Positions 1 to 64,000 of a stretch of DNA of 64,000 bases are shown here, one piece after another. The position numbers and the translations under genes were made by a program. Location of the stretch: positions 186,001 to 250,000 of the forward strand of contig QZLF01000002.1 of the NCBI GenBank assembly GCA_016771945.1, read 5' to 3'. Source of the DNA: Candidatus Leucobacter sulfamidivorax. Lineage in GTDB: Bacteria; Actinomycetota; Actinomycetes; Actinomycetales; Microbacteriaceae. A model generated the notes under the pieces. The model was given only the letters and a program-made list of their open reading frames with translations, was not told the DNA's origin and did no database searches. How positions within the stretch are numbered: position 1 is the first letter of the stretch; each line of letters begins with the position of its first letter.

Positions 1-638
1 CGACCCAGACCCCCAAGCAGAACACCGCCGCCGACCTCGAAGCCGAACTCGAACACGCCCAGAACGACCGGCAGAGCATTCTCCACCGTCTCGCCACCGT
101 AAAGCGAGGCCAGGTGCAACCCTCACCCGGGGCTCTCGGCAGAGCCGACGAACGTATCGCGGTACTCGCGGCGAAGCTCGAGATAGCTCGCGACGCCGCC
201 GCGAACGAGCAGCACCTGCTCCCCACGGAGGAGCAGGTCGAAGAAGCACTCGGCGGCGTCGCAGGTGAACTCGCACGCGCGCGGGCCGCACTCAACGAGG
301 CCAGCGAAGCCGTCGAGGAAGCCGTCGCGAACCTCAGAATCCGTGACAGCGAGCACAACGACCTCATCACCCGAACCCGGGCCAACCTCAGAAGCATCCG
401 ACTCCCCGAGACCGGATCCGAACTTAACGACCTCGAACTGGGGTACGCCGAGAACCGTCTTCAGTACGCCGGATGGGACCACGGAACCCTCGACGAACGC
501 CACGTCGCCTACTTCCTCGGCGCGCTCGGCAAAGCCCCCGCCTACCTCGGCAAGAGCGAAGTATCGAACTTCGTCAGCAGCGTGAACCACGCAGCCGGCA
601 AGGGAAACTCCTACCTCGCAGAAGCCACCCGACGATAA
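1..638 (+). CDS. Partial coiled-coil protein of an integrated element (C-terminal part)
   Basis: The reading frame (codons beginning at base 3) is open from the window edge to the stop at 636-638, so the gene begins upstream; the GTG at 114 is only an internal candidate. The visible ~212 residues are rich in Ala, Glu, Arg and Leu with heptad-like spacing up to about position 75 of the GTG-initiated part, suggesting a coiled coil. A compact C-terminal part (AYFLGALGKAPAYLGKSEVS) follows. No family recognised. It runs convergently to the exonuclease gene and lies inside the region I read as an integrated phage-like element, so a phage structural or accessory role is possible but not shown. Confidence 0.6.
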   Translation, partial: TQTPKQNTAADLEAELEHAQNDRQSILHRLATVKRGQVQPSPGALGRADERIAVLAAKLEIARDAAANEQHLLPTEEQVEEALGGVAGELARARAALNEASEAVEEAVANLRIRDSEHNDLITRTRANLRSIRLPETGSELNDLELGYAENRLQYAGWDHGTLDERHVAYFLGALGKAPAYLGKSEVSNFVSSVNHAAGKGNSYLAEATRR

Positions 639-645
639 CCACCTT

Positions 646-677
646 GGGGGCGGCGCGCCGGGTTGGGCGCCGCCCCC
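646..677. terminator. GC-rich hairpin between convergent genes
   Basis: Perfect 11-bp inverted repeat (646-656 and 667-677) with a 10-base loop, eight bases after the stop of the upstream gene. There is no clear T-tract. It fits a terminator for the partial gene and perhaps for the exonuclease gene coming from the other side. Confidence 0.55.
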
Positions 678-787
678 ATGGGCAAGTTACACCGCATCGT
701 CCACGAAATGAGCGGTGAGTGCAGGACGCATGGGTACTGGCGTAATGGAGAGGGTGAGCCCACTCGTCAGCGAAAGCGATGATGCCC

Positions 788-2029
788 TCAGCCTGAGTGA
801 GGCCAAGACGATCCCTGGACGACGTGCTCCTCTAGCCATTCCTCACCGACAACAGGAATTCCGTACTTCCTGGCCTGCTGAGCCTTCCCCGAGAGAGAGT
901 CCGGGTCGGCAGCGACAAGCAGTCTCGTCTTCTTTGTAACCCGCGGGTGTGGCACATACCCGACCGATCGCAGCCGGGACTCCCACTCAGAGCGGTCGAC
1001 ACTCATCTCACCAGTGAGCACAATATGGTCACCAGGCGACAACTCGAATGCCGAGGGCACCCAGTCAGCGCTTTCCGACGCGGCCAACGGCTGACGCGCA
1101 TCCCACTCCGAGGCGGGAATCGCCAACATGTCCGCCACTGCAGTGAGCTCCTGAATCTCTTCCTCCGTCAGCACCCCATCGGACCACGCACGCGACTGCA
1201 AGGCATCAAAATAACGACGATTCAACGCACCCGCGGAAGCCCGCCCCAACCCGAGATGTTCAGCCAGCGATACGAGCTCTCCCGCCTCAGATGCTGAGAT
1301 GACTTGATCCAGAAGGCACCGGTCCAGCGCCTCCAGGTACGACACCTCGGCCCCTTCAGCCTGCACCTCCAGAGGCGGCTCAGTAATCCGCTCCAGGAAG
1401 TGCTGCGGCTCCCCGAACGTCTCCCCGCGAGGCTTCCACGCCACCCCGAGACTCGACAGTGCCGGGAGAGGGAAACTAGTGCCCATCCGGCCAACCTGCG
1501 CCCAATACGCCCCCCACTCGCCCATCTCACGAGTCACCCCAATGTACGCACCGAGCAACTGAGCCGTAGCGAGGGAATCAGCACCAGCCGTGTGAGCATC
1601 AACAAGATCGATACCGAAGTGAGCGCAGCACGAATCCAGCGTGCGCCGCCCCGGCACCCCGAAACTATGGGAGAGCTCCAAAGTGCAAATGTGCGGCCAG
1701 GCGTCACCCGGGTACAGCCCGACAAATGTGAGCTCAGCAACCAGGAAACGAAGATCGAAGTTAGCATTATGCGCCACAAGCGTCCGATCACGAAGCAGAC
1801 TAAGCACATCCGGGACTATGTCCTCAAACCGGGGCGCATCAAGAAGATCCGCCCCCCGTATCCCATGAATCCTCTGCGGCCCGAGGTCACGAACCGGATT
1901 AACTAGCGTCTCCCACCTGCCCGACACAGAGCCGTCATCCTCGACATGGGTGATACCAACCTCGACCACACGGTGATGGTAAGACGGCAAGAGTCCGGTC
2001 GTCTCAAAATCAATGACAGCGTAAGGCAT
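788..2029 (-). CDS. DnaQ-like 3'-5' exonuclease with C-terminal BRCT domain
   Basis: 413 residues. The N-terminal third is a DEDDh exonuclease: Asp7 and Glu9 in AVIDFETTG, Asp92 in AHNANFD, and His146 and Asp151 in AHTAGAD supply the metal ligands and general base. Residues ~240-310 resemble the small helical TerB-like domain often found in the middle of such proteins. The last ~75 residues are a BRCT domain (HIVLTGEMSVDRSEWESRL region through the EEWLEEHV region). I chose ATG 2029 because GAGG lies about 8 bases upstream and the exonuclease fold begins at once; an upstream extension to 2209 has no family support. Likely role: trimming DNA ends during repair or replication. The gene is probably cargo of the integrated element, and is convergent with the partial gene to its left. 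Confidence 0.85.
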   Translation of the reverse strand: MPYAVIDFETTGLLPSYHHRVVEVGITHVEDDGSVSGRWETLVNPVRDLGPQRIHGIRGADLLDAPRFEDIVPDVLSLLRDRTLVAHNANFDLRFLVAELTFVGLYPGDAWPHICTLELSHSFGVPGRRTLDSCCAHFGIDLVDAHTAGADSLATAQLLGAYIGVTREMGEWGAYWAQVGRMGTSFPLPALSSLGVAWKPRGETFGEPQHFLERITEPPLEVQAEGAEVSYLEALDRCLLDQVISASEAGELVSLAEHLGLGRASAGALNRRYFDALQSRAWSDGVLTEEEIQELTAVADMLAIPASEWDARQPLAASESADWVPSAFELSPGDHIVLTGEMSVDRSEWESRLRSVGYVPHPRVTKKTRLLVAADPDSLSGKAQQARKYGIPVVGEEWLEEHVVQGSSWPHSG

Positions 2030-2354
2030 CAGGGAATCCTCTTCGACTACGACAGACCTCACGACAGTACCGCACGCCAACGAAAGACCGGCCGAAACAC
2101 TGCTAGCGATCTGCCGAGCAACCCGGAGACCCACCCCGGCCTCCTCTGAGCCGACACCGGGGGGATCCCCCCTCACAACCGCTCTTCTGCCGTCGGCGCT
2201 AGCAAACAAGAATCTGCGTGCGGATCGGATCGTTTTTTGGGTGGTTCTGGGGGAAGCTGTCGCGTGTTTTGGCGGAAACTCCGGTTCTGGGGGCTGTTCG
2301 AGGGGCCTCGTTCTGGTGCGATTCTTGTCTGTTTTTCATCTGAAGGAGATGGTT
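2030..2354. other. Intergenic region, no gene seen
   Basis: 325 bases between the divergent exonuclease and terminase-like genes. It should hold both promoters. I see no convincing -35/-10 pair; the only firm signal is the AAGGAGA ribosome-binding site at 2343-2349 for the next gene. Confidence 0.3.
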
Positions 2355-2702
2355 ATGAGGACGTCGTTTACGAGCGCTGAGGCGCGGAAGCTGTGGCGCG
2401 AGACGATGCGCCGGTACGAGTTGATGGTGCACGAGAAGCTGATTCTTCGGGGTGCGTGCGTGTCGCTGGATCGGATCGCTCTGTTGGAGGAGGCGTTGAA
2501 GGGTGCTGATCTGACGGCGCGGGGGTCGATGGGTCAGGACGTGGCGCATCCGCTGCTTGCGGAGTTGCGTGCGCAGCAGGCGGCGTTTGATCGGGCGGTG
2601 AAGCAGTTGGACCTTCCCGAGGAAGGCGAGACGGTGGGGAGGGCCGCGAGGTCCCGGTCGGTGTCTGCTCGGGACGCGGCGAATGCCCGATGGAATATGT
2701 GA
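2355..2702 (+). CDS. Phage terminase small subunit-like protein
   Basis: 115 residues starting at ATG 2355 behind AAGGAGA. The middle (HPLLAELRAQQAAFDRAVKQ, then LDLPEE) and the C-terminal SARDAANARW tail resemble small terminases of actinophages, which bind packaging sites and hand DNA to the large subunit. No large terminase, portal or capsid gene lies nearby, so the protein may be a relic or have another role. By position (two short genes just upstream of a tape measure gene) it and the next gene could instead be tail assembly chaperones, but the sequence fits terminase better. Confidence 0.5.
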   Translation: MRTSFTSAEARKLWRETMRRYELMVHEKLILRGACVSLDRIALLEEALKGADLTARGSMGQDVAHPLLAELRAQQAAFDRAVKQLDLPEEGETVGRAARSRSVSARDAANARWNM

Positions 2703-2745
2703 GACGTGCTGATGAAAGTCGAGGGCGCCAGATGGTGCGCAGAGA

Positions 2746-2991
2746 GTGGGGTTCGGAATGGGTCTGAGGGAGAGTGATGAGTTTGCGGCATTCGTCGCGG
2801 AGTGCCAGAAGCTTGGTCTCGCGGATGTGAAGGCGCTCGAGGCGGCGTGGGAGGAAGCGGCATCGTTTCTGCCGCCGAACGCTGACGCGGTGGTGTTCCG
2901 TGAGCAGATGATCAAGATGCTGACGGCTGGGGTCGAGTACACCCGGTTGCAGGCGCAACTCGAAGAAGAACAAGGACGAGCACAACCCTGA
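2746..2991 (+). CDS. Small acidic phage-type protein
   Basis: 78-81 residues. The start is either GTG 2746 or ATG 2758; neither has a strong ribosome-binding site. Mostly helical and acidic (ESDEFAAFVAECQKLGLADV). No family recognised. It sits 43 bases after the terminase-like gene and 100 bases before the tape measure gene, in the place usually taken by tail assembly chaperones; a chaperone role is inference from position only. Confidence 0.5.
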   Translation: MGFGMGLRESDEFAAFVAECQKLGLADVKALEAAWEEAASFLPPNADAVVFREQMIKMLTAGVEYTRLQAQLEEEQGRAQP

Positions 2992-3091
2992 CTCGTCGTA
3001 CCCCTGGAAGGCGTGCATCTTCCAGGCGAATAGTTGTTTGTGGAACCCCTGCCAGACGGTGGGGGTTTCGTGCATATACAAGGAGGTCGTG

Positions 3092-5869
3092 ATGACGACG
3101 AGAACCACGAAAGTGCGCCTGTCCGCCGAGATACAGAGCTACGTCGACGGGATGCAGCAGGCGGCGAAGGCCACCCGGGAGACCGGGACTGAGGCGGAGA
3201 AGCTGGGGCAGCAACAGGAAGCGATCCAACGCCTAGGGGTCGCGTCGATGGCGATGGGTGCCGCCGCGGCAGCGGGGGCGACCCTCGCGGTCGCAAAGTG
3301 GGCCGATTTCGATCAGGCAATGTCCGCGGTGCAGGCGGCGACGATGGAGTCTGAGGAGAACATGCAGCGCCTCTCGGACGCGGCTCTCGAGGCGGGTGCC
3401 CGGACGGTGTTCTCTGCTGAAGAGTCCGCGAACGCGATCGAGGAGCTCGCGAAGGCGGGCGTCTCGACGGCGGACATCCTGAACGGTGCCCTGGACGGTG
3501 CTCTCGATCTTGCCGCTGCCGGCGGGCTCGGTGTTGCTGAGGCTGCGGGGATCGCGGCGACTGCTCTTAAGACGTTCAAGCTTGAGGGCTCGGACATGGC
3601 GCACGTCGCGGATCTGCTCGCTGCGGGTGCGGGAAAGGCCATGGGCGATGTCACCGACCTGTCAATGGCGCTGAACCAGTCCGCAATGGTCGCCAACGCG
3701 AGCGGGTTGTCGATCGAGGAGACCACGGGCGCGCTTGCCGCGTTCGCGTCCCAGGGGCTTCTCGGGTCCGATGCGGGCACGTCGTTCAAGTCAATGTTGC
3801 AGTCGCTGACTCCGACGTCGGGTGCTGCGGCGGAGACGATGAAGCAGCTCGGGATCTCCGCCTACGACTCGTCCGGGAACTTCATCGGTTTGGCGGCGTT
3901 CGCGGGCCAGCTCGAGGGTGCGCTGAAGAACCTCACGGTGGAGCAGCAGCAGGCCGCACTGAAGACGATCTTCGGATCCGATGCGATCCGCGCCGCGACC
4001 GTGCTGTACTCCGAGGGAGAGCAGGGCATCCGGGGCTGGATCGACGCGGTCGATGATCAGGGGTACGCGGCAGAGCAGGCAGCAGCCCGTCTCGACAACC
4101 TGAAGGGCGACATCGAGGCACTTGGAGGAGCGCTCGATACGGCGTTCATCAAGACGGGGTCGGGTGCGAACGACGCGTTGCGGGCGATGGTGCAGTGGGC
4201 GACCGAGGCTGTGGACGCCTACAACGATCTCCCGGCCCCGCTGCAGTCAGCCGCCCTCGCGGTCGGGATCCTCGCCGCCGCAGCGGGCTTGGCCGGGGGT
4301 GGCCTGCTGCTCCTGATCCCGAAGGTCTACGAGCTCAAGATCGCCCTGGATACTTTCGGAGTGAGCACGGTCGCGGCGACGACCGCGCTGAAGACCGTAG
4401 GAACGTTCCTGACCGGCCCGTGGGGCATCGCGCTCGGGGCCGCGTCCCTCGCAATGTACGCCTTCAGCCAGGCCGTCGAGTACAACACGTACACCCAGGA
4501 CGAACTCCGAGGTGCGTTGAAGCAGACCACCGACGCGTCGGAAGCGTTGAAGGCCTCCTTCGAGCAGGGCGCCGTATCGACCTGGTTCTATGGGGATCTG
4601 AAGGAAGAGATCGAGGATCTCCCCGCGATCCTCGACAAGGTGCGGGGTGCTGGTGACGGGTTCTGGCGGTGGTTCTCCACTACACCGACCGATAAGACCA
4701 TCCTCGATACGATCGCCCAGTCCGGGGCGGCGCTCGCGGACATGGCGGAGAATGACCTCCCGACCGCGCAGCGCGAGTTCCGTGAGTTCGTCGACTCGTT
4801 CAACCTCGACGATGACCAGGTGGCGCAACTTCTGTTGGAGATGCCGGAGTTCCGGGCGCACCTGGTGGGAGTCGCGGAAGATCTCGGGTTGGCCGCGGAC
4901 GATGCGACTCTGCTCGAGCTCGCTCTGGGCGGGATCAACCCGGTCGCGGAGGACAACGCGAAACGGCTCGAGCAGTTGCAGGGCGTCGCACGGGACACCT
5001 CGGAAGAGATCAGCACCTTGGCGGATGAGATCAAGGGGTTCGGGTCGGCCCAGTTCGATGTCGAGCGCGCCACGCTCAGCTTCGCCGAAGCGGTCAACGA
5101 CTTGCAGGCGAAAATTGCTGAGAGTGGCGGGTCGTTGGATGTTTGGACCGAAGCAGGGCAGGACACGAACCGGGCCATGCTCGACGTGGCGAAGTCCACG
5201 AATGAGTACGCGGGCGCGCTCGCCCTCACCGGGGGCACCACAGAAGAGATCCAGGGGGTACTCGAAGCGGGCCGGCAAACGATCATCAATACTCGGATCG
5301 CGCTCGGGGAAAGCGAAGAAGCCGCGCGTGCGTACGCGGATGAACTCATCGCGACCCCGGAAGTCGTCGCGAGCCGGATGGAACTGGACACGTCTGCGGC
5401 GGCGAGTGCGTTGCACGCATGGTTGGCGTCGATCCCGAGCGTGGTGCAGATCGGTGTCGGCACGTATTGGATGTCGGCGTCGGATGAGGCGCGGGCCGCG
5501 ACTCGCAACGCAGACGGGAATATGTATGCGTACGCCAACGGCGGTATCGAGTCGTATGCGGGCGGCGGGTTCCCGGCCGGAATCTATTCCGGTGGTGCCC
5601 CGATCCATAAGTTTGCTGAGCCGGAGACGATCTGGGAGGCGTACATCTCGGGGAAGCCGGATCAGCGGGACCGGAACCGGCAGATCTGGATTGATGCGGG
5701 CGACCGTCTCGGCATGGGCGAGCAGATCGGGGGCGAGATCCGCGCCGCTCTGAAAGATGTGCTCGGGCACCAGAGCAGTTCGTCGCGCACGACGAACGTG
5801 ACGATCAACAACCCGGTCACTCGGGACCCGTTCCAGGACGCCTGGGAAGCGGCTCAGGGGAAACTGTAG
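3092..5869 (+). CDS. Phage tail tape measure protein, TP901 family
   Basis: 925 residues. ATG 3092 is preceded by AAGGAGG at about 6 bases. Residues ~60-320 carry the TP901 core pattern: a VFSAEESANAIEELAKAGVS segment, then ALDLAAAG, SIEETTGALAAFASQG and SDAGTSFKSM. Hydrophobic Ala/Gly-rich stretches at ~50-70, ~385-412 and ~440-470 are the membrane-like segments usual in tape measures. Such proteins set phage tail length; about 0.15 nm per residue would give a tail near 140 nm. The C-terminal part ends with a Gln/Asn-rich stretch. No tail tube, baseplate or capsid genes flank it: a strong terminator follows at once, so this looks like an isolated survivor of a prophage or part of a satellite. 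Confidence 0.85.
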   Translation: MTTRTTKVRLSAEIQSYVDGMQQAAKATRETGTEAEKLGQQQEAIQRLGVASMAMGAAAAAGATLAVAKWADFDQAMSAVQAATMESEENMQRLSDAALEAGARTVFSAEESANAIEELAKAGVSTADILNGALDGALDLAAAGGLGVAEAAGIAATALKTFKLEGSDMAHVADLLAAGAGKAMGDVTDLSMALNQSAMVANASGLSIEETTGALAAFASQGLLGSDAGTSFKSMLQSLTPTSGAAAETMKQLGISAYDSSGNFIGLAAFAGQLEGALKNLTVEQQQAALKTIFGSDAIRAATVLYSEGEQGIRGWIDAVDDQGYAAEQAAARLDNLKGDIEALGGALDTAFIKTGSGANDALRAMVQWATEAVDAYNDLPAPLQSAALAVGILAAAAGLAGGGLLLLIPKVYELKIALDTFGVSTVAATTALKTVGTFLTGPWGIALGAASLAMYAFSQAVEYNTYTQDELRGALKQTTDASEALKASFEQGAVSTWFYGDLKEEIEDLPAILDKVRGAGDGFWRWFSTTPTDKTILDTIAQSGAALADMAENDLPTAQREFREFVDSFNLDDDQVAQLLLEMPEFRAHLVGVAEDLGLAADDATLLELALGGINPVAEDNAKRLEQLQGVARDTSEEISTLADEIKGFGSAQFDVERATLSFAEAVNDLQAKIAESGGSLDVWTEAGQDTNRAMLDVAKSTNEYAGALALTGGTTEEIQGVLEAGRQTIINTRIALGESEEAARAYADELIATPEVVASRMELDTSAAASALHAWLASIPSVVQIGVGTYWMSASDEARAATRNADGNMYAYANGGIESYAGGGFPAGIYSGGAPIHKFAEPETIWEAYISGKPDQRDRNRQIWIDAGDRLGMGEQIGGEIRAALKDVLGHQSSSSRTTNVTINNPVTRDPFQDAWEAAQGKL

Positions 5870-5927
5870 CCGTCACCAAGTAGCGGGGTGTTCCACGCGG
5901 AGCGCCCGTTGATAGACAAGACTGCTG

Positions 5928-5968
5928 AAGCGCCCCCTCGGCCTCTTCGGAGGTGCGAGGGGGCGCTT
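5928..5968 (+). terminator. Intrinsic terminator after tape measure gene
   Basis: Perfect 13-bp stem (5928-5940 with 5956-5968) and 15-base loop, 59 bases after the tape measure stop, followed by CTTCT rather than a long T-tract. Confidence 0.7.
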
Positions 5969-6083
5969 CTATGTGGTGAATGCTGGCAGTATTCACAGGC
6001 CCGGTTTCAGCGCCCCTATCTCGGATACTGTCAGCACTAGAGGCCCGAGAATCCTCGGACCTCGACCAGGAAGCAGGGACATC

Positions 6084-6197
6084 ATGTCCGACAGAAATTC
6101 AACCTCTACCAACCAGACCCCCGCGGGAAAGCCCGCGGAGGAGTCCAAGGACAAACAAGCGGAGAATGCGCCTGCCGCAACGCCCGAAGCTAAGTAG
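6084..6197 (+). CDS. Very short hydrophilic protein (37 aa)
   Basis: ATG 6084 with AGGGA five bases upstream. The product is 37 residues of Ser, Thr, Lys, Glu, Ala and Pro (starting MSDRNSTSTN) with no hydrophobic core, so it is probably disordered. It lies between two intrinsic terminators, which argues for a short transcription unit of its own. Function unknown; it could also be a chance frame. Confidence 0.4.
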   Translation: MSDRNSTSTNQTPAGKPAEESKDKQAENAPAATPEAK

Positions 6198-6209
6198 CTG
6201 AAGATGTGG

Positions 6210-6245
6210 AACCCTCACCAAGTTTCTTGGTGAGGGTTCTTTTCA
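6210..6245 (+). terminator. Strong rho-independent terminator
   Basis: Perfect 13-bp stem (6210-6222 with 6226-6238), three-base loop, followed by the T-rich stretch CTTTTCATTTCT. Terminates the short gene ending at 6197. Confidence 0.85.
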
Positions 6246-6336
6246 TTTCTCCCGCAGCAGCAAGGGAGCGCTCGATTCGGCGGGCACACTGGCGCTGTGT
6301 GCGGAGCCGCACGAAGAACTATAGGAGCAGAAAATC

Positions 6337-6773
6337 ATGGACAGAAGAAGCGGAGCACACCCAGAGCCTTTAGGACTCTCATCTGTGCTGCCCGGGTCGT
6401 TGCCGTCGACACTCATGACGGATCGCGAGCCAGCGAGATACACCGTCGAGGCGGTGTTTACTCGCCGCCCTAATCAGAATGAGTTAGTGGAGCTACTGGG
6501 TGGCAGAACTCGGGAGTATATGTCGAACGCGGGGTATCCGACTATTGAGGTCACCGTTTCTGACCGTCGGTTGGGGATCGCGAATACGAATCTTCAGGAA
6601 CTGCGAGATGGCCTGGGGGAGGTACTTTCGAATCTTCTTGATGAGATCAGTGAGAGGGTGCGAGAAAGGAACGATGCTGCGGCAACACACCATCAGGTTA
6701 TGGCAGCCGCAGAACGGGAACGTATCGCCGCCGTGACAGAGCTGGCCGAATCTGTGAGATTCGTCTCTACTAG
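6337..6773 (+). pseudogene. 5' part of a hypothetical gene split by the insertion sequence
   Basis: ATG 6337 has AGGAG about 7 bases upstream. The frame encodes a mixed alpha/beta N-terminal part (RYTVEAVFTRRPNQNELVEL) and a long helix (residues ~100-135). It runs into the insertion sequence at 6774 and would end with element-derived residues at 6927. If the element (6774-8497) and one copy of CTAG are removed, the frame continues without a break into 8502 and stops at 8589. That gives a 174-residue protein. No family recognised. The clean in-frame repair argues that the gene was intact before insertion. Confidence 0.65.
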
Positions 6774-8497
6774 GTGCGCGGGTCAGAATCGGGTGGTGTG
6801 GCGCGCGGCGTTGACTCTGGCATCGCGCGCTGACGGTCGCGAACGGGAACGGGCGGGCCGTTGCGGTGTGAGAGCGTGCGGGATCGCACGGCGAGGGGCT
6901 CGTGGCGACTGTCGGTGCGTGCTGTGACGCCCAGGGACCCCTGGGGAGGCCTATGCGGGCGCCAGCCCGGCGGCTGTAGCGACGCGGAGCTTGCGGAGGT
7001 TGTGGCAGATCGTGTGGAGTAGCCATTCGCCTTGGGCGCCGGCGAGTCCGCGTAGCCGGAGCTGTCCGGCGTTTTGCCGGGTCTTCATCTGCCCGAACGC
7101 GGGTTCAACGATGGCTTTGCGGCGCGCGTAGTCGGTGCGGCCCTGCTCGGTGCGCAGCGCGTGCGCCATCCGCTCCCGCCGGCTCGCGTCCTCTGGGGCC
7201 GGGTCCGGGGCGCCGGCGGTAGGGAAGCTCTCGCCGTGACGTTGCCGTCCCGTCGCGATCAACACCTGTGCGTCCAGATCGTCGGCGGCTTCGAGGTTGG
7301 CTTCCGAGCAGTAGCCCGCGTCAGCGAGGACGACCTCTGGGGAACGCTCGATTCCTGCCGCGTCGAGGTTCCGTAGGGTCTGCTCGGCCATCGGGACGAA
7401 CTGCTGGATATCGGTGGCCTGCTGGGTGACCTCGGCGCTCAACACGATCTGGTGGCCCTCATCGACAACGGCCTGCGCGTTGAACGCGTAATCGAAGCCG
7501 CGGACCGTCTTCATCATCCGCGCCTCAGGATCGGTGAAATTGCGTTGCGCTTTCGGCTTCGGCGCCGCCGTGTCCACCGCAGTCGCGACGGCCGCGTCGG
7601 CCTGCTCAGGGGGCTGACCGGCGGCGTCGGCCTTCTTCCGCGCCACGGCTGCCGCCTTCTCGGCGGCGTCGGCCTCGATCGCGTCCTTCGCGGCACGTAG
7701 TTTTGCCAGGCGCCCCTCACGGCGGGCCAGCTCCGGGGCGACCTCGTCCCCGCGCCGGTCCTGGCCGAACTGCTGATCCTCGGCCTCATCGACCGCCTCC
7801 GCCTCGGCGAGCAGCGCAGCGACCTCGGCTTGGAGCTGATCGATCTTCGGCACGATCCGGTCATAGCTCATCGCCTTATGCCGCGACGCGTTCGCAGCCA
7901 GCTTCGTGCCATCCAGCGCGACCCGCCCCAACCGCACCAGCCCCGCCTCCGCGCAGACCCGCAGCACCTGCAGGAACAACCCCGGCAGGGCATCCAGGTG
8001 ACGCCGACGAAACCGGGCCAGCGACCGGTAGTCGGGCGCCTGGTTGCCCGACAGCCACCGGAAGGCGATATCGCGCTTGCAGCGCCGCTCCAACTCACGA
8101 GACGAGGTCACGCCCGTCGCGTACGCGACCAGCAGCAGCTTCAACATCATCCGCGGGTCATACGGAGGCGCACCCGAGGCGGACGCGTACGACGCGTAGA
8201 CCGGCGTCAGATCCAAGAGCTCTTCGACGACCTCGGAGATGAACCGGGCCTCATCATCCTCGTCCAGCCAGTCATCCAGACTCGGCGTGAGCAGGAAACA
8301 CTGCCCCTGGTCATACCCACGGAACGTCTTGCCCGCACCCGCCGGTGCAGCCGATCCCGGCGCCCGCGCCTCACCCGGCTCGACCTCGAACAGACCCTCC
8401 AGGCTGGCAGTCACCGTCATGAATCGATTCTCCCAGCACCCCGCGCTATCCACCGGATTCACCCCGGCGCGTTAACGGAAGGATCTGACCCACGCAC
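6774..8497 (-). mobile_element. Complete IS1182-family insertion sequence
   Basis: Terminal inverted repeats of 14 bases (6774-6787 and 8484-8497) match at 13 of 14 positions. Both ends are flanked by CTAG (6770-6773 and 8498-8501), the likely target duplication. One intact transposase gene fills the element. Removing it restores both a reading frame and a 7-bp stem-loop (TTCGTCT, five-base loop, AGACGAA), so the target was the loop of a hairpin. The IS1182 assignment comes from the transposase sequence. Confidence 0.85.
6951..8420 (-). CDS. IS1182-family transposase
   Basis: 489 residues starting at ATG 8420 behind GGGAGA. An N-terminal DUF772-type domain (YDPRMMLKLLLVAYATGVTS) is followed by a DDE domain. 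The first Asp is in VALDGTKLAANAS, the second in VVLADAGYCSEANLEAADD, and the Glu in IVEPAFGQMKTRQNAGQLRL. An Ala/Glu/Lys-rich coiled insert sits between the first and second catalytic Asp. The motifs are complete and there is no frameshift, so the element is probably still able to transpose. Confidence 0.93.
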   Translation of the reverse strand: MTVTASLEGLFEVEPGEARAPGSAAPAGAGKTFRGYDQGQCFLLTPSLDDWLDEDDEARFISEVVEELLDLTPVYASYASASGAPPYDPRMMLKLLLVAYATGVTSSRELERRCKRDIAFRWLSGNQAPDYRSLARFRRRHLDALPGLFLQVLRVCAEAGLVRLGRVALDGTKLAANASRHKAMSYDRIVPKIDQLQAEVAALLAEAEAVDEAEDQQFGQDRRGDEVAPELARREGRLAKLRAAKDAIEADAAEKAAAVARKKADAAGQPPEQADAAVATAVDTAAPKPKAQRNFTDPEARMMKTVRGFDYAFNAQAVVDEGHQIVLSAEVTQQATDIQQFVPMAEQTLRNLDAAGIERSPEVVLADAGYCSEANLEAADDLDAQVLIATGRQRHGESFPTAGAPDPAPEDASRRERMAHALRTEQGRTDYARRKAIVEPAFGQMKTRQNAGQLRLRGLAGAQGEWLLHTICHNLRKLRVATAAGLAPA

Positions 8498-8501
8498 CTA
8501 G

Positions 8502-8589
8502 ACGAACTTCTGAATCTACGTATCTTTCGCGTGCATCAGACCGTGCGCAGATGCAAGAGTCGGCAAGCGAAGGAGGGCAGAAGCTCTAG
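8502..8589 (+). pseudogene. 3' part of the gene split by the insertion sequence
   Basis: Joined to 6337-6773 this adds 29 hydrophilic residues ending in SASEGGQKL and a TAG stop at 8587-8589. The joined length of 525 bases is an exact multiple of three. Confidence 0.5.
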
Positions 8590-8717
8590 GTGCCAGGGGC
8601 GGCGCCTACGGGGTGCGCTAAACCCCAGTGTCTTCGCGTGCGAGAGCCCGTCAGAACTCGCCCACGGAGGACTGCGGGGCGTTTCTGTCTTTTTGGCTCT
8701 CTTTACCCTGCTCCAGC

Positions 8718-8948
8718 TCACAGCAGTGGAAGTGACTCCTCGCTCGGCCGCATCAGGGCGCCTTCAAGCCCCAGCGAGGCCTGCTCGTCTCGTCGGATCT
8801 CAGCCGCCCGACGAGCGAGCGTCGCCGCGGTGGGCTGGTACCCGTGCGGAAGTTGCGCGACCTCGACGCTCCGCTGCTCGTCCGAATCGCTCTTGCGTAC
8901 GTCTGTAGGAACGACGGGCTTTACTCTGGGGTTTTCGATTGTTGGCAT
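8718..8948 (-). CDS. Small hydrophilic protein, unknown
   Basis: 76 residues from ATG 8948 (MPTIENPRVKPVVPTDVRKS...). Third-codon bases are GC-biased but less than in chromosomal genes further right, in line with its place in the integrated region. There is no clear ribosome-binding site. Charged, probably largely helical, no recognised family. It could be real or a remnant; the opposite strand is less convincing. Confidence 0.35.
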   Translation of the reverse strand: MPTIENPRVKPVVPTDVRKSDSDEQRSVEVAQLPHGYQPTAATLARRAAEIRRDEQASLGLEGALMRPSEESLPLL

Positions 8949-9049
8949 TTGCGAAGCGTATCGACCCAAGATGTGCATCCGAGTGTGCATCTGTATATGC
9001 GACCCTCACCCGACGCAGAACCCCCGCTCCTTACTCTTCGAAACCAAGG

Positions 9050-9556
9050 CTAGGGGGCGGGGTGCCCGTCGAGGATCGCGTCTCGGATCAACTGCTCCGC
9101 TTCACGGACCGTATCGAGGCTCTTCGAATAGAACACCTCGCGGGAGAGTTGGGACATGCCGCGATCAAGAGTTCGTCTTTCACCGAAAGATACCGGCTTT
9201 GTCTCGTTGCGGCGAAGGACGTCGCGCACAACCTCGGCGAGCCTCACCACACTCCCCGATCGCATCTTCTCCTCGTTCGCTTTGTACCGCCTGGACCAGT
9301 TTTCCGGCTCCTCGCCCGTGTCGCTGCTCAGAGTATCGAAGACCTCATCAAGGTCTGCTCCTCTGACTACGTTCCTCAACCCAACTTCGGCGTATCGATC
9401 GATTGGGATGGTGATTGCGAGCGCATACGTGTCTAACGCTTCTAAGTCCAAGCATTCATGCGTTGTTCCGTTGGGGAACCTGTGTTTTGAGACTGACCGG
9501 ACGGACATGGGGCCGTGTGCGGGGTGGATGAGAACCGTCCCTGGTGTGAACATCAT
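9050..9556 (-). CDS. CarD-like transcriptional regulator
   Basis: About 168 residues (ATG at 9556 or 9553; GAGGAA lies just upstream). The N-terminal beta domain begins FTPGTVLIHPAHGPMSVRSV, the usual RNA polymerase-interacting half of CarD/TRCF proteins. The helical half contains NWSRRYKANEEKM and RLAEVVRDVLRRNETKPVSF, both typical. CarD proteins bind the RNAP beta subunit and stabilise open complexes at promoters. Actinobacteria carry an essential chromosomal copy. This one is rather divergent and lies within the integrated region, so it may be an accessory paralogue. Confidence 0.85.
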   Translation of the reverse strand: MMFTPGTVLIHPAHGPMSVRSVSKHRFPNGTTHECLDLEALDTYALAITIPIDRYAEVGLRNVVRGADLDEVFDTLSSDTGEEPENWSRRYKANEEKMRSGSVVRLAEVVRDVLRRNETKPVSFGERRTLDRGMSQLSREVFYSKSLDTVREAEQLIRDAILDGHPAP

Positions 9557-9689
9557 GGGTTCCTCTACATGGAATGTTGATCGTGGTCGACAGACGCAGG
9601 CTGAGGCCTGGGCTTGCTCCTTGGCTGCTTATCTTGCTTCGTGCCGAGGTGCTGCAGGCTAAACAGAAGGCGGGCAGCACTCCCGTCGA

Positions 9690-9812
9690 CTACCTGCTGA
9701 TTCTCAACGCGATCGCTGCCGCCTGATTCTTGTCGCGCTTCGCGGCCTTCTTCTCTTTCGCCGTCATCGCTGCGGGCTTCTTAGCGGCTTTCTGGCCTTT
9801 GTCTTTGGACAT
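9690..9812 (-). CDS. Small basic Lys/Ala-rich protein (40 aa)
   Basis: ATG 9812 with GAGG about 9 bases upstream; stop at 9690-9692. The product starts MSKDKGQKAAKK, continues with TAKEKKAAKRDKN and is strongly basic. Short proteins of this composition are common and conserved in Actinobacteria but have no known function; nucleic acid binding is plausible from charge alone. Confidence 0.5.
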   Translation of the reverse strand: MSKDKGQKAAKKPAAMTAKEKKAAKRDKNQAAAIALRISR

Positions 9813-9958
9813 GTCGATGTCCTCAATTCCGGGTATAGGCACCCTGCCCTGACCATAGCCCATGGAATTGTGGGCGTGAACGAGAACACCATCTGATCAT
9901 CCCGATGAGACTCTCGTGCGCCCGTGAGGCACATGGTTTCGTTCGGGCGGAAACTCGC

Positions 9959-10096
9959 TCATCGGAGCATTCTCTCGAGTGCGTGGCGGTGCTGATCGTA
10001 CGACGGGTAGCTGATTTCGCCGGCCTCGTACTGGGCGACGAGATCCCGGAGCGCCTCCCGCGCCGCCTTCCGGAAGGTATGTAATGCCCATCTCAC
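9959..10096 (-). CDS. Short hypothetical protein (45 aa), possibly a fragment
   Basis: Frame from GTG 10096 to stop 9959-9961. It encodes two short helices and an aromatic segment (ALRDLVAQYEAGEISYPSYD) with coding-like composition. The frame is closed by a stop just upstream of the GTG, and there is no clear ribosome-binding site. It may be the end of a decayed gene. No family recognised. Confidence 0.35.
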   Translation of the reverse strand: MRWALHTFRKAAREALRDLVAQYEAGEISYPSYDQHRHALERMLR

Positions 10097-10211
10097 CGCC
10101 CGTACTCAGCCTGCAACGGCATGATTCACGTAGCGTAGGCGGCAGCGACCGGTCATCGGTTCGGTCATCCTGTCCGAGCTCCCGCCTATCGGATCCTCAG
10201 AGAAACAGGGT

Positions 10212-11327
10212 GTGTTCATCTCCTCTCCTAACGCTGACTTGGTCAGCACCCTCGGCCCCATCCGCCAAACCTACGCTCGCAAAGAAGACTTCCCACCGAT
10301 CGCCCGCGCCTACACGCAGCTATCTCAAACGATCCGCGATATGGGGCTCCTACGACGCAGCCCCGCGTTCTACATACTCACTGGAGTTGCGATACTGCTC
10401 AGTTTCGCCGGGGCAATCACCGGATTCATTCTGCTCGGCGAAAGCTGGTTCCAGCTCCTCATTGCCGCCATTCTGGGCATCGTGTTCACACAGGTGGCGT
10501 TCCTGGCACACGAAGCGGGCCACCGCCAGATCCTTACGACGGGGCCCGCGAACGATCGACTCGCTCGCGTCCTCGCAGCTATTGTCGGCATCAGCTACTC
10601 CTGGTGGGACTCCAAGCACAGTCGTCACCACGCGAACCCAAATCGTGTGGGAAAGGATCCTGACATCGAAGCCGACACGATCTCCTTCCTCGAGGACGAC
10701 GCGCTCCGAGCCCGCGGGATACGAAGGCTCATCACGCAGCGGCAGGGATGGTTCTTCTTCCCGTTGCTTACGCTCGAAGGACTCAACCTCTACTTCCACA
10801 GTCTGAGATATTTGCTCGGACGGGAACCAGTGAAAGCCCGTTGGGCTGAACTTGGCATGATCGCCGCCCGGTTCGCGTTGGTATTCACGCCCGTATTCCT
10901 GCTTCTCCCGCTGGGAATGGCGTTCGCCTTCACCGGGGTCATGGTCGCACTCTTCGGGGTGTACATGGGTGCATCGTTCGCGCCGAACCACAAGGGCATG
11001 CCCGTGATTGCGCCGGACGCTCGATTGGACTTCTTCTCGAAGCAGGTCCGCACCTCCCGCAATATTCGGGGCGGTTGGTGGGCGACTGCGCTTATGGGCG
11101 GGCTGAACTATCAAATCGAGCATCACCTCTTTCCCAGCATGGCGAGGCCGCAACTGGCGAAGACACGGGAGATCGTGCGCGAGTACTGTGCCGCGCATCA
11201 GGTGCCCTACACGGAGACATCGCTTGGGCAGTCCTACGCGATCGTGATCGGGTATCTGAATCGTGTCGGCCTGGCCGCGCGTGATCCGTTCGATTGCCCT
11301 ATGGTCGCGGCGTATCGTCGTGGATAG
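10212..11327 (+). CDS. Membrane fatty acid desaturase
   Basis: 371 residues from GTG 10212. Three histidine boxes bind the di-iron centre: HEAGH at 100-104, HSRHH at 136-140, and QIEHH ending at 305. The spacing and paired hydrophobic segments (~55-95 and ~215-260) are those of integral-membrane acyl-lipid or acyl-CoA desaturases (DesA3-like). The enzyme introduces a double bond into membrane fatty acids using O2 and an electron donor. No partner ferredoxin or reductase gene lies beside it. It is the last gene before the tRNA-Ser-derived attachment site and so is probably cargo. The ribosome-binding site is weak, so the start is uncertain. Confidence 0.88.
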   Translation: MFISSPNADLVSTLGPIRQTYARKEDFPPIARAYTQLSQTIRDMGLLRRSPAFYILTGVAILLSFAGAITGFILLGESWFQLLIAAILGIVFTQVAFLAHEAGHRQILTTGPANDRLARVLAAIVGISYSWWDSKHSRHHANPNRVGKDPDIEADTISFLEDDALRARGIRRLITQRQGWFFFPLLTLEGLNLYFHSLRYLLGREPVKARWAELGMIAARFALVFTPVFLLLPLGMAFAFTGVMVALFGVYMGASFAPNHKGMPVIAPDARLDFFSKQVRTSRNIRGGWWATALMGGLNYQIEHHLFPSMARPQLAKTREIVREYCAAHQVPYTETSLGQSYAIVIGYLNRVGLAARDPFDCPMVAAYRRG

Positions 11328-11597
11328 TTCCGGCTGGCCGACGACTCGTCGGATTGTGTCATTGCTTCTGCGGTGGATCGGAATGATGAGACCGCTCGTT
11401 GAAGACTCGATAGTCCTTCGGCGTTCTGCTCGCAACTCCGCATTTATCCCGCACTCTTCATGTGCTAACTGATGTGCTACCGGCTGCGTAATCGCTTGTG
11501 GTCCGATGCGCTTGCCCCAATCCTGAGGCCAGTTAGTCGTTGATTTCATGCGGTTCTAGGTGATCGAATGATATGCCGAGTTCCTGCCCCCTGGTGA
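11328..11597. other. Non-coding stretch before the attachment site
   Basis: 270 bases with no supported gene. Frames here lack ribosome-binding sites and coding bias. The next landmark is the tRNA-Ser 3' remnant at 11598. Confidence 0.4.
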
Positions 11598-11621
11598 GTT
11601 CAAATCCCCCATCCTCCGCCA
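11598..11621 (+). other. Attachment site: 3' end of a tRNA-Ser gene
   Basis: The 24 bases comprise a T-loop (GTTCAAATC), then CCCCATCCTCC, discriminator G and an encoded CCA. They match the 3' end of actinobacterial tRNA-Ser genes whose acceptor begins GGAGGAT. The 5' three quarters of the tRNA are absent. Integrases commonly insert at tRNA 3' ends and leave such a copy, so I read this as attR/attL of the element to the left. The intact tRNA-Ser and the integrase should lie upstream of the window. Confidence 0.7.
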
Positions 11622-11665
11622 TGTGGAATGGGGAGTCTGCCCTCGGGTAGGCTCCCCATTTCACA
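11622..11665 (+). terminator. tRNA-type terminator directly after the attachment site
   Basis: 14-bp stem (11622-11635 with 11652-11665, one G-U pair) that starts at the first base after the CCA end. This is the original terminator of the tRNA-Ser gene, supporting the boundary. From here to 11842 the DNA is GC-rich, with small hairpins and no gene. Confidence 0.75.
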
Positions 11666-11842
11666 TACTGGGGCTGAGCGATTTGAACCCGGAACCGAGC
11701 GCGCCGGCGCGCTCGGCGGCATCAGCGCGCGAAGCAATGCTTCGCTCCAGCGCTTGGCCGGGGTGGTTCCTGCGCGCGTAGGCTCCGCGACTCGCGCAGC
11801 GAGACGTGGAGAGCGCGTAGGGCAAATCCCCCACTCCTCAGC

Positions 11843-12274
11843 TCAAGGCTTGGCGTCTCGGCGAAGAAACGGGGTCGGAGAGGCTCCGAGCGCGAGCACG
11901 GCGAGCACCGTCTGCAGCAGGCCCGTGCCGAAGTAGATCCCGTGCAGCGGCGACCAGGCGAGCATGATCGCTATCTCGACGAATATCCAGATCATCATGA
12001 TCAGCCCTGCGGCGGCGTGCAGGCCCCAGGCGACCGCGAAGCGGCCGTGCTGCCCGATGAGCGCCAACGCCTGGGAGCCGCCCACGACGACGCCGAGGAT
12101 GATCCCGGGCCAGAAGTAGGTGCGGAAGACGCTGCCCTCGATCAGTTCGAGCGGGATCCCCATCCCTCCGCCCAGGGTGAGCCCGGCCATGCCGGCGAGC
12201 GCCGACGCGAGGTTGAACCATCCGACGACGAGGAGGGCTACGCGAACGGTGCGAGCGGGACGGCGCGTGATCAC
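11843..12274 (-). CDS. Four-helix membrane protein, unknown
   Basis: 143 residues from GTG 12274. Four hydrophobic segments at about 10-32, 52-72, 80-102 and 110-132 cover nearly the whole chain. It is divergent from selO, with 101 bases between them. No family or function recognised; the start is uncertain because no clear ribosome-binding site precedes it. Confidence 0.65.
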   Translation of the reverse strand: MITRRPARTVRVALLVVGWFNLASALAGMAGLTLGGGMGIPLELIEGSVFRTYFWPGIILGVVVGGSQALALIGQHGRFAVAWGLHAAAGLIMMIWIFVEIAIMLAWSPLHGIYFGTGLLQTVLAVLALGASPTPFLRRDAKP

Positions 12275-12375
12275 GGCACCAGTGTATAGATCGCGGAAGG
12301 ACCGGAACGATCATCGGCGAACCGCTCGGCTCCTCTCGCACGTCGTCGCACAGGCGGGCGGCGTAGTCTCGAACC

Positions 12376-14043
12376 ATGACCAGCGGTGTGCCCGATGATC
12401 CCGGCGCCCCAGGAGCACCCGACCTGCCCGGCGCGCACCTCGGTGCGGCCTTCGCACGCGCACTGCCCGAGCTCGCGGTGCCGTGGCGGGCGCGGCCGGT
12501 GGAGCAGCCGTCGATCCTCGCGCTGAACGAGTCCCTCGCCGCCGAGCTCGGCCTCGACCCCGAGCACCTGCGCACCGAGCAGGGCATCCGCTTCCTGCTG
12601 GGCGCCGAGCTGCCGGAGGGGGCGCAGCCCGTCGCCCAGGCCTACGCCGGCCACCAGTTCGGCACGTACAACCCGAGGCTCGGCGACGGTCGCGCCCTGC
12701 TGCTCGGCGAGATCTCCGACGTCGCGCCCGACGCCGATACCGACGCCGGATCAGGCGGGCCCCAAGCTGACGCCGAGCCCACCCGCCTCCGCGACATCCA
12801 CCTCAAGGGCTCGGGCCCCACTCCCTTCTCGCGCGGCGACGGCTTCGCCGCGGTCGGGCCCATGCTGCGCGAGTACCTCATGGGCGAGGCCATGCATGCG
12901 CTCGGCATTCCCACGACCCGTGCGCTCGCGGTGGTCGCGACGGGTCGGCCGCTCATGCGCGACGACGCCCTCGACCCGCAGCCCGGCGCGGTGCTCGTGC
13001 GCGTCGCGAGCAGCCACCTGCGGGTCGGCACCTTCCAGTACGCGAGGGCGCTCGAGGCGACCGGGGAGAACGGCGGACTGCTGCGCAGGCTGGCCGACTT
13101 CGCGATCGCGCGCCACTACCCGGAGGCCGCCGACGCCGAGCACCCCTACCTCGCCCTGCTCGAGGCGGTCGTCGCGGCGCAGGCGCGGCTCGTCTCCTCC
13201 TGGATGCTCGTCGGCTTCGTGCACGGCGTCATGAACACCGACAACATGACCATCTCGGGCGAGACCATCGACTACGGGCCCTGCGCCTTCATCGACGCGT
13301 ACGATCCGGGCGCGGTGTTCAGCTCGATCGACCGCGGCGGGCGCTACGCCTACGCCCGCCAGCCGAGCATCGCGCTGTGGAACCTCACCCGCCTCGCCGA
13401 GGCGATGCTGCCGCTGCTCGGCGACGACCGCGGAGAGGAGCAGAGCGAGAGGCACGGCGAGCATCGCGACGAGCCGCCCGCCCCGACCGAGGCCGAAGTC
13501 GAGGCCGCGAGGGACGCCGCCGTGGCGGTGCTGAACGGCTTCGCCGAGCACTACAACGAGGCCTGGACCGCGGGCATGGCGGCGAAGCTCGGCATCGCGG
13601 CCCGTCTCCCTGAGGCGAGCGGGGGCGGATCCGGCGCCGCCGTCGATCGGGTGTCGCGCCTGGCCGCCGCGCTGCAGCAGGAGCTGCATGCCGCCGGCGC
13701 CGACTACACCGGGGCGTTCCGCGCCCTCGCCGAGGCCGCACGAGGCCGGCCGGAGGCCTATCGCGAGCTGCTCGATCCCGGCGTCGAGCCGGGGGAGTGG
13801 TTCGCGGAGTGGCTCGCCCTCGACCCCGACGGCGACGCGATGGACGCGGCGAACCCCGTCGTCATCCCGCGCAACCACCTCGTCGACGAGGCACTGGACG
13901 CCGCGACCGCCGGCGACCTCGCCCCGTTCGAACGCCTGCTCGACGCGGTGACGCACCCCTTCGACAGGCGCCCGGGCTTCGAGCGCTACGAGCGTCCCGC
14001 CCCGCCGGGCGGCCCCCCGCACGTCACCTACTGCGGTACCTGA
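12376..14043 (+). CDS. selO: SelO/YdiU protein adenylyltransferase
   Basis: 555 residues, somewhat longer than the usual ~480-490. The pseudokinase-fold AMPylator motifs are present: [20 protein letters not shown] (nucleotide binding), [20 protein letters not shown], and [20 protein letters not shown] with [12 protein letters not shown] (catalytic and metal-binding region). SelO transfers AMP from ATP to Ser, Thr or Tyr of target proteins and links to redox stress. The C-terminus ends VTYCGT, with Cys where selenocysteine occurs in some eukaryotic members. The extra length comes from an Asp/Glu/Gln-rich linker near residues 350-380. The last 16 bases overlap the convergent LuxR gene. Confidence 0.95.
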
Positions 14044-14813
14044 GCGGGTTCGGGCAGCCCCCACTCCACGGCGACGCAGGCCGCACGGGTGCGATTCGGA
14101 ACGCCGAGCTTCGCGATGATGTGCTCGATGTGCCGGGCCACGGTGGTGTGCGAGACGCCGAGCGCGGCTGCGATCTCGGCGTTCGTCGCGCCGGAGGGCA
14201 GGTACGACAGCACCTCCGTCTCGCGGGCGGTGAGCGGCTGGGCCCGGCCCGGAGCCGCGTGGGCGCCGGCACGAGCCCCGGGCGCGGCGGCGCGCGAGGC
14301 GGTTTCGAGCAGAGGCGAGACCGCGGACTCGATCAGCTGCACGAGGTGGAACGTCGAGTCGTCGAGATCGCCGCCGCTCGCGGTGAGGTTGAGATAGCCG
14401 AGGTAGCGGCCGCCGCGCGAGAAGAAGCAGTGCGTGAGGCCGTCCTGAAACCTGTTGCGCTCGATGATCTGGATGCCCACTGGGCCCGAGAGCAGGTGAT
14501 CGGGCAGGCCGCGCAGCCGCAACGGCGTGTGCCGCGCGCGCAGCCACTGGAAGGTCGCGTCGGTGTGGATCAGCGAGTCGCAGAGCCTCATCACATGGTC
14601 GGGGTAGCCGACGTTCATGAGGGTGCGGTGCGTGCGGGCCTCGGTATCCCAGTACGAGAGCGATCCCATGTCGAAGCCGGTCAGGGGTCGCAGCGAGTCG
14701 AAGGCCTCCTCGACGGCGTCGCCGCGCCACGCGGCGGGCCCGATGCGCGCCGACTCCAGCGCCTTCACCGCGGCGAGCGAACGCGCGAAACCGTCGACCA
14801 TGCCCACTGCCAT
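14028..14813 (-). CDS. LuxR-family transcriptional regulator
   Basis: 261 residues from ATG 14813, chosen because GGGAGG lies five bases upstream; a longer frame to 14879 has no good ribosome-binding site. The N-terminal ~180 residues form a GAF-like sensory part ([20 protein letters not shown]). The C-terminal 65 residues are a LuxR helix-turn-helix ([20 protein letters not shown], then [13 protein letters not shown]). It is divergent from the amidase gene across 221 bases, so it probably controls that gene in response to a small ligand; this is inference. Confidence 0.88.
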
Positions 14814-15034
14814 GCCGCCTCCCGTGTCGCCGTCGACCTCGAAGCATCCGAGGCATCCGGATCCGCCGATTCCCGCCATCCTAACCGAGCGCGACGCCGC
14901 GGAAGATCCTCAGAATTGAGGATTCGCCCGCACGCCCGCGAACCGTAGCCTCGGCTCCAACCCGGTCGCCGGCACGGCGATCACCGGCACACCGACGACC
15001 GGCGCCCCGACGAAACCGACGAAGGAGACCCGAT

Positions 15035-16471
15035 ATGCGCATCGACGAGTACACCGAGCACGACGCTACGGCCCTGGCCGAACTGATCCGCGCGGGCGAG
15101 GTGAGCGCTGAGGAGGTGCAGGACGCCGCGGCCCGCGCGCTCGACGAGGTCGAGCCCGAGCTGTCGGCGATCGTCGGGGAGCGCTACGAGCGGCCGCTCG
15201 ACCACGCCGCGGACGGCGTCTTCGCAGGCGTCCCCTTCGCGATCAAGGATCTGGTGCTCCACGCGGACGGCGTGCCGACGAGGAACGGCACCCGCATGCT
15301 CGGCGAGGGCGTCGTGCTCGGCGAGAGCGCGCTCATGACTCGCTTTCGCAAGGCCGGCCTCGCCGCGATGGCGACGACCCGCACCCCGGAGTTCGGCTTC
15401 AACGCGACGACCGAGGCCGTCGCCTACGGGGCCCCGACCAAGAACCCGTGGGACACGACGCGCAGCCCCGGCGGATCGAGCGGCGGATCCGCCGCCCTCG
15501 TCGCGGCCCGCGCCTTGCCGGTGGCGCACGCCAACGACGGCGGAGGATCGATCCGCATCCCCGCCGCCGCGTGCGGCCTCGTCGGCCTCAAGCCCAGCCG
15601 CGGCCGGGTGACGGTCGGACCGGGCTACGGCGATCCGCTGCTCGGCCTCGGCGTCGACTTCGCCCTCTCGCGCACCGTGCGCGACACCGCGGCCATGCTC
15701 GACGCGGTGCACGGCAGCGAGCCGGGCGAGCGCTACCTGCTGCCCGAGCCGGCCGTCGCCTACGCCGAGTCGGCGAGGCGCGGGGCGGAGCGCAAGCGGA
15801 TCGCGATCGCCTGGGACCTCCTGACCCCCGGCCAGCAGATGGACCCGCAGGTGCGCGCCGCGGTCGAGGACGCCGCCCGGCTGCTCGAGTCGATGGGCCA
15901 CACGGTCGAGGTGGCCTCGCCGCGGATCGACCACGAGGAGTGGCTCGACGCGACCTACAAGCTCTGGGGCACCTTCCTCGCCGACGGGGTGCGCACGCTC
16001 AGCGGGCTGCTCGGCATCGAGGCCACCCCTGAGGTGCTGGAGCACGTCACCCTGCGCTGCGTCGAGTACGGCGAGCGCGTCAGCGGCGTCGACCTCATGC
16101 GCACCGAGGGCGCGCTGAACCGGGCGAGCCGCGCGCTCGGCGAGTTCCACACCGAGTACGACGCCACCCTCTCGGCGACCATGATGAGCCCGACCTTCCC
16201 GCTCGGCCATTTCGATCAGAACGACCCGTCACTCGACGCCGAGGGCTGGTTCCACAAGCTGTTCTCGGGGCTCGGCACGGCGCTCTTCAACGCGACCGGC
16301 ACGCCTGCCGTCTCGCTGCCGCTCGCGCAGTCGGAGGAGGGGTGGCCCATCGGCATCCAGCTCGGCTCGGCCTACGGCGACGAGTCGACGCTGATCGCGC
16401 TCGCCGCCGATCTCGAGCGGGCGCGGCCCTGGGCGGATCGGAGGCCGCGCGTCGTCGCCGGCGGCGCCTGA
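15035..16471 (+). CDS. Amidase (amidase signature family)
   Basis: 478 residues from ATG 15035 behind AAGGAG. The Ser-cisSer-Lys triad is visible: Lys71 in [13 protein letters not shown], Ser148 in SPGGSSGGS, and nucleophile Ser172 in [12 protein letters not shown]. It hydrolyses carboxylic amides (or acts on related lactams or esters) in the cytoplasm. The substrate cannot be read from sequence. The neighbouring divergent LuxR regulator suggests substrate-induced catabolic use rather than a GatA role, and no GatB or GatC gene is nearby. Confidence 0.92.
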
Positions 16472-16483
16472 GCGGCACCCCCG

Positions 16484-16546
16484 CCGCAATAGTGCAGCCG
16501 TTGTCGTTACCGCTTGGGCTGAACGGCAACGGCTGCACTATCGCGG
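16484..16546. repeat. Long inverted repeat between convergent genes
   Basis: Core stem of 15 perfectly paired bases (16489-16503 with 16527-16541). It is extended outward and inward by four more pairs on each side after single mismatches. It lies 12 bases after the amidase stop and 37 before the DUF808 gene end. It may be a bidirectional terminator or a mobile intergenic repeat (REP/MITE-like). Confidence 0.7.
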
Positions 16547-16583
16547 TCGATGGCGGCGGCGACGGCGACCGCGACCGCGACGG

Positions 16584-17561
16584 TCAGTGGGAAGAGCTGC
16601 CAGGGCGCGCAGGCAGCGGGGTGCGGCGGCGCAGCCGATGCCGCAGGCGGGCGAACGCGCCGAGCACCAGCACGATCACCACGCCCCAGACGAGGCCCGC
16701 GACCGCCGAGAGCGCGCTCTCGACGATCCAGGCGATCGCGGGCACGCCCTCGATGAGGTGCGTCACCGCGTGCACGAGGTCGAAGGGCCACGGCACGCCG
16801 ACCTCGGCGAGGTTCGCGAGCAGGATGTGCCCGCCGACCCACAGCATCGCGACCACGCCGACGATGCTGAGCAGGCGGAAGACCACGGGCATCGCCTTCA
16901 CGAGGCCGCGCCCGAGGCCCTGCGCGGCCGCGCCCCGGCGCCCTATCAGCCACAGCCCGACGTCGTCCATCTTGACGAGCAGCGCGACGGCGCCGTAGAC
17001 GATCACGGTCATGAGCACGGCGACCACGATCAGGATCGCGAGCCGCATGCCCCACGAGTCGGTGTCGACGTTCGCGAGCGCGATCAGCATGATCTCGGTC
17101 GAGAGCACGAGGTCGGTGCGCACGGCGCTCCCGACGATCTGCTTCTCGTCGGTCTCGGTGCGCTCGAGCACCTCCTCGACGGAGTGCTCGTGCTCGGCGC
17201 CGCGCAGCGTCTGCAGCCAGTGCCACACCTTCTCAGTGCCCTCGTAGGCGAGGTAGGTGCCGCCGACGAGCAGCAGCCAGGGGAAGATCCACGGCGCCCA
17301 GATGCTGAGCAGCATGATCGCGGTGATGATGATCGCCTTGTTCACGAGCGAGCCGCGCGTGATGCGCCACACGATCGGCAGCTCGCGCTTCGGGCTGATC
17401 CCCCGCACGTACTGGGGCGTCACCGCCGCGTCGTCGATCACGACCCCTGCCGACTTCGCGGAGGCCTTCGCGGCACCCGCCACGACGTCGTCGATCGAGG
17501 CCGCGGCCGCCTTCGCGAGCACCGCGATGTCGTCGAGCAGGGCGAAGAAGCTGGAACTCAC
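16584..17561 (-). CDS. DUF808 (YedI-like) inner membrane protein
   Basis: 325 residues. The opening FFALLDDIAVLAKAAAASID and SPKRELPIVWRITRGSLVNK are characteristic of the DUF808 family. Six or so hydrophobic segments follow (e.g. ~75-105, ~165-215, ~235-265, ~280-315). Function unknown; family members are conserved in bacteria. It runs divergently from the NYN gene with 115 bases between them. Confidence 0.9.
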   Translation of the reverse strand: MSSSFFALLDDIAVLAKAAAASIDDVVAGAAKASAKSAGVVIDDAAVTPQYVRGISPKRELPIVWRITRGSLVNKAIIITAIMLLSIWAPWIFPWLLLVGGTYLAYEGTEKVWHWLQTLRGAEHEHSVEEVLERTETDEKQIVGSAVRTDLVLSTEIMLIALANVDTDSWGMRLAILIVVAVLMTVIVYGAVALLVKMDDVGLWLIGRRGAAAQGLGRGLVKAMPVVFRLLSIVGVVAMLWVGGHILLANLAEVGVPWPFDLVHAVTHLIEGVPAIAWIVESALSAVAGLVWGVVIVLVLGAFARLRHRLRRRTPLPARPGSSSH

Positions 17562-17676
17562 GGGGTCCTCGATCGGTCGGGCGGCGGATCGGGCGCGCTC
17601 GCGAGCGCGCCGCTGCGAGGAAGCCTACCGGCCCGAGCGCGCTGACAGCCGGGGGTATCCCTGTCAGACTGGGGGA

Positions 17677-18690
17677 GTGGCGGATACTCAGAACGGTCGC
17701 GTGGCGGTCTACCTCGATTTCGACAACATCGTGCTCTCCTGGTACGACCGGGTGCACGGTCGCAACTCCTATGCGCGGGATCGGCAGCGCATCGCGGAGG
17801 ATCCCTCCGACGCCGAGATCGCCGCGCGCCTGCGGGCGGCCGTCGTCGACGTGGGAGCCATCATCGACTACGCCTCGTCGTTCGGGACGCTCGTGCTCAC
17901 GCGCGCCTATGCCGACTGGTCGGCGGCGGTCAACGCGGACTACCGCTCGCAGCTGGTCTCGCGGGCCGTGGACCTCGTGCAGCTCTTCCCGGCCGCGGCC
18001 TACGCGAAGAACGGCGCCGACATCAGGCTCGCCGTCGACGCGGTCGAGGACATGTTCCGCCTCGACGATCTCACCCACGTCGTGATCGTGGCCGGCGACT
18101 CCGACTATGTCCCGCTGGCCCAGCGCTGCAAGCGGCTCGGCCGCTACGTCGTGGGGATCGGCGTGGCCGGATCCACCGCGAAGGCCCTGACCGCGGCCTG
18201 CGACGAGTTCGCCTCCTACGACGCGCTGCCGGGCGTCGAGCTGCCCGAGCGGGAGCAGCCTGCGAGGCGGCAGCGGCGCGGGAAGGGCGGGGCGGATCCG
18301 CAGCAGGAGGAGGCGGGCTCGGCCTCGGCGGGGCGCGTCGGCGACGAGGCGGCCAGAGGCGCCGGCGGCCGCGGTCGCTACCGGGACCGCCCGGCCGGTG
18401 CGACGGACCAGGCAGATCCGGATGATGCGGACGACGTCGACGAGGATCCCGAGATCGCGGCGACCGGACTGCTGATCCGGGCGCTCTGGCTCGGGCAGGA
18501 GGCCGACGACTCGGGATGGCTCCATAGCTCGGCGGTGAAGCAGCAGATGCGCCGGATGGATCCCTCGTTCAGCGAGAAGGCGCTGGGGTTCCGCTCCTTC
18601 TCCGACTTCCTGAAGTCCCGCTCGGACGTGGTCGAGCTCGAGGAGACGGGGCACGAGCGACTCGTACGCCTGGCGGATCAGGGCTCGTAG
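17677..18690 (+). CDS. NYN-domain putative ribonuclease with C-terminal LOTUS-like domain
   Basis: 337 residues. The N-terminal ~175 residues are a NYN/PIN-like domain with acidic catalytic candidates: Asp in VYLDFDNIVLSW, Asp in NGADIRLAVDAVEDM, and GDSDYVPLAQRCKRLGRYVV. A charged low-complexity linker (~185-245) leads to a C-terminal winged-helix segment (GWLHSSAVKQQMRRMDPSFS, then FRSFSDFLKSR) like OST-HTH/LOTUS domains that bind RNA. I chose GTG 17677; GGGGG sits almost against it, so GTG 17701 is the alternative. Likely an RNA-processing or decay nuclease. Confidence 0.88.
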   Translation: MADTQNGRVAVYLDFDNIVLSWYDRVHGRNSYARDRQRIAEDPSDAEIAARLRAAVVDVGAIIDYASSFGTLVLTRAYADWSAAVNADYRSQLVSRAVDLVQLFPAAAYAKNGADIRLAVDAVEDMFRLDDLTHVVIVAGDSDYVPLAQRCKRLGRYVVGIGVAGSTAKALTAACDEFASYDALPGVELPEREQPARRQRRGKGGADPQQEEAGSASAGRVGDEAARGAGGRGRYRDRPAGATDQADPDDADDVDEDPEIAATGLLIRALWLGQEADDSGWLHSSAVKQQMRRMDPSFSEKALGFRSFSDFLKSRSDVVELEETGHERLVRLADQGS

Positions 18691-18702
18691 CCTGGGAACG
18701 CG

Positions 18703-18730
18703 GAAGGCCCCCGCCGGAGCGGGGGCCTTC
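18703..18730. terminator. Strong hairpin terminator shared by NYN gene and tRNA-Met
   Basis: Perfect 12-bp stem (18703-18714 with 18719-18730), four-base loop. It lies between the NYN stop (18690) and the 3' end of the reverse-strand tRNA-Met, so it can end transcription from both sides. Confidence 0.85.
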
Positions 18731-18742
18731 GCCGTGATCCTC

Positions 18743-18819
18743 TGGTAGCTGAGGCGGGATTCGAACCCGCGACCTCACGATTATGAGTCGTGCGCTCTCA
18801 CCAACTGAGCTACTCAGCC
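18743..18819 (-). tRNA. tRNA-Met (anticodon CAT), elongator type
   Basis: Full cloverleaf: 5' GGCTGAG pairs with CTCAGCT (one G-U). D-arm AGCTCAGTTGGT, anticodon stem CACGA/TCGTG with loop CTCATAA, T-arm GCGGG-TTCGAAT-CCCGC, and CCA encoded. The anticodon stem lacks the GGG/CCC of initiator tRNA, so this is elongator Met, or tRNA-Ile(CAU) if the C is modified. Confidence 0.95.
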
Positions 18820-18851
18820 ACGGCGTTCCGCAGAGGCGGCGAGAGGATCAG

Positions 18852-18923
<72 letters not shown>

Positions 18924-18962
18924 GTGCCCACCGTGCGGTGGCAACCGTAGAAGACTACCATC

Positions 18963-19445
18963 ATGATCGTGGGTCTGCGAAATCTGATTCTCGGCGTAAT
19001 CGGTTGTGTCCTGGGCCTCTGGATGGGGGCCGGTCGCTGGCTGTTCGGCATCGGCGGTGAGCTCACGATCTGGTACCTGCCGCTCATCGGCGTGCCCTTC
19101 GCGCTGCTGCAACTCTGGACCGTGCGACGCATCCGCATCGCGACCGATCGGGGCCGCCGGGTCGGCCGCGCACCCTACGTCTCCCTCGCGCTCTCCTGGG
19201 CCTGCGCGATCGGCTTCGGTCTCACCGTTCCGGATCTCTCGGGCGGCGAACTGGTGACGATCCTCAGCCTCTTCGGCGGCGATTTCTGGCTCGGCATGTC
19301 GATCGCGCTGTGCAATCCGCTCGGCATCATCGCCTTCGCCACGACGATCGCGGCCCTCGGCTTCGCCGCGGCGGCCGGGCGCGAGCCGCGGCCCGAGGAG
19401 GACGAGGACGAGCCGGGGATGGTACCCCACCCGCTCGAGCGGTGA
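18963..19445 (+). CDS. Four-helix membrane protein, unknown
   Basis: 160 residues from ATG 18963. Hydrophobic segments at ~5-25, ~30-52, ~78-95 and ~110-140 are followed by an acidic tail (PEEDEDEPGM). It starts 39 bases beyond the 5' end of tRNA-Thr, on the other strand. No family recognised. Confidence 0.65.
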   Translation: MIVGLRNLILGVIGCVLGLWMGAGRWLFGIGGELTIWYLPLIGVPFALLQLWTVRRIRIATDRGRRVGRAPYVSLALSWACAIGFGLTVPDLSGGELVTILSLFGGDFWLGMSIALCNPLGIIAFATTIAALGFAAAAGREPRPEEDEDEPGMVPHPLER

Positions 19446-19521
19446 AAGCCCCTCCGCCCGGGTCGTCGAGCGCTGCATAGACTGGCGGCGAGCGCTCTGA
19501 GCGGATACCCGGAGGTGCGAG

Positions 19522-20202
19522 ATGACGAGCGATGCCCCGAGCGGCGCGAAGGACGCGAGGAACGCGCTGCGGATCGGCTGGCCTGCGATCCTCCTGACCG
19601 GCGTGCTGGCGGCGACCGGGTGCGCCGGTGGCGAAACGCCCGAGGAGACGACACCCACGACGTCCGCCCCGGCGCCCACGTCGAGCGCTCCGGCGCCCGA
19701 GCCGAGCGAGGAGCCGCAGGCGATCGTGCTGCCGGACTGCGAGAGGATGAACGCGACGATCACGGGCGAGAGCGACGCCTTCTACGAGCTCCAGGGCGAC
19801 GCCGGCGTCACGGCCCACCGCGGCGCGGTCGACCTGTCGATCTTCGACGACACCGTCGGCCCCTCGGCCCAGGAGGCCATGACGCGGGCCACGCAGGTGG
19901 CCGGCTGCACCTGGCCGGTGCACTCCCACAACATCGTCACGCAGTACGTGGCGCAGATCCCCGCAGAGACGGGCGAGTGGCTGATCGCGGAGCTGCGCGG
20001 CTCGGTCTACGTCGAGTCCACCGCGGGCCCGGCGATCCGCTTCGACCACACGGAGCCCTCTGACAGCCCGTTCATCGTCGCCACCGACATCACCTACCTG
20101 TTCCTCGACGACGTGTGGATCGCGATCGTGGGCAACGGCTCACTCGACTACGCGCAGGGAGCCCTCGACGGGCTCGCCGCGGCGAACCCCGGGCTGCTGT
20201 AG
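19522..20202 (+). CDS. Putative lipoprotein
   Basis: 226 residues from ATG 19522 behind GGAGG. A basic N-terminus, a hydrophobic stretch and Cys34 in AATGCAGG form an imperfect lipobox. A Thr/Pro/Ala/Ser-rich spacer (~38-65) leads to a folded beta-rich domain beginning LPDCERMNATITG. Likely anchored outside the cytoplasmic membrane. The domain resembles actinobacterial extracytoplasmic lipoproteins of unknown function; no ligand can be named. Confidence 0.75.
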   Translation: MTSDAPSGAKDARNALRIGWPAILLTGVLAATGCAGGETPEETTPTTSAPAPTSSAPAPEPSEEPQAIVLPDCERMNATITGESDAFYELQGDAGVTAHRGAVDLSIFDDTVGPSAQEAMTRATQVAGCTWPVHSHNIVTQYVAQIPAETGEWLIAELRGSVYVESTAGPAIRFDHTEPSDSPFIVATDITYLFLDDVWIAIVGNGSLDYAQGALDGLAAANPGLL

Positions 20203-20210
20203 GCAGTGCT

Positions 20211-20237
20211 CGCGCATCTCGACAGGCTCGATGCGCG
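20211..20237. terminator. Possible terminator between convergent genes
   Basis: 8-bp stem (20211-20218 with 20230-20237), 11-base loop, between the lipoprotein stop and the end of the RNA methyltransferase gene. Confidence 0.35.
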
Positions 20238-20254
20238 GATTCGCCGGCCCGCGC

Positions 20255-21580
20255 TCAGCCGCGCACGAACACCGCGAGCGCCTCGAGGTGATGCGTGTGC
20301 GGGAAGAGGTCGAAGGCGCGCAGCGAGTCGAGCTCGTAGCCGAGGCCGATGAGCGTCGCGGTGTCGCGCGCGAGCGCCACCGGATCGCAGGCCACGTAGA
20401 CGAGGTTCGCGGGGGCCAGCTCGCCGAGCAGCGCGCACACCTCGCCGCCGGCTCCCGAGCGGGGCGGATCGAGCACCACCGTGGCGCGACGCAGCCGGTC
20501 CCGCACGGGCCCCGGGGCGGCGGCGAGATCGGCGAGGTGCCGATCCACCCGCGCGGTCACGGCGAGGGCGCCCACGAGCTCGCTCAGGTTCTCGGCTGCG
20601 TCGTCGGTGGCCCCCGGGTCCGCCTCGACCGAGGTCACCTTGAGCGCCGGTCCCGCCGCTTCGCCCATGGCCGCGGCGAGCAGTCCCGCCCCGCCGTAGA
20701 GGTCGAGGTTGGCGGCGCCCGCGTCGAAGCGGCCGCGCTCGTCGAGACCCCGGATCGCGTCGCGCACCGCCTCGAAGAGCACCCGCGGCGCCTCGCGGTG
20801 CACCTGCCAGAATCCGCCGGCACGCACGAGGAACTCGCGCCTGCCCACCGATTCGCGCACCGCCTGGTTCTCGCCGGCGCGGGTGCGCTCGCCCTCCGCA
20901 GTGATGAGCATGCGGGGATCGTCGGCGCTGGGCGCGACGAGGTCGACGGTGTCGACGCCGGGCATCGGCTCGTCGAGCGGGGCGATGTAGCCGATCTGCT
21001 CGTTCGCGAGCGGCAGTGAGGCGACCGGGATCACGCGGCGGCTGCGCGCCGCGTACGGCCCCGCCTGCCCCCTCTCTGAGTCGACGTGGAGGCGCACGCG
21101 GGTGCGCCAGCCGAGGCCGCCCGCCTCGTCGTCGCCGGGCGCGGCCGCGACGACGACACCGGAGCCGTCCGTCGCCCGCGCGATCTGCTCGTCGCCGAGC
21201 CCGCCGAAGCGCCGCAGCGCATCGTCGAGCACCTCCGCCTTCAGCGAGCGCTGCCGCTCGAGCGAGACGTGGCCGAACTCGGCGCCGCCCGCGCGCTCAT
21301 CGGGGTCCCGTTCGAGGGCGGCCTCGGACCAGATGTGGGGGCGCCGATCCGGCGACGCGGCGAGCACCTCGACCGTCGCGGCGCGGGCGAACGACTTCTT
21401 GCGCGCCTCGGTGACGCGGGCGCGCACCCGCTCGCCGGGGATCGCGTCGGCGACGAACACCACCCGGCCGTCGTGGCGGGCCACGCACACGCCGCCGTGG
21501 GCGATGCCGGTGATGTCGAGTTCGATGAGGTCGCCCGGGGCGAGGGTTGCCGGGCGCGCCGGCGCGGGGGTCTCGGTCAT
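20255..21580 (-). CDS. TRAM-domain class I SAM-dependent RNA methyltransferase (TrmA/RlmD type)
   Basis: 441 residues. An N-terminal TRAM domain (GDLIELDITGIAHGGVCVAR) binds RNA. The C-terminal Rossmann domain has the SAM motif NLDLYGGAGLLAAAMG, the VVLDPPRSGAGGEV motif, and nucleophile Cys398 in YVACDPVALARD. It forms 5-methyluridine in tRNA or rRNA. It lacks the N-terminal [4Fe-4S] cysteine cluster of E. coli RlmD, as usual in Actinobacteria. I chose ATG 21580 with GGGAG ten bases upstream; ATG 21589 is an alternative, and the longer frame to 22321 covers the TetR gene in antisense and is not credible. Confidence 0.92.
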   Translation of the reverse strand: MTETPAPARPATLAPGDLIELDITGIAHGGVCVARHDGRVVFVADAIPGERVRARVTEARKKSFARAATVEVLAASPDRRPHIWSEAALERDPDERAGGAEFGHVSLERQRSLKAEVLDDALRRFGGLGDEQIARATDGSGVVVAAAPGDDEAGGLGWRTRVRLHVDSERGQAGPYAARSRRVIPVASLPLANEQIGYIAPLDEPMPGVDTVDLVAPSADDPRMLITAEGERTRAGENQAVRESVGRREFLVRAGGFWQVHREAPRVLFEAVRDAIRGLDERGRFDAGAANLDLYGGAGLLAAAMGEAAGPALKVTSVEADPGATDDAAENLSELVGALAVTARVDRHLADLAAAPGPVRDRLRRATVVLDPPRSGAGGEVCALLGELAPANLVYVACDPVALARDTATLIGLGYELDSLRAFDLFPHTHHLEALAVFVRG

Positions 21581-21700
21581 GCCCGCCATTCTCCCATCCC
21601 GGCGGGCGGTCGCTGCGTGCGCCGGACCGGGCCCTGGCATGGACGCGGCGGGCGCGTGGGAAGGGCGGGCCGGCGCGAGGGCACTGGGTAGGGTGAAGGC

Positions 21701-22288
21701 ATGACGAAGCCGAGGGAGCGCGGACGGCCGAAGGGCGGCTCGGACTCGCGGGGGCGGATCCTCGCCGCGGCGCTCGAAGAGTTCGGCGAGCGCGGCTACG
21801 ACGGCGCCACCATCCGTTCGATCGCGGCGCGCGCCGGGGTCGACTCGGCGCTCGTGCACCACTACTTCGGCACCAAGGCCGACCTCTTCGCGGAGGCGGC
21901 CGACCTGCCGCTGCGCCCCGATGTCGTGGTGCCGATGATCCTGAGCGGTCCCCGCGACGAGGTGGGGGAGCGGATCGTCCGCTACATCCTCGAGGCCTTC
22001 GAACGGGACGAGGTCCGCCGTCGCGGCGTCATGCTGCTGCGCACCGCGGTCGGGGGCAAGATCGGCAGCCCGCTCGTCGTCGGCTTCCTCTCGCGCGAGC
22101 TGCTGCCGCGGGTGGCGAACCGCCTCGACGTGCCCGACGCCGAGCTGCGGGCCGACCTCGTCGCCTCGCAGGTCGCTGGGATGCTCGTGGTGCGCTACGT
22201 GCTGCGGATCCAGCCGATCGCCGACGCCCCGATCGACGAGCTGGTGCGGCGGGTCGGGCCGACGATCCAGCGCTACCTCTTCGACTGA
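21701..22288 (+). CDS. TetR-family transcriptional regulator
   Basis: 195 residues from ATG 21701. The N-terminal helix-turn-helix is clear (RGRILAAALEEFGERGYDGA, TIRSIAARAGVDSALVHHYF). The C-terminal part is an all-helical ligand/dimer domain of the TetR_C type. It lies 55 bases upstream of the ABC exporter genes in the same direction. A 9-bp-arm palindrome over the exporter start codon is a likely binding site, so the protein probably represses the exporter until a transported compound binds. Confidence 0.92.
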   Translation: MTKPRERGRPKGGSDSRGRILAAALEEFGERGYDGATIRSIAARAGVDSALVHHYFGTKADLFAEAADLPLRPDVVVPMILSGPRDEVGERIVRYILEAFERDEVRRRGVMLLRTAVGGKIGSPLVVGFLSRELLPRVANRLDVPDAELRADLVASQVAGMLVVRYVLRIQPIADAPIDELVRRVGPTIQRYLFD

Positions 22289-22308
22289 GTCCCGGCTTCC
22301 ACCGGCCC

Positions 22309-22336
22309 TTGATCGGCGCACCCGAGCGCTATAAAT
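22309..22336 (+). promoter_or_regulatory. Promoter of the ABC exporter
   Basis: -35 TTGATC (22309-22314), 15-base spacer (16 if the -10 is read one base later), -10 TATAAAT (22330-22336). The expected start point is at or just before ATG 22344, giving a leaderless mRNA; no Shine-Dalgarno sequence is present. Confidence 0.6.
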
Positions 22337-22353
22337 TCATCACATGATGAATT
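22334..22353. promoter_or_regulatory. Palindromic operator over the exporter start codon
   Basis: Perfect inverted repeat AATTCATCA-CA-TGATGAATT spanning the end of the -10 box, the predicted start point and the first codons. Position and symmetry fit the binding site of the adjacent TetR protein. Confidence 0.65.
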
Positions 22354-23105
22354 ATTCCCCCGCGCCGAGCGCGAGGCACGCCGCGAGCGGAGCGGATCCC
22401 GCCGTGGCCTGTGTCGGCCTCACGGTGCGGCGCGGGCGCCGCGCGGTGTTCGAGGGGCTGGACCTCGAGATCGCGGCCGGCGAGGTGACGGGCGTGCTCG
22501 GCCCGTCGGGATGCGGCAAGACGACGCTGCTGCGCTCGATCGTCGGCACGCAGGCCGGCGTGGGCGGCGAGGTGCGGGTGCTCGGCCTGCCCGCGGGTGC
22601 GCGGGCGCTGCGCAGAAGAGTCGCCTACGCCACGCAGGCCGCCTCGGTCTACGACGACCTCACGGTCGCGCAGAACCTCGCGTACTTCGCCCGCGTGCTC
22701 GGCGCCCCGCGCGGCGACACGGAGCGCGTGGTGGATCTCGTCGGCCTCGGCCCCCAGGCGGGCCAGCGGGTCGGCTCGCTCTCGGGCGGGCAGCGGAACC
22801 GCGTCTCGCTCGCGGCGGCGCTGCTCGGGGAACCCGAGGTGGTCGTGCTCGACGAGCCGACGGTGGGCCTGGACCCGGTGCTGCGGGCCGAGCTCTGGAC
22901 GCTCTTCGGGCGCCTCGCCCGCGCGGGCGCCGCGCTCATCGTCAGCAGCCACGTCATGGACGAGGCGCTGCGCTGCGATCGCCTGCTCCTGCTGCGCGAG
23001 GGCGAGGTCGTCACCGACACCACGCCGACGGAACTGCTCGCCTCGACCGGCGCGGCCGACCCCGAAGCGGCCTTCCTCGCCGTGATCGGAAGGACGACGC
23101 CATGA
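22344..23105 (+). CDS. ABC exporter ATP-binding protein
   Basis: 253 residues. Walker A GPSGCGKTT, signature LSGGQRNRVSLAAALLG, Walker B VVVLDEPTVGLDP, and switch His in SSHVMDEA. It belongs to the ABC-2/DrrA-like group of drug or small-molecule exporters. Its stop overlaps the permease start (ATGA). Regulated with its own promoter and probably by the upstream TetR protein. ATG 22344 is the first in-frame start downstream of the -10 box. Confidence 0.93.
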   Translation: MMNYSPAPSARHAASGADPAVACVGLTVRRGRRAVFEGLDLEIAAGEVTGVLGPSGCGKTTLLRSIVGTQAGVGGEVRVLGLPAGARALRRRVAYATQAASVYDDLTVAQNLAYFARVLGAPRGDTERVVDLVGLGPQAGQRVGSLSGGQRNRVSLAAALLGEPEVVVLDEPTVGLDPVLRAELWTLFGRLARAGAALIVSSHVMDEALRCDRLLLLREGEVVTDTTPTELLASTGAADPEAAFLAVIGRTTP

Positions 23106-23836
23106 CCGCGATCCGCACCCTCGCGACCGCCGGCCGGGTGCTGCGGCAGCTGCAGCACGACCCGCGCTCCGTGGCGCTCGTGCTCCTCGCCCCGAGCCTG
23201 CTCGTGGGGCTCTTCGCGTGGCTGCTCGACGGGCAGCCGGGGGCGTTCGACCAGTACGGCGGACCGATCCTCGCCCTCTTCCCCTTCATCCTGATGTTCG
23301 TGGTGACCTCGGTGACGACGCTGCGCGAGCGCCGCTCGGGCACCCTCGAGCGGCTGCTCACGACGCCGCTCGGCAAGGGCGACTTCATCGTCGGCTACGC
23401 GATCGCCTTCGGGGCGGTCGCCGTGGTGCAGGCGGTGCTCACCGTCGGATTCGCGGTGCTCGTCTGCGGGCTCGAGGTCGCGGGGCCCGTATGGCAGCTC
23501 GGCTTCGTCGCGGTGCTGAACGCACTGCTCGGCACCGGCCTCGGGCTGCTGGCGAGCGCCTTCGCCCGTACCGAGTTCCAGGCGGTGCAGTTCATGCCGA
23601 TCCTGGTCTTCCCGCAGGTCCTGCTCGGCGGGCTGCTCATGCCGCGGGACCGCATGCCCGAGGTGCTGCAGGCGATCTCGGACTGGCTGCCGCTCAGCTA
23701 CGCGATCAACGCCGTGAACGCGGTGACCTCGGGCGACGAGGGCTGGGCGCTCGGCGGGCCGCTCATCGTGGTCGGCGCGGTGACCGTCGCGGCGCTCGGG
23801 ATCGCCGCGCTCACGCTGCGCCGTCGAACGCCGTAG
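23102..23836 (+). CDS. ABC-2 type exporter permease
   Basis: 244 residues with six hydrophobic segments (~25-45, ~55-75, ~98-125, ~132-155, ~163-185, ~215-237) and the ABC-2 pattern ERRSGTLERLLTTPLGKGDF between helices 2 and 3. It partners the ATPase encoded just upstream and should form a homodimeric exporter channel. The substrate is unknown. Confidence 0.92.
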   Translation: MTAIRTLATAGRVLRQLQHDPRSVALVLLAPSLLVGLFAWLLDGQPGAFDQYGGPILALFPFILMFVVTSVTTLRERRSGTLERLLTTPLGKGDFIVGYAIAFGAVAVVQAVLTVGFAVLVCGLEVAGPVWQLGFVAVLNALLGTGLGLLASAFARTEFQAVQFMPILVFPQVLLGGLLMPRDRMPEVLQAISDWLPLSYAINAVNAVTSGDEGWALGGPLIVVGAVTVAALGIAALTLRRRTP

Positions 23837-24275
23837 GGCGCCCCGGGACAGGGTCTTCTCACGGTCCTGACGCATTCCGAGCGCACCGGCATCACCGGTC
23901 CGCCGCGGAGAACATGGGGCCGCAGGTGCGGGTGCCGCTGGGGAGCACCCGCAACCACTGCCCGAAACTCCGGCGAGAAGCAGAAGTGCCGGTCTTCGCG
24001 ACCCGCACGGGCCGCAGTGCGTCCTTGGCCGGTTCCGCCGCCACGCGGGTACGGCGCCAGAGCCCCGAAGGTCCGTTGCGAAATGCGTTGAAAGGTCAAA
24101 AAATGTGGTGTTCGTCGAACCTCAACATGCTTTTCGACCTTTCGAAGGGCTTTCTCGCGCGTTGCGGGGCCTTCCTGCAGGTGATGTCCTGCGTGCGCAG
24201 AATGACGAAGAATCGACGGTGACCGGACTCCGGCACGGGGAGGCGGATCCGCCGCCTCCGAATAGGCTTGAGCAC
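23837..24275. other. Intergenic region with one long hairpin
   Basis: 439 bases without a supported gene. Frames crossing it lack coding bias, and its middle is less GC-rich than the flanks. It contains an imperfect inverted repeat at 24090-24143. Confidence 0.4.
24090..24143. repeat. Imperfect 54-base inverted repeat
   Basis: Outer arms GAAAGGTC (24090-24097) and GACCTTTC (24136-24143) pair perfectly. Interior pairing continues with a few mismatches to a TTCG-T-CGAA tip. T- and A-rich stretches flank the tip on each side. Could be a structured RNA, a terminator or a small repeat element. Confidence 0.5.
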
Positions 24276-24923
24276 ATGCGCCTGTACCTCGCCTCGACCT
24301 CGCCCGCCCGCCTCTCCGTGCTGCGCGCCGCGGGCATCGAGCCGCTGTGCTTCGCCCCCGAGGTCGACGAGGAGGCCGAGGTCGCCGCGCGGGAGGCCGA
24401 GCACGGCCGCGCCCTCGACGCCCCCGAGCTGACCGAGTACCTCGGACGGCTCAAGGCCGAGGACGTCGTGCGGCGCCACGGGCCCGCCGGCACGGGTGAG
24501 ATCGACGGGCTCGTGCTCGGCGGCGACTCGGCGTTCCTGCTCGGCGGCGAGATCCTGGGCAAACCGCACGTCCCGGAGGTCGCGCTGGCTCGCGCGAAGC
24601 GGCACCGCGGCGAGACCGGGGTGCTGCATTCGGGGCACTGGCTCGTCGACTGCAGCGGCGGCGAGGTGCGGGGGGCCGCGGGCGCGATCGACACCGCGAC
24701 GGTGACGCTCAGCGCCGATCTCGACGACGCCGAGCTCGAGGCCTACGTCGCGACGGGAGAGCCGCTGCAGCTCGCCGGAGGCTTCGCGATCGACGGACTC
24801 GCCGGCGCCTTCATCGAGCGGATCGAGGGGACGCCGAGCTGCGTGATCGGCCTGTCGCTCCCGGCGCTGCGCCGCCTCGTGCGCGAGCTCGGGCACGACT
24901 ACACCGCGCTCTGGAACCGCTGA
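24276..24923 (+). CDS. Maf-like nucleotide pyrophosphatase
   Basis: 215 residues from ATG 24276. LASTSPARLSVLRAAGIEPL at the N-terminus and VLGGDSAFLLGGEILGKP in the middle are the Maf substrate-binding and catalytic motifs. The C-terminal GGFAIDGLAGAFIERIEGTP matches the family closely. Maf enzymes hydrolyse dTTP, UTP or modified nucleoside triphosphates to monophosphates, cleaning the nucleotide pool. Length is normal for the family. An upstream extension in the same frame reads through the non-coding region and is not used. Confidence 0.93.
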   Translation: MRLYLASTSPARLSVLRAAGIEPLCFAPEVDEEAEVAAREAEHGRALDAPELTEYLGRLKAEDVVRRHGPAGTGEIDGLVLGGDSAFLLGGEILGKPHVPEVALARAKRHRGETGVLHSGHWLVDCSGGEVRGAAGAIDTATVTLSADLDDAELEAYVATGEPLQLAGGFAIDGLAGAFIERIEGTPSCVIGLSLPALRRLVRELGHDYTALWNR

Positions 24924-24999
24924 GAACTCCGGCGGACCCGGGCGGGAACGCATCCGCATGTGTCAGGATCGTACCGACAGCGAACCACGAGGAGGACCC

Positions 25000-25350
25000 A
25001 TGTCCGAGTTCCACGACCGCGCCGCAGATGCGAAGTACATGCGGGTCTACAAGCAGGAGACCCCGGACATCACGAAGGCCTTCGCCGAGTTCGACGGCGC
25101 CGTGTTCGCCGCCGAGGGCCGGGAGATCCCGCTGAAGTACCGCGAGCTCATCGCGCTCGGGGTTGCGGTCACCACCCAGTGCCCGTACTGCATCGAGGCC
25201 CACTCGAAGAACGCCGTGAAGGCCGGGGCGAGCGATGCCGAGCTCGCGGAGGCGGCCTGGGTCGCGACCGCGATCCGCGCCGGCGGCGGGCTCACCCACG
25301 GCTGGCTCGGCTTCAAGTTCGGCGAGGAAGCGCGCGGGCACCAGCATTGA
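25000..25350 (+). CDS. AhpD/carboxymuconolactone decarboxylase-family protein
   Basis: 116 residues from ATG 25000 behind GAGGAGG. Cys61-Pro-Tyr-Cys64 with His68 (TTQCPYCIEAHSKNA) is the redox-active CxxC...H motif of AhpD-like proteins, which reduce peroxiredoxins or handle organic peroxides. The stop overlaps the TTG start of the TPP enzyme, so the two are translated together. Confidence 0.9.
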   Translation: MSEFHDRAADAKYMRVYKQETPDITKAFAEFDGAVFAAEGREIPLKYRELIALGVAVTTQCPYCIEAHSKNAVKAGASDAELAEAAWVATAIRAGGGLTHGWLGFKFGEEARGHQH

Positions 25351-27038
25351 ACGCGCAGTCGCCGGAGGGCGGTGACCAGGGGACCATCAGCGTCGCCGAG
25401 TTCGTCGGCGCGGCGCTCGCCCGCCTCGGGCTGCGGCGCTGCTTCGGGCTGGTCGGCTCGGGCAACTTCGAGGTCACGAACGCGATCATCGCCGCGGGGG
25501 TGCCCTACGTCGCCTCCCGCCACGAGGGCGGGGCCGTGACGATGGCCGACGCGTACGCGCGGGTGAGCGGCGAGGTCGGGCTCGTCTCGCTGCATCAGGG
25601 CTGCGGGTACACGAACGCGGCCACCGGCATCGGCGAGGCCGCGAAGAGCCGGACCCCGCTCCTCGTGCTCGCCGCCGAGGCCGCCCGCTCGGCGGTGAAC
25701 TCGAACTTCGCCATGGACCAGTCCGGGCTGGCGCGGAGCGTCGGTGCCCTCGCCGAGCGCGTCTACAGCGCCGGAACCGCGCTCGAGGACGTGGTGCGCG
25801 CCTTCCGCGCCGCGCGCGATCAGCGCCGCACCGTGGTGCTCAACCTCCCGCTCGACATCCAGGCGGACCGGGTCGACGCCCGGCTGCTCGAGCGGATCCC
25901 CGATCCCGGAGCGCTCTCGCCGCGGCCGGCCGGCGACGCCGCGATCCAGCGGCTCGCCGACGCCATCGAGCGTTCGGAGCGGCCGGTCATCGTCGCCGGC
26001 CGGGGTTCGCGCGATGCGGGTCCCGAGCTCCGCGCGCTCGCCGAGCAGTCCGGTGCGCTGCTCGCCACCTCCGCGGTGGTGAAGGGCCTCTTCCGCGGCG
26101 ACCGCTTCGACCTCGGCATCTCCGGGGGCTTCTCGTCGCCCACGACGGCGTCGCTCCTGCAGGGGGCGGATCTGATCCTCGGCTTCGGCTGCGCGCTGAA
26201 CATGTGGACCATGCGCCACGGCGGCCTGATCGGCGAGGGCGCCCTCGTCGCGCAGATCGACCACGAGGCCGAGGCGATCGGGCGCAACCGCCCGGTCGAC
26301 ATCGGGGTGCTGGGCGACACCGCGGCCACGGCCGAGGCCGTCACCCGCGAGCTCGCCGCTCGCGGGAGTGCGGCCGAGCGCTACCGCAGCGACGAGGTCG
26401 CCGAGCGCATAGCGGCCTCGGCGAGATGGGCGGACATCCCCTACGAGAGCATCTCGACGCCGGAGCGGATCGATCCGCGAGACCTGACGCTGCGGCTCGG
26501 CGAGCTGCTGCCGGCCGAGCGGGTGCTCTCGATCGACTCGGGCAACTTCATGGGCTATCCCTCCGCCCTGCTCGACGTGCCCGACGAGCAGGGGTTCTGC
26601 TTCACGCAGGCCTTCCAGGCGATCGGGCTCGGCCTCGCGACGTCGATCGGGGCGGCGTTCGCGCAGCAGAACCGCCTCCCCGTGCTCGGCACGGGCGACG
26701 GCGGCTTCCTCATGGCGATCGCCGAGCTCGAGACGGCCGTGCGCGAGCGGATACCGCTGCTCGTCATCGTGTACAACGACGCCGCCTACGGGGCCGAGGT
26801 GCACCACTTCGGCGAGGGCGGGGCCGAGCTCGGCACGGTCACCTTCCCCGACACCGACATCGCGGCGCTGGCGCGCGGTTTCGGCGCGGAGGGGATCACC
26901 GTGCGCACGGTTCAGGATCTCGACGCCGTGCGCGAGTGGCTCGGTTCCGATCCGGATCGCCCACTCGTGATCGACGCGAAGATCGCCTCCGACGGCGGCG
27001 CCTGGTGGCTGAAGGAGGCCTTCGTCGGGCACACCTGA
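25347..27038 (+). CDS. Thiamine pyrophosphate enzyme (acetolactate synthase-like)
   Basis: 563 residues from TTG 25347, the only start between the frame opening and the conserved N-terminus. The PYR domain contains the cofactor-activating Glu in RHEGGAVTMADAYAR. A central domain (RPVIVAGRGSRDAGPELRAL) and a PP domain with the Mg-TPP motif GDGGFLMAIAELE...VYND follow. The family includes acetolactate synthase, oxalyl-CoA decarboxylase and benzoylformate decarboxylase; no substrate-specific residues settle which. Translational coupling with an AhpD-like protein suggests an accessory decarboxylase or ligase rather than the housekeeping IlvB, and there is no IlvN subunit. Confidence 0.88.
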   Translation: MNAQSPEGGDQGTISVAEFVGAALARLGLRRCFGLVGSGNFEVTNAIIAAGVPYVASRHEGGAVTMADAYARVSGEVGLVSLHQGCGYTNAATGIGEAAKSRTPLLVLAAEAARSAVNSNFAMDQSGLARSVGALAERVYSAGTALEDVVRAFRAARDQRRTVVLNLPLDIQADRVDARLLERIPDPGALSPRPAGDAAIQRLADAIERSERPVIVAGRGSRDAGPELRALAEQSGALLATSAVVKGLFRGDRFDLGISGGFSSPTTASLLQGADLILGFGCALNMWTMRHGGLIGEGALVAQIDHEAEAIGRNRPVDIGVLGDTAATAEAVTRELAARGSAAERYRSDEVAERIAASARWADIPYESISTPERIDPRDLTLRLGELLPAERVLSIDSGNFMGYPSALLDVPDEQGFCFTQAFQAIGLGLATSIGAAFAQQNRLPVLGTGDGGFLMAIAELETAVRERIPLLVIVYNDAAYGAEVHHFGEGGAELGTVTFPDTDIAALARGFGAEGITVRTVQDLDAVREWLGSDPDRPLVIDAKIASDGGAWWLKEAFVGHT

Positions 27039-27044
27039 GCAGGA

Positions 27045-27063
27045 GGCGCCCGGGGAGGGCGCC
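27045..27063. terminator. Weak hairpin between convergent genes
   Basis: 7-bp stem (27045-27051 with 27057-27063), five-base loop, between the TPP enzyme stop and the end of the transglycosylase gene. Confidence 0.35.
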
Positions 27064-27086
27064 GAGCCTGGTCGCGATCGGCCCCG

Positions 27087-28013
27087 TCAGCCGGCGGCGG
27101 CTGATCGCGTCGAGGTCTGCGCCGAGGCCTGCGCGTAGGCGCTCGCCGCAGCCGCGACGCGGTGGTTGTAGTCGATGGTGTCGTTGTAGGCGGCGACCGC
27201 GTCGATCCAGTGCTGCGGGTTCCGCAGGTTCCCGCCGGCCGCGCAGAGATACCGGCCCGCCGCATACGCCGCATCGTCGATGTCCTGCGGATCCGCGATG
27301 CCGTCGCCGTCGCCGTCCGAGCCCCACTCGGCCCAGCTCGACGGGATGAACTGCATGGGGCCTACGGCCCGGTCCCAGACCGCGTCGCCGTCGAGGGCGC
27401 CGCCGTCGGTGTCGGGGATCGCGTTCGTCGAGGTGCCGTCGAGCGCGATCCCGATGATCGCGGGCGCGGCACGGCCGTCGGCGGCGATCCGCGAGCCGTG
27501 GATCGTGCCGTGCTCCGACTCGACGAAGCCGATGCCCGCGAGGGTGTTCCAGCCGAGGCCGCACGCGGGCTGCTCATGGGCGATCCGCGCGTCGGCCTCC
27601 GCATAGGCGGCGAGCGGGCGCGGCGGGATGCCGGTCGCCGCCGAGACCCGGGTCACCCAGTCGGGGTCGATGCCGGTGGCCGGGGCCGTCGGCGGCTGCG
27701 ACGTCGGGGGCTGCGACGCCGACGGCCGTGCGGTCGAGGGGTGCGCCGACGGTGGATCCGCCGCGCTGCCCGGCGACGCGGTCGACGGGCGCGTCGATCC
27801 GTTGGGGGAGGACGCGAGGAGCCCGGCGCCGATGCCCACCACCCCGAGCAGCACCGCGACGAGCGATGCGATCGGCAGCAGAGGGCCGCGTCTTCGCGGT
27901 GCCGGATCCGGGCGGTCGTCGCCGTATCCGCCGTCGCCGGGCCCGTATCCACGGATCAGCGCATCGAATTCGTCGAGGCGTTCTTCCGAGTCCGGCTCCT
28001 CCACGGACCTCAT
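27087..28013 (-). CDS. MltB-like lytic transglycosylase, membrane anchored
   Basis: 308 residues from ATG 28013, whose start overlaps the stop of the upstream repeat protein (ATGA). A cytoplasmic ~45-residue head, one hydrophobic helix (~47-70) and a Ser/Pro/Thr/Gln-rich linker precede an SLT_2-type domain. The catalytic Glu is in AGIGFVESEHGTIHG; the region AVGPMQFIPSSWAEWGSDGD and DIDDAAYAAGRYLCAAGGNL complete the fold. It cleaves peptidoglycan glycan strands to anhydromuropeptides. As the last gene of the metal-transport operon, it may open the wall for the anchored repeat proteins; that role is inference. Confidence 0.92.
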   Translation of the reverse strand: MRSVEEPDSEERLDEFDALIRGYGPGDGGYGDDRPDPAPRRRGPLLPIASLVAVLLGVVGIGAGLLASSPNGSTRPSTASPGSAADPPSAHPSTARPSASQPPTSQPPTAPATGIDPDWVTRVSAATGIPPRPLAAYAEADARIAHEQPACGLGWNTLAGIGFVESEHGTIHGSRIAADGRAAPAIIGIALDGTSTNAIPDTDGGALDGDAVWDRAVGPMQFIPSSWAEWGSDGDGDGIADPQDIDDAAYAAGRYLCAAGGNLRNPQHWIDAVAAYNDTIDYNHRVAAAASAYAQASAQTSTRSAAAG

Positions 28014-30344
28014 CCGCCGGCGCTCTCGCGGCGCAGCACCCAGACCGTTCCGCCCGCGATCCCCGCGATCGCGAGGAGCCCGCCCCCGACGATGGCGGCG
28101 ACCACCGCCGGGTGGGTCGCCGCGATGCCGGTCACCGCCGACGGATCCCGCGCATCCGCCGACGAGCGAGTGCCCGAGCGGCTCGATTCGGGGCGGCGCT
28201 CCTGATCCGCTGCCGCCGCCTGCTCGGCGGCCATGGCGTCGAGGTTCGCCTGCGCGACCGCCGCGTCGACCAGCGCCGAGGCCCCGGCGCCGTGCGCCGA
28301 CATGCCGCAGAACACGTCGCCGAGCGGCACGTCGCCGACCTGGAAGACGTAGCTGTGCTCGGCCGTGGTGAGGCTCGCCCCGGTGGCCGGGTTCGTCGCC
28401 ACCGCGTGGACGGTGAGCACGTAGATCCCCGGCTGCGTGAACACCCACTGCGCGTGGGTGTGCGCCGGCGCCGGCTCGCGGATCGTGCCGGGCAGCGTGT
28501 AACCGCCGTGGGTCAGGATCGGCCGCCAACCGCCGAAGGCGCCCTGGCTGGTGTAGAGGTGCACCTGCCCGGGCCCGGACACCCCGGTGATGTTGATGGA
28601 GACGTCGCTGTACCTGCTCGCGGTGGTGCGATTCGTGTCCCAGCCGGGCCAGATCAGGTCCGGGTTCTGCGCGAGGGGCAGCAGGTAGCCGGAGGGTCCG
28701 CCGGGAACGCCCGCCGGGATGCTCGTGAACGCCTGCTCCTTCACCCGCAGCAGCACGGTCTCGGCCTCGCGCAGCACGCGGTGCCCGGTGACGTCCTCGA
28801 GCAGCTGCAGCACGGCCATGCCGCCGCCCGCCGAGACGGCGAAGGCGTCGATGTGCCCGTGCTCGAGCGTCACCGCGGGCAGGCACTCCTGCTGCGGCGC
28901 CGTCGGCGCCGGGGGAGGCGGCTCGGTCGGGGGCGGGGGACCGGGATCGACCGGACCCGGCGGTGCGAGAACGGTGAAGCGGTCCCAGCCGACGAGCGCG
29001 CCGTCGCGATCCTTCACCACCAGGCGGTACTCGCCCGCCGGCGTATCGGCCGGGATCGACGCGGTGAAGTCGCCCGCCCCGTCGAGTCGCACCCAGCCGA
29101 GCCAGACGGCGGTGGTGCCGTGCAACCAGACCGATACCCAGTCGCCGTGCAGCTCGGCCGCGTCGACCCGGGCGGCGAGCGCCGCCCCAGCGCTCGCGGT
29201 CTTCGCCTCGCCCGTCACCCGCGCGCCCTCGCCCGCGCTCGTCCCCGCGAGCGCCTCCTCGCCCACGGGCTCGGTGTCGTCGTGATCGGGGCGGGAGGCC
29301 TGCTCGCCGCTGACGGTCACGACGACCGGCTCCGACTGCGAGGGGGCGAAGTCGTTCGACCACGTCGGCACGAACTCCGCGACGATGCGGTGCTCGCCGG
29401 GCGGCAGGGCTCCGGTGCGGAAGGCGGCGGCGCCGTCGGCGCCCACCGGGGTGTGGCCCAGGATCCGCCCGCTCACGAGCTCGCGGAACTGCACGGCGCC
29501 GACGGCCGCGGGCGAGACCCGGGCCGTGAGGGTGACCGGGTCTCCCGGGTCGATGGCGGTGGCGTCCGCCTCCAGTGTCGTGCCGGAGGCGACCGTGTGC
29601 GCCGAGAGGTCTCCGACGACGAAGGTGTAGTCGCTCCGCGCGGTCTGCATCGCGCCGCCGACGAGCCCTGCCATCTCGAAGGAGACCGTATAGGTGCCGG
29701 GAGTGCTGAAGGCCCAGTTCATGTGCGCGTGCTGGGGCACCTCGATCTGCCAGTCGGGCAGCGCCGTCGTCGAGCTGAAGAGCCGTTCGACGCCCTCGCT
29801 GCCGATCAGGTAGACCTCGAGCGATCCCGGTCCCGCGACGTCGAGCATCCGCACGCTGAGCCACTGCCCCTCGGCCGCGGCGCGCAGGCTCGGGTGCTCC
29901 GTGCTGAAGCCGGGCCAGATGACGGCGGGGTCGCGCAGCTGCGGCGCGATCCAGATCTCCTGCCCCGGCGCGCCGAGGAAGCCGAAGGCGGGGTTCGCGG
30001 GAACCCCGGCCCGCCTCGCCGAGGTGGAAGAGCGTCGCGTCCGCGTCGAAGCGCTTGCCGAGCTCGCCGTCGACATCGGCCTTGCTGTCGAGCACGAGCA
30101 GCCCGTCGTCGACGAACGCCGAGACCGTGTCGGTGTGCACGTTCCCGATGACGCGCTTCTCGCCGCTCGCCGGCGCCGGCTGGTCCGACTGCCAGGGCAG
30201 CGGCTCGACCTCCATCGGTGCGGTGCCGAGGGGCGGTGCGGCCGCGGCGGCGGGGGCGATGCAGAGCGGAGCGGCGCAGACGGTGAGCGCGGCGAGCAGG
30301 GCGAGCGCTCGGGCGCGACGGGGCCGGCGATCCGTGCGGATCAT
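28010..30344 (-). pseudogene. TIGR03773-type transporter-associated surface repeat protein, frameshifted
   Basis: A signal peptide and half an anchored repeat are read from ATG 30344 (start overlapping the permease stop). The rest lies in another frame, continuing VPANPAFGFLGAPGQEIW. Deleting one base in the run CCCC at 30004-30007 joins them into 777 residues. Domains: signal peptide, first TIGR03769-type repeat (HMNWAFSTPGTYTVSFE...FVVG), an Ig-like domain (~250-350), a second Ig-like domain, a Pro-rich linker, a second repeat (LEHGHIDAF...LIWPGWDTN...HTHAQWVFTQPG...FQVG), and a C-terminal transmembrane helix with an RRES tail. It should sit on the cell surface beside the transporter. The extra base may be real or a sequencing error. 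Confidence 0.85.
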
Positions 30345-31321
30345 CGCGCACCCCCGGGGTCCGATGCCGCGAGCGACTCCAGCGGCCGGTTCGTCCCACC
30401 CGACTCGGCGCTGCCAGGCTCGGCGCTGCCCGGCTCGTCGGTCTCCTCGTCGGGATCCTCCCGGTTCCTGCGATGGAGGCGCTTCGCGATCAGCCCGTGC
30501 CTGGGTGCGAGCACCCAGGCGAGCAGGAAGACGACGGTCGCGACGAGCACGATCGTGCCGCCGGCGGGCAGATCGAGGCTCCAGGAGAGATAGAGGCCGA
30601 CGAGGGCGGATCCCGCCCCGATGATCGGCGCGACGAGCATCATGAGCCCGAGCCGGTCCGTGAGCAGGCGCGCGGCTGCGGCGGGCGTGATCAGCAGGGC
30701 CAGCACCAGGATGTTGCCGATGGTCTGGATCGAGATAACGATCGCGACCGCGACCATGACGTACAGCACGAGGTCGAGCGCGAACACGGGCAGCCCGGTG
30801 GAGCGGGCCATCTCGCGGTCGAGGGTGACCGCCACGAACTCCTTGTGCAGCAGGAAGGCGACGAGCAGCAGGATCGCGCCGGTGACGGCGACGATGACGA
30901 CGTCCTCGTCGGGGATGCCGGTGACGGACCCGAAGAGGAACTGCTGCAGCGATCCCGCGTAGCCGGGGGCCTGGGAGATGATCACGATGCCCAGCGCGAA
31001 CGCGGCGACGAAGAAGACGCCGATGATGCTGTCCTCCTTGATGCGGCGGTTCTGCGAGAAGACGGCCACGAGGATCGCGGTGGCGACGCCGGCGACGGCC
31101 CCGCCGAGCACGAGGTTGCCCTGGATCACGAAGGCGACCGCGAGCCCGGGGAACACCGCGTGGGCGACCGCGTCGCCGATGAAGGCCATGCCGCGCAGCA
31201 CGACGTAGCTGCCAATGACCCCCGCGACCACGCTCGCCATCATCGAGACGATGAGCGCCTTCGGCAGGAAGCGGAGGTCGGGGTTGAGGAGGTCCTGGAT
31301 GAAGTCAACGGGGGAGAGCAT
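30341..31321 (-). CDS. Anchored-repeat-type metal ABC transporter permease
   Basis: 326 residues from ATG 31321 behind AAGGA. It has seven to eight hydrophobic helices and ZnuB/MntB-type sequences (GVIGSYVVLRGMAFIGDAVA, HAVFPGLAVAF, ILVLALLITPAAAARLL). The charged C-terminal tail contains two PGSAE repeats. It forms the membrane channel for zinc or manganese uptake with the adjacent ATPase. The stop overlaps the start of the next gene. A 60-base gap separates it from the ATPase gene, the loosest joint of this operon after the terminator. Confidence 0.93.
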   Translation of the reverse strand: MLSPVDFIQDLLNPDLRFLPKALIVSMMASVVAGVIGSYVVLRGMAFIGDAVAHAVFPGLAVAFVIQGNLVLGGAVAGVATAILVAVFSQNRRIKEDSIIGVFFVAAFALGIVIISQAPGYAGSLQQFLFGSVTGIPDEDVVIVAVTGAILLLVAFLLHKEFVAVTLDREMARSTGLPVFALDLVLYVMVAVAIVISIQTIGNILVLALLITPAAAARLLTDRLGLMMLVAPIIGAGSALVGLYLSWSLDLPAGGTIVLVATVVFLLAWVLAPRHGLIAKRLHRRNREDPDEETDEPGSAEPGSAESGGTNRPLESLAASDPGGAR

Positions 31322-31381
31322 CGGGATCCTTGTCCGGTGGGATGCTGCGACTGCGCGCAGCATGGCGGGCTGGCGGGAGCA

Positions 31382-32125
31382 TCAGGCGGCTTTCAGCATC
31401 CCGAGCAGGGGATTGTCGGCCTGCACGCGGAAGGCCGACATCCAGATGGCCGGATCGTCGAGCTCCGACGGCGGCCCGTCGGCGACGACGGTGCGATTGA
31501 CGAGGCACAGCCGCGAGCACTGATGCATCGCACCGACGAGATCGTGGGTGCTCATCACGACGGCGCGGCCCTCGGCGGCGAGCCCCGCGAAGAGCTCGAG
31601 CAGCAGGTCCTGCGTCGGCATGTCGAGCCCGGTGAAGGGCTCGTCGAGCAGCAGCAGCCCCGGGTGCAGCGCGAGCGCCCGGGCGACGAGCACGCGCTGG
31701 CGCTGACCGCCCGACAGCTCGCCCACCGGCCGCTCGGCCAGGTGATCCATCTTTACGCGCTCGAGCGCCTCGGCGGCCGCGTCGAAGTCGGCCCGCCCCG
31801 GCCTGCGCAGCCAGCCGATGCGCCGCACGCGCCCGGTCATGACCGTCTCCTCGACGGTGATGGGGAAGTCCCACGCGAACTCGGTGCGCTGCGGCACGTA
31901 GCCGACGCGCGAGCGGGCCCGGGCGAGAGGTTCGCCCTCGATCCGCACCGTGCCGCTCTCGGCCCGGACGATGCCGAGGATCGCGCGCAGCAGCGTCGTC
32001 TTGCCCGCGCCGTTCGGGCCGATCAGCCCCAGGAACTCGCCGCCCTCGACCGAGAGCGAGACGTCGCGCAGCACGCGGCGCCCGCCCAGGCGCACGGCGA
32101 GGTCGGTCACCTCGAGCATGCTCAT
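31382..32125 (-). CDS. Anchored-repeat-type metal ABC transporter ATP-binding protein
   Basis: 247 residues from ATG 32125, overlapping the stop of the surface protein gene (ATGA). Walker A GPNGAGKTT, signature LSGGQRQRVLVARALAL, Walker B LLLLDEPFTGLD, and switch His in MSTHDLVGAM. Closest in type to ZnuC/MntA ATPases. It powers import through the permease encoded next. Confidence 0.94.
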   Translation of the reverse strand: MSMLEVTDLAVRLGGRRVLRDVSLSVEGGEFLGLIGPNGAGKTTLLRAILGIVRAESGTVRIEGEPLARARSRVGYVPQRTEFAWDFPITVEETVMTGRVRRIGWLRRPGRADFDAAAEALERVKMDHLAERPVGELSGGQRQRVLVARALALHPGLLLLDEPFTGLDMPTQDLLLELFAGLAAEGRAVVMSTHDLVGAMHQCSRLCLVNRTVVADGPPSELDDPAIWMSAFRVQADNPLLGMLKAA

Positions 32126-33162
32126 GCCGGATCCTCTCCGTGCTCCCTGTGCCCCCCGCCCCGCTGCGCCCGAGCGGCGCGCGAGCGCGCCCTCGCCCGT
32201 CGGGAGGCCATGACGATCACGACGATCGCCACGAGCAGCGCGGCCCCGACCGCCCCTGCGACGATGCCGACGACGAGGCCGAGGCCGTCGCCCTCCGTCG
32301 CCTCGAGCGCCGCGCTGTCGCCGTCGGCCGCCGCGCCGGCGCCCGCGCCTCCGCCCTCTCCGGCCCCCTCGGCCGCGAGCAGCGAGGCGTCGAACTCCAT
32401 GTCGAAGGCGGCCTCGGGGTCGGTGGCGTCGCCGACCGCGAAGCGCAGCGTGTCCTGCGCCGTAACCGTCGTCCCGTCGATCAGCTGACCCTCGAACTCG
32501 ATCAGCACCAGGTAGACGCCCGGCTCGCTGAACACCCAGTTGGCGTGGGTGTGCGTGTTCACCTCGATCCACGACTCCTGCGGGAAGGGCGCGAACGTCG
32601 ACCAGAGCGGCTGCGGCTCGCCGAAGTTGCCGCTCTGCAGGTAGACGGTGACCTCTCCGGGGCCGTCGACGCCCAGGATCCGCTGCGTCGTGCCCATGCT
32701 GAGCGCGTCGAGCACCGCGGGCTCCTGCGTGTTCCAGCCGGCCCAGATCACGCCCGGCTGCCGCACCTGCGGGATCACCCACGCATCCGCTCCCGCGGCG
32801 AGGCCGAGGAAGGCGTAGGCCGGATCGTCGGGCACGGTGAGCCGTGAGCCGTCGTTCACCTTCGCGACGACGTCGGAGGGCATCCGCCAGTAGCTCGGCT
32901 GCGAGGTGTCGTCGTGGATCTGGATGATCCACTCGCCCGTGTTCAGCGTCGGGCCGTAGTCGATGTGGCCGTCGTCGAGCACCACCCGACCCGTGCCCTG
33001 CGCCTGGTTCGGGTCGATGATCTGCTGCAGGCCGTCGTCCGGCGGCACGCCGGGCGGCTCCTCGGCGGCGGCGATCGAGGCGGGCAGCGCCGCGAGCGCG
33101 AGGGCCGCGAGCACGGCGCCCGCGATCCCGAGCAGCTCGGTGCGCGTCCTGATGATGGTCAT
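32122..33162 (-). CDS. TIGR03769-type anchored surface repeat protein
   Basis: 346 residues from ATG 33162, overlapping the stop of the binding protein gene. A signal peptide (~1-32) is followed by one anchored repeat (~55-250): VVLDDGHIDYGPTLNTGEWI, FLGLAAGADAWVIPQ, VIWAGWNTQEP, DGPGEVTVYLQSG, HTHANWVFSEPGVYLV and the closing RFAVGD. The His and Asp residues of GHID and HTHANW could bind metal. A Gly/Ala-rich linker precedes a transmembrane helix (~290-315) and a basic Arg-rich tail. Likely a wall-spanning metal capture or docking protein for the transporter. No LPXTG motif. Confidence 0.9.
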   Translation of the reverse strand: MTIIRTRTELLGIAGAVLAALALAALPASIAAAEEPPGVPPDDGLQQIIDPNQAQGTGRVVLDDGHIDYGPTLNTGEWIIQIHDDTSQPSYWRMPSDVVAKVNDGSRLTVPDDPAYAFLGLAAGADAWVIPQVRQPGVIWAGWNTQEPAVLDALSMGTTQRILGVDGPGEVTVYLQSGNFGEPQPLWSTFAPFPQESWIEVNTHTHANWVFSEPGVYLVLIEFEGQLIDGTTVTAQDTLRFAVGDATDPEAAFDMEFDASLLAAEGAGEGGGAGAGAAADGDSAALEATEGDGLGLVVGIVAGAVGAALLVAIVVIVMASRRARARSRAARAQRGGGHREHGEDPA

Positions 33163-34784
33163 CGGTTCTCCTCGTCGTTCGTCGTATGCGCCGTCTGCAC
33201 CGGCGCCGTCAGGCAGTCGCGCACGGACTGCGCGTTGAAGCGCATCATGTCGATGTAGTTCGTCACCTCGGGGCTGAAGGCGTCGCCGTAGATCGTGCAC
33301 ACCGAGATCCCCTGCTCCTTCGCGACCTCGGTGAGGGTCGACGAGCGCGAGGCGAGATTGGGTTCGAGGAAGACGGCGGGCACATCGAGGTTGCGGATCG
33401 TCTCGGTGAGCCGCTTGCGCTCCGCGAGCGACGGCTCGACGGACGGGTTGGGCGTGACGAATCCCGCGATCTGCAGATCGTAGGCCCGCGCCAGGTAGCC
33501 GTAGGCGTCGTGGGTGGTGACGAGCGTGCGCCGCGCGCGCGGGACCTGCGCGATGGTGTCGCGCACCTCGGCGTCGAGCGCCTCGAGCTCGCGCAGATAG
33601 GCCGTGGCGTTCTGCGAGTACTCCGCCGCGCCGCCGGGATCCTCCTCGATGAGCACGTCGCGGATGATCTCGACGTAGGACATGGCGTTGCGCACGTTCT
33701 GCCAGAGGTGCGGATCGATCTCGCCGTGCACGTGCTTGCCGAGCACGGCCTGGGGCAGCTGGTAGACGTCGTCGCCGGCGCGGCCGAGGAAGCGGTAGGC
33801 GGGGTCCCCCGGGATCGGGTGCAGCGCCTTGTTCGGCACCTCGATGACGACCTCGCCCGGCGGCAGGATTTCCTGGTGCACCTCGGCGGTGCCGTGCTCG
33901 TGGTCGGCGACCACCTCGAAGGCCCCGTTCTCGAGGTTCAGCGCGATGTCGGAGTGGCCCGAGTCGAGCACGGTCGCGTCCTCCATCCCGGGCGCTTCGC
34001 GGGGGTTCACGCCGACGGCGAAGACGATCCGGTTCGCCGCGATGTCGACGGGCCGCTCCTGCTGCGAGACCTGGAGCCTGCCCTGCAGCTCGAGGACGTA
34101 GTAGCCGGGCTCGGTGAAGGCCCAGCTGAGGTGGGTGTGGGTATCCGGGGGGACCGTCACCGAGTCGTCGCGATAGCCGCCGGCCGCGTCGAAGCCGTTC
34201 GAGGAGTCGAAGTAGACGTCGACCTCGCCGAAGCTGCCCGTGAGGTACGCGATCAGCTCGCCGGGGCCTTCGACGCCCGTGGCGGAGAGGATCACATCCG
34301 AGGCGCGATCCGCCCCGTGCGCCGCGCCGTCTCCCCGCACCCGCAGCCCGAGCCAGATCGTGTCGAGCGAGACGTCCTCGACGAGGGGGATGATCTCGGC
34401 GGCGTACTTTACGGCCTCCTCGGCCAGCGCGATGTTCGGCACGTCCTCGCCGAGGTTCGTGTCGAGCGCCTTGATGAGGCTCTGCTCCTCGAGCATGAGG
34501 TAGTTCGAGAAGGCGACGTCCGCGTAGACGATGTCGCGCACGTCCCTGAGCGAGGGCTCGTAGCTGTGCGGATCGCCGCCCTCCGGCACGAGCGAGCGCA
34601 CTTCGGCGCGGTCGCCCGCCACGTTCCGGGCCAGGTCGGCGATGATGCCCGTGGTGGTGACGACGCTGATGCGGCCGTCGTCCGCGCGGCCGGGTCCGGC
34701 GGAGGCGCAGCCCGCGAGCATCGCGGTCAGGAGCACGGCTGCGGGTGCGGCGGCGAGCGCGGTACTGAGGGATCGGTATCGCAC
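33159..34784 (-). CDS. ZnuA-like substrate-binding lipoprotein with inserted anchored repeat
   Basis: 541 residues from ATG 34784. Lipobox LTAMLAGCASAG, then the N-terminal lobe of a cluster A-I metal-binding protein with the first His in DPHSYEPS. About 230 residues of anchored-repeat sequence are inserted (~140-340). The C-terminal lobe resumes at HGEIDPHLWQNVRNAMSY (second His) and carries the third in TTHDAYGYLARAY. Inside the insert the halves of the repeat are in reverse order compared with the surface proteins, and a His-rich stretch (ADHEHGTAEVHQE) is present. It captures zinc (or manganese) and delivers it to the permease. The stop overlaps the next start. Confidence 0.92.
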   Translation of the reverse strand: MRYRSLSTALAAAPAAVLLTAMLAGCASAGPGRADDGRISVVTTTGIIADLARNVAGDRAEVRSLVPEGGDPHSYEPSLRDVRDIVYADVAFSNYLMLEEQSLIKALDTNLGEDVPNIALAEEAVKYAAEIIPLVEDVSLDTIWLGLRVRGDGAAHGADRASDVILSATGVEGPGELIAYLTGSFGEVDVYFDSSNGFDAAGGYRDDSVTVPPDTHTHLSWAFTEPGYYVLELQGRLQVSQQERPVDIAANRIVFAVGVNPREAPGMEDATVLDSGHSDIALNLENGAFEVVADHEHGTAEVHQEILPPGEVVIEVPNKALHPIPGDPAYRFLGRAGDDVYQLPQAVLGKHVHGEIDPHLWQNVRNAMSYVEIIRDVLIEEDPGGAAEYSQNATAYLRELEALDAEVRDTIAQVPRARRTLVTTHDAYGYLARAYDLQIAGFVTPNPSVEPSLAERKRLTETIRNLDVPAVFLEPNLASRSSTLTEVAKEQGISVCTIYGDAFSPEVTNYIDMMRFNAQSVRDCLTAPVQTAHTTNDEENR

Positions 34785-34819
34785 GGTTCTTTCCAGGGTC
34801 GGGGTCGGGTGGACGAAAA

Positions 34820-34867
34820 GGAACGGCGGGCGGCGGTCCGGTGAGGCGGACCGCCACCCGCCGTTCC
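34820..34867 (-). terminator. Intrinsic terminator between surface protein and transporter genes
   Basis: On the reverse strand a 21-bp stem with one mismatch (34867-34847 with 34840-34820), six-base loop, followed directly by TTTTCG. It begins five bases after the stop of the large surface protein gene and ends 36 bases before the binding protein gene, so it may attenuate read-through. Confidence 0.85.
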
Positions 34868-34871
34868 GTGC

Positions 34872-37505
34872 TCAGTCCTCCGAGGTGCGGCGGCGGGCAA
34901 CCATCAGCGCCGCACCCGCTGCGAGGACGAGCAGGGCCGCGCCGCCTATGGCGACGAACGGCAGCTCTGCGCCGGTGATGGCGAGCCCGGCACCGGCGCC
35001 GCCGGCCCCGCCCGTGCCACCGGAGGTCGCGGTCACCTGGATCGCCTGCCAGCCGATGAGCGAGCCCGCGGCGTCGTACACGGCGATGCGGTGCGCGCCG
35101 GGCGCGGCGTCGCTCGGGATCCGCACGGCGATCCTGCCGTCCGCGGCCACTTGCGCCCAGTCGCCGCCGAGCAGCACCGGCGTGGAGAACAGCCACGGCG
35201 CGACCCACTGATGGGCGTGCTCGTCGCCCGCGCCGACCTGGACGGTCACGGTGCCGCCCTGCTCGACGGAGCCCTTGTCGAGTTCGATGCCGCCGGCGGG
35301 GATGCCGTCGAGCGCGTCCTCGTCGGGCTGCGCGGGCGCCTCGCCCGGCTTGACCGGGGTGGGCGCGTGGTGATCGTCGATCTCGATGACGACCGGGGCG
35401 CTCTCGGCGATCACCGCGTGATCGTGATCGTAGAGACGCGCGATGATCTGCGCGCCGTCGTCGCCCTCGAGCACCTCGTAGGCTAGGTTCGCGGTCAGGG
35501 CGCCCGCGATCACGGAGTAATTCTCGTCGCCGGTGCGCTTGATGAACCAGTGGTAGTGGTCCTCGCCGGTGTCGGGATCCTGCACCGCGGTGAGGTTCGC
35601 GACATCGCCGGTGTGGTAGTGGTGGGCGAGTCCGCTGATGCTCAGCGTGGTCTCCACCGGCTCTTCGCCGTGGTGGTCGTCGATCTCGATGACGACGGCA
35701 GCGGACTCGGCGATCACGTTGTGATCGTGGTCGTAGAGACGCGCGATGACCTGGGCGCCGTCGTCCCCTTCCAGTACCTCGTAGGCCAGGTTCGCCGTCA
35801 GGGCTCCTGCGATCACGGAGTAGTTCTCGTCGCCGGTGCGCTTGATGAACCAGTGGTAGTGGTCCTCTCCGGTGTCCGGATCCTGCACCGCGGTGAGGTT
35901 CGCGATATCGCCCGTGTGGTAGTGCGCGGCGAGGCCCGTGATGGTGAGGGTCGTCTCCACCGGCTCCTCGCCGTGGTGATCGTCGATCTCGATCCTGACG
36001 GGCTGCGACGCGACGTACGGCGTGCCGTCGTCGAAGGTGAGCACCGCGCGCACGAATGCGTCTTCGAGATCCGCGGTCACCTCGAACGAGGCGCTCGCGG
36101 CGTTCTGGCCGGCGATCGCGGTCCACGTGGTCTCACCCGTGCGCTGCACCTGCCACTCCCAGCGCGTGAGCACGGAAGCCGGCGCCACGTCGGCGGTGAG
36201 CTCGGCGGTGTCGCCCGTGTGTTAGTGCTCGGCGGCTCCGCTGAGGGTCACCTCGTTGAAGGGCGCCGCGCCGTGGTCGTCGATGTCGATCGTGACTGCC
36301 TGGGCTGCGGCGAGTTCGGTGGTGCCGTCGGCGTCGAGCAGTCGCGCGGTGACCTGCGCGCCGTCGAGGGCCTGCTCGGCCGCGAGCGTCAGCGAGGCGC
36401 TCGTCGCACCCTCGACGCGCACCGGTGCGGCCTGATCCACCCGCTGCACGAACCACTCGTAGCTGCCGTTCTCGACGGCGGGATCGGCGGTGATGCTCAG
36501 GCTGATCGGGCTGCCCTGGTGATAGTGGTGCGAGAGGCCGGTGATGGCGATGGCCTGCTCGGGAGCGGCGGGCTCGTCGACGGCCAGCGTCACCGCGGGT
36601 GCGGCGGCGATCTCGCTGCCGACGTCGCCGATCAGGCGTGCTGCGACGTTCGCGCCGTCGAGATCCTGCCCGGCGGTGAGGCTCAGCTGCGGGCCGGTCT
36701 GGTCCGTGACGACCGTGCCGTTCACGGTCCACTCGTAGCTGCCGCCCGTGACCGCGGGGGTCGAGGCTGCGCTGAGCACGATGTCGGCGCCGTCCGCGTA
36801 GCTGCTCTCGGCGCCCGCGATCGCGAGCGTCGGCGCGACGACGAAGGTGTAGACCGCGGTGTTGCTCGTCGCCGTCAGGCCGTTGCCGCTGACGTGGGCC
36901 GTGACCGTGAGCTGATACTCGCCGGCAGCGGTGAAGGCCCAGTTGGTGTGGGTGTGGCTCGGGAAGCTCTGCAGGATGCGACCGGAGGGGTTCAGCCGGT
37001 ACTCGCCGCTCGTCAGCATGGACACGAGCTCGCCCTCGATGTCGAGCTGCCACATCCAGACGTCGCCGGGGCCGGTGACGTTCGCCTCGAACTCGACGGA
37101 GACGTTGTCGCCGTAGACCGGCTTCAGCCCGTTGGTGTCCCAGCCCGGCCAGATGAGGTTCGGGTTCGCGTTGGCCGGGAGGCGGTAGACCGTCGCGCCC
37201 TGCAGCGCGGGCGGCACGAAGGCCGTCGGGCTGTAGGTGTGGAGCGCGGCCTCCTTCACGACCAGGTCGACCGATTCGGGGGTCCGGTTGATGTGGGAGC
37301 CGGTCGCCTCGTCGCTCAGCACGAGCAGCGGGGAGCCGTCGTCGTTCAGGGTCGTGAAGAACGCGTCGATGTGCCCCTTCTCCAGGGCCACCGGGTTCGT
37401 CAGCGGCGCGTCGGCGGCGCTCGCCTGGGTCGGGGCGAGCAGCGCCCCTGCCATGGCGAGGGCGACGGCGATCGCCCCCGCTCGGTTCCGGGTGCGCAGA
37501 TTCAT
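34872..37505 (-). pseudogene. Large sortase-anchored His-rich surface protein with internal stop
   Basis: 877 codons in one frame from ATG 37505, interrupted only by TAA at 36222-36224 where sister repeats have TAC (Tyr) in HYHTGD. Signal peptide (~1-31); one TIGR03769 anchored repeat (VALEKGHIDAFFTTL..., LIWPGWDTNGL, HTHTNWAFTAAGEYQL); then a series of Ig-like domains, two of them nearly identical 101-residue units with HHYHTGD, DHYHWF, DHDH and DDHH motifs. The tail is LAITG, a hydrophobic helix and ARRRTSED, i.e. a class E-type sortase signal (LAXTG). It probably bound zinc at the cell wall. As sequenced only the first 427 residues would be made and released unanchored. Confidence 0.85.
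35380..35985. repeat. Tandem 303-bp coding repeat (two units)
   Basis: Two adjacent units of 303 bp (101 codons), roughly 35380-35682 and 35683-35985, encode almost the same His-rich Ig-like domain. A less similar unit precedes and a partial one follows. High DNA identity points to recent duplication or gene conversion. Confidence 0.75.
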
Positions 37506-37542
37506 GCAGTGCAGCCTTTCCAGTTGCGCGGATCATTCATTC

Positions 37543-37561
37543 GATAATGAGAATGAATATC
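37543..37561 (-). promoter_or_regulatory. Fur/Zur-like operator upstream of the metal-uptake locus
   Basis: On the reverse strand GATATTCATTCTCATTATC matches the classic 19-base Fur consensus at 15 of 19 positions and has the TGATA...TATC symmetry of Zur boxes. It ends 38 bases before ATG 37505, where a core promoter would be. With the ZnuABC-like genes behind it, Zur control by zinc is most likely. Confidence 0.65.
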
Positions 37562-37719
37562 AATAGAATTCCACACTCCCCTCCCGCGTGCAACTTCGGG
37601 TCGCGACTCTCGCGGAGTCGCCGCCGGTGACCTATGGTCGATGACAGTGGCCACGATGACGACCGCCGCCTCAGTCGAGGGGAGACGTCGAGAGGCACGT
37701 CGAGGGGAACGGAGGGGTC

Positions 37720-38973
37720 ATGGCACGAGCACTGTCGTCGTTCGCGAGGGGAGCCGCGATCGGCGTCGGCGTCGGTGCCGCGATCGCCGGGGGAGCCTGG
37801 CTGTGGCGCAAACAGGGCGAGATCGCCACACGTCGCCCGATCAACGAGTGGACCTTCACCCACATGAATCGCGTGATGCCGATCGAGGAGGTCCCGCGCC
37901 CCGCGCGCAGCCGCGGGCTCGAGGCGCGAGGGGCCCTGCGCCCGATCTCGTACGAGTTCGCGGGGCGCAGCCGCACGCTCGCCGAGCTGCACGAGCGGAC
38001 CCATACGACCTCCTTCATGGTCGTGCACCGGGGCCGGGTGCTGTCTGAGGTGTACCCGGGCCGATTCGCCGGCCGCGGCGTGCGCTTCATGTGCTATTCG
38101 CTCTCCAAGTCGGTGACCTCGATGCTGGTCGGGATCGCCGTCGAGCGCGGCGAGATCGCCTCGATCGACGATCCCGTCGTCCGCTATCTGCCGGAGCTCG
38201 CCGACAGCGCCTACGACGACGGCACCACGGTCGCGCATCTCCTGGACATGTCGAGCGGCGCGGGCGGGCTCGAGGACTGGACGATCCCCGACGCCCCGAT
38301 CCTGCGCTTCGAGAAGGCCGTCACCACCGGCGGTTCGGTGCTCGAGGTGATCCGATCGCTGCCGCGGGTGGCGGATCCCGGCACGGTCTTCAACTACTCC
38401 ACCATCGACGCCCACGTGCTCGGCTGGGTGCTCGAGGCGGCCACGGGCCGCACGATCGCGCAGAACGCGGCCGAGCGGCTCTGGGCGCCGATGGGAGCCG
38501 AGTACGACGGCTACTACTTCCTCACCCGTGGCCGTCCGCGCACGGCGCTCGGCGGCGGATCCCTCAACGCGAGCACCCGGGACCTCGCCCGGATCGGGCT
38601 GATCATGGTGAACAGGGGCCGCGCGGGATCCGAGTCGGACGCCGCGCAGATCGTGCCGGAGGCCTGGGTCGAGCGCGGTCGCAGCAGCGATCTCCCGCAT
38701 CTGCAGCTGGGCACCCTCGAGTCGGGCGGCGGCTACGCCCACTACGGCTACGCGAATCAGTGGTGGACGCTCGGCGGCGCGCATCGCGAGTTCACCGGGC
38801 TCGGCGTGCACGGGCAGTACCTGTGGGTCGATCCCGAGCGCGAGACGGTGATCGTAAAGACGAGCGCCTGGGGCACCGCGGACGATCCGGATCGCGACCT
38901 CGAGACGGTCGCGGCCTTCCGCGCGATCACGGAGCGGTTGGCGGCGGAGACCCCGGCCTCCGCCCCGCGCTAG
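37720..38973 (+). CDS. Beta-lactamase-family serine hydrolase
   Basis: 417 residues from ATG 37720 behind GGAGGGG. An Ala/Gly-rich hydrophobic N-terminal segment (~10-30) may anchor the protein. The class C-type SxxK motif is Ser127-Leu-Ser-Lys130 (CYSLSKS), and YST in VFNYSTIDAH supplies the Tyr. Members are esterases, amidases or peptidases more often than true beta-lactamases. It is divergent from the metal locus with 214 bases between. Confidence 0.9.
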   Translation: MARALSSFARGAAIGVGVGAAIAGGAWLWRKQGEIATRRPINEWTFTHMNRVMPIEEVPRPARSRGLEARGALRPISYEFAGRSRTLAELHERTHTTSFMVVHRGRVLSEVYPGRFAGRGVRFMCYSLSKSVTSMLVGIAVERGEIASIDDPVVRYLPELADSAYDDGTTVAHLLDMSSGAGGLEDWTIPDAPILRFEKAVTTGGSVLEVIRSLPRVADPGTVFNYSTIDAHVLGWVLEAATGRTIAQNAAERLWAPMGAEYDGYYFLTRGRPRTALGGGSLNASTRDLARIGLIMVNRGRAGSESDAAQIVPEAWVERGRSSDLPHLQLGTLESGGGYAHYGYANQWWTLGGAHREFTGLGVHGQYLWVDPERETVIVKTSAWGTADDPDRDLETVAAFRAITERLAAETPASAPR

Positions 38974-39049
38974 GTCCGAGGGGCGCAGCGCGCCGGAAGC
39001 GGGACGGGCGCGCGTGCGGCGCGCCGAGCGATGGGCTCGGACCGCCCGG

Positions 39050-39898
39050 TCAGGATTCGGTCGGGCGGCCTGCCAGCGGACGGCGCGGGCACAGCCGGGG
39101 TCGCGAGACGAGCGCGTGGACCGGCTCCGCCACGTGCGCGAGCGGCGCTGCCCGCGGCGGCGCGAATCCGAACCGGCCGTGCAGGTCCGTGACCAGGCTC
39201 TCGGCGGTCGCCGCCCGCAGCCGCCAGGGCTCGTGGTGCACGGGGTAGCGCCAGAGGCGCCCGCCGCGACGGGCGAACATGTTCCAGCGGGCCGTCAGCC
39301 AAGCCTCCAGACCCGAGGAGGCGTCGACCGGCTCGAGTGCGCGCACCTTCGCCTCGAAGGAGACCCCGGATTCGGAGAGGCGCGATCCCGAGCGCAGGAA
39401 GCGGTAGCCCAGCATCGGCGCCGTGTCCGCCATGGCTGCCGCGTCTGCCGTCTCTGCCGCGCCCGCCCGTCGTGCATGGCTCAGCGCTCGATGGTAGGGG
39501 AGGCCGAGCGCGCGGGCCGAGGCGACGAAGCCGGCGCTCGAGCACCACAGGCTGAGGAACCAGACGCCTCGGTTCCCCGCGAAGTCGTGCACGTAGACGC
39601 GCGCGTTCAGCTCGGGAAACCTCGAGCGGGCGCCGAGTGCGGGCAGCGGCGGGACGCGCACCGACGACATCACGAACGGCACGACGCCGAACCAGGTGCG
39701 CCCCTCGTAGCGGTCGACGATCAGCCCGTCGGGAAGCAGCGCCTGCACCTCTTCGGCCGGCACCTCCCAGTGCAGCAGCGAGAGCGACTCCCAGGTCTGC
39801 GCGTTGATCGGCAGACGCGGCCGGGCCGGCGGGTGCGCATCGACGGGCTGCGGATCCACCGCGCTCATCGCGGCCTGTTCAGCGGGCTCGTGCTGCAT
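39050..39898 (-). CDS. DUF2071 (YqjF-like) protein
   Basis: 282 residues from ATG 39898 behind GGGAGG. Characteristic family segments: WESLSLLHWEVPAEEVQALL, TWFGVVPFVMSSVRVPPLPA, and FPELNARVYV with HDFAGNRGVWFLSL. Function unknown; the fold is related to acetoacetate decarboxylase-like proteins. Monocistronic; convergent with the hydrolase gene. Confidence 0.9.
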   Translation of the reverse strand: MQHEPAEQAAMSAVDPQPVDAHPPARPRLPINAQTWESLSLLHWEVPAEEVQALLPDGLIVDRYEGRTWFGVVPFVMSSVRVPPLPALGARSRFPELNARVYVHDFAGNRGVWFLSLWCSSAGFVASARALGLPYHRALSHARRAGAAETADAAAMADTAPMLGYRFLRSGSRLSESGVSFEAKVRALEPVDASSGLEAWLTARWNMFARRGGRLWRYPVHHEPWRLRAATAESLVTDLHGRFGFAPPRAAPLAHVAEPVHALVSRPRLCPRRPLAGRPTES

Positions 39899-40119
39899 CC
39901 GTGTGAGCCTCCCGTCGGCTGCCGCGCGAGCGCCCGCCCGCGGTGGCGGCTGCGACTCGCTTCCGGCAGCCTACCCTGGGCCCCGGAGCGCCGGAGAACG
40001 CTGCATATTGCGGAGAGCCGTCTCGACTCGTCGGATGGCGGCAGGGTGAGGCCGCGCGCAGGCCGCGAAAGCATCGCATTAAGATAGGCGCGATCAGAGA
40101 AGACAAGGAGCGCTCCGGC

Positions 40120-40785
40120 ATGACGCAGACCCAGCAGGCCCTCGGAGAAGTCCCGGTCCCAACCCCAGTGCAGCCTATGAACACGCTGGCGATCGTGGCC
40201 TTCATCGGCTCCTTCTTCCTCGGCCTCGCTGGAATCATCTGCGGCCACATCGCGCTGGGGCAGATCAAGCGAACCGGAGAGAGAGGTCGAGGCCTCGCGC
40301 TCGCGGGTACGATCATCGGGTATGTCGTCACCGCGTTCACCATGATCGGAGCGAGTCTCGCGATCGTCTTTCTCGCGATCGGCGCGAGCCTCATCGGCGC
40401 AGCGGCATCGACGGCTGCGGATGAGCGGGATGCACCGCCTCCGACCACCAGCATTCCCGAAGCACCCTTGCCGTTCGCACCGGGCTACAGCACCGAGTTC
40501 TGCGACGTCTTCGAAGAGATGCTGATCTTCCTCGACGAAATGGAGGATGAGAAGACGGCTGACGCTCCGGTGGTAGATGATCCCTCACTGATCCAGAAGG
40601 AACTCGAGTTCCTCGGAGAACTGGCACTGATCGACAGCCCGAACCGCGAGGTCTACGAACGCTCCCACAATTTCCTGAAGGATCCCGAATCCCTTGACGA
40701 TCCAGACGGCAGCAAACTGAACGAACTCATCAACGACCGCTTCAGTGCGTTGAGCGCGGACGCCGAGGGCTGTCGCATCGGGTAA
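40120..40785 (+). CDS. DUF4190 membrane protein
   Basis: 221 residues from ATG 40120 behind AAGGAG. Two hydrophobic helices form the DUF4190 unit (NTLAIVAFIGSFFLGLAGII, CGHIALGQIKRTGERGRGLA, then LAGTIIGYVVTAFTMIGASL). An extracytoplasmic acidic domain of ~110 residues follows, with two cysteines (FCDVFEEM, EGCRIG) that could form a disulfide. Base composition is lower in GC than the neighbours, hinting at later acquisition. Function unknown. Confidence 0.82.
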   Translation: MTQTQQALGEVPVPTPVQPMNTLAIVAFIGSFFLGLAGIICGHIALGQIKRTGERGRGLALAGTIIGYVVTAFTMIGASLAIVFLAIGASLIGAAASTAADERDAPPPTTSIPEAPLPFAPGYSTEFCDVFEEMLIFLDEMEDEKTADAPVVDDPSLIQKELEFLGELALIDSPNREVYERSHNFLKDPESLDDPDGSKLNELINDRFSALSADAEGCRIG

Positions 40786-40870
40786 GTCCACAGCAGGCTT
40801 TCCCGCATACACGGCTTGGCAAGATCCTCCAGGCGGGCCGCTTGCTCGCGCCGCGACGGAGATTTCGCTT

Positions 40871-40986
40871 CAGATTCGGCGGCCTGGTGAGGCCGCGCGC
40901 GCAAATAACGAAAGCTCTGCTTTCGTTCCAGATTTGGCGGCCTAGTGAGGCCGCGCGCGCAAATTGCGAAAGCTTTGCTTTCGCTT
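40871..40986. repeat. 58-bp tandem repeat of hairpins beside tRNA-Arg
   Basis: Two units (40871-40928 and 40929-40986) with few differences. Each carries two hairpins: GCGGCCT/AGGCCGC and a 9-bp or 8-bp stem around CGAAAGC...GCTTTCG. They lie 9 bases beyond the 3' end of the reverse-strand tRNA-Arg, and are probably duplicated terminators. Confidence 0.75.
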
Positions 40987-40994
40987 GAAATTTG

Positions 40995-41068
40995 CGCGCC
41001 CCGAGGGATTCGAACCCCCGACCTTCTGATCCGTAGTCAGATGCTCTATCCAGCTGAGCTAGGGGCGC
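40995..41068 (-). tRNA. tRNA-Arg (anticodon ACG)
   Basis: Acceptor GCGCCCC/GGGGCGC, D-arm AGCTCAGCTGGATAGAGC, anticodon stem TCTGA/TCAGA with loop CTACGGA, T-arm with GGGTTCGAATCCC, discriminator G. No CCA encoded. The A in anticodon position 34 would be edited to inosine. Confidence 0.95.
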
Positions 41069-41138
41069 GTGTCGATTTCTCAACCTCACAGACTTTACCC
41101 GAAGCCGCCGGGAAACGGAAATCCGGGAGTACCCTTGC

Positions 41139-41681
41139 ATGGTGCCGACCGAACTCATGAGTCCCGCGCTCCGTCGCGCCGAGACGCTCATCCGCGAGAT
41201 CCCCGACTACCCCGAGCCGGGCATCCTCTTCCGCGACATCACGCCCCTGCTCGCCGACGGCGAGGCCTTCCGCGCCACGGTCGACGCGCTCGTCGAGCCC
41301 TTCGCCGGGCGGTTCGACGTGGTCGCCGGCATCGAGGCGCGCGGCTTCCTCTTCGCTTGCGCCGCCGCGGCCCTCTCGGGCACCGGCATGGTGCCGGTGC
41401 GCAAGGCCGGCAAGCTGCCGCAGCCCGCGGTCACCATGGACTACGCCCTCGAGTACGGCACCGCGACCATCGAGATGCACGCGGATCTCGAGCCCGGCAC
41501 CCGGGTGCTGCTGATCGACGACGTGCTCGCGACCGGCGGCACCGTCGCCGCGACCCTGCACATGCTCGAGCGGCTCGGCTACCCGGTCTGCGGCACCTCG
41601 GTGCTCTTCGAGATCGAGGGCCTCGGCGGCCGGGAGCGGGTCGGCGACCACCCGCTGCACACGGTGTTCCGCAGCTCCTGA
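41139..41681 (+). CDS. apt: Adenine phosphoribosyltransferase
   Basis: 180 residues. PRPP-binding motif VLLIDDVLATGGT, GIEARGFLFACAAA loop, and FRDITPLLADGEAF, all typical of APRT. It converts adenine and PRPP to AMP in purine salvage. ATG 41139 is used; ATG 41157 (MSPALRRAET) is also possible. Single-gene unit opposite in direction to tRNA-Arg. Confidence 0.95.
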   Translation: MVPTELMSPALRRAETLIREIPDYPEPGILFRDITPLLADGEAFRATVDALVEPFAGRFDVVAGIEARGFLFACAAAALSGTGMVPVRKAGKLPQPAVTMDYALEYGTATIEMHADLEPGTRVLLIDDVLATGGTVAATLHMLERLGYPVCGTSVLFEIEGLGGRERVGDHPLHTVFRSS

Positions 41682-41773
41682 GCGCATCCGCCGATGCCGG
41701 CGGCGCCTTCCCGTTCCGGTCGCGGATCCGGAATCGCCGGTTTAACCGGTCTGGTATGCATGCTTTTGACCGC

Positions 41774-41802
41774 TTGACGGCTGCACCGACAGTCATGATA
41801 CT
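41774..41802 (+). promoter_or_regulatory. Sigma-70-type promoter of the LuxR gene
   Basis: -35 TTGACG (41774-41779), 17-base spacer, -10 GATACT (41797-41802). The ATG at 41809 lies where transcription should begin, so the mRNA is probably leaderless. A palindrome CCGGTTTAACCGG at 41737-41749 lies just upstream and may be an activator site. Confidence 0.65.
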
Positions 41803-41808
41803 CAGGAC

Positions 41809-42828
41809 ATGACGGGTCAGGGAGGCGGCAAGCTTCTATTCGCAGCGGAGCTCTCGCGTGCGAGCTCTGTGGACGACCTCACCCAGCGGCTTTACGCGGG
41901 CATCGACTGCGTCTTCGATCGGGTGGCGGTGGGCTTCGATCTGCTCGATCCGGAGACGCATCGGCTCAGGCAGACCTCGGCTCGAGGCGTCAGCGATTTC
42001 TTCCTCGCCCGTTACGACCAGGTCGCTCGCGAGGCGGATCCGGTGCTGAACTATGCGATCGCGAGCCAGAAAGTCGCCTACAACCTCTCCATGTTCTCGG
42101 AGGCGGAGTGGCGCGATCTTCCGGTCTATCGCGAGGTGTTCTCGCTGCATCGGATGGTGGGGCTCGTCTACGCCCCCGTCGTCGTCGCGGGGAAGGTCGT
42201 GGCGACGCTCAACCTGTCCCGCGGCGGAGAGTCGGGCGCGTTCGCCGCGTCGGAGATGCAGAGTGCCAAGGAATTGTCCCAGCTGCTCGGCTCCCTGCTG
42301 GAATCGCTCCTGGTGCGCGAGCGCCTGGAGCGCGAGCACAGGCTCTTCCAGAACACGCTCGAGTCGACTCGCGAGGCGGTGGTGATCAGCGACCTGCGCA
42401 ACGTCAGGCGCTATGCCAACCGGGCCGCCCGCGAGGTGCTGGATCGACAGCCGCCCGAGGCGCCCCACCTGGACGAGGCGATCATCGAGATGCGGGAGCG
42501 CAAGCGCTCGGGCGACGGCTTCAGCGGCCTGGTGCAGCGAGTGGTCGAGATGCCCGAGGACGATGCCTTCGTCGCCTTCCTCCGAGGGGAGACACGGGTG
42601 AGCGAGCTGCCGAAGTGGCTGCCGCAGACTCTGACGCCTCGAGAGACCGAGGTCGTCGAGCTGGTCGTGACCGGGCTTCGCGACGCCGAGATCTCGGAGC
42701 GCCTGCACCTGAGCGTGCACACGGTGAAGGGCTACCTGCGCGAGGTCTACCGCAAGCTCGGCATCCGCTCGCGAGTCGAACTCGTGCGGATGATGATCGA
42801 CGCTGAGATCGAGACCCCCCTCGATTGA
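41809..42828 (+). CDS. LuxR-family regulator with GAF-like sensor
   Basis: 339 residues. Residues ~1-170 look like a GAF sensory domain (CVFDRVAVGFDLLDPETHRL, VVVAGKVVATLNLSRGG). A PAS-like middle part begins TLESTREAVVISDLRN, and a C-terminal LuxR helix-turn-helix (LTPRETEVVELVVTGLRDAE, LSVHTVKGYLREVYRKLGIR) ends the protein. It heads the catabolic island and is the best candidate for its general activator; the inducer is unknown. Built like the LuxR protein at 14028-14813, so the two may be paralogues. Confidence 0.88.
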   Translation: MTGQGGGKLLFAAELSRASSVDDLTQRLYAGIDCVFDRVAVGFDLLDPETHRLRQTSARGVSDFFLARYDQVAREADPVLNYAIASQKVAYNLSMFSEAEWRDLPVYREVFSLHRMVGLVYAPVVVAGKVVATLNLSRGGESGAFAASEMQSAKELSQLLGSLLESLLVRERLEREHRLFQNTLESTREAVVISDLRNVRRYANRAAREVLDRQPPEAPHLDEAIIEMRERKRSGDGFSGLVQRVVEMPEDDAFVAFLRGETRVSELPKWLPQTLTPRETEVVELVVTGLRDAEISERLHLSVHTVKGYLREVYRKLGIRSRVELVRMMIDAEIETPLD

Positions 42829-42858
42829 GGGGGCGCGAAAGATCCCCCGAAGGGGTCT
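42814..42858. repeat. Two C/G-run palindromes after the LuxR gene
   Basis: First CCCCCTC-GATT-GAGGGGG (42816-42832, perfect 7-bp stem overlapping the LuxR stop), then GATCCCC-CGAA-GGGGTC (42842-42858). They could form a terminator, or be regulator sites upstream of the permease gene; related palindromes occur at 49281 and 59198. Confidence 0.55.
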
Positions 42859-42987
42859 AACTCGCCCACCGGCTGCGCTTCTAGCCTTACCTGTACCTGA
42901 GCAGGCGGGCTCGTATTCGGGTGCGTCGATCGCAGGAGAGGCGGGCCGGTTTCGGTCCGCGGTTGACGATCACAGTGAGGTGAATAG

Positions 42988-43044
42988 ATGACTGCCAGTA
43001 TTTCTGCGGTGCTCTCCACTGAGACTCCGGAGGTGCGACGATGA
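42988..43044 (+). CDS. 18-residue leader peptide coupled to the permease
   Basis: ATG 42988 with GAGGTGA about 6 bases upstream, better than that of the permease. It encodes MTASISAVLSTETPEVRR and its TGA overlaps the permease ATG (ATGA). This arrangement makes permease translation depend on the leader. No run of a regulatory codon is evident. Confidence 0.5.
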   Translation: MTASISAVLSTETPEVRR

Positions 43045-44480
43045 CGGAGCAGGTTGCAGAGACCAGGACCGGGAACGGGCTCAGACCGAACTCGCTCGGT
43101 GTCGCCGGGATCGTGTTCTTCGTGGTGGCGGCAGCGTCGCCGCTCTCCGCCGTGCTGGGCGCCAGCCCGGCCGCCGTCGGCGTCGGCACCGGAGCGGGTG
43201 CTCCGAGCGCCTACCTCATCGCGGGCGTACTGCTGCTGATCTTCTCGGTCGGCTACTCGGCGATGAGCCGCAGCGTCTCCGCGGGCGGCGGCTTCGCCGC
43301 CTACGTGCAGGCGGCGCTCGGCAACCGTTCGGGTCGCGCCGCCGGCTACATGGCCACCCTCGCCTACTTGGCGATGCAGGCGGGCCTCTACGGCATCTTC
43401 GGCTTCTTCGCCGAGTTCATCTTCGCCGACTTCGGCCTGGCTCTGCCCTGGTACGTCTGGTCGCTCATCGCCTGGGCGCTCGCCGGCGTTCTGGCCTATC
43501 TCGACATCGACCTCTCGGCGAAGGTGCTCGGCATCGTGATGATCCTCGAGGTGCTCGTGCTCCTCGTGGTCTCCTTCGCCATCGTCTTCAGCGGCGGCGC
43601 GGAGGGCATCAACTTCGTGAGCTTCACCCCCTCGGTCGCGACGAGCGGCGCACTCGGGCTCGGCATGATGTTCGCATTCGCCTCCTTCATCGGCTTCGAG
43701 GCGACCGCGATCTACAGCGAGGAGGCGAAGAACCGCGATCGAACCATCCCGCGCGCGACCTACACCGCGGTGATCATCATCACCCTGTTCCTGGTGTTCA
43801 CCGTCTGGAGCTTCGTCATCGGCTACGGCGCCGACAACGTGCAGGCGGCCGCGACCGATGACCCCGGCCCCGACGCCTTCGTGTTCGCGCTCGCCGAGCA
43901 GTACGTGGGCCCGATCTGGGTGAACATCATGATGGTGCTGCTCATCACGAGCTTCTTCGCGGCGCTGCTCGCCTTCCAGAACACCGTCGCCCGCTACCTG
44001 CGCGTGCTCTCGATGCAGGGCTGGGCGCCCGCTCCGCTGCAGCGCACCCATCCGAAGTTCCAGTCGCCCCACATCGCGAGCCTCGTGTCCAGCGCCTTCG
44101 TGCTCATCATGATCCTGCTGTTCACGGTGCTCGGCCTCGACCCCTACGGCACGCTCTTCATGTGGTTCGTCGGCCTCGGCACCCTCTCGGTCATCGTGCT
44201 GCAGGCCATCACCTCGATCTCGGTCGTGGTCTACTTCCGCAGGAACCCGAGCGACCACAACCTCTGGCGCACGCTCATCGCCCCGGTGATCGGTGCCATC
44301 GGACTCATCGCGGCGGCGGTCCTCGTGGTGGTGAACTGGCCCGTCATGGTCGGATCGGACTCCGGCTTCTCGCAGTTCCTGCCCTGGTTGATCCCGATCG
44401 TCGCGGTGGTGGGCCTCTTGCTGCCGGCCACCGGCAGGTCCGCGGAGCGGCGGCCCGCAGTCCACCAGAACGCCGACTGA
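43041..44480 (+). CDS. APC-family amino acid/amine permease
   Basis: 479 residues with twelve hydrophobic segments. The N-terminal motif NSLGVAGIVFFVVAAASPLS and FIGFEATAIYSEEAKNRDRT, IPRATYTAVIII in helix 6-7 are typical of APC transporters. It takes up an amino acid, amine or related compound by ion symport. It starts the block with aldehyde dehydrogenase and aminotransferase (56-base gap), suggesting uptake of an amine or amino acid that these enzymes oxidise. Confidence 0.92.
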   Translation: MTEQVAETRTGNGLRPNSLGVAGIVFFVVAAASPLSAVLGASPAAVGVGTGAGAPSAYLIAGVLLLIFSVGYSAMSRSVSAGGGFAAYVQAALGNRSGRAAGYMATLAYLAMQAGLYGIFGFFAEFIFADFGLALPWYVWSLIAWALAGVLAYLDIDLSAKVLGIVMILEVLVLLVVSFAIVFSGGAEGINFVSFTPSVATSGALGLGMMFAFASFIGFEATAIYSEEAKNRDRTIPRATYTAVIIITLFLVFTVWSFVIGYGADNVQAAATDDPGPDAFVFALAEQYVGPIWVNIMMVLLITSFFAALLAFQNTVARYLRVLSMQGWAPAPLQRTHPKFQSPHIASLVSSAFVLIMILLFTVLGLDPYGTLFMWFVGLGTLSVIVLQAITSISVVVYFRRNPSDHNLWRTLIAPVIGAIGLIAAAVLVVVNWPVMVGSDSGFSQFLPWLIPIVAVVGLLLPATGRSAERRPAVHQNAD

Positions 44481-44536
44481 TCGCGGTCGACCCCGCATAC
44501 ACCGAATCCATACCCTGAGAGAGAAGGCGATTCCCC

Positions 44537-45991
44537 ATGGATCTGAACAAGCTCACCAAGCAGTACATCGGCGGCCACTGGCGCGACGGCGGCAGCGACA
44601 AGCGGCTGAGCGTGCGAAACCCCTACAACGACGAGGAGGTCGGCTCGTTCGCGATCGCGACGCGCGAGGACATCGACGAGGCGTACCGCTCCGCGAAGGC
44701 CGCGCAGAAGGAGTGGGCGGCGCTGACCGCGTACCAGCGTCGCGACGTCTTCGAGAAGGCCGCGCAGATCGTCGCAGAGCGACGCGGCGAGATCATCGAC
44801 ATCATCATCAAGGAGGTCGGCGGCACCGCGCTGAAGGCCAACTTCGAGATCGGCCTCGCGATCGACTCTCTCAAGGAGGCGGCCTCGACCGGCTTCAAGG
44901 TGATCGGCAGCATCATCCCCTCGCAGGTGCCGAACACCGACAACTACGTGTTCCGCAAGCCGGTGGGCGTGGTGGGCGTGATCAGCCCGTTCAACTTCCC
45001 GTTCTTCCTGGGCATCAAGCCGGTGCTCGCCGCGCTGGCGACGGGCAACGGCGTGGTGATGAAGCCGCACGAGGAGACCCCGATCACCGGCGGCACGCTG
45101 ATGGCGGAGATCCTCGAGGATGCGGGGCTGCCCGGCGGCCTGTTCAACATCACGGTCACCGAGATCCCCGAGATCGGCGACTACTTCCTCGAGCACCCGA
45201 TCCCGCGGGTGCACATCTTCACCGGCTCGGCCCCGGTCGGGCGTCACGTCGCCGAGGTCAGCGCCCGTCACTTCAAGAAGGCGATTCTGGAGCTCGGCGG
45301 CAACAACGCGTTCATCGTGCTGGAGGATGCGGACATCGACTACGCCGTCGAGGCCGCCACGTTCAGCCGATTCACCCACCAGGGGCAGATCTGCATGTCC
45401 GCCAATCGCCTGCTCGTGCACCGGAGCGTGGCCGCGGAGTTCAAGGAGAAGTTCGCGAAGAAGGTCGCGAGCCTCACCACCGGCGACCCCGCCGATCCTG
45501 CGACGATCGTCGGCCCGTTGATCAACGACCGCGAAGTCGCGAGCCTGCAGCAGCGGGTCGACGATGCCCTCGCCGGCGGTGCGACCGCGCTCGTGCGTTC
45601 GGAGAGCTCGGGCAACGTGCTCGGCCCGGTCGTGCTCGACGGCGTGAAGAACTCCGATCCGGTGGCGCAGGGCGAGCTGTTCGGCCCCGTGATCCTGGTC
45701 ATGGAGTTCGACACCGACGACGAGGCGATCGACATCGCGAACGATTCGCTCTACGGCCTGTCGGGCGCCATTCACACCCGAGACCTGATGCGCGGAGTGG
45801 AGATGGCCAAGCAGATCGAGACCGGCATGGTGCACATCAACGACATCTCGATCTTCGACGAGCCGATCGTGCCCTTCGGCGGTGAGAAGCAGTCGGGCAT
45901 CGGGCGTCTGAGCGGTCAGGCGACGATCGACGAACTCACGACGCAGCAGTGGATCTCGGTGAACCACGGCCAGTCCCGCTTCCCCTACTAA
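44537..45991 (+). CDS. Aldehyde dehydrogenase (benzaldehyde/vanillin type)
   Basis: 484 residues from ATG 44537. Asn153 in SPFNFPFFLG, Glu252 in LELGGNNAFIV and nucleophile Cys286 in HQGQICMSANR are all in place. Sequence style is closest to aromatic aldehyde dehydrogenases. It oxidises an aldehyde to the acid with NAD(P)+. In this island it could act on the aldehyde released by the hydratase-aldolase at 50655-51683. Confidence 0.93.
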   Translation: MDLNKLTKQYIGGHWRDGGSDKRLSVRNPYNDEEVGSFAIATREDIDEAYRSAKAAQKEWAALTAYQRRDVFEKAAQIVAERRGEIIDIIIKEVGGTALKANFEIGLAIDSLKEAASTGFKVIGSIIPSQVPNTDNYVFRKPVGVVGVISPFNFPFFLGIKPVLAALATGNGVVMKPHEETPITGGTLMAEILEDAGLPGGLFNITVTEIPEIGDYFLEHPIPRVHIFTGSAPVGRHVAEVSARHFKKAILELGGNNAFIVLEDADIDYAVEAATFSRFTHQGQICMSANRLLVHRSVAAEFKEKFAKKVASLTTGDPADPATIVGPLINDREVASLQQRVDDALAGGATALVRSESSGNVLGPVVLDGVKNSDPVAQGELFGPVILVMEFDTDDEAIDIANDSLYGLSGAIHTRDLMRGVEMAKQIETGMVHINDISIFDEPIVPFGGEKQSGIGRLSGQATIDELTTQQWISVNHGQSRFPY

Positions 45992-46166
45992 GACACCTGC
46001 ACGGCGCCGGTTCGGCGAGGGCGAGCAGTCTCTCGCCCTCGAGTCCAGCCTCAAGACCTTCTCGAGCCGCTTTGCGAAGTCGGCCGAGCTGACCGAGCGC
46101 GGCAAGACCGTCATCCCCGGCGGATACAGTAGAAACTCGTTCAATTTCGGCCCGCACGCGATCTAC

Positions 46167-47369
46167 GTGCGAGAGGGCGATGGCGCCTACATCACCACGG
46201 TCGAGGGGCATCGACTGCTCGACCTCAACAACAACTTCACCGTGAACGCGCTCGGTCACAACCACCCCGCCGTGCAGGAGGCGCTGCGGGCGGCCATCGA
46301 GACGGGAGTCTCCTTCGGCAACCCGGTCGAGCTCGAGACTGAGCTCGCGCAGCTCATCGTCGACCGCATCGAGTCGATCGAGAAGGTGCAGTTCTCGTGC
46401 TCGGCCTCCGAGTCGAACATGAGCGCCATCCGCCTCGCCCGCGCCTTCACCGGCCGCGAACGCATCGCGAAGTTCGAGGGCGGCTACCACGGCTTCACGG
46501 ATCCGCTGCAGATCTCGTGGCATCCCGATCACGACGGCGACTGCGGCCCCGACGACGAGCCCAAGCCGATGCCCGACAGCGCCGGCATCCCCTCCGCCGA
46601 GATCGCGAACGCGGTCGTGCTCACCCAGAACGACTGGGAGGGCACCGAGCGGATCCTGCGGGCGCACGCCGATGAGGTGTCCTGCGTCGTCCTCGAGCTG
46701 GAGAGCGCCTCGGGCGGCGTCGTCACTCTCACCCGGGAGTACGTCACGCGCCTGCGCGAGCTCACCGCCGAGCTCGGCATCGTGCTGATCGTCGACGAGA
46801 CCGTCACTCTGCGCGCCGGCTACCACGGCATGCAGTCCGACTACGGGATCAAGCCCGATCTCACGGTGATGGGCAAGATCATCGGCGGCGGCTTCCCGCT
46901 CGGCGCGGTCGGCGGCTCGGCCGAGATCATGGACCTGCTCGAGACCGGGGTCGTCTCGATCTCGGGCACCCACCACGGGCACAAGATCGCCCTCATCGCC
47001 GGCATCGCGACGATGCGCGCGCTGACCCATGAGGCCTTCGACCGCCTCAACAGCATGGCCCGCCGCATCATGGACGAGATCAACGAGTGGGCCGCGGCAC
47101 GGGGCAGCCGGTTCGCGATCTACGGCATCGGCATCTCGCATCTCGCCTACGGCTTCATGCGCGAGCCCGGCCTGACCATCGACACGCATCGCGACTACTG
47201 GCGCAATTTCGACGACGAGGCCACCCAGGCATGTTCGCTCGAACTCGCCAATCGCGGCTACTTCCCGGTGGCGCGCGGTGACTTCTCGCTGAACCTGCAG
47301 ATGACGGATGAGGACATCGCCGGTTTCATCGAGACCCTCAAGGAGATCGTCGCCGGCATCGAGGCGTGA
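46167..47369 (+). CDS. Class III aminotransferase (glutamate-1-semialdehyde aminomutase-like), start codon lost or unusual
   Basis: From GTG 46167 there are 400 residues. The same open frame encodes a further ~45 conserved residues upstream (LKTFSSRFAKSAELTERGKT, VIPGGYSRNSFNFGPHAIYV), back to about 46029. No ATG, GTG or TTG occurs in that frame between the stop at 45960 and 46167. A likely ribosome-binding site (GAGGG, 46017-46021) is followed by AGTCTCTCGCC where ATGTCTCTCGCC would be expected. PLP enzyme motifs are intact: FSCSASESNMSAIRLARAFT, IVDETVTLR, and Lys in VMGKIIGGGFPLGAVGG. Starting at GTG would remove part of the substrate-pocket segment, so activity is uncertain. Confidence 0.82.
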   Translation: MREGDGAYITTVEGHRLLDLNNNFTVNALGHNHPAVQEALRAAIETGVSFGNPVELETELAQLIVDRIESIEKVQFSCSASESNMSAIRLARAFTGRERIAKFEGGYHGFTDPLQISWHPDHDGDCGPDDEPKPMPDSAGIPSAEIANAVVLTQNDWEGTERILRAHADEVSCVVLELESASGGVVTLTREYVTRLRELTAELGIVLIVDETVTLRAGYHGMQSDYGIKPDLTVMGKIIGGGFPLGAVGGSAEIMDLLETGVVSISGTHHGHKIALIAGIATMRALTHEAFDRLNSMARRIMDEINEWAAARGSRFAIYGIGISHLAYGFMREPGLTIDTHRDYWRNFDDEATQACSLELANRGYFPVARGDFSLNLQMTDEDIAGFIETLKEIVAGIEA

Positions 47370-47491
47370 ATCGGGGCGGGCGCGTTCCGAGGGTGCGCGC
47401 CCGCCGCTGTTCCGGCGGCACCTGCGAATGTCGGCAGCATCCGCCGGTCCGAGCCCTTGTATGGCAGGATGGTCGGAACCTCGGAGGTCCG

Positions 47492-48415
47492 ATGACGCTC
47501 AACTTCACGTTGCGACAGCTCGAGTACTTCCACGCGGTCGCCGCGCATTCGAGCATCAGCGCCGCCGCCGAGAAGCAGAGGATCTCCCGCTCGGCGCTCG
47601 CCTCGGCGATCTCCGATCTCGAGACGGCGCTCGGCTGCAGGCTCTTCACCCGGCAGAAGGCCCGCGGAGTGATGCTCACCCCGGTCGGCGCTCAACTGCT
47701 CGAGATGAGCAGGGAGGTGCTCGACAGCGCGAGCCGGATCGAGGCGGTGCTGCGCGGTGCGGAACTCTCGGGCAGCCTCGGGATCGGCTGCTTCAACGCG
47801 CTCGGTCCGACCGTCGTGCCGCCGCTGCTCGACCACTTCCGACGGAACCATCCGCGGGTGACGCTGCGCGTGCAGACCGGCATGCTCGAGGAGCTCACCG
47901 CCATGCTCAAGTCCGGTGAGATCGAGCTGGCGGTCGGCTACGGTCTGAACTACGACTCTCTCCTCCAGGCCGAGGAGGTCTATACGGAGCGTATGCACGT
48001 CATCCTGCCCGAGGGGCATCCGCTCGCCGAGAAGGACGTCGTGAGCGCCTCCGATCTCCGGGATGAGACCATGGTGCTGCTCGACACCCCGCAGAACTCG
48101 GAGAACGTGCGCAGCTATTTCGCCGGTCAGGGCTTCGTGCCGAGAATCGGGTATCGCTTCAAGAACTTCGAGGTGATCCGCTCGCTGGTCGCCCGTGGCG
48201 TCGGGTACTCCCTGGTGATCCAGCACCCGGTGACGAACCTCTCCTACGAGGGACTGGGGATCGTCCCCAGGCCGCTCGACCCGCCGCCGTTCCCCGTCTC
48301 CGTGTCGGTCGCCTGGCTCGTGGGTCGTGCGCTGTCGCCTCTTGCGCGAGAGGCGCGGACCGCGCTGCAGGCGATGGACCGGCCGCCGGCGGCGAGCAGG
48401 TTCTACGACGACTGA
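47492..48415 (+). CDS. LysR-family transcriptional regulator
   Basis: 307 residues from ATG 47492 behind GGAGG. N-terminal helix-turn-helix: TLRQLEYFHAVAAHSSISAA, RSALASAISDLETALGCRLF. The C-terminal periplasmic-binding-protein-like effector domain begins ~GSLGIGCFNALGPTVVPPLL. It lies downstream of the aminotransferase and ends 13 bases inside the convergent GntR gene. Probably controls one of the catabolic units with a pathway intermediate as effector. Confidence 0.92.
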   Translation: MTLNFTLRQLEYFHAVAAHSSISAAAEKQRISRSALASAISDLETALGCRLFTRQKARGVMLTPVGAQLLEMSREVLDSASRIEAVLRGAELSGSLGIGCFNALGPTVVPPLLDHFRRNHPRVTLRVQTGMLEELTAMLKSGEIELAVGYGLNYDSLLQAEEVYTERMHVILPEGHPLAEKDVVSASDLRDETMVLLDTPQNSENVRSYFAGQGFVPRIGYRFKNFEVIRSLVARGVGYSLVIQHPVTNLSYEGLGIVPRPLDPPPFPVSVSVAWLVGRALSPLAREARTALQAMDRPPAASRFYDD

Positions 48416-49125
48416 GGCCGCGCCGTCTCGGAGGGCGTCGACGTGTTTGGCTCCTGCGGCTGCTCCCATGCGGCGAGCACCGGCAGCGTCGCGGCGGCCG
48501 AGGCGCGCACGTGGGCGATGCAGGCCGCCCGGGCTTCGACCGGGTCGCCCACGAGCACCGCGTTCACGATGCGCTGCAGGCCGTCCAGCGTCGATTCCGC
48601 CCGCTCCGCCATCGAGACCGAGACGCGGCGCACCTGGTTGATGCGCACGTGCAGCAGCTCGATGAGCCGGTGCAGCTCCGGGTTCCTGGCACCGCGCAGG
48701 AGATGCCCGTAGTAGATGTCGCTCAGAACGAGCGTGCGGGTGACGTCCCCGTCGTGCATGGCCTCGCGCACCGGCTCGAGCGACTGGGCGAACTCGATCT
48801 TCTCCTCGGGGGTGCCGCGCACGGCGAAGAGCTGTCCGGCGAGCCCTTCCAGTTCCTCGCGCACCTGGTACATGTCGAGCGCATCCGAGTAGCTGAGCGA
48901 CTTCACTCGGGCTCCTCGGTTCTCGTTCAGCTCGAGGATCCCCTCGGCGGCGAGGTACCGCAGCGCCTCGCGCACGCCGGTGCGGCCGACGCCGTATCGG
49001 AGGGTGAGCTCGCGCTCGACGAGTTTCACGCCCGGTGCGTACTCGCCGTTCGCGATGGCGCGACGAAGCGCTTCCCTGAGATCCGCGGCGGTGTCGATGT
49101 CGCGGGCAGTGGCGGCAGTGGTCAT
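48403..49125 (-). CDS. GntR-family (FadR-type) transcriptional regulator
   Basis: 240 residues from ATG 49125 (AGGA ten bases upstream). Winged helix: LREALRRAIANGEYAPGVKL, RYGVGRTGVREALRYLAAEG. A FadR/FCD-type all-helical C-terminal domain follows, with conserved Asp/His candidates for metal binding (LVLSDIYYGHLLRGARN, AACIAHVRAS). Its divergent position next to the ring-cleavage operon, and TTGTCGACAT sites on both sides of the intergenic region, make it the likely repressor of that operon and of itself. Confidence 0.92.
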   Translation of the reverse strand: MTTAATARDIDTAADLREALRRAIANGEYAPGVKLVERELTLRYGVGRTGVREALRYLAAEGILELNENRGARVKSLSYSDALDMYQVREELEGLAGQLFAVRGTPEEKIEFAQSLEPVREAMHDGDVTRTLVLSDIYYGHLLRGARNPELHRLIELLHVRINQVRRVSVSMAERAESTLDGLQRIVNAVLVGDPVEARAACIAHVRASAAATLPVLAAWEQPQEPNTSTPSETARPQSS

Positions 49126-49259
49126 GGCAGGTCCTGTTTCGCTGACGGTCGAGTGTGCATCAGGTGGTGACGAGCATAGCGAGTGCCGCCGCGAGAACCT
49201 CGGGCGGACGGGGCGTGGCACGCCGGAATGCTGCGATTTTCGATGCTGATGTCCTCAAA

Positions 49260-49269
49260 ATGTCGACAA
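49260..49269. promoter_or_regulatory. Candidate GntR operator 1
   Basis: ATGTCGACAA, 135 bases upstream of the GntR start. It is the exact reverse complement of the site in the operon promoter (49446-49455) and fits the general T-GT...AC-A symmetry of FadR-type sites. Confidence 0.6.
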
Positions 49270-49280
49270 TAAGTCCGCCT

Positions 49281-49297
49281 CCCCTCGAACGAAGGGG
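49281..49297. promoter_or_regulatory. C/G-run palindrome in the regulatory region
   Basis: CCCCTCGAACGAAGGGG. It shares TCGAACGA-GGGG with the palindrome before the ABC importer operon (59198-59220). Possible regulator site; the protein is unknown. Confidence 0.4.
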
Positions 49298-49438
49298 ATG
49301 TCCAAAGAGGGCCGGATGCGGGACACGAGAGCAGAAAATCAATGAAATTACTGGCTTATCCGACGCATCGCACCTGTCGGATTCCCCTGTCTTCAAAGCT
49401 CATTTTTCAGGTCGATGGCGATTCCTTCGGAGCAAGCG

Positions 49439-49468
49439 TTGATTTTTGTCGACATTCGCTCGTATGCT
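49439..49468 (+). promoter_or_regulatory. Promoter of the ring-cleavage/dioxygenase operon with embedded operator
   Basis: -35 TTGATT (49439-49444), 18-base spacer, -10 TATGCT (49463-49468). The spacer contains TTGTCGACAT (49446-49455), so a bound GntR protein would block RNA polymerase. The 396-base region 49126-49521 holds no other gene; AAGGAGGAG just before 49522 is the operon's first ribosome-binding site. Confidence 0.65.
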
Positions 49469-49521
49469 GACACCACCGCACCGGCGCGAGTGGCGCCCGG
49501 CCGGGGAAGGAGGAGTACCAG

Positions 49522-49773
49522 ATGTACGAACTGCACAAGCTGCTCTGGGACATCCGAAAGGATCCCGAGCTCGCCGAGAGCTTCCGTGCCGACCCGACTC
49601 CGATTCTCGACGAGTACGGCCTCGAGGGCGACGCCCGCGAGGCGATGGCCACGCTGGATTTCAAGAAGCTGCACGAGATCGGCGCCAATCCCTACCTGAT
49701 CTACTTCTGCGCCATTCAGCTGCGGGTGGATCGCGCGGAGTACTACGCACAGATTCGTGAGGAGAAGAACTGA
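49522..49773 (+). CDS. Extradiol dioxygenase small (LigA-like) subunit
   Basis: 83 residues from ATG 49522 with AAGGAGGAG upstream. It is helical, starting MYELHKLLWDIRKDPELAES, with a conserved D-F-K-K-L...G-A-N-P-Y-L pattern like the alpha subunit of protocatechuate 4,5-dioxygenase-type enzymes. The small subunit caps the active site of the LigB-like partner encoded next; stop and start share one base (TGATG). Confidence 0.82.
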   Translation: MYELHKLLWDIRKDPELAESFRADPTPILDEYGLEGDAREAMATLDFKKLHEIGANPYLIYFCAIQLRVDRAEYYAQIREEKN

Positions 49774-50618
49774 TGGGCAAGATCGTGGGCGCCTTTGCTG
49801 GATCGCATTCCCCCGGGGTGACGGGTTGGCCCGAGCGGGCCGAACCGGCCAAGCGCGAGGCCGTCGAGAGCGCGTTCGCCGAGGCTCGCCGTCGCATCGA
49901 CGCGCTCGCGCCCGATGCGATCATCGGCATCTCGGTGGAGCACTTCACCAACTTCAACTTCGGCAATCTTCCGGCGTTCGCGGTCTCGACCGCCGATTCG
50001 CACCTCGGTCCGGTCACCACGGAGATGGCCGAGTTCCTGCGCGTTCCGCAGCACCAGTACCCTAGCAATGGGAGGCTCGGGCGTCACATCTACGAGTTCG
50101 CGATCGCCAACGAATTCGATCCGGCGCTCGTCGAGGGCGGCATGGCCTTCGACGAGAACTTCTGCGTGCCGTTCAAGCACTTCGACCCCGAGACCAGGTA
50201 CCCGATGGTGCCGATCATCGTCAACGGGGTGAACCCGCCCTGGCCCACCGCGAAGCGCAGCTACGAGTTCGGCGAGATGATCCGCCGCGCCGTCGAGGCG
50301 CAGGACGAGGTCGAGCGCGTCGTGGTCGTCGGCACCGGCGGCCTCTCGCACTGGGTCGGCCTGCCCGAGTCGGGCACGGTCAACGAGGAGTTCGACCGCG
50401 ACTTCATCGCTCGGATCGAGAGCGGCGATCCCGAGCAGCTGAAGAGCTACTCGCCGGCCGAGATCGACGCGGCGGGCAACGGCGCGCACGAGGTGCGCAC
50501 CTGGATCGCCGCCGCGGGCGCCATCGGCGCCCCCTTCGAGGTGCTCGCCTACGAGCCCGTCCCCGAATGGCTGACCGGTACGGCCGTCGCCGTGTCCACT
50601 CCCGGCTTCGAAGACTAG
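49773..50618 (+). CDS. Class III extradiol ring-cleavage dioxygenase (LigB-like)
   Basis: 281 residues. Fe(II) ligands His12 (SHSPG), His57 (VEHFTNF) and Glu240 (NGAHEVRTW) and the catalytic His193 (GTGGLSHWVG) are at nearly the same numbers as in LigB of Sphingobium. It opens a catechol ring next to the hydroxyls with O2. The substrate is unknown; LigAB-type enzymes include those acting on bicyclic or biaryl diols. The next gene, a hydratase-aldolase, fits a meta-cleavage product with a long side chain. Confidence 0.92.
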   Translation: MGKIVGAFAGSHSPGVTGWPERAEPAKREAVESAFAEARRRIDALAPDAIIGISVEHFTNFNFGNLPAFAVSTADSHLGPVTTEMAEFLRVPQHQYPSNGRLGRHIYEFAIANEFDPALVEGGMAFDENFCVPFKHFDPETRYPMVPIIVNGVNPPWPTAKRSYEFGEMIRRAVEAQDEVERVVVVGTGGLSHWVGLPESGTVNEEFDRDFIARIESGDPEQLKSYSPAEIDAAGNGAHEVRTWIAAAGAIGAPFEVLAYEPVPEWLTGTAVAVSTPGFED

Positions 50619-50654
50619 TCACGACCCCCGAATCCAACCAAGGAGAAACGAAAT

Positions 50655-51683
50655 ATGAGCAAGCTCCCCAAGGTCACCGGCCGCGACATGCGCGGTGTCA
50701 TGGCCTACCCTCCCACCCCGGCCCTCCCCGGCGCCGATGAGGTCGAGGCCCAGAACACCGTCGATCTCGTCGAGACCGAGCGCATGATCAAGCAGCTCAT
50801 CACTGATGGGGTCGACGCGATCGCGCTCAACGGCACCCTCGGCGAGATGGCGACCCTGACCCTCGACGAGTGGAGGGCGTACGCCGAGTGCGCCGTGCAG
50901 ACCGCGCACGCGATCGACCCGGACTTCCCGATCTTCGTCGGTGCGACCACCCTGAGCACCCGCGACACGATCTCGCGCATGCGCTTCCTCTCGTCGCTCG
51001 GTGCGACCGGCACCCTGCTCGGCCGCCCGATGTGGGGCGAGATGGTCGCTCCCGTCATGGAGAAGTTCTACCGCGATGTGGCCGAGGCCGTGCCCGAGAT
51101 GGCGATCGTGGTCTACGACAACACCGCGGCTTTCGGCGGCATCATCCCCCGTTCGGTGTACCGCACCCTGGTGCAGCTGCCCCAGGTCGTCGCAGTCAAG
51201 TACGCCGGCGGCGCCTCGGTCGGCTTCCGCTACCACAACGACATGGCTCACACCGGCACCCGGTTCCCGCTGATGCCGATCGAGACCGACTGGTTCCCCG
51301 CCTGGGAGATGTACGGCGAGGAGCTCGTCGGCATGGCCTGGTCGTCGACCACCGCGATGGGTCCGGATCCGGTGCTGCAGCTGCGCGATGCGCTGCAGCA
51401 GGGCCGCACCGAGGATGCCCGCTGGCTGACGGAGCGTCTCCGCTGGGCGCATGAGCCCTTCATCGTGGGCCAGGACTTCTTCGAGTTCGCGAAGTACAAC
51501 ATCCCGCTCGAGAAGATCCGCGTCAACCAGGCCGGCTACATCCACGTGGGCAAGAGCCGCGTTCCCTACGTCGAGGACCTCGTGCCCCAGGTGCACTGGG
51601 ACACCACGTACGAGCACGTCGAGCGCTACAAGCAGATCAGCGCCGAGATCGAGGCGCGCCTCGGCGCTCACCCGAAGAAGTAA
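50655..51683 (+). CDS. DapA-family hydratase-aldolase (NahE/PhdJ-like)
   Basis: 342 residues from ATG 50655 behind AAGGAGAAA. TIM-barrel DapA family: GVDAIALNGTLGEMATLTLD (phosphate/pyruvate loop), catalytic Tyr in AIVVYDNTAAFGG, Schiff-base Lys in VVAVKYAGGASVGFRY. The MSKLPKVTGRDMRGVMAYPP opening and the WPAWEMYGEELVG-like segment are typical of trans-o-hydroxybenzylidenepyruvate and carboxybenzalpyruvate hydratase-aldolases. It adds water to an arylidene pyruvate and splits off pyruvate, leaving an aromatic aldehyde. Confidence 0.88.
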   Translation: MSKLPKVTGRDMRGVMAYPPTPALPGADEVEAQNTVDLVETERMIKQLITDGVDAIALNGTLGEMATLTLDEWRAYAECAVQTAHAIDPDFPIFVGATTLSTRDTISRMRFLSSLGATGTLLGRPMWGEMVAPVMEKFYRDVAEAVPEMAIVVYDNTAAFGGIIPRSVYRTLVQLPQVVAVKYAGGASVGFRYHNDMAHTGTRFPLMPIETDWFPAWEMYGEELVGMAWSSTTAMGPDPVLQLRDALQQGRTEDARWLTERLRWAHEPFIVGQDFFEFAKYNIPLEKIRVNQAGYIHVGKSRVPYVEDLVPQVHWDTTYEHVERYKQISAEIEARLGAHPKK

Positions 51684-51716
51684 GCAAGTCCATTCCGCTA
51701 GAGATCGGTGGCCATC

Positions 51717-53030
51717 ATGACGACGGAGTCGGCAGACAAGGTGCAGCAGCGCCTGCGCGAGATCCGCGAGGGTATCCAGCAGGGCCGCTTCCCCGCGCAC
51801 GTGTTCAACGATCAGGAGATCTTCGATCTCGAACAGGAGCGACTGTTCGGTCAGGCGTGGTCGTTCCTCGCGCACGAGTCGGAGATCCCTCAGCCGGGCG
51901 ACTACGTCACCCGGTACATCGGGAACAACAACCTGATCGTCGCCCGCGACGAGCACGGCGAGATCCACGCGAATCTCAACATGTGCCGTCACCGCGGCAA
52001 CATGATGTGCAAATCGGAGATGGGCAACGCGTCCCACTTCCGCTGCTCCTACCACGGGTGGGTGTACAAGAACTCCGGCGAACTCATCGGCGTGCCGTAC
52101 ATCAAGGAGGGGTACGACGGCGCGCTCAAGAGGAAGGACTGGGGCCTCGTCAAGGCACGAGTCGACACGTATGCGGGCCTGGTGTTCGGCACGTTCAACC
52201 AGGATGCTCCGCCGCTCGACGAGTACCTCGGCGGGTTCCAGTTCTACCTCGATCTCTACCTGAAGCAGGGCCTGGCTGGGAGCGAGGTGCATGGCCCGCC
52301 GGATCACTGGATCACCGAGACCGACTGGAAGATCGCCGCGGAGAACTTCTCGGGCGACGGCTACCACACTCCGGTGGCTCACCAGTTCGGCTTCAACCTC
52401 GGCTACTTCCCGTCGTCCGGCGCGACGCACAGCCAGGGATGGGCGGCGAGCATCCCCGGCAAGGGCCACGGCATCGGCCTCGGCCACACGCCCGGCTTCA
52501 CCCCCTTCGCGGGCTTCCCCGACGAGCTCACGGAGGAGATGAAGCGCAGCTTCTCGCCCGAGCAGATCGAGGTGTTCAGCAACACGCGCACCGCCGTGGG
52601 CACGGTGTTCCCGAACCTCTCGTTCCTGATGCAGCCGTTCAGCCTCGTACCGGGCGAGCCCGGCGTGCGCTTCGTGACGATGCGCCTGTACCATCCCATC
52701 GGCCCGGGCAAGACCGAGATGTGGTCGTGGTGCCTCGTGCCGAAGGAGGCCTCGGACGAGTACAAGGAAGCGGCCTATCAGGCCTACACCCTCGCCTTCG
52801 CCCAGGCCGGCACCTTCGAGCAGGACGACCTCGAGAACTGGGCCCGTGTGAGCCGCATGGCCAAGTCCTCGGCCGCGCGCGACATCGACTTCCCCTACCT
52901 GATGAGCATGGAGGGGGAGCGGGATCCGGATTTCCCCGGCCCCGGTCACGTGGTGAAGCCCTACGTCAACGACACCAACTTCCGCAATCTCTGGAGCCGC
53001 TGGGCCGACTATCTGCTCGGGGAGGCGTGA
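51717..53030 (+). CDS. Rieske ring-hydroxylating dioxygenase, alpha subunit
   Basis: 437 residues from ATG 51717 (GTG 51708 possible). Rieske ligands Cys90-X-His92 and Cys110-X2-His113 (NMCRHRGNMMC, FRCSYHGWVY). Bridging Asp214 and mononuclear-iron ligands His217 and His222 in GDGYHTPVAHQ. It adds both atoms of O2 to an aromatic ring to give a cis-dihydrodiol. With the beta subunit (next gene), the ferredoxin and the reductase of this operon it forms a complete three-component system. Confidence 0.95.
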   Translation: MTTESADKVQQRLREIREGIQQGRFPAHVFNDQEIFDLEQERLFGQAWSFLAHESEIPQPGDYVTRYIGNNNLIVARDEHGEIHANLNMCRHRGNMMCKSEMGNASHFRCSYHGWVYKNSGELIGVPYIKEGYDGALKRKDWGLVKARVDTYAGLVFGTFNQDAPPLDEYLGGFQFYLDLYLKQGLAGSEVHGPPDHWITETDWKIAAENFSGDGYHTPVAHQFGFNLGYFPSSGATHSQGWAASIPGKGHGIGLGHTPGFTPFAGFPDELTEEMKRSFSPEQIEVFSNTRTAVGTVFPNLSFLMQPFSLVPGEPGVRFVTMRLYHPIGPGKTEMWSWCLVPKEASDEYKEAAYQAYTLAFAQAGTFEQDDLENWARVSRMAKSSAARDIDFPYLMSMEGERDPDFPGPGHVVKPYVNDTNFRNLWSRWADYLLGEA

Positions 53031-53032
53031 CC

Positions 53033-53554
53033 ATGGACAAGCTCAGCAGCGTGGACCGCACGACGCAGGAGGACATCCGCGAGTTCCTGTTCCGAGAAGC
53101 GCTCGCGCTCGATGAGCGCCGCTTCCGGGATTGGCTCGACTACCTGGCCGAGGACATCACCTACGACGTGCCCCTGCGCGTCGTGCGCGAGGACCTCGCG
53201 GAGTGGGAGCTCTCGCCGAACGGGCGCATCTTCCAGGACAACAAGCAGACCCTCGAGGTGCGCGTGCGGCGCCTCGAGACCGACTTCGCCTGGGCGGAAC
53301 AGCCGCCTTCGCGCACCCGCCACTATGTGACGAGCGTGCTCATCGACGAGGGCGAGAACGAGGGGGAGTTCGACGTCAAGTCGTACTGCCTCATCTATCG
53401 GAGTCGCGGCGACAGCCCCGATCCCAACTTCGTGTCGGTGTATCGCAAGGACGTGATCCGCCGCACCGCTGGTGGCTTCTTCGAGATCGCCAGCCGTTAC
53501 GCGGCCATCGATCAGGCGGTCATCAACGCCCACAACCTGTCCATCTTCATCTAG
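53033..53554 (+). CDS. Ring-hydroxylating dioxygenase, beta subunit
   Basis: 173 residues from ATG 53033, two bases after the alpha stop. SnoaL-like fold: EDIREFLFREALALDERRFR, DWLDYLAEDITYDVPLR, TRHYVTSVLIDEGENEGEFD, and FVSVYRKDVIRRTAGGFFEI. It packs with alpha as an alpha3beta3 hexamer and supports stability and specificity. Confidence 0.94.
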   Translation: MDKLSSVDRTTQEDIREFLFREALALDERRFRDWLDYLAEDITYDVPLRVVREDLAEWELSPNGRIFQDNKQTLEVRVRRLETDFAWAEQPPSRTRHYVTSVLIDEGENEGEFDVKSYCLIYRSRGDSPDPNFVSVYRKDVIRRTAGGFFEIASRYAAIDQAVINAHNLSIFI

Positions 53555-53567
53555 GGAGATGCCAACC

Positions 53568-53843
53568 ATGTCCACGGAAGCACGGCCGCAGGCCGAGAAC
53601 CCCGAAGAGGGGGAGCTCTTCGAGTTCCCCCAGGACGGCGGAAACGCCGGGCCGATCGTCATCGCGAACGAGTTCGCCGATGTGGTCGTGCGCAAGGTCG
53701 AGACCCGCAACGGCGTCCGCCTCGAGCTCTGGTCCCCCCGTCGCGGCACCTGCGTCCGCTACGACGCGGTCGCGCTCGATGTGCTCAGCTATCAGGAGCC
53801 CGAGTTCATCACCGAGCTCCTCACCCGGACCCCCGGCGCATGA
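53568..53843 (+). CDS. Small conserved protein of dioxygenase operons, unknown
   Basis: 91 residues from ATG 53568 with GGGAGA upstream. The N-terminal third is acidic and flexible; the rest is compact (IVIANEFADVVVRKVETRNG, VRLELWSPRRGTCVRYDAVA) and ends LLTRTPGA. Similar small proteins accompany actinobacterial ring-hydroxylating dioxygenases and are sometimes labelled dihydrodiol dehydrogenase, but this one has no Rossmann motif and is too short for that. It overlaps the SDR start (ATGA). An accessory role for the oxygenase is inference. Confidence 0.7.
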   Translation: MSTEARPQAENPEEGELFEFPQDGGNAGPIVIANEFADVVVRKVETRNGVRLELWSPRRGTCVRYDAVALDVLSYQEPEFITELLTRTPGA

Positions 53844-54625
53844 GCGAGTCTCTCGCCGGGCTCCACGTCCTCGTGACGGGTGGCGGATCGGGCATCGCCC
53901 GCGCCGCCGCCGAGCGCTACGACCGCGAGGGTGCGGTGGTCACCGTGCTGAACCGATCGCCCGAGGGCGCCGCCGATGTCCGCGAGACCTCGGGCGGGCG
54001 GATCAAGACGATCGTCGGCGACGCCACCGATCCCGACGTGATCGCCGAGGCGGTGGCCGCCTCGGTCGACGAGCAGGGGCGCCTGCACCACCTCACCTGC
54101 GGGGTGGGCGTCTTCGACAGCTACGCCAAGGTCACCGGGCTCTCCGTCGACGAGCTGCTGATCGCGGCGGAGGAGAGCTGGAGGGTCAACGTCCTCGGCA
54201 CCCTCCTCGCGGTGAATCTCGCCGTGCCGGCCCTCCGTGCCGCGGGCAACGGCTCGATCACCCTGACGCTCTCCGAGTCGGCGTTCAACGCCATCGGCGG
54301 CGGCGTGCTGTACGGCAGCTCGAAGTGGGCGCTCCGCGGCGCGGTCGAGCACCTCGCCGCAGAGCTGGCGCCCGAGATCCGGGTCAACGGCGTCGCCCCC
54401 GGCGGCACGACCGGCACCCGCTTCGGGGGGCTCTCCTCGCTCGGCCAGACGGTCACCGCGGATCGGGTCGAGGGGCGGGACGAGCGGATCGCGTCCAGCA
54501 CCCTGCTCGGCTTCGCGGCGACTCCCGAGGACCACGCCGGCGCATACCGACTGCTCGCGGACCCGGCCGACAGCCGGGCGGTCACGGGCGTCGTGATCCG
54601 CAGCGACGGGGGACGCAGGCTCTGA
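53840..54625 (+). CDS. SDR-family cis-dihydrodiol dehydrogenase
   Basis: 261 residues from ATG 53840. NAD-binding GGGSGIA near residue 14, active-site Ser in TLSESAFN, and YGSSK (Tyr-X3-Lys). Position after the Rieske genes and the BphB-like style suggest it re-aromatises the cis-dihydrodiol to the catechol with NAD+, which the LigAB-type enzyme then cleaves. Closely coupled to the upstream small protein. Confidence 0.9.
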   Translation: MSESLAGLHVLVTGGGSGIARAAAERYDREGAVVTVLNRSPEGAADVRETSGGRIKTIVGDATDPDVIAEAVAASVDEQGRLHHLTCGVGVFDSYAKVTGLSVDELLIAAEESWRVNVLGTLLAVNLAVPALRAAGNGSITLTLSESAFNAIGGGVLYGSSKWALRGAVEHLAAELAPEIRVNGVAPGGTTGTRFGGLSSLGQTVTADRVEGRDERIASSTLLGFAATPEDHAGAYRLLADPADSRAVTGVVIRSDGGRRL

Positions 54626-54714
54626 TCACGACCGCGACCTCTCACACCCAGACGGGACCCGGGTCCGGGCTCCTGCCACGACTCCCGCCCCACAGCATCT
54701 AGGAGACAAGTTCA

Positions 54715-55302
54715 ATGTCAGAAACGATGATCGATATCCGCAAGATCTTCTCGCAGGTCGAGGAGATCCGCACCTCGGCCGGTCGTGAGGACGGTACTCC
54801 GCTGCGCAAGGTCGCGGTGTGCGCCGTGATCAAGAACCCCTACGCCGGGCTCGGCTACGTCGAGGACCTCTCCGCGCTGATCCGGGCCTCGGACGCGATC
54901 GGCCGCGAGCTGGGGGAGCGGGCGCTGAGCCTGCTCGGCGCACCGGTCGAGAGCTATGGCAAAGGCGGACTCGTGGGTGAGGCGGGCGAGCAGGAGCACA
55001 TCAACGCCGCGCTGACCTCGGTCTTCGGCAACGCGTTCCGCGAGGCCATCGGCGGCGGGGCGGCCTGGATCACCTCGGTGACCAAGGCCGGCGCCGCCGG
55101 CGCGGTGATCGACATCCCGACGGCGTACAAGGACGAGGTCTGGGTGCGCTCGCACTACGACGGCATGGAGGTCCGGATCCCCGACGCCCCGCATGCGGAT
55201 GAGCTCGTGGTCATCGCGGCCGTCACCAACCGCGGCCGTCTGAACGCCCGCGTGGGCGGCATGTCGGTGGCCGAGGCGAAGGCGAAGGGCGATCAGTCGT
55301 GA
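54715..55302 (+). CDS. AA_synth (DUF1185) family protein
   Basis: 195 residues from ATG 54715 with AGGAGA upstream. Family features: RKVAVCAVIKNPYAG near the N-terminus, ESYGKGGLVGEAGEQEHINA, AWITSVTKAGAAGAVIDIPT, and VWVRSHYDGMEVRIPDAPHA. Called amino acid synthesis family, but the reaction is not established. Its stop overlaps the amidohydrolase start (GTGA), and the pair is likely to act in sequence, perhaps opening a cyclic amide or imide; that is inference. Confidence 0.88.
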   Translation: MSETMIDIRKIFSQVEEIRTSAGREDGTPLRKVAVCAVIKNPYAGLGYVEDLSALIRASDAIGRELGERALSLLGAPVESYGKGGLVGEAGEQEHINAALTSVFGNAFREAIGGGAAWITSVTKAGAAGAVIDIPTAYKDEVWVRSHYDGMEVRIPDAPHADELVVIAAVTNRGRLNARVGGMSVAEAKAKGDQS

Positions 55303-56501
55303 GCGGCTCGCTCGCCGTCGTCGGAGCCGGGATCATCCTCTCGGGCGACCACCGCGCGCCGATCGTGGCGGATGCCGACACCGTCATCGTGCGCGACGGG
55401 CTGATCACCGCCGTCGGGCGTCAGGTCGATCTGCAGGCCGAGGTCGACGCCTCGCCGCAGGTGGTCGATGCCGCCGGCACGACGGTCGCCCCGGGGCTCA
55501 TCGATTCGCACTGCCACGTCGTGCTCGGCGACTACACCCCGCGCCAGAAGACGGTGGACTTCCTCGCGAGCTACGTGCACGGCGGCATCACGAGCGTCGT
55601 CTCGCCGGGCGAGATCCACGCACCGGGCCGTCCGAGCTCGGCTGCCGGTGTGAAGGCTCTGGCCATCGCGGCGAAGGAGTGCTTCGACAACTTCCATCCC
55701 GGCGGCATGACCGTGCACGCCGGCGCGGTCGTGCTCGAGCCCACGCTCTCCGAGCAGGACTTCGCCGATCTCCAGGAGGTCGGAGTGCATCTCGCCAAGT
55801 TCGGCTTCGGCAAGTACTCCGACCCGGCCGACGGCGTCGACCAGGTGCGCTGGGCGAAGGAGCACGGAATCACCGTGATGTGCCATTCGGGCGGCGCGAG
55901 CATCCCAGGCAGTAAGCCGATCACCCCCGAGCACCTGCTCGCCCTCGCACCTCACGTCTGCGGCCACGTCAACGGCGGGCCGACCGCACTGCGCGAAGAC
56001 GGCGTCGACCTCATCATGGACGAGACCGACATGGCTCTGCAGCTCGTGCAGGCCGGCAATCTCCGCTCCGCCGTGCGCATCATCGATCGCGCCGCGGAGA
56101 AGGGCATGTTCGAGCGCGTCGTCATCGGCTCGGATACGCCGACCGGCACCGGTGTGATGCCGCTCGGCGTGCTGAAGACCGTCGCCGAGCTCTCGTCGCT
56201 CTCGGAGGTCGCGCCCGAGCTGGTCTGGGCGGCGGCCTCGGGCAACAACGCCCGTGTCTGGGACCTGCCCGCCGGCTTCATCGAGCCGGGGCGCGCCGCC
56301 GACATCGTCGTGCTCGACGCCCCCTGGGGCTCCACGCGCGACGACGCCCTGGGCGCTCTCGAGGTCGGCGACATCCCGGGCATCACCGCGGTCATCACGG
56401 GCGGGGTCGTGCGGGCGCTGCGCAGCCGCAACACCCCGGCGGCGGCGCGTGCGGCCGTCGTGACCCCGCGCATCGAGCACTTGGAGTCCGCCGGCCACTG
56501 A
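55299..56501 (+). CDS. Amidohydrolase-family metal-dependent hydrolase
   Basis: 400 residues from GTG 55299. HxH metal motif in GLIDSHCHVVLGDY, further His in VMCHSGGASIPGSK and HVCGHVNGGPTALREDG, and Asp in IGSDTPTGTGVMPL. The N- and C-terminal beta-sandwich halves are present. It hydrolyses an amide, lactam or similar C-N bond in the pathway. Coupled to the AA_synth-family gene. Confidence 0.9.
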   Translation: MSGSLAVVGAGIILSGDHRAPIVADADTVIVRDGLITAVGRQVDLQAEVDASPQVVDAAGTTVAPGLIDSHCHVVLGDYTPRQKTVDFLASYVHGGITSVVSPGEIHAPGRPSSAAGVKALAIAAKECFDNFHPGGMTVHAGAVVLEPTLSEQDFADLQEVGVHLAKFGFGKYSDPADGVDQVRWAKEHGITVMCHSGGASIPGSKPITPEHLLALAPHVCGHVNGGPTALREDGVDLIMDETDMALQLVQAGNLRSAVRIIDRAAEKGMFERVVIGSDTPTGTGVMPLGVLKTVAELSSLSEVAPELVWAAASGNNARVWDLPAGFIEPGRAADIVVLDAPWGSTRDDALGALEVGDIPGITAVITGGVVRALRSRNTPAAARAAVVTPRIEHLESAGH

Positions 56502-56537
56502 GGGCCGGCCGGCTGCGACGAAGCAAGGGAGTAGGAC

Positions 56538-56744
56538 ATGTCATTCAAGATCACCGTCGATCTCGGGCTGTGCCAGGGCTACGCGGCATGCCTGATCGAG
56601 AGCCCGGCGCTCTTCGACATCGATGACGACACCGAGAAGGCCGTCGTGCTCGGCGGCCCCGAGCACGACGAGTCGATGCGCCAGCAGGCCGAGGCGGCGA
56701 TGCGGGCCTGCCCGGCCCGGGCCATCACGATCGAGGACGCGTGA
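56538..56744 (+). CDS. [3Fe-4S] ferredoxin
   Basis: 68 residues from ATG 56538 behind AAGGGAG. Three cysteines only: C-Q-G-Y-A-A-C (with Ala where a fourth ligand would be) and the distal Cys in MRACPARAI. This is the single-cluster [3Fe-4S] type used by actinobacterial P450s and by Phd/Nid-type dioxygenases. It carries electrons from the reductase to the Rieske oxygenase. Confidence 0.93.
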   Translation: MSFKITVDLGLCQGYAACLIESPALFDIDDDTEKAVVLGGPEHDESMRQQAEAAMRACPARAITIEDA

Positions 56745-57937
56745 TGCGACGAGTAGTGGTGGTCGGCGGCTCGGTCGGCGGCGTGCACGCCGCCGAGGCG
56801 CTGCGCGACCAGGGCTTCGAGGGCGAGGTGACCCTCGTCTCCGCCGATGCTCAGCTGCCCTACGACCGGCCTCCGCTGTCGAAGGACGTGCTGCTCGGCA
56901 AGACGGACGCCGATCGGATCCTGCTGCGGCCGGCCGGCTGGTACGAGGAGCGCGATATCGATCTCCGTCTCGGCAACGCCGCACGCGGCCTCGACGCGGC
57001 CTCGAAGACCCTGAGCCTCGCCGACGGCTCCGAGCTCGGCTACGACGGTCTGGTGCTCGCGACCGGCTCGGCGGCTCGCACGCTGACCCTGCCGGAGGGC
57101 TCGCCCGAGGTGCACGTGGTGCGCACCCTCGAGGACGTCGAGGGGCTGCGGCCCGAGCTGCAGCCCGGTCGCCGTCTGGTGATGATCGGCGCGGGCTTCA
57201 TCGGCCTCGAGATCGCCGCGGTCGCGGTGCAGCTGGGGCTCGAGGTCACCGTCCTCGAGTACGCGCCCTCCCCGCTCGCCCGGGTGTTCGGCGGCGAGGT
57301 CGGCGGCTGGTACCGCGGGCTGCACGAGCGCAACGGCGTCAGGATGATCTGCGGCGTCTCGATCACCGGCACCGAGCCGGCCCCCGGCGGCGTGACGATG
57401 ACACTCGACAACGGCGAGACCGTCACGGCCGAGGTCGTCGTGGCCGGCATCGGTGCGGCTCCCGCGATCGAGTGGCTCGCAGGCAGCGGCGTCGAACTCG
57501 GCAACGGCGTGCTCTGCTCCCCGGATCTGCGCACCTCCGCGCCCGACGTCGTCGCGGTCGGCGACATCGCCAACTGGCGCAATGCCGCCTTCGACGAGGA
57601 GATGCGGGTCGAGCACTGGACCAACGCCTCGGAGCAGGGACGTCACGCCGTGACCACGCTGCTCGGCGACTCCGCGCCCTTCTCCTCGGTCCCGTACTTC
57701 TGGACCGACCAGTACGACACCAAGCTGCGCTTCGTCGGCCGTGCCGCGGGCTTCACCGATTCCCGCATCGAATCGATGACGGACGACAAGCTCGTGGTCA
57801 CCATCGGCCGGGACGGCGTGCTGATCGGCGCGCTCTGCCTCGGCGCACCGCGTCACCTGGCGAGATACAAGGCCGCGATCCAGGCGAAGACCCCCTGGCA
57901 CGACTCGGCCGCCCTGGCCGAGGGACTCCCCGCCTGA
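56744..57937 (+). CDS. FAD-dependent ferredoxin reductase
   Basis: 397 residues from ATG 56744 (GTG 56741 also possible); it overlaps the ferredoxin stop. FAD-binding VVVVGGSVGGVHAAEALRDQ, NAD(P)-binding RLVMIGAGFIGLEIAAVAVQ, and second FAD motif TSAPDVVAVGDIANW. The C-terminal reductase domain is normal. It supplies electrons from NAD(P)H to the adjacent ferredoxin. Confidence 0.94.
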   Translation: MRRVVVVGGSVGGVHAAEALRDQGFEGEVTLVSADAQLPYDRPPLSKDVLLGKTDADRILLRPAGWYEERDIDLRLGNAARGLDAASKTLSLADGSELGYDGLVLATGSAARTLTLPEGSPEVHVVRTLEDVEGLRPELQPGRRLVMIGAGFIGLEIAAVAVQLGLEVTVLEYAPSPLARVFGGEVGGWYRGLHERNGVRMICGVSITGTEPAPGGVTMTLDNGETVTAEVVVAGIGAAPAIEWLAGSGVELGNGVLCSPDLRTSAPDVVAVGDIANWRNAAFDEEMRVEHWTNASEQGRHAVTTLLGDSAPFSSVPYFWTDQYDTKLRFVGRAAGFTDSRIESMTDDKLVVTIGRDGVLIGALCLGAPRHLARYKAAIQAKTPWHDSAALAEGLPA

Positions 57938-57972
57938 CTCCATACCTTCCCCACCAATTCAAGGAGAAATCA

Positions 57973-59109
57973 ATGACCACTGTGAACAACGGCGACGCGC
58001 TGTCGCTCATCGAGCTTTTCCCGCAGGACGAGGACTGGTCGCTGCAGACCATGCGCCTGCTCTCGCAGGTCGCGGTCGGCGGTGCGGATCTCTTCGAGTG
58101 CGCCCGCACCGCGGCCCGCATCGGCGAGGAGACCACCGACGGGGAGGTCTGGCAGCAGGAGTGGAGCCGCACCGGCAAGGAGGTCGCGGCGGCCGCGCAG
58201 GCCGCGCTCGAGGCCGGCCACATCACCACCGCCCGTCGAGCCTTCTTCCGCGCGATGAGCTACTGGCGTCATTCGGAGTTCTTCCTGCATCGCGACGACC
58301 CGCGTCGCACCGAGGCCTACAACGAGGGCCGCAAGAACTTCCGCAAGGCCGTCGAGCTCTCCGACGGTCTCATCGAGCAGATCGCCGTGCCCTTCGAGGG
58401 CGTCGAGATGGAGGGCTACATCGTCCGCCCCGACAACTCGGGCGAGGCCCGTCCCACCGTGCTGTTCCTCGGAGGCGCCGACTCGTGGGCCGAGGAGCTC
58501 TACTTCCTCGGCGGCACCGAGTTCCCGGCTCGCGGCCTGAACGTCGTGATGGTCGACACCCCGGGTCGCGGCAGCTCGCTCCGCTTCAAGGAGCTCTACA
58601 GCCGTCCGGACTACGAGGTACCGGTCGCGGCGATCCTCGACTTCCTCGAGAGGCGGAGCGATGTGGACGCCGATCGCATCGGGCTCGCCGGCGTGAGCTT
58701 CGGCGGCTACTACGCTCCGCGCGCCGCCGCGTTCGAGCCGCGCGTCAAGGCCGTCGCGGCCTGGTGCGGCACCTGGAGCATCCTCACCGACTTCTACGAG
58801 TTCTACCCGCCGCTGCAGGAGCAGCTGCAGTGGCTCAGCGGCTCGAAGGACGACGCCGAGGCCCGCGAGAAGCTCGCGAAGTTCACCCTCGACGGGGTCG
58901 CGGACAAGCTCAAGATCCCGGTCTACGTGATGCACGGCACCGCCGACATCATCATGGACATCGCGGGTGCTCACAAGTTCATCGATGCGCTGACCTCCGA
59001 TGACGTGACCGTGGACATCTACGATGCCGCCGGCTCGCTGCACTGCAGCTACGACTACATGTCCGTCGCGGGTGCGCGCCTGGGCGATTGGTTCCTCGAC
59101 CGCATCTGA
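57973..59109 (+). CDS. Alpha/beta hydrolase (2,6-dihydroxypseudooxynicotine hydrolase-like)
   Basis: 378 residues from ATG 57973 behind AAGGAG. An N-terminal helical domain (~1-130, WRHSEFFLHRDDPRRTEAYN) is characteristic of the DHPON hydrolase/FrsA group. Nucleophile Ser in GLAGVSFGGYYAPRAA, oxyanion region FLGGADSWAEELYFLG, acid Asp in MHGTADIIMDIAGA, His in AGSLHCSYDYMSV. Members cleave a C-C bond of a 1,3-diketone-like substrate or act as esterases. It is the last gene of the operon before a hairpin terminator and may split the side chain from the ring. Confidence 0.88.
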   Translation: MTTVNNGDALSLIELFPQDEDWSLQTMRLLSQVAVGGADLFECARTAARIGEETTDGEVWQQEWSRTGKEVAAAAQAALEAGHITTARRAFFRAMSYWRHSEFFLHRDDPRRTEAYNEGRKNFRKAVELSDGLIEQIAVPFEGVEMEGYIVRPDNSGEARPTVLFLGGADSWAEELYFLGGTEFPARGLNVVMVDTPGRGSSLRFKELYSRPDYEVPVAAILDFLERRSDVDADRIGLAGVSFGGYYAPRAAAFEPRVKAVAAWCGTWSILTDFYEFYPPLQEQLQWLSGSKDDAEAREKLAKFTLDGVADKLKIPVYVMHGTADIIMDIAGAHKFIDALTSDDVTVDIYDAAGSLHCSYDYMSVAGARLGDWFLDRI

Positions 59110-59136
59110 GCACGACGAGACCTGAGCACGACGAAC

Positions 59137-59173
59137 GGCCCGGGGCGACGCGCGCGGCGCGGCGCCCCGGGCC
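59137..59173 (+). terminator. GC-rich terminator hairpin after the operon
   Basis: 11-bp perfect stem (59137-59147 with 59163-59173), 15-base GC-rich loop, 27 bases after the hydrolase stop. No T-tract. Confidence 0.5.
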
Positions 59174-59197
59174 TGTGCGCCTCCGCCCCGACGGGGC

Positions 59198-59220
59198 GAC
59201 CCCGTTCGAACGAGGGGGTC
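59198..59220. promoter_or_regulatory. C/G-run palindrome before the ABC importer operon
   Basis: GACCCC-GTTCGAACGAG-GGGGTC. It shares TCGAACGA-GGGG with 49281-49297 and the GACCCC/GGGGTC arms with 42842-42858. Candidate regulator site; no clear -35/-10 pair was found downstream before 59372. Confidence 0.4.
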
Positions 59221-59371
59221 GGGCGAAAACGCACGAAGGGAGGATAGGCGCCCTCGGAGCGGACTGTTTGAATGAGTCTCAGCCGCCGGAGTCCGTCGGT
59301 GAGCCCTCCCATTCCTGATTCTCCCGGATCCCGACACCGAGGTCGGATCCGCACTCACCAGAGGAGACGAC

Positions 59372-60403
59372 ATGATGAACGACAAGATCCGCCGCAACGG
59401 CCCGTTCCGCAAACGCTGGGGACGCGTCGCCGCCCTGGCGGTCGCGGCCGCGCTGACCGTGGGGGCCTCGGCCTGCACGAGCGCATCCGAGGTCAACGAC
59501 CAGGCGGGCGAGGGCGGGAACGGGGCCGCCTCGACCTCGAACAAGATCGCCTTCGACTACCCCTTCACCTCGGTCTCGCTGTACGCGCCGCTCGTGCAGA
59601 TGATGACCGACGCCGCCGAGGCCCGGGGGTACGAGGTCGTCACCACCGACGACGCCGAGAGCCTGGATCGCCAGGTGAGCAATCTCACCGGACTCGCCAC
59701 CTCCGATGTCGCGGCGATCGTCTCGTTCCCGCTCGAGCCCGCATCGGTGATCAACATCATGAAGCAGGCGCAGGGCAACGGCATCAAGTGGGTGACCTAC
59801 GCGGAGAACATCGAGGGGCAGGACGGCTTCATCGACTTCGCCGGCGAGAAGACCGGTCGCGCGCAGGTCGAGAGCTTCGTCGCCTGGGCCGACGCGAACG
59901 GCATCGCCTCCGGCACCGTGCTGCTGGGCACGAACGAGACGGTCAACATCGGCCGCACCCGCACCAACGGCATGCGCGAGGCGCTGGCCGAGCTCGCCCC
60001 CGGCTTCACGGTCGTCGAGCAGGCCGCGGTGAACGTGGAGCAGGGCCTCGCGGCAGGGCGAGCGGAACTCGCGAAGAACCCGGATCTGGTCGCCGGGCTC
60101 GGCGTGAACGACGACGTGGCGATGGGTCTCGCCCAGGCCTTCAAGGAGGCCGGCAGGACCGGCAGCGACCTGGTCTACGTCGGCGGCAACGACGGCAACC
60201 CGCAGCTGCTGCAGATGATCAAGGATCCCGACTCGGTGGTCCGCGGCACCGTGGCCTTCGACGTCGCCGCGGTCGGCGCCGCGCTCGCGAACGTGCCCAT
60301 CGACCTCATCGAGGGCAAGGGCGACGGCAGCTACGTCATCGAGTACTGGGCGCTCACCGCCGACAGCCCGCAGCTCGACGAGATCCTCGCGGGGCTGGGG
60401 TAG
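59372..60403 (+). CDS. ABC importer substrate-binding lipoprotein (type I sugar-binding fold)
   Basis: 343 residues from ATG 59372 (ATG 59375 next) behind GAGGAGA. A signal segment and lipobox Cys35 in TVGASACTSA. Periplasmic-binding protein type I fold as in RbsB (FTSVSLYAPLVQMMTDAAEA, ATSDVAAIVSFPLEPAS, GLGVNDDVAMGLAQAFKEAG). The ligand need not be a sugar; members bind autoinducers, nucleosides or aromatic-derived compounds. First gene of the importer operon at the end of the catabolic island. Confidence 0.9.
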   Translation: MMNDKIRRNGPFRKRWGRVAALAVAAALTVGASACTSASEVNDQAGEGGNGAASTSNKIAFDYPFTSVSLYAPLVQMMTDAAEARGYEVVTTDDAESLDRQVSNLTGLATSDVAAIVSFPLEPASVINIMKQAQGNGIKWVTYAENIEGQDGFIDFAGEKTGRAQVESFVAWADANGIASGTVLLGTNETVNIGRTRTNGMREALAELAPGFTVVEQAAVNVEQGLAAGRAELAKNPDLVAGLGVNDDVAMGLAQAFKEAGRTGSDLVYVGGNDGNPQLLQMIKDPDSVVRGTVAFDVAAVGAALANVPIDLIEGKGDGSYVIEYWALTADSPQLDEILAGLG

Positions 60404-60409
60404 CGCCAG

Positions 60410-61972
60410 GTGGACGACGGAGCTCCCGTTCGCACGGGAGAGGAGCTGGGCGGTCTCGTCGACGAGACCGCGCAGCCTCTCCTCGAAGCCCGCGGAGTGC
60501 GCAAGCGCTTCGGCAGGGCCTACGCGCTCGACGGAGTCGATTTCGCGGTGCGCCCGGGGCGCGTGCACGCCCTGCTCGGTCACAACGGAGCGGGCAAGTC
60601 GACCCTCATCGCCCTCCTCTCCGGTGCGCTGAAGGAGGACGGCGGCGAGATCCTCGTCGGCGGCGAGCGCGTCGATCCCTGGAACCCGACCTCGGCCATC
60701 GCCAGCGGAATCGCGGTCATCTACCAGCACCTCTCCGTGATCGACAGCCTGAGCGTCGCCGACAACATCTTTCTGGGCAGGGAGCTGAAGCGGGGGCTGG
60801 GCATCGACCGGGCCGAGCAGCACGCTCGCGCCAGGGCCGTGCTCGAACGGCTGGATTCCGACCTCGACACACGGGCGCTGGTGGGCGCGCTCACCGTCGC
60901 CCAGAAGCAGCTGGTGGAGATCGCCAAGGCGCTCGTGCGCGACGCGCGAGTCCTGATCCTCGACGAGCCGACCGCTGCGCTCTCCCATCAGGAGGCCGAC
61001 GCCCTGGGCACCCTGGTCGAGGCGCTGAAGCGGGAGGGGATCGGGATCGTCTACGTCACCCATCTCATCGGCGAGGTGAAGCGCCTGGCCGACGAGGCGA
61101 CCGTGCTCGAGGACGGCCGCGTGCAGTTCCACGATCTCGTCGAGAACGTGGGGTTCGACGAGTTCGTCGCCCTGCTCGCCCGGGGCAAGGCCCAGCAGGA
61201 GCCGCTGGGCGAGCGGCCGCTGGGCGAGCGGGTGCTCTCGGTGGAGCAGCTCGCCGGAGACGGTTTCGGCCCGATCGACCTCGACCTCAGACAGGGCGAG
61301 ATCGTCGCGCTCTTCGGCATGCTCGGCTCGGGGCGCGGGCAGTTTCTGCGCTCCCTCTCCGGCGCGAGCCGGAGTCGGGGAAGGGCCGAGGTCGCCGGGC
61401 GGCCCTTCGCCCTGAGAACGGTGAGGACCGTGAGGGCCGCCGGGATCCTGTACGTCGGCCCCGAACGCAAGAAGGACGGGCTGTTCCGCGGCAGGGGCGC
61501 CTTCGACAACCTGCTCATGCCGAGCTTCGGCAAGCTCGCCTCCTTCGTGCGCGTGCCTCAGCGCGAGCGGGCGCAGTGGGAACGGGCCCGCGCCGCCGTC
61601 GAACTCGCCGATATCCCGTCGACGCTAGTGGACCACCTGTCCGGCGGGAACCAGCAGAAGGTCGTCGTCGGCCGCGTGGTCGGCGGAGCGTGGGAGCCCC
61701 GGGTGATCCTGCTCGACGAGCCCACGCAAGGCGTCGACATCGGGGCGCGCGGGGATCTCTACCGGGCCATCGAACGATCGTGCGCGGAGAACGGCGTCGG
61801 CATGATCGTCTCCAGCAACGACCCCGAGGAGGTGCTGACGGTGGCCGATCGGGTCTGCGTCTTCGCCCACGGCGTCGTCGTCGCCGAACTGCGGCGCGGC
61901 GAATTCAGCGCCGAGCTGCTCATCGAACTCGCCTCTCGAGAGGCCGACCGAACGGAGAACACCGGATCATGA
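60410..61972 (+). CDS. ABC importer ATPase with two nucleotide-binding domains (RbsA-like)
   Basis: 520 residues from GTG 60410, six bases after the binding-protein stop. First domain: GHNGAGKST, LTVAQKQLVEIAKAL, LILDEPTAALSHQEAD. Second domain: a degenerate Walker A (GMLGSGRGQF), LSGGNQQKVVVGRVV, and ILLDEPTQGVDIGARGD. This asymmetry is normal for RbsA/XylG/MglA. The stop overlaps the permease start (ATGA). Confidence 0.94.
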   Translation: MDDGAPVRTGEELGGLVDETAQPLLEARGVRKRFGRAYALDGVDFAVRPGRVHALLGHNGAGKSTLIALLSGALKEDGGEILVGGERVDPWNPTSAIASGIAVIYQHLSVIDSLSVADNIFLGRELKRGLGIDRAEQHARARAVLERLDSDLDTRALVGALTVAQKQLVEIAKALVRDARVLILDEPTAALSHQEADALGTLVEALKREGIGIVYVTHLIGEVKRLADEATVLEDGRVQFHDLVENVGFDEFVALLARGKAQQEPLGERPLGERVLSVEQLAGDGFGPIDLDLRQGEIVALFGMLGSGRGQFLRSLSGASRSRGRAEVAGRPFALRTVRTVRAAGILYVGPERKKDGLFRGRGAFDNLLMPSFGKLASFVRVPQRERAQWERARAAVELADIPSTLVDHLSGGNQQKVVVGRVVGGAWEPRVILLDEPTQGVDIGARGDLYRAIERSCAENGVGMIVSSNDPEEVLTVADRVCVFAHGVVVAELRRGEFSAELLIELASREADRTENTGS

Positions 61973-62937
61973 CCACTGCACCCACGAGCGGACTGCGGCG
62001 GCCACGGGTGAACGTCTCGTTCATCCGCAGGAACGTGCTCTTCCTCGGACTCATCGCGCTCATCGTCATCTTCCAGACGATGAACGGATCGTTCCTCTCG
62101 GTGGGGAACATCCGCGGCATCCTGCTGGATCTGTCCATCCTCATCATCGTGTCGGTTCCGGCGGCACTGCTGCTCATCGCGGGCTTCGTCGACTTCTCGG
62201 TCGGCTCGGTGATCGGCATCTCCGGCGTCACCGCCGGCCTCATGCTGAACAACGCCCATGTACCGACCGGAGTGGCCGTGGCCACGGCGCTCGGAGTGGC
62301 GCTCCTGGTCGGGGTCGTGAACGGCCTGCTGGTCAACATGCTCGGCTTCTCGCCGATCATCGTCACCTTCGGCACGCTGGCGCTGGTCGGCGGCATCGCG
62401 CTCGGCATCGGCGCGATCCCGACCGTCGGCTACCCGGAGTCGTTCCAGAACATCGGCGGCGCCCAGGTGCTCGGGGTTCCCGTGCCGGTCATCATCGCCG
62501 CGATCGTCTTCGTCGTGGGCGTGCTCATCGTGTGGAAGCTGCCGGTCGGTCGTCACATCTACGCCATCGGCTCGAACCGGGAAGCGGCGTACCTCTCCGC
62601 GCTCAGGGTGCGCACCGTGCCGTTCGTGCTCTACCTGCTGACCGCGCTCGCCGCCGGGCTCGGCGGCATCATCACCGCGGCACGGCTCAACACGGCGTCG
62701 TCGAGCACCGGAACCGGCTTCGAGCTGACGCTGCTCACCGCGATCCTGCTCGGCGGAGTGAGCTTCTTCGGAGGCTCGGGCACGCTCTTCGGCGTCATCG
62801 TCGGCGTGCTCTTCCTCGGGGTGCTGCAGAACGGTCTCGTGATCCTCGGCGCTCCGAGCGCGGTGCAGCAGTCGGCGACCGGCGTCGTGCTGGTCTTCGC
62901 GGCGGCCCTCAACTTCCTCGCGGAGCGAAGTCGCTGA
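61969..62937 (+). CDS. ABC importer permease (RbsC-like)
   Basis: 322 residues with eight to ten hydrophobic segments and the RbsC-type motifs GFVDFSVGSVIGISGVTAGL, GFSPIIVTFGTLALVGGIAL, and ILLGGVSFFGGSGTLFGVIV. A single permease gene, so it would work as a homodimer. Confidence 0.94.
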   Translation: MTTAPTSGLRRPRVNVSFIRRNVLFLGLIALIVIFQTMNGSFLSVGNIRGILLDLSILIIVSVPAALLLIAGFVDFSVGSVIGISGVTAGLMLNNAHVPTGVAVATALGVALLVGVVNGLLVNMLGFSPIIVTFGTLALVGGIALGIGAIPTVGYPESFQNIGGAQVLGVPVPVIIAAIVFVVGVLIVWKLPVGRHIYAIGSNREAAYLSALRVRTVPFVLYLLTALAAGLGGIITAARLNTASSSTGTGFELTLLTAILLGGVSFFGGSGTLFGVIVGVLFLGVLQNGLVILGAPSAVQQSATGVVLVFAAALNFLAERSR

Positions 62938-63034
62938 CACCCGGACGTATTACGGTGGGACCGGGGCGGCGCCGGAGGGCGATGACCGCGACACCCGCCG
63001 TCATCCATCGGCAACCGAACAGAATGGAAGACAG

Positions 63035-64000
63035 ATGGCCAGAGAGCGGGCGTTCATCAACGCCACGATCCACACCGTCGACGCGCGGGACACGGTCGCC
63101 GAGGCGATCCTGATCCGCGACGAGCGCATCGCCCTCGTGGGCACCACTCAGCAGGTGCTCGCCGCCGCCGGTCAGAGCTGCGTCATCGCCGACGCCGCCG
63201 GCAAGACCATCGTGCCCGGGTTCATCGACCCGCACTACCATCTCGGCTACGCGATGCTCGAACCGGTCTCGGTCGACTGCGCCATCCGCCCGGGCGACAC
63301 GATCGACGACGTGCTCGAGGCGATCTCACGGGCGACCAGGGAGCTGCCGCCGGGCCAGTGGATGCGGGGCTTCGGCTTCAGCCCCTGGGCGCTGCCCGGC
63401 GAGCGGGAGCCCAGTCTCGCCGAACTCGACGAGGCGGCGCCGAACAACCCCTTCTTCCTGCAGGACGAGTCCTGCCATCGAGGCTGGGCGAACTCGGCGG
63501 CGCTCGCGGAGGTCGGCATCGACGAGTACAGCCCGCAGCCGTGGGGCGGCACGGTGGTGAAGGATCACGCCGGCCGCCCGACCGGTGCGCTGCTCGAGGC
63601 GGCGGTGAACCCTCTCCAGACCCGATCCTGGCTCGACATGGCATCGGCCGACTGGGAGGCGACGCGCGCGCTGCTCACCCGGAAGATGCGGGAGCTCGCG
63701 GGTCTCGGCATCACCGGTCTCTGCGACGCCGCCGTGACCCCGGACATCGCCGATTTCTACGCGCGCGCCGACCGCGAGGGGAGCTTCCTCTTCACCGTGC
63801 AGCAGCTGCACACGGCGGACGACTTCTTCGGCAAGCAGGATCCCAGGCGCCCCGACTTCGTGCAGCGGGTGCACGAGCGCGAGAGCGATCGCCTGCGCAG
63901 CGGCACGATGAAGATCTTCGCCGATCCCGGTTTCCCCGACGGCCCGCTCATCTCGTGCTCGCACGGGGGCGTGCACTCGCACCGCGGCAACTCCTGGTAC
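63035..64000 (+). CDS. Amidohydrolase, YtcJ-like, cut by the window end
   Basis: 322 residues visible from ATG 63035 (GGAAG upstream), no stop before base 64000. N-terminal beta domain ERAFINATIHTVDARDTVAE, HxH metal site in GFIDPHYHLGYAM, and the DUF3604/YtcJ-type segments WMRGFGFSPWALPGEREPS and GTMKIFADPGFPDGPLISCS. YtcJ/NfdA proteins hydrolyse N-formyl or N-acyl amides. With the importer just upstream it may deacylate or open the imported compound. Confidence 0.9.
   Translation, partial: MARERAFINATIHTVDARDTVAEAILIRDERIALVGTTQQVLAAAGQSCVIADAAGKTIVPGFIDPHYHLGYAMLEPVSVDCAIRPGDTIDDVLEAISRATRELPPGQWMRGFGFSPWALPGEREPSLAELDEAAPNNPFFLQDESCHRGWANSAALAEVGIDEYSPQPWGGTVVKDHAGRPTGALLEAAVNPLQTRSWLDMASADWEATRALLTRKMRELAGLGITGLCDAAVTPDIADFYARADREGSFLFTVQQLHTADDFFGKQDPRRPDFVQRVHERESDRLRSGTMKIFADPGFPDGPLISCSHGGVHSHRGNSWY

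Follow-up and report, generated by a model that had tools for sequence, protein, structure and literature searches.

A candidate actinobacterial operon for aerobic breakdown of a quinoline-type nitrogen heteroaromatic, joining LigAB-type ring cleavage to a PhdJ/NahE-type aldolase

In Candidatus Leucobacter sulfamidivorax, genes resembling those for naphthalene and phenanthrene degradation stand beside an amidohydrolase and an AA_synth-family protein, which raises the question of the aromatic compound that they serve. We analyzed a stretch of 64,000 nucleotides (the window; all positions refer to it) and the related loci of other genomes. Judged by the enzyme families and their conservation, the genes probably, if not securely, encode the aerobic breakdown of a quinoline-type bicyclic nitrogen heteroaromatic.

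Operon layout and related loci

Twelve tightly packed, co-directional genes at 49522-59109 encode, in order, LigA, LigB, a PhdJ/NahE-type hydratase-aldolase, Rieske alpha and beta subunits, a 91-aa orphan, a short-chain dehydrogenase (SDR), AA_synth, an enamidase-type amidohydrolase, a ferredoxin, a reductase and a C-C hydrolase resembling 2,6-dihydroxypseudooxynicotine (DHPON) hydrolase (Table 1). Because the gaps among them measure -4 to +89 nt and the next gap, to ABC-transporter genes, 262 nt, a single operon is plausible. A promoter scan gave no sigma-70-type or promoter-like site, a terminator scan gave five terminator-like sites against 2.4 expected, and a repeat search over 40800-63000 returned mostly coding-sequence noise. 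Families were assigned with Pfam and NCBIfam profiles and PDB sequence searches, which recovered every enzyme named in an earlier note on this DNA; the aldehyde dehydrogenase that the note had counted within this interval is present, but lies upstream of it. The gene list of that note did not include the conserved 91-aa gene.

Table 1. Positions, strands and supporting matches of the operon genes and their upstream neighbors
Feature	Position	Strand	Evidence or remark
GAF-LuxR regulator	41809..42828	+	GerE + GAF_2; first gene of a block shared in the same order with Microbacterium MAG SH_68_12 (L050)
APC-family amino-acid-type permease	43041..44480	+	AA_permease_2
Aromatic aldehyde dehydrogenase	44537..45991	+	Best PDB match 4-hydroxybenzaldehyde dehydrogenase, 466 bits
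Class III aminotransferase	46167..47369	+	Aminotran_3; 80% orthologue in L050
LysR-type regulator (family by eye)	47492..48415	+	Reading frame; 61% orthologue in Leucobacter L051
GntR-type regulator (family by eye), divergent from operon	48403..49221	-	55-65% orthologues, same place, in L049, L050, L051
LigA-type small subunit, class III extradiol dioxygenase	49522..49773	+	PF07746, 39.4 bits
LigB-type catalytic subunit, predicted ring cleavage	49773..50618	+	PF02900, 128 bits
Hydratase-aldolase, predicted pyruvate release	50655..51683	+	PDB: PhdJ 6DAN, 234 bits; NahE, 198 bits
Rieske oxygenase alpha subunit	51708..53030	+	Closest PDB naphthalene dioxygenase 2B1X, 387 bits
Rieske oxygenase beta subunit	53027..53554	+	PF00866, 125 bits; NCBIfam HcaF-like PRK10069, 167 bits, above cut-off
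91-aa conserved orphan, between Rieske beta and SDR	53568..53843	+	No family match
SDR, predicted cis-dihydrodiol dehydrogenase	53840..54625	+	Best NCBIfam models HcaB/BphB-type, below cut-offs
AA_synth protein, proposed enamidase partner	54715..55302	+	PF06684, 215 bits
Enamidase-type amidohydrolase, proposed N-heterocycle opening	55299..56501	+	2VUN, 384 bits
Single-cluster ferredoxin, predicted electron transfer to Rieske oxygenase	56538..56744	+	Fer4_15/Fer4_13
NAD(P)H-ferredoxin reductase	56741..57937	+	Pyr_redox_2 + Reductase_C; HcaD/AndAa-like, below cut-offs
DHPON-hydrolase-like alpha/beta hydrolase, proposed C-C hydrolase	57973..59109	+	2JBW, 91.5 bits

The set recurs in many actinobacteria. 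With presence scored at per-gene identity thresholds that we set at 35-50%, with 30% coverage, all 12 genes were found in 13 of 26 neighborhoods; the order from LigA to SDR is kept in 19 of the 26 related loci and LigA-LigB-aldolase in 25, bearing out the proposed pairing of class III ring cleavage with a PhdJ/NahE-type aldolase. This recurrence of the gene order in other genera, for which the earlier note had suggested a search, and the retention in all or nearly all orthologues of residues that we take to be catalytic make the set more than a chance grouping. An identical operon already tied to a substrate did not emerge from the open-licence literature, which leaves most subscription journals outside it.

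An orthologue of the permease at 50% identity or more occurs in L050 only (79%) among the 26 neighborhoods, and permease and aminotransferase are linked to the operon only there and in the window. Homology of the aminotransferase starts at about 46077, 5' of the first in-frame ATG/GTG/TTG, and its PDB matches include an unnamed class III aminotransferase, glutamate-semialdehyde aminomutases, and beta-phenylalanine and D-phenylglycine aminotransferases. Downstream of the C-C hydrolase gene lie an ABC transporter (59372-62937) and a YtcJ-like amidohydrolase; we excluded both as members of the system because a different gene follows the C-C hydrolase in L050.

Proposed steps from ring oxygenation to pyruvate release

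In the pathway that we propose, the four-component Rieske oxygenase (alpha, beta, ferredoxin and reductase) would dihydroxylate the benzo ring, and the SDR would rearomatise the resulting cis-diol to a catechol. The Rieske and mononuclear-iron residues of the alpha subunit are kept in 20/20 orthologues, three cysteines of the ferredoxin in 16/16, and Y158 and K162 of the SDR in 23/23. The 91-aa protein probably assists the oxygenase. It matches no Pfam or NCBIfam family, and a structure model (pLDDT 60), for which the alignment used 7 of 13 prepared sequences, omitting L056 (a stop in the stretch) and five with unchecked ends, gave no match at E ≤ 0.001 in a fold search.

LigAB would then cleave the catechol beside the ring junction, a regiochemistry that we infer, to yield a hydroxypyridinyl-methylidene-pyruvate, which the aldolase would hydrate and split into pyruvate and a hydroxypyridine aldehyde. 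H12, H57 and H193 of LigB are present in 25/25 orthologues and E240 in 24/25; presumably, these are the iron ligands and catalytic His. Eleven class III models of NCBIfam match LigAB, each far below its own cut-off. Aldolase residues K182 and Y154, presumably catalytic, are invariant (25/25).

The exchange of genes among related loci provides a means of placing these steps. In Thermomicrobium, the sole exception to the LigA-LigB-aldolase arrangement, the stretch examined contains a VOC extradiol enzyme but lacks LigAB. The corresponding stretch of Leucobacter L051 holds no orthologue of Rieske alpha or beta, the 91-aa gene, SDR, ferredoxin or reductase, and has instead a flavoprotein monooxygenase with a phenol-hydroxylase dimerisation domain. 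This enzyme shares 58% identity with a protein of Salinibacterium classified by NCBIfam as phenol 2-monooxygenase (932 bits). These exchanges therefore place the first three steps of the pathway. A further group of genomes has a CoxL-type Mo-hydroxylase and no C-C hydrolase. If the proposed scheme is right, the oxygenation, ring-cleavage and C-C hydrolysis modules are swappable around a constant core of aldolase and enamidase.

The operon shares with the naphthalene/phenanthrene upper pathways (nah, nar, phd) the succession of Rieske dioxygenase, cis-diol SDR, extradiol cleavage, hydratase-aldolase and aromatic aldehyde dehydrogenase, and is a fresh variant of that plan. It differs in using LigAB where those pathways use a type I (VOC) dioxygenase, a substitution pointed out in the earlier note and confirmed here, and in its additional AA_synth, enamidase and C-C hydrolase. 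Could it still serve a hydrocarbon of this type, with the three additional genes as passengers? The Rieske alpha subunit and the aldolase are closest to naphthalene/phenanthrene enzymes, and the window aldolase has 48-49% identity to aldolases encoded on plasmids of Rhodococcus, pNAPH among them. However, no NahD-type isomerase is found among the operon genes. Moreover, with the window's own genome included, 21 of 23 carrier genomes or records have an enamidase match at E ≤ 1e-60, which reaches at least 70% identity in 20. Passengers would not show such a pattern, and we consider a plain hydrocarbon route very improbable.

Under the nitrogen-heteroaromatic scheme, the aldehyde set free by the aldolase is expected to be oxidised by the aldehyde dehydrogenase and would be lost by decarboxylation, or else hydrolytically through the C-C hydrolase. 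In Salinibacterium L049 an orthologue of the dehydrogenase directly follows the C-C hydrolase gene; only 4 of 26 neighborhoods have the enzyme close to the operon at 50% identity or more, which counts against the scheme.

Proposed opening of the heterocycle

The closest solved relative of the amidohydrolase is the enamidase of nicotinate fermentation in Eubacterium barkeri (2VUN), with 177 identities over 381 query residues (~46%, counted on the full-length alignment); all other solved chains that were matched score at most 30.5 bits. H71, H73, K167, H196, H223 and D279 occur in 22/22 orthologues, so that HxH, His, His and Asp of the enamidase metal site are kept, whereas Lys replaces a Glu that we take to be the bridging metal ligand of the E. 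barkeri enzyme. The setting also differs, being aerobic and having no 6-hydroxynicotinate reductase among the surrounding window genes. Because of the Glu-to-Lys replacement, and because KpiC, a distant enamidase relative, is reported to be a ring-cleaving dioxygenase (PMC7356986), the amidohydrolase could carry out another reaction.

The AA_synth gene adjoins the enamidase-type gene also in clusters that have no aldolase, and in Sulfitobacter an AA_synth gene and an enamidase relative share one cluster with 6-hydroxynicotinate reductase. TgnF of trigonelline degradation is likewise reported as an AA_synth homologue. The evidence from enamidase and AA_synth leads us to favor a nitrogen-bearing bicyclic substrate, in agreement with the earlier suggestion. 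The enamidase, partnered by AA_synth, would open and deaminate the remaining dihydroxypyridine, whose keto form is a cyclic enamide. The C-C hydrolase, in place of acting on the aldehyde, may split the open-chain 1,3-diketone. An oxygen heterocycle (coumarin, chromone or a flavonoid ring) would require the amidohydrolase to be a lactonase, an activity known from its superfamily, and AA_synth to be a helper, as proposed for coumarin: the 7-hydroxycoumarin operon contains an AA_synth gene, hcdD, whose effect could reportedly not be shown there. Given that the sole close solved relative is an enamidase and given the Sulfitobacter cluster, we regard this explanation as improbable.

The final enzyme is an alpha/beta hydrolase of the same family as DHPON hydrolase of the nicotine pathway (2JBW), with candidate Ser, Asp and His residues (S242, D325, H357) kept in 17/17 orthologues; the score is low, however, and no other nicotine-pathway gene was recognised in the operon. 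Counting the window's own genome, 16 of 23 genomes or records have an orthologue. The CoxL group has none, and there a crotonase-family gene adjoins AA_synth. This relationship bears on other azaarenes that could enter the same scheme, among them quinoline/2-quinolone (giving 3-formyl-2,6-dihydroxypyridine), isoquinolone, 4-quinolone and indole- or benzimidazole-type compounds, for which the C-C hydrolase would deacylate 2,6-dihydroxypyridine as in nicotine degradation. The CoxL of that group is indeed related to quinoline 2-oxidoreductase (494 bits), but this match ranks behind CO dehydrogenases at up to 595 bits, and no CoxL was found, at the threshold used, in the neighborhood of the window or of other C-C hydrolase carriers. 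Moreover, 2,6-dihydroxypyridine is an imide and not the enamide acid for which enamidase is known. We consider another azaarene rather unlikely.

Kynurenate as a candidate substrate

Kynurenate (kynurenic acid, 4-hydroxyquinoline-2-carboxylate) is a waste product of tryptophan, and we tentatively name it the best single candidate, with xanthurenate in its place in Leucobacter L051. LigAB would then act on 7,8-dihydroxykynurenate. The route that Hayaishi described in Pseudomonas shares the dihydroxylation, dihydrodiol dehydrogenase and junction-side extradiol cleavage of our first three steps, but reportedly reduces the side chain and involves no aldolase, whereas the window operon has one. The 7,8-dihydroxylation of kynurenate was described biochemically long ago (Taniuchi and Hayaishi 1963, as listed among the references of PMC5610271). 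Published genes for kynurenate breakdown were not found in the open-licence literature searched, most subscription journals being outside it.

We therefore advance, with some hesitation, a joint reading in which the operon may be the missing aerobic kynurenate gene set: a Rieske 7,8-dioxygenase, an SDR acting as 7,8-dihydrodiol dehydrogenase, LigAB as 7,8-dihydroxykynurenate 8,8a-dioxygenase and then a lower route new to science, with a PhdJ-type aldolase releasing pyruvate and a formyl-dihydroxypicolinate, and the C-C hydrolase and enamidase/AA_synth opening the pyridine. Leucobacter L051 would enter with xanthurenate via its phenol hydroxylase, and the CoxL group with quinaldate; the linked permease and aminotransferase would provide kynurenate from kynurenine, but that they are linked in just the window and L050 counts against this reading. 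If true, genes would be assigned to a bacterial route for a tryptophan end product whose biochemistry dates from around 1960, and AA_synth (PF06684), whose family name is so far a guess, would be tied to N-heterocycle hydrolysis.

Two co-occurrence counts were set aside as support. Tryptophan dioxygenase (PF03301) is not enriched: it occurs in 12 of 20 carriers and in 85 of the 148 genomes sampled from the class, a few of which are carriers too. This result counts against kynurenate, although the co-occurrence is only weakly to be expected, and is in line with another azaarene. Kynureninase was counted in carriers only (13 of 20 at E ≤ 1e-30, 11 above the cut-off).

Finally, the lumichrome (lum) pathway of Nocardioides simplex also combines an actinobacterial Rieske enzyme with extradiol cleavage of a nitrogen heteroaromatic. 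As far as the accessible text goes (PMC12746152), it employs a P450 (LumU) and uracil-ring hydrolases, loses the ring nitrogens around the Rieske step and names no LigAB or PhdJ-type aldolase; the profile searches found no P450 among our operon genes, and we rejected identity of the two pathways because their enzymes differ. The lum TPP enzyme, made of two small proteins (LumK/LumL) against one 553-aa protein in our comparison, and its xanthine-oxidase-type enzyme loosely resemble the CoxL group (PMC12746152).

Operon layout and nearest characterized enzymes

Within the operon (see table), intergenic gaps range from -4 to +89 nt, and 262 nt separate its last gene from ABC transporter genes. 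Upstream are genes for a GAF-LuxR regulator, then an APC permease, an aromatic aldehyde dehydrogenase and a class III aminotransferase; nearest the operon come a LysR-like regulator and a divergently oriented GntR-like one. The genome comprises 3.84 Mb (94% complete), and the window lies on its contig C2. Within the window, GC content drops from 73% to 65–67% at 40 kb and stays at that level up to ~54 kb, with a tRNA-Arg at the 40-kb edge. Together with the tandem copies found there, this tRNA gene and the GC drop mark a possible island edge. The L050 orthologue of the aminotransferase (Microbacterium MAG SH_68_12) has a frame of 451 aa, and the window gene has either an unusual start or is damaged.

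Positions of the operon, neighboring features and features of compared loci (L numbers)
Feature	Position	Strand	Content
Operon, 12 genes	window 49522-59109	+	LigA, LigB, DHDPS-type aldolase, Rieske alpha and beta, SDR, AA_synth, amidohydrolase, ferredoxin, ferredoxin reductase, alpha/beta hydrolase (family matches); 91-aa protein
91-aa protein	window 53568-53843	+	orphan lacking any Pfam or NCBIfam match; accompanies Rieske beta in most relatives
Tandem 58-nt copies	window 40863-41068		two, 88% alike, immediately preceding tRNA-Arg at GC drop from 73% to 65%
Aminotransferase frame	window 46000-46170		homology from ~46077; first ATG/GTG/TTG only at 46167
LigB relative, L047	C2:75377-76201		then LigA-like stretch (34%)
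LigB relative, L048	C2:138178-138876
Genes following the window	L008 9038-11643		luciferase-family monooxygenase, GAF-LuxR-like regulator
Salinibacterium Rieske alpha	L049 11969-13283		spread over three frames
Alphaproteobacterial cluster	L071 10655-16397		AA_synth, enamidase-type, DUF4286, FAD-monooxygenase
Alphaproteobacterial cluster	L072 11393-15200		as L071
Sulfitobacter plasmid cluster, 10 kb	L074 11995-21399		enamidase relative (43%), two AA_synth, UPF0280, 6-hydroxynicotinate reductase, Mo dehydrogenase

In a PDB sequence search, the aldolase matched PhdJ (234 bits) and NahE (198 bits). The nearest characterized enzymes were naphthalene dioxygenase 2B1X for Rieske alpha (387 bits), 4-hydroxybenzaldehyde dehydrogenase for the aldehyde dehydrogenase (466 bits) and DHPON hydrolase for the alpha/beta hydrolase (91.5 bits), the latter a putative C-C hydrolase and so named below. 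The amidohydrolase aligned with enamidase across its whole length (384 bits), the next solved chain reaching only 30.5 bits. LigB was distant from every named class III enzyme, with 11 matching NCBIfam models, all well under their cut-offs; the two further LigB relatives in the genome share 32–34% identity. An unnamed gene likewise follows Rieske beta on the Rhodococcus plasmid pNAPH.

We regard the operon as combining a modified form of the naphthalene/phenanthrene upper-pathway plan with a lower pathway for an N-heterocycle. Among the matches listed in the open-licence literature, no paper described this enzyme set and none gave genes for the degradation of kynurenate or its intermediates; a subscription paper on either may exist.

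Distribution and gene order

Salinibacterium, Microbacterium and Leucobacter carry the operon's nearest relatives (LigB 86%), which makes the Microbacteriaceae the likely host family. Across 394 genomes of the class, LigB was found in six other genomes at 69–75% identity, followed by a sharp gap to at most 38%, and none of the 20 other same-family genomes among the matches listed exceeded 36%; the operon is therefore sporadic. Soil actinobacteria such as Leucobacter sp. 7(1) and Rhodococcus sp. USK13 are among its carriers. Scanning the genome collection with alignment A1 returned 85 pattern stretches, and in 21 a relative (52–86% identity) is encoded. To these 21 loci we added one Rhodococcus plasmid, three further genomes and a Thermomicrobium plasmid, giving 26 compared loci; three additional genome matches duplicated the contigs of L056, L061 and L063 and were counted once.

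The order LigA-LigB-aldolase is kept in 25/26 loci, the exception being Thermomicrobium, and extends through Rieske alpha, beta, the 91-aa gene and SDR in 19. Apart from Thermomicrobium, the full order is missing in Leucobacter (no Rieske genes), L062 (contig end), L039 (divergent Rieske genes), L064 and L065 (Rieske genes at other places within the locus) and L069 (Rieske orthologue absent, with a 29% relative at the edge of the locus). All 12 genes occur in 13/26 neighborhoods, several others being limited by contig ends or the extent of the stretch examined. The lower block (AA_synth to C-C hydrolase) lies directly 3' of the upper block in the window, L049 and L050, 5' of it in L046, L054, L055, L057, L060 and L067, and beyond TPP and transporter genes in L041, L052 and L058. 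In L050 the entire block, GAF-LuxR through C-C hydrolase, is repeated apart from LysR; its different neighbor genes there suggest transfer as a unit. Homologues of the two genes seen in L008 accompany the operon in other genomes.

Gene exchanges at individual steps

Leucobacter L051 retains LigA, LigB, aldolase, AA_synth, enamidase and C-C hydrolase; its 20.8-kb stretch has no orthologue of Rieske alpha or beta, the 91-aa gene, SDR, ferredoxin or reductase, and encodes a flavoprotein monooxygenase with a phenol-hydroxylase dimerisation domain. A 58% homologue of the latter in Salinibacterium L049 matched the phenol 2-monooxygenase model with 932 bits against a cut-off of 560. From this gene content, we read the dropped genes as probably acting together in catechol formation, the point at which a phenol may enter. 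The phenol hydroxylase gene near the broken L049 Rieske alpha has no such breaks; those in Rieske alpha would reflect either a draft sequencing error or, as in Leucobacter, a lost Rieske route.

Thermomicrobium has the aldolase, Rieske alpha and beta, a small gene, SDR, AA_synth and enamidase. Since its 29-kb stretch contains no LigAB and has a VOC extradiol enzyme as the eighth gene after the enamidase gene, LigAB would then be the ring-cleavage step.

The C-C hydrolase has an orthologue in 16/23 genomes or records searched whole (own included; the others at 76–87% identity) and none in the remaining seven. Five of the seven (G183, G102, G019, G090, G402) have CoxL, a Mo-hydroxylase subunit, Thermomicrobium has a molybdopterin subunit of the CoxL family, and in Nonomuraea (G408), where the contig is cut, CoxG is present; no neighborhood with the C-C hydrolase has CoxL at the identity threshold used. 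In 4/5 CoxL loci CoxM lies nearby, and G183 contains an identified CoxS. CoxL itself scored highest against CO dehydrogenase (595 bits), ahead of quinoline 2-oxidoreductase (494 bits). Four of the seven genomes without the C-C hydrolase (G183, G102, G019, G402) have a crotonase-family gene adjoining AA_synth, and two follow the enamidase gene in Thermomicrobium. Because crotonases such as 6-oxocamphor hydrolase can hydrolyse 1,3-diketones, another retro-Claisen enzyme may replace the C-C hydrolase in these carriers.

The proposed nitrogen ring and candidate substrates

An enamidase match (E <= 1e-60) was present in 21/23 genomes or records; the Thermomicrobium match stands at 59% identity and the other 20 (own included) at no less than 70%. 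It was absent from G090 (99% complete, 320 contigs) and G408. H71, H73, H196, H223 and D279 are conserved in 22/22 orthologues. The operon amidohydrolase has Lys167, in what we take to be the position of the metal-bridging residue, whereas the E. barkeri, Sulfitobacter and R. qingshengii relatives have Glu. Caution on its enamidase-type function is warranted, since a distant relative, KpiC, is reported as a ring-cleaving dioxygenase in an excerpt of PMC7356986.

AA_synth and enamidase-type genes are also paired in clusters without the aldolase. Mariluticola and Agrobacterium vitis have the pair together with an FAD monooxygenase and DUF4286, and Shinella has it next to transporter genes. The L071 and L072 clusters perhaps represent another ring-opening pathway, and the L074 cluster looks like reductive nicotinate-type degradation. 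In excerpts of published work, AA_synth members include TgnF (trigonelline degradation) and HcdD (7-hydroxycoumarin cluster); by these excerpts, a supposed stimulating effect of HcdD could not be demonstrated and AA_synth structures yielded no function.

A benzo ring dihydroxylated and cleaved on a hydrolytically opened N-ring is, in our judgment, the rather probable general scheme. The substrate would need an N-ring, fused to a benzo ring, that is hydrolysable without prior reduction once the side chain is removed; 2,4-dihydroxypyridine in its keto form would be such a ring, deriving from 4-oxygenated quinolines. Kynurenate is, tentatively, the best fit; from it, the aldolase would be predicted to release 5-formyl-4,6-dihydroxypicolinate alongside pyruvate. 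Enzymatic conversion of kynurenate to 7,8-dihydroxykynurenate appears in the title of an old report (Taniuchi and Hayaishi 1963, cited in PMC5610271), with a second title on the same theme (Horibata 1961). Kynurenine transamination would give the bicycle in one step, explaining the linked permease and aminotransferase. Against kynurenate, these two are linked in only two loci, and tryptophan dioxygenase is not enriched in carriers (12/20 versus 85/148 class genomes). The 8-hydroxy analogue of kynurenate, xanthurenate, would explain the phenol hydroxylase, and its 4-deoxy analogue, quinaldate, would explain CoxL, though CO dehydrogenase is the closest CoxL match. The TPP gene found in 10/26 neighborhoods (identity at least 42%) could echo the thiamin-dependent decarboxylase shown in PMC12746152 for a quinoxaline carboxylate, a substrate likened there to an alpha-keto acid.
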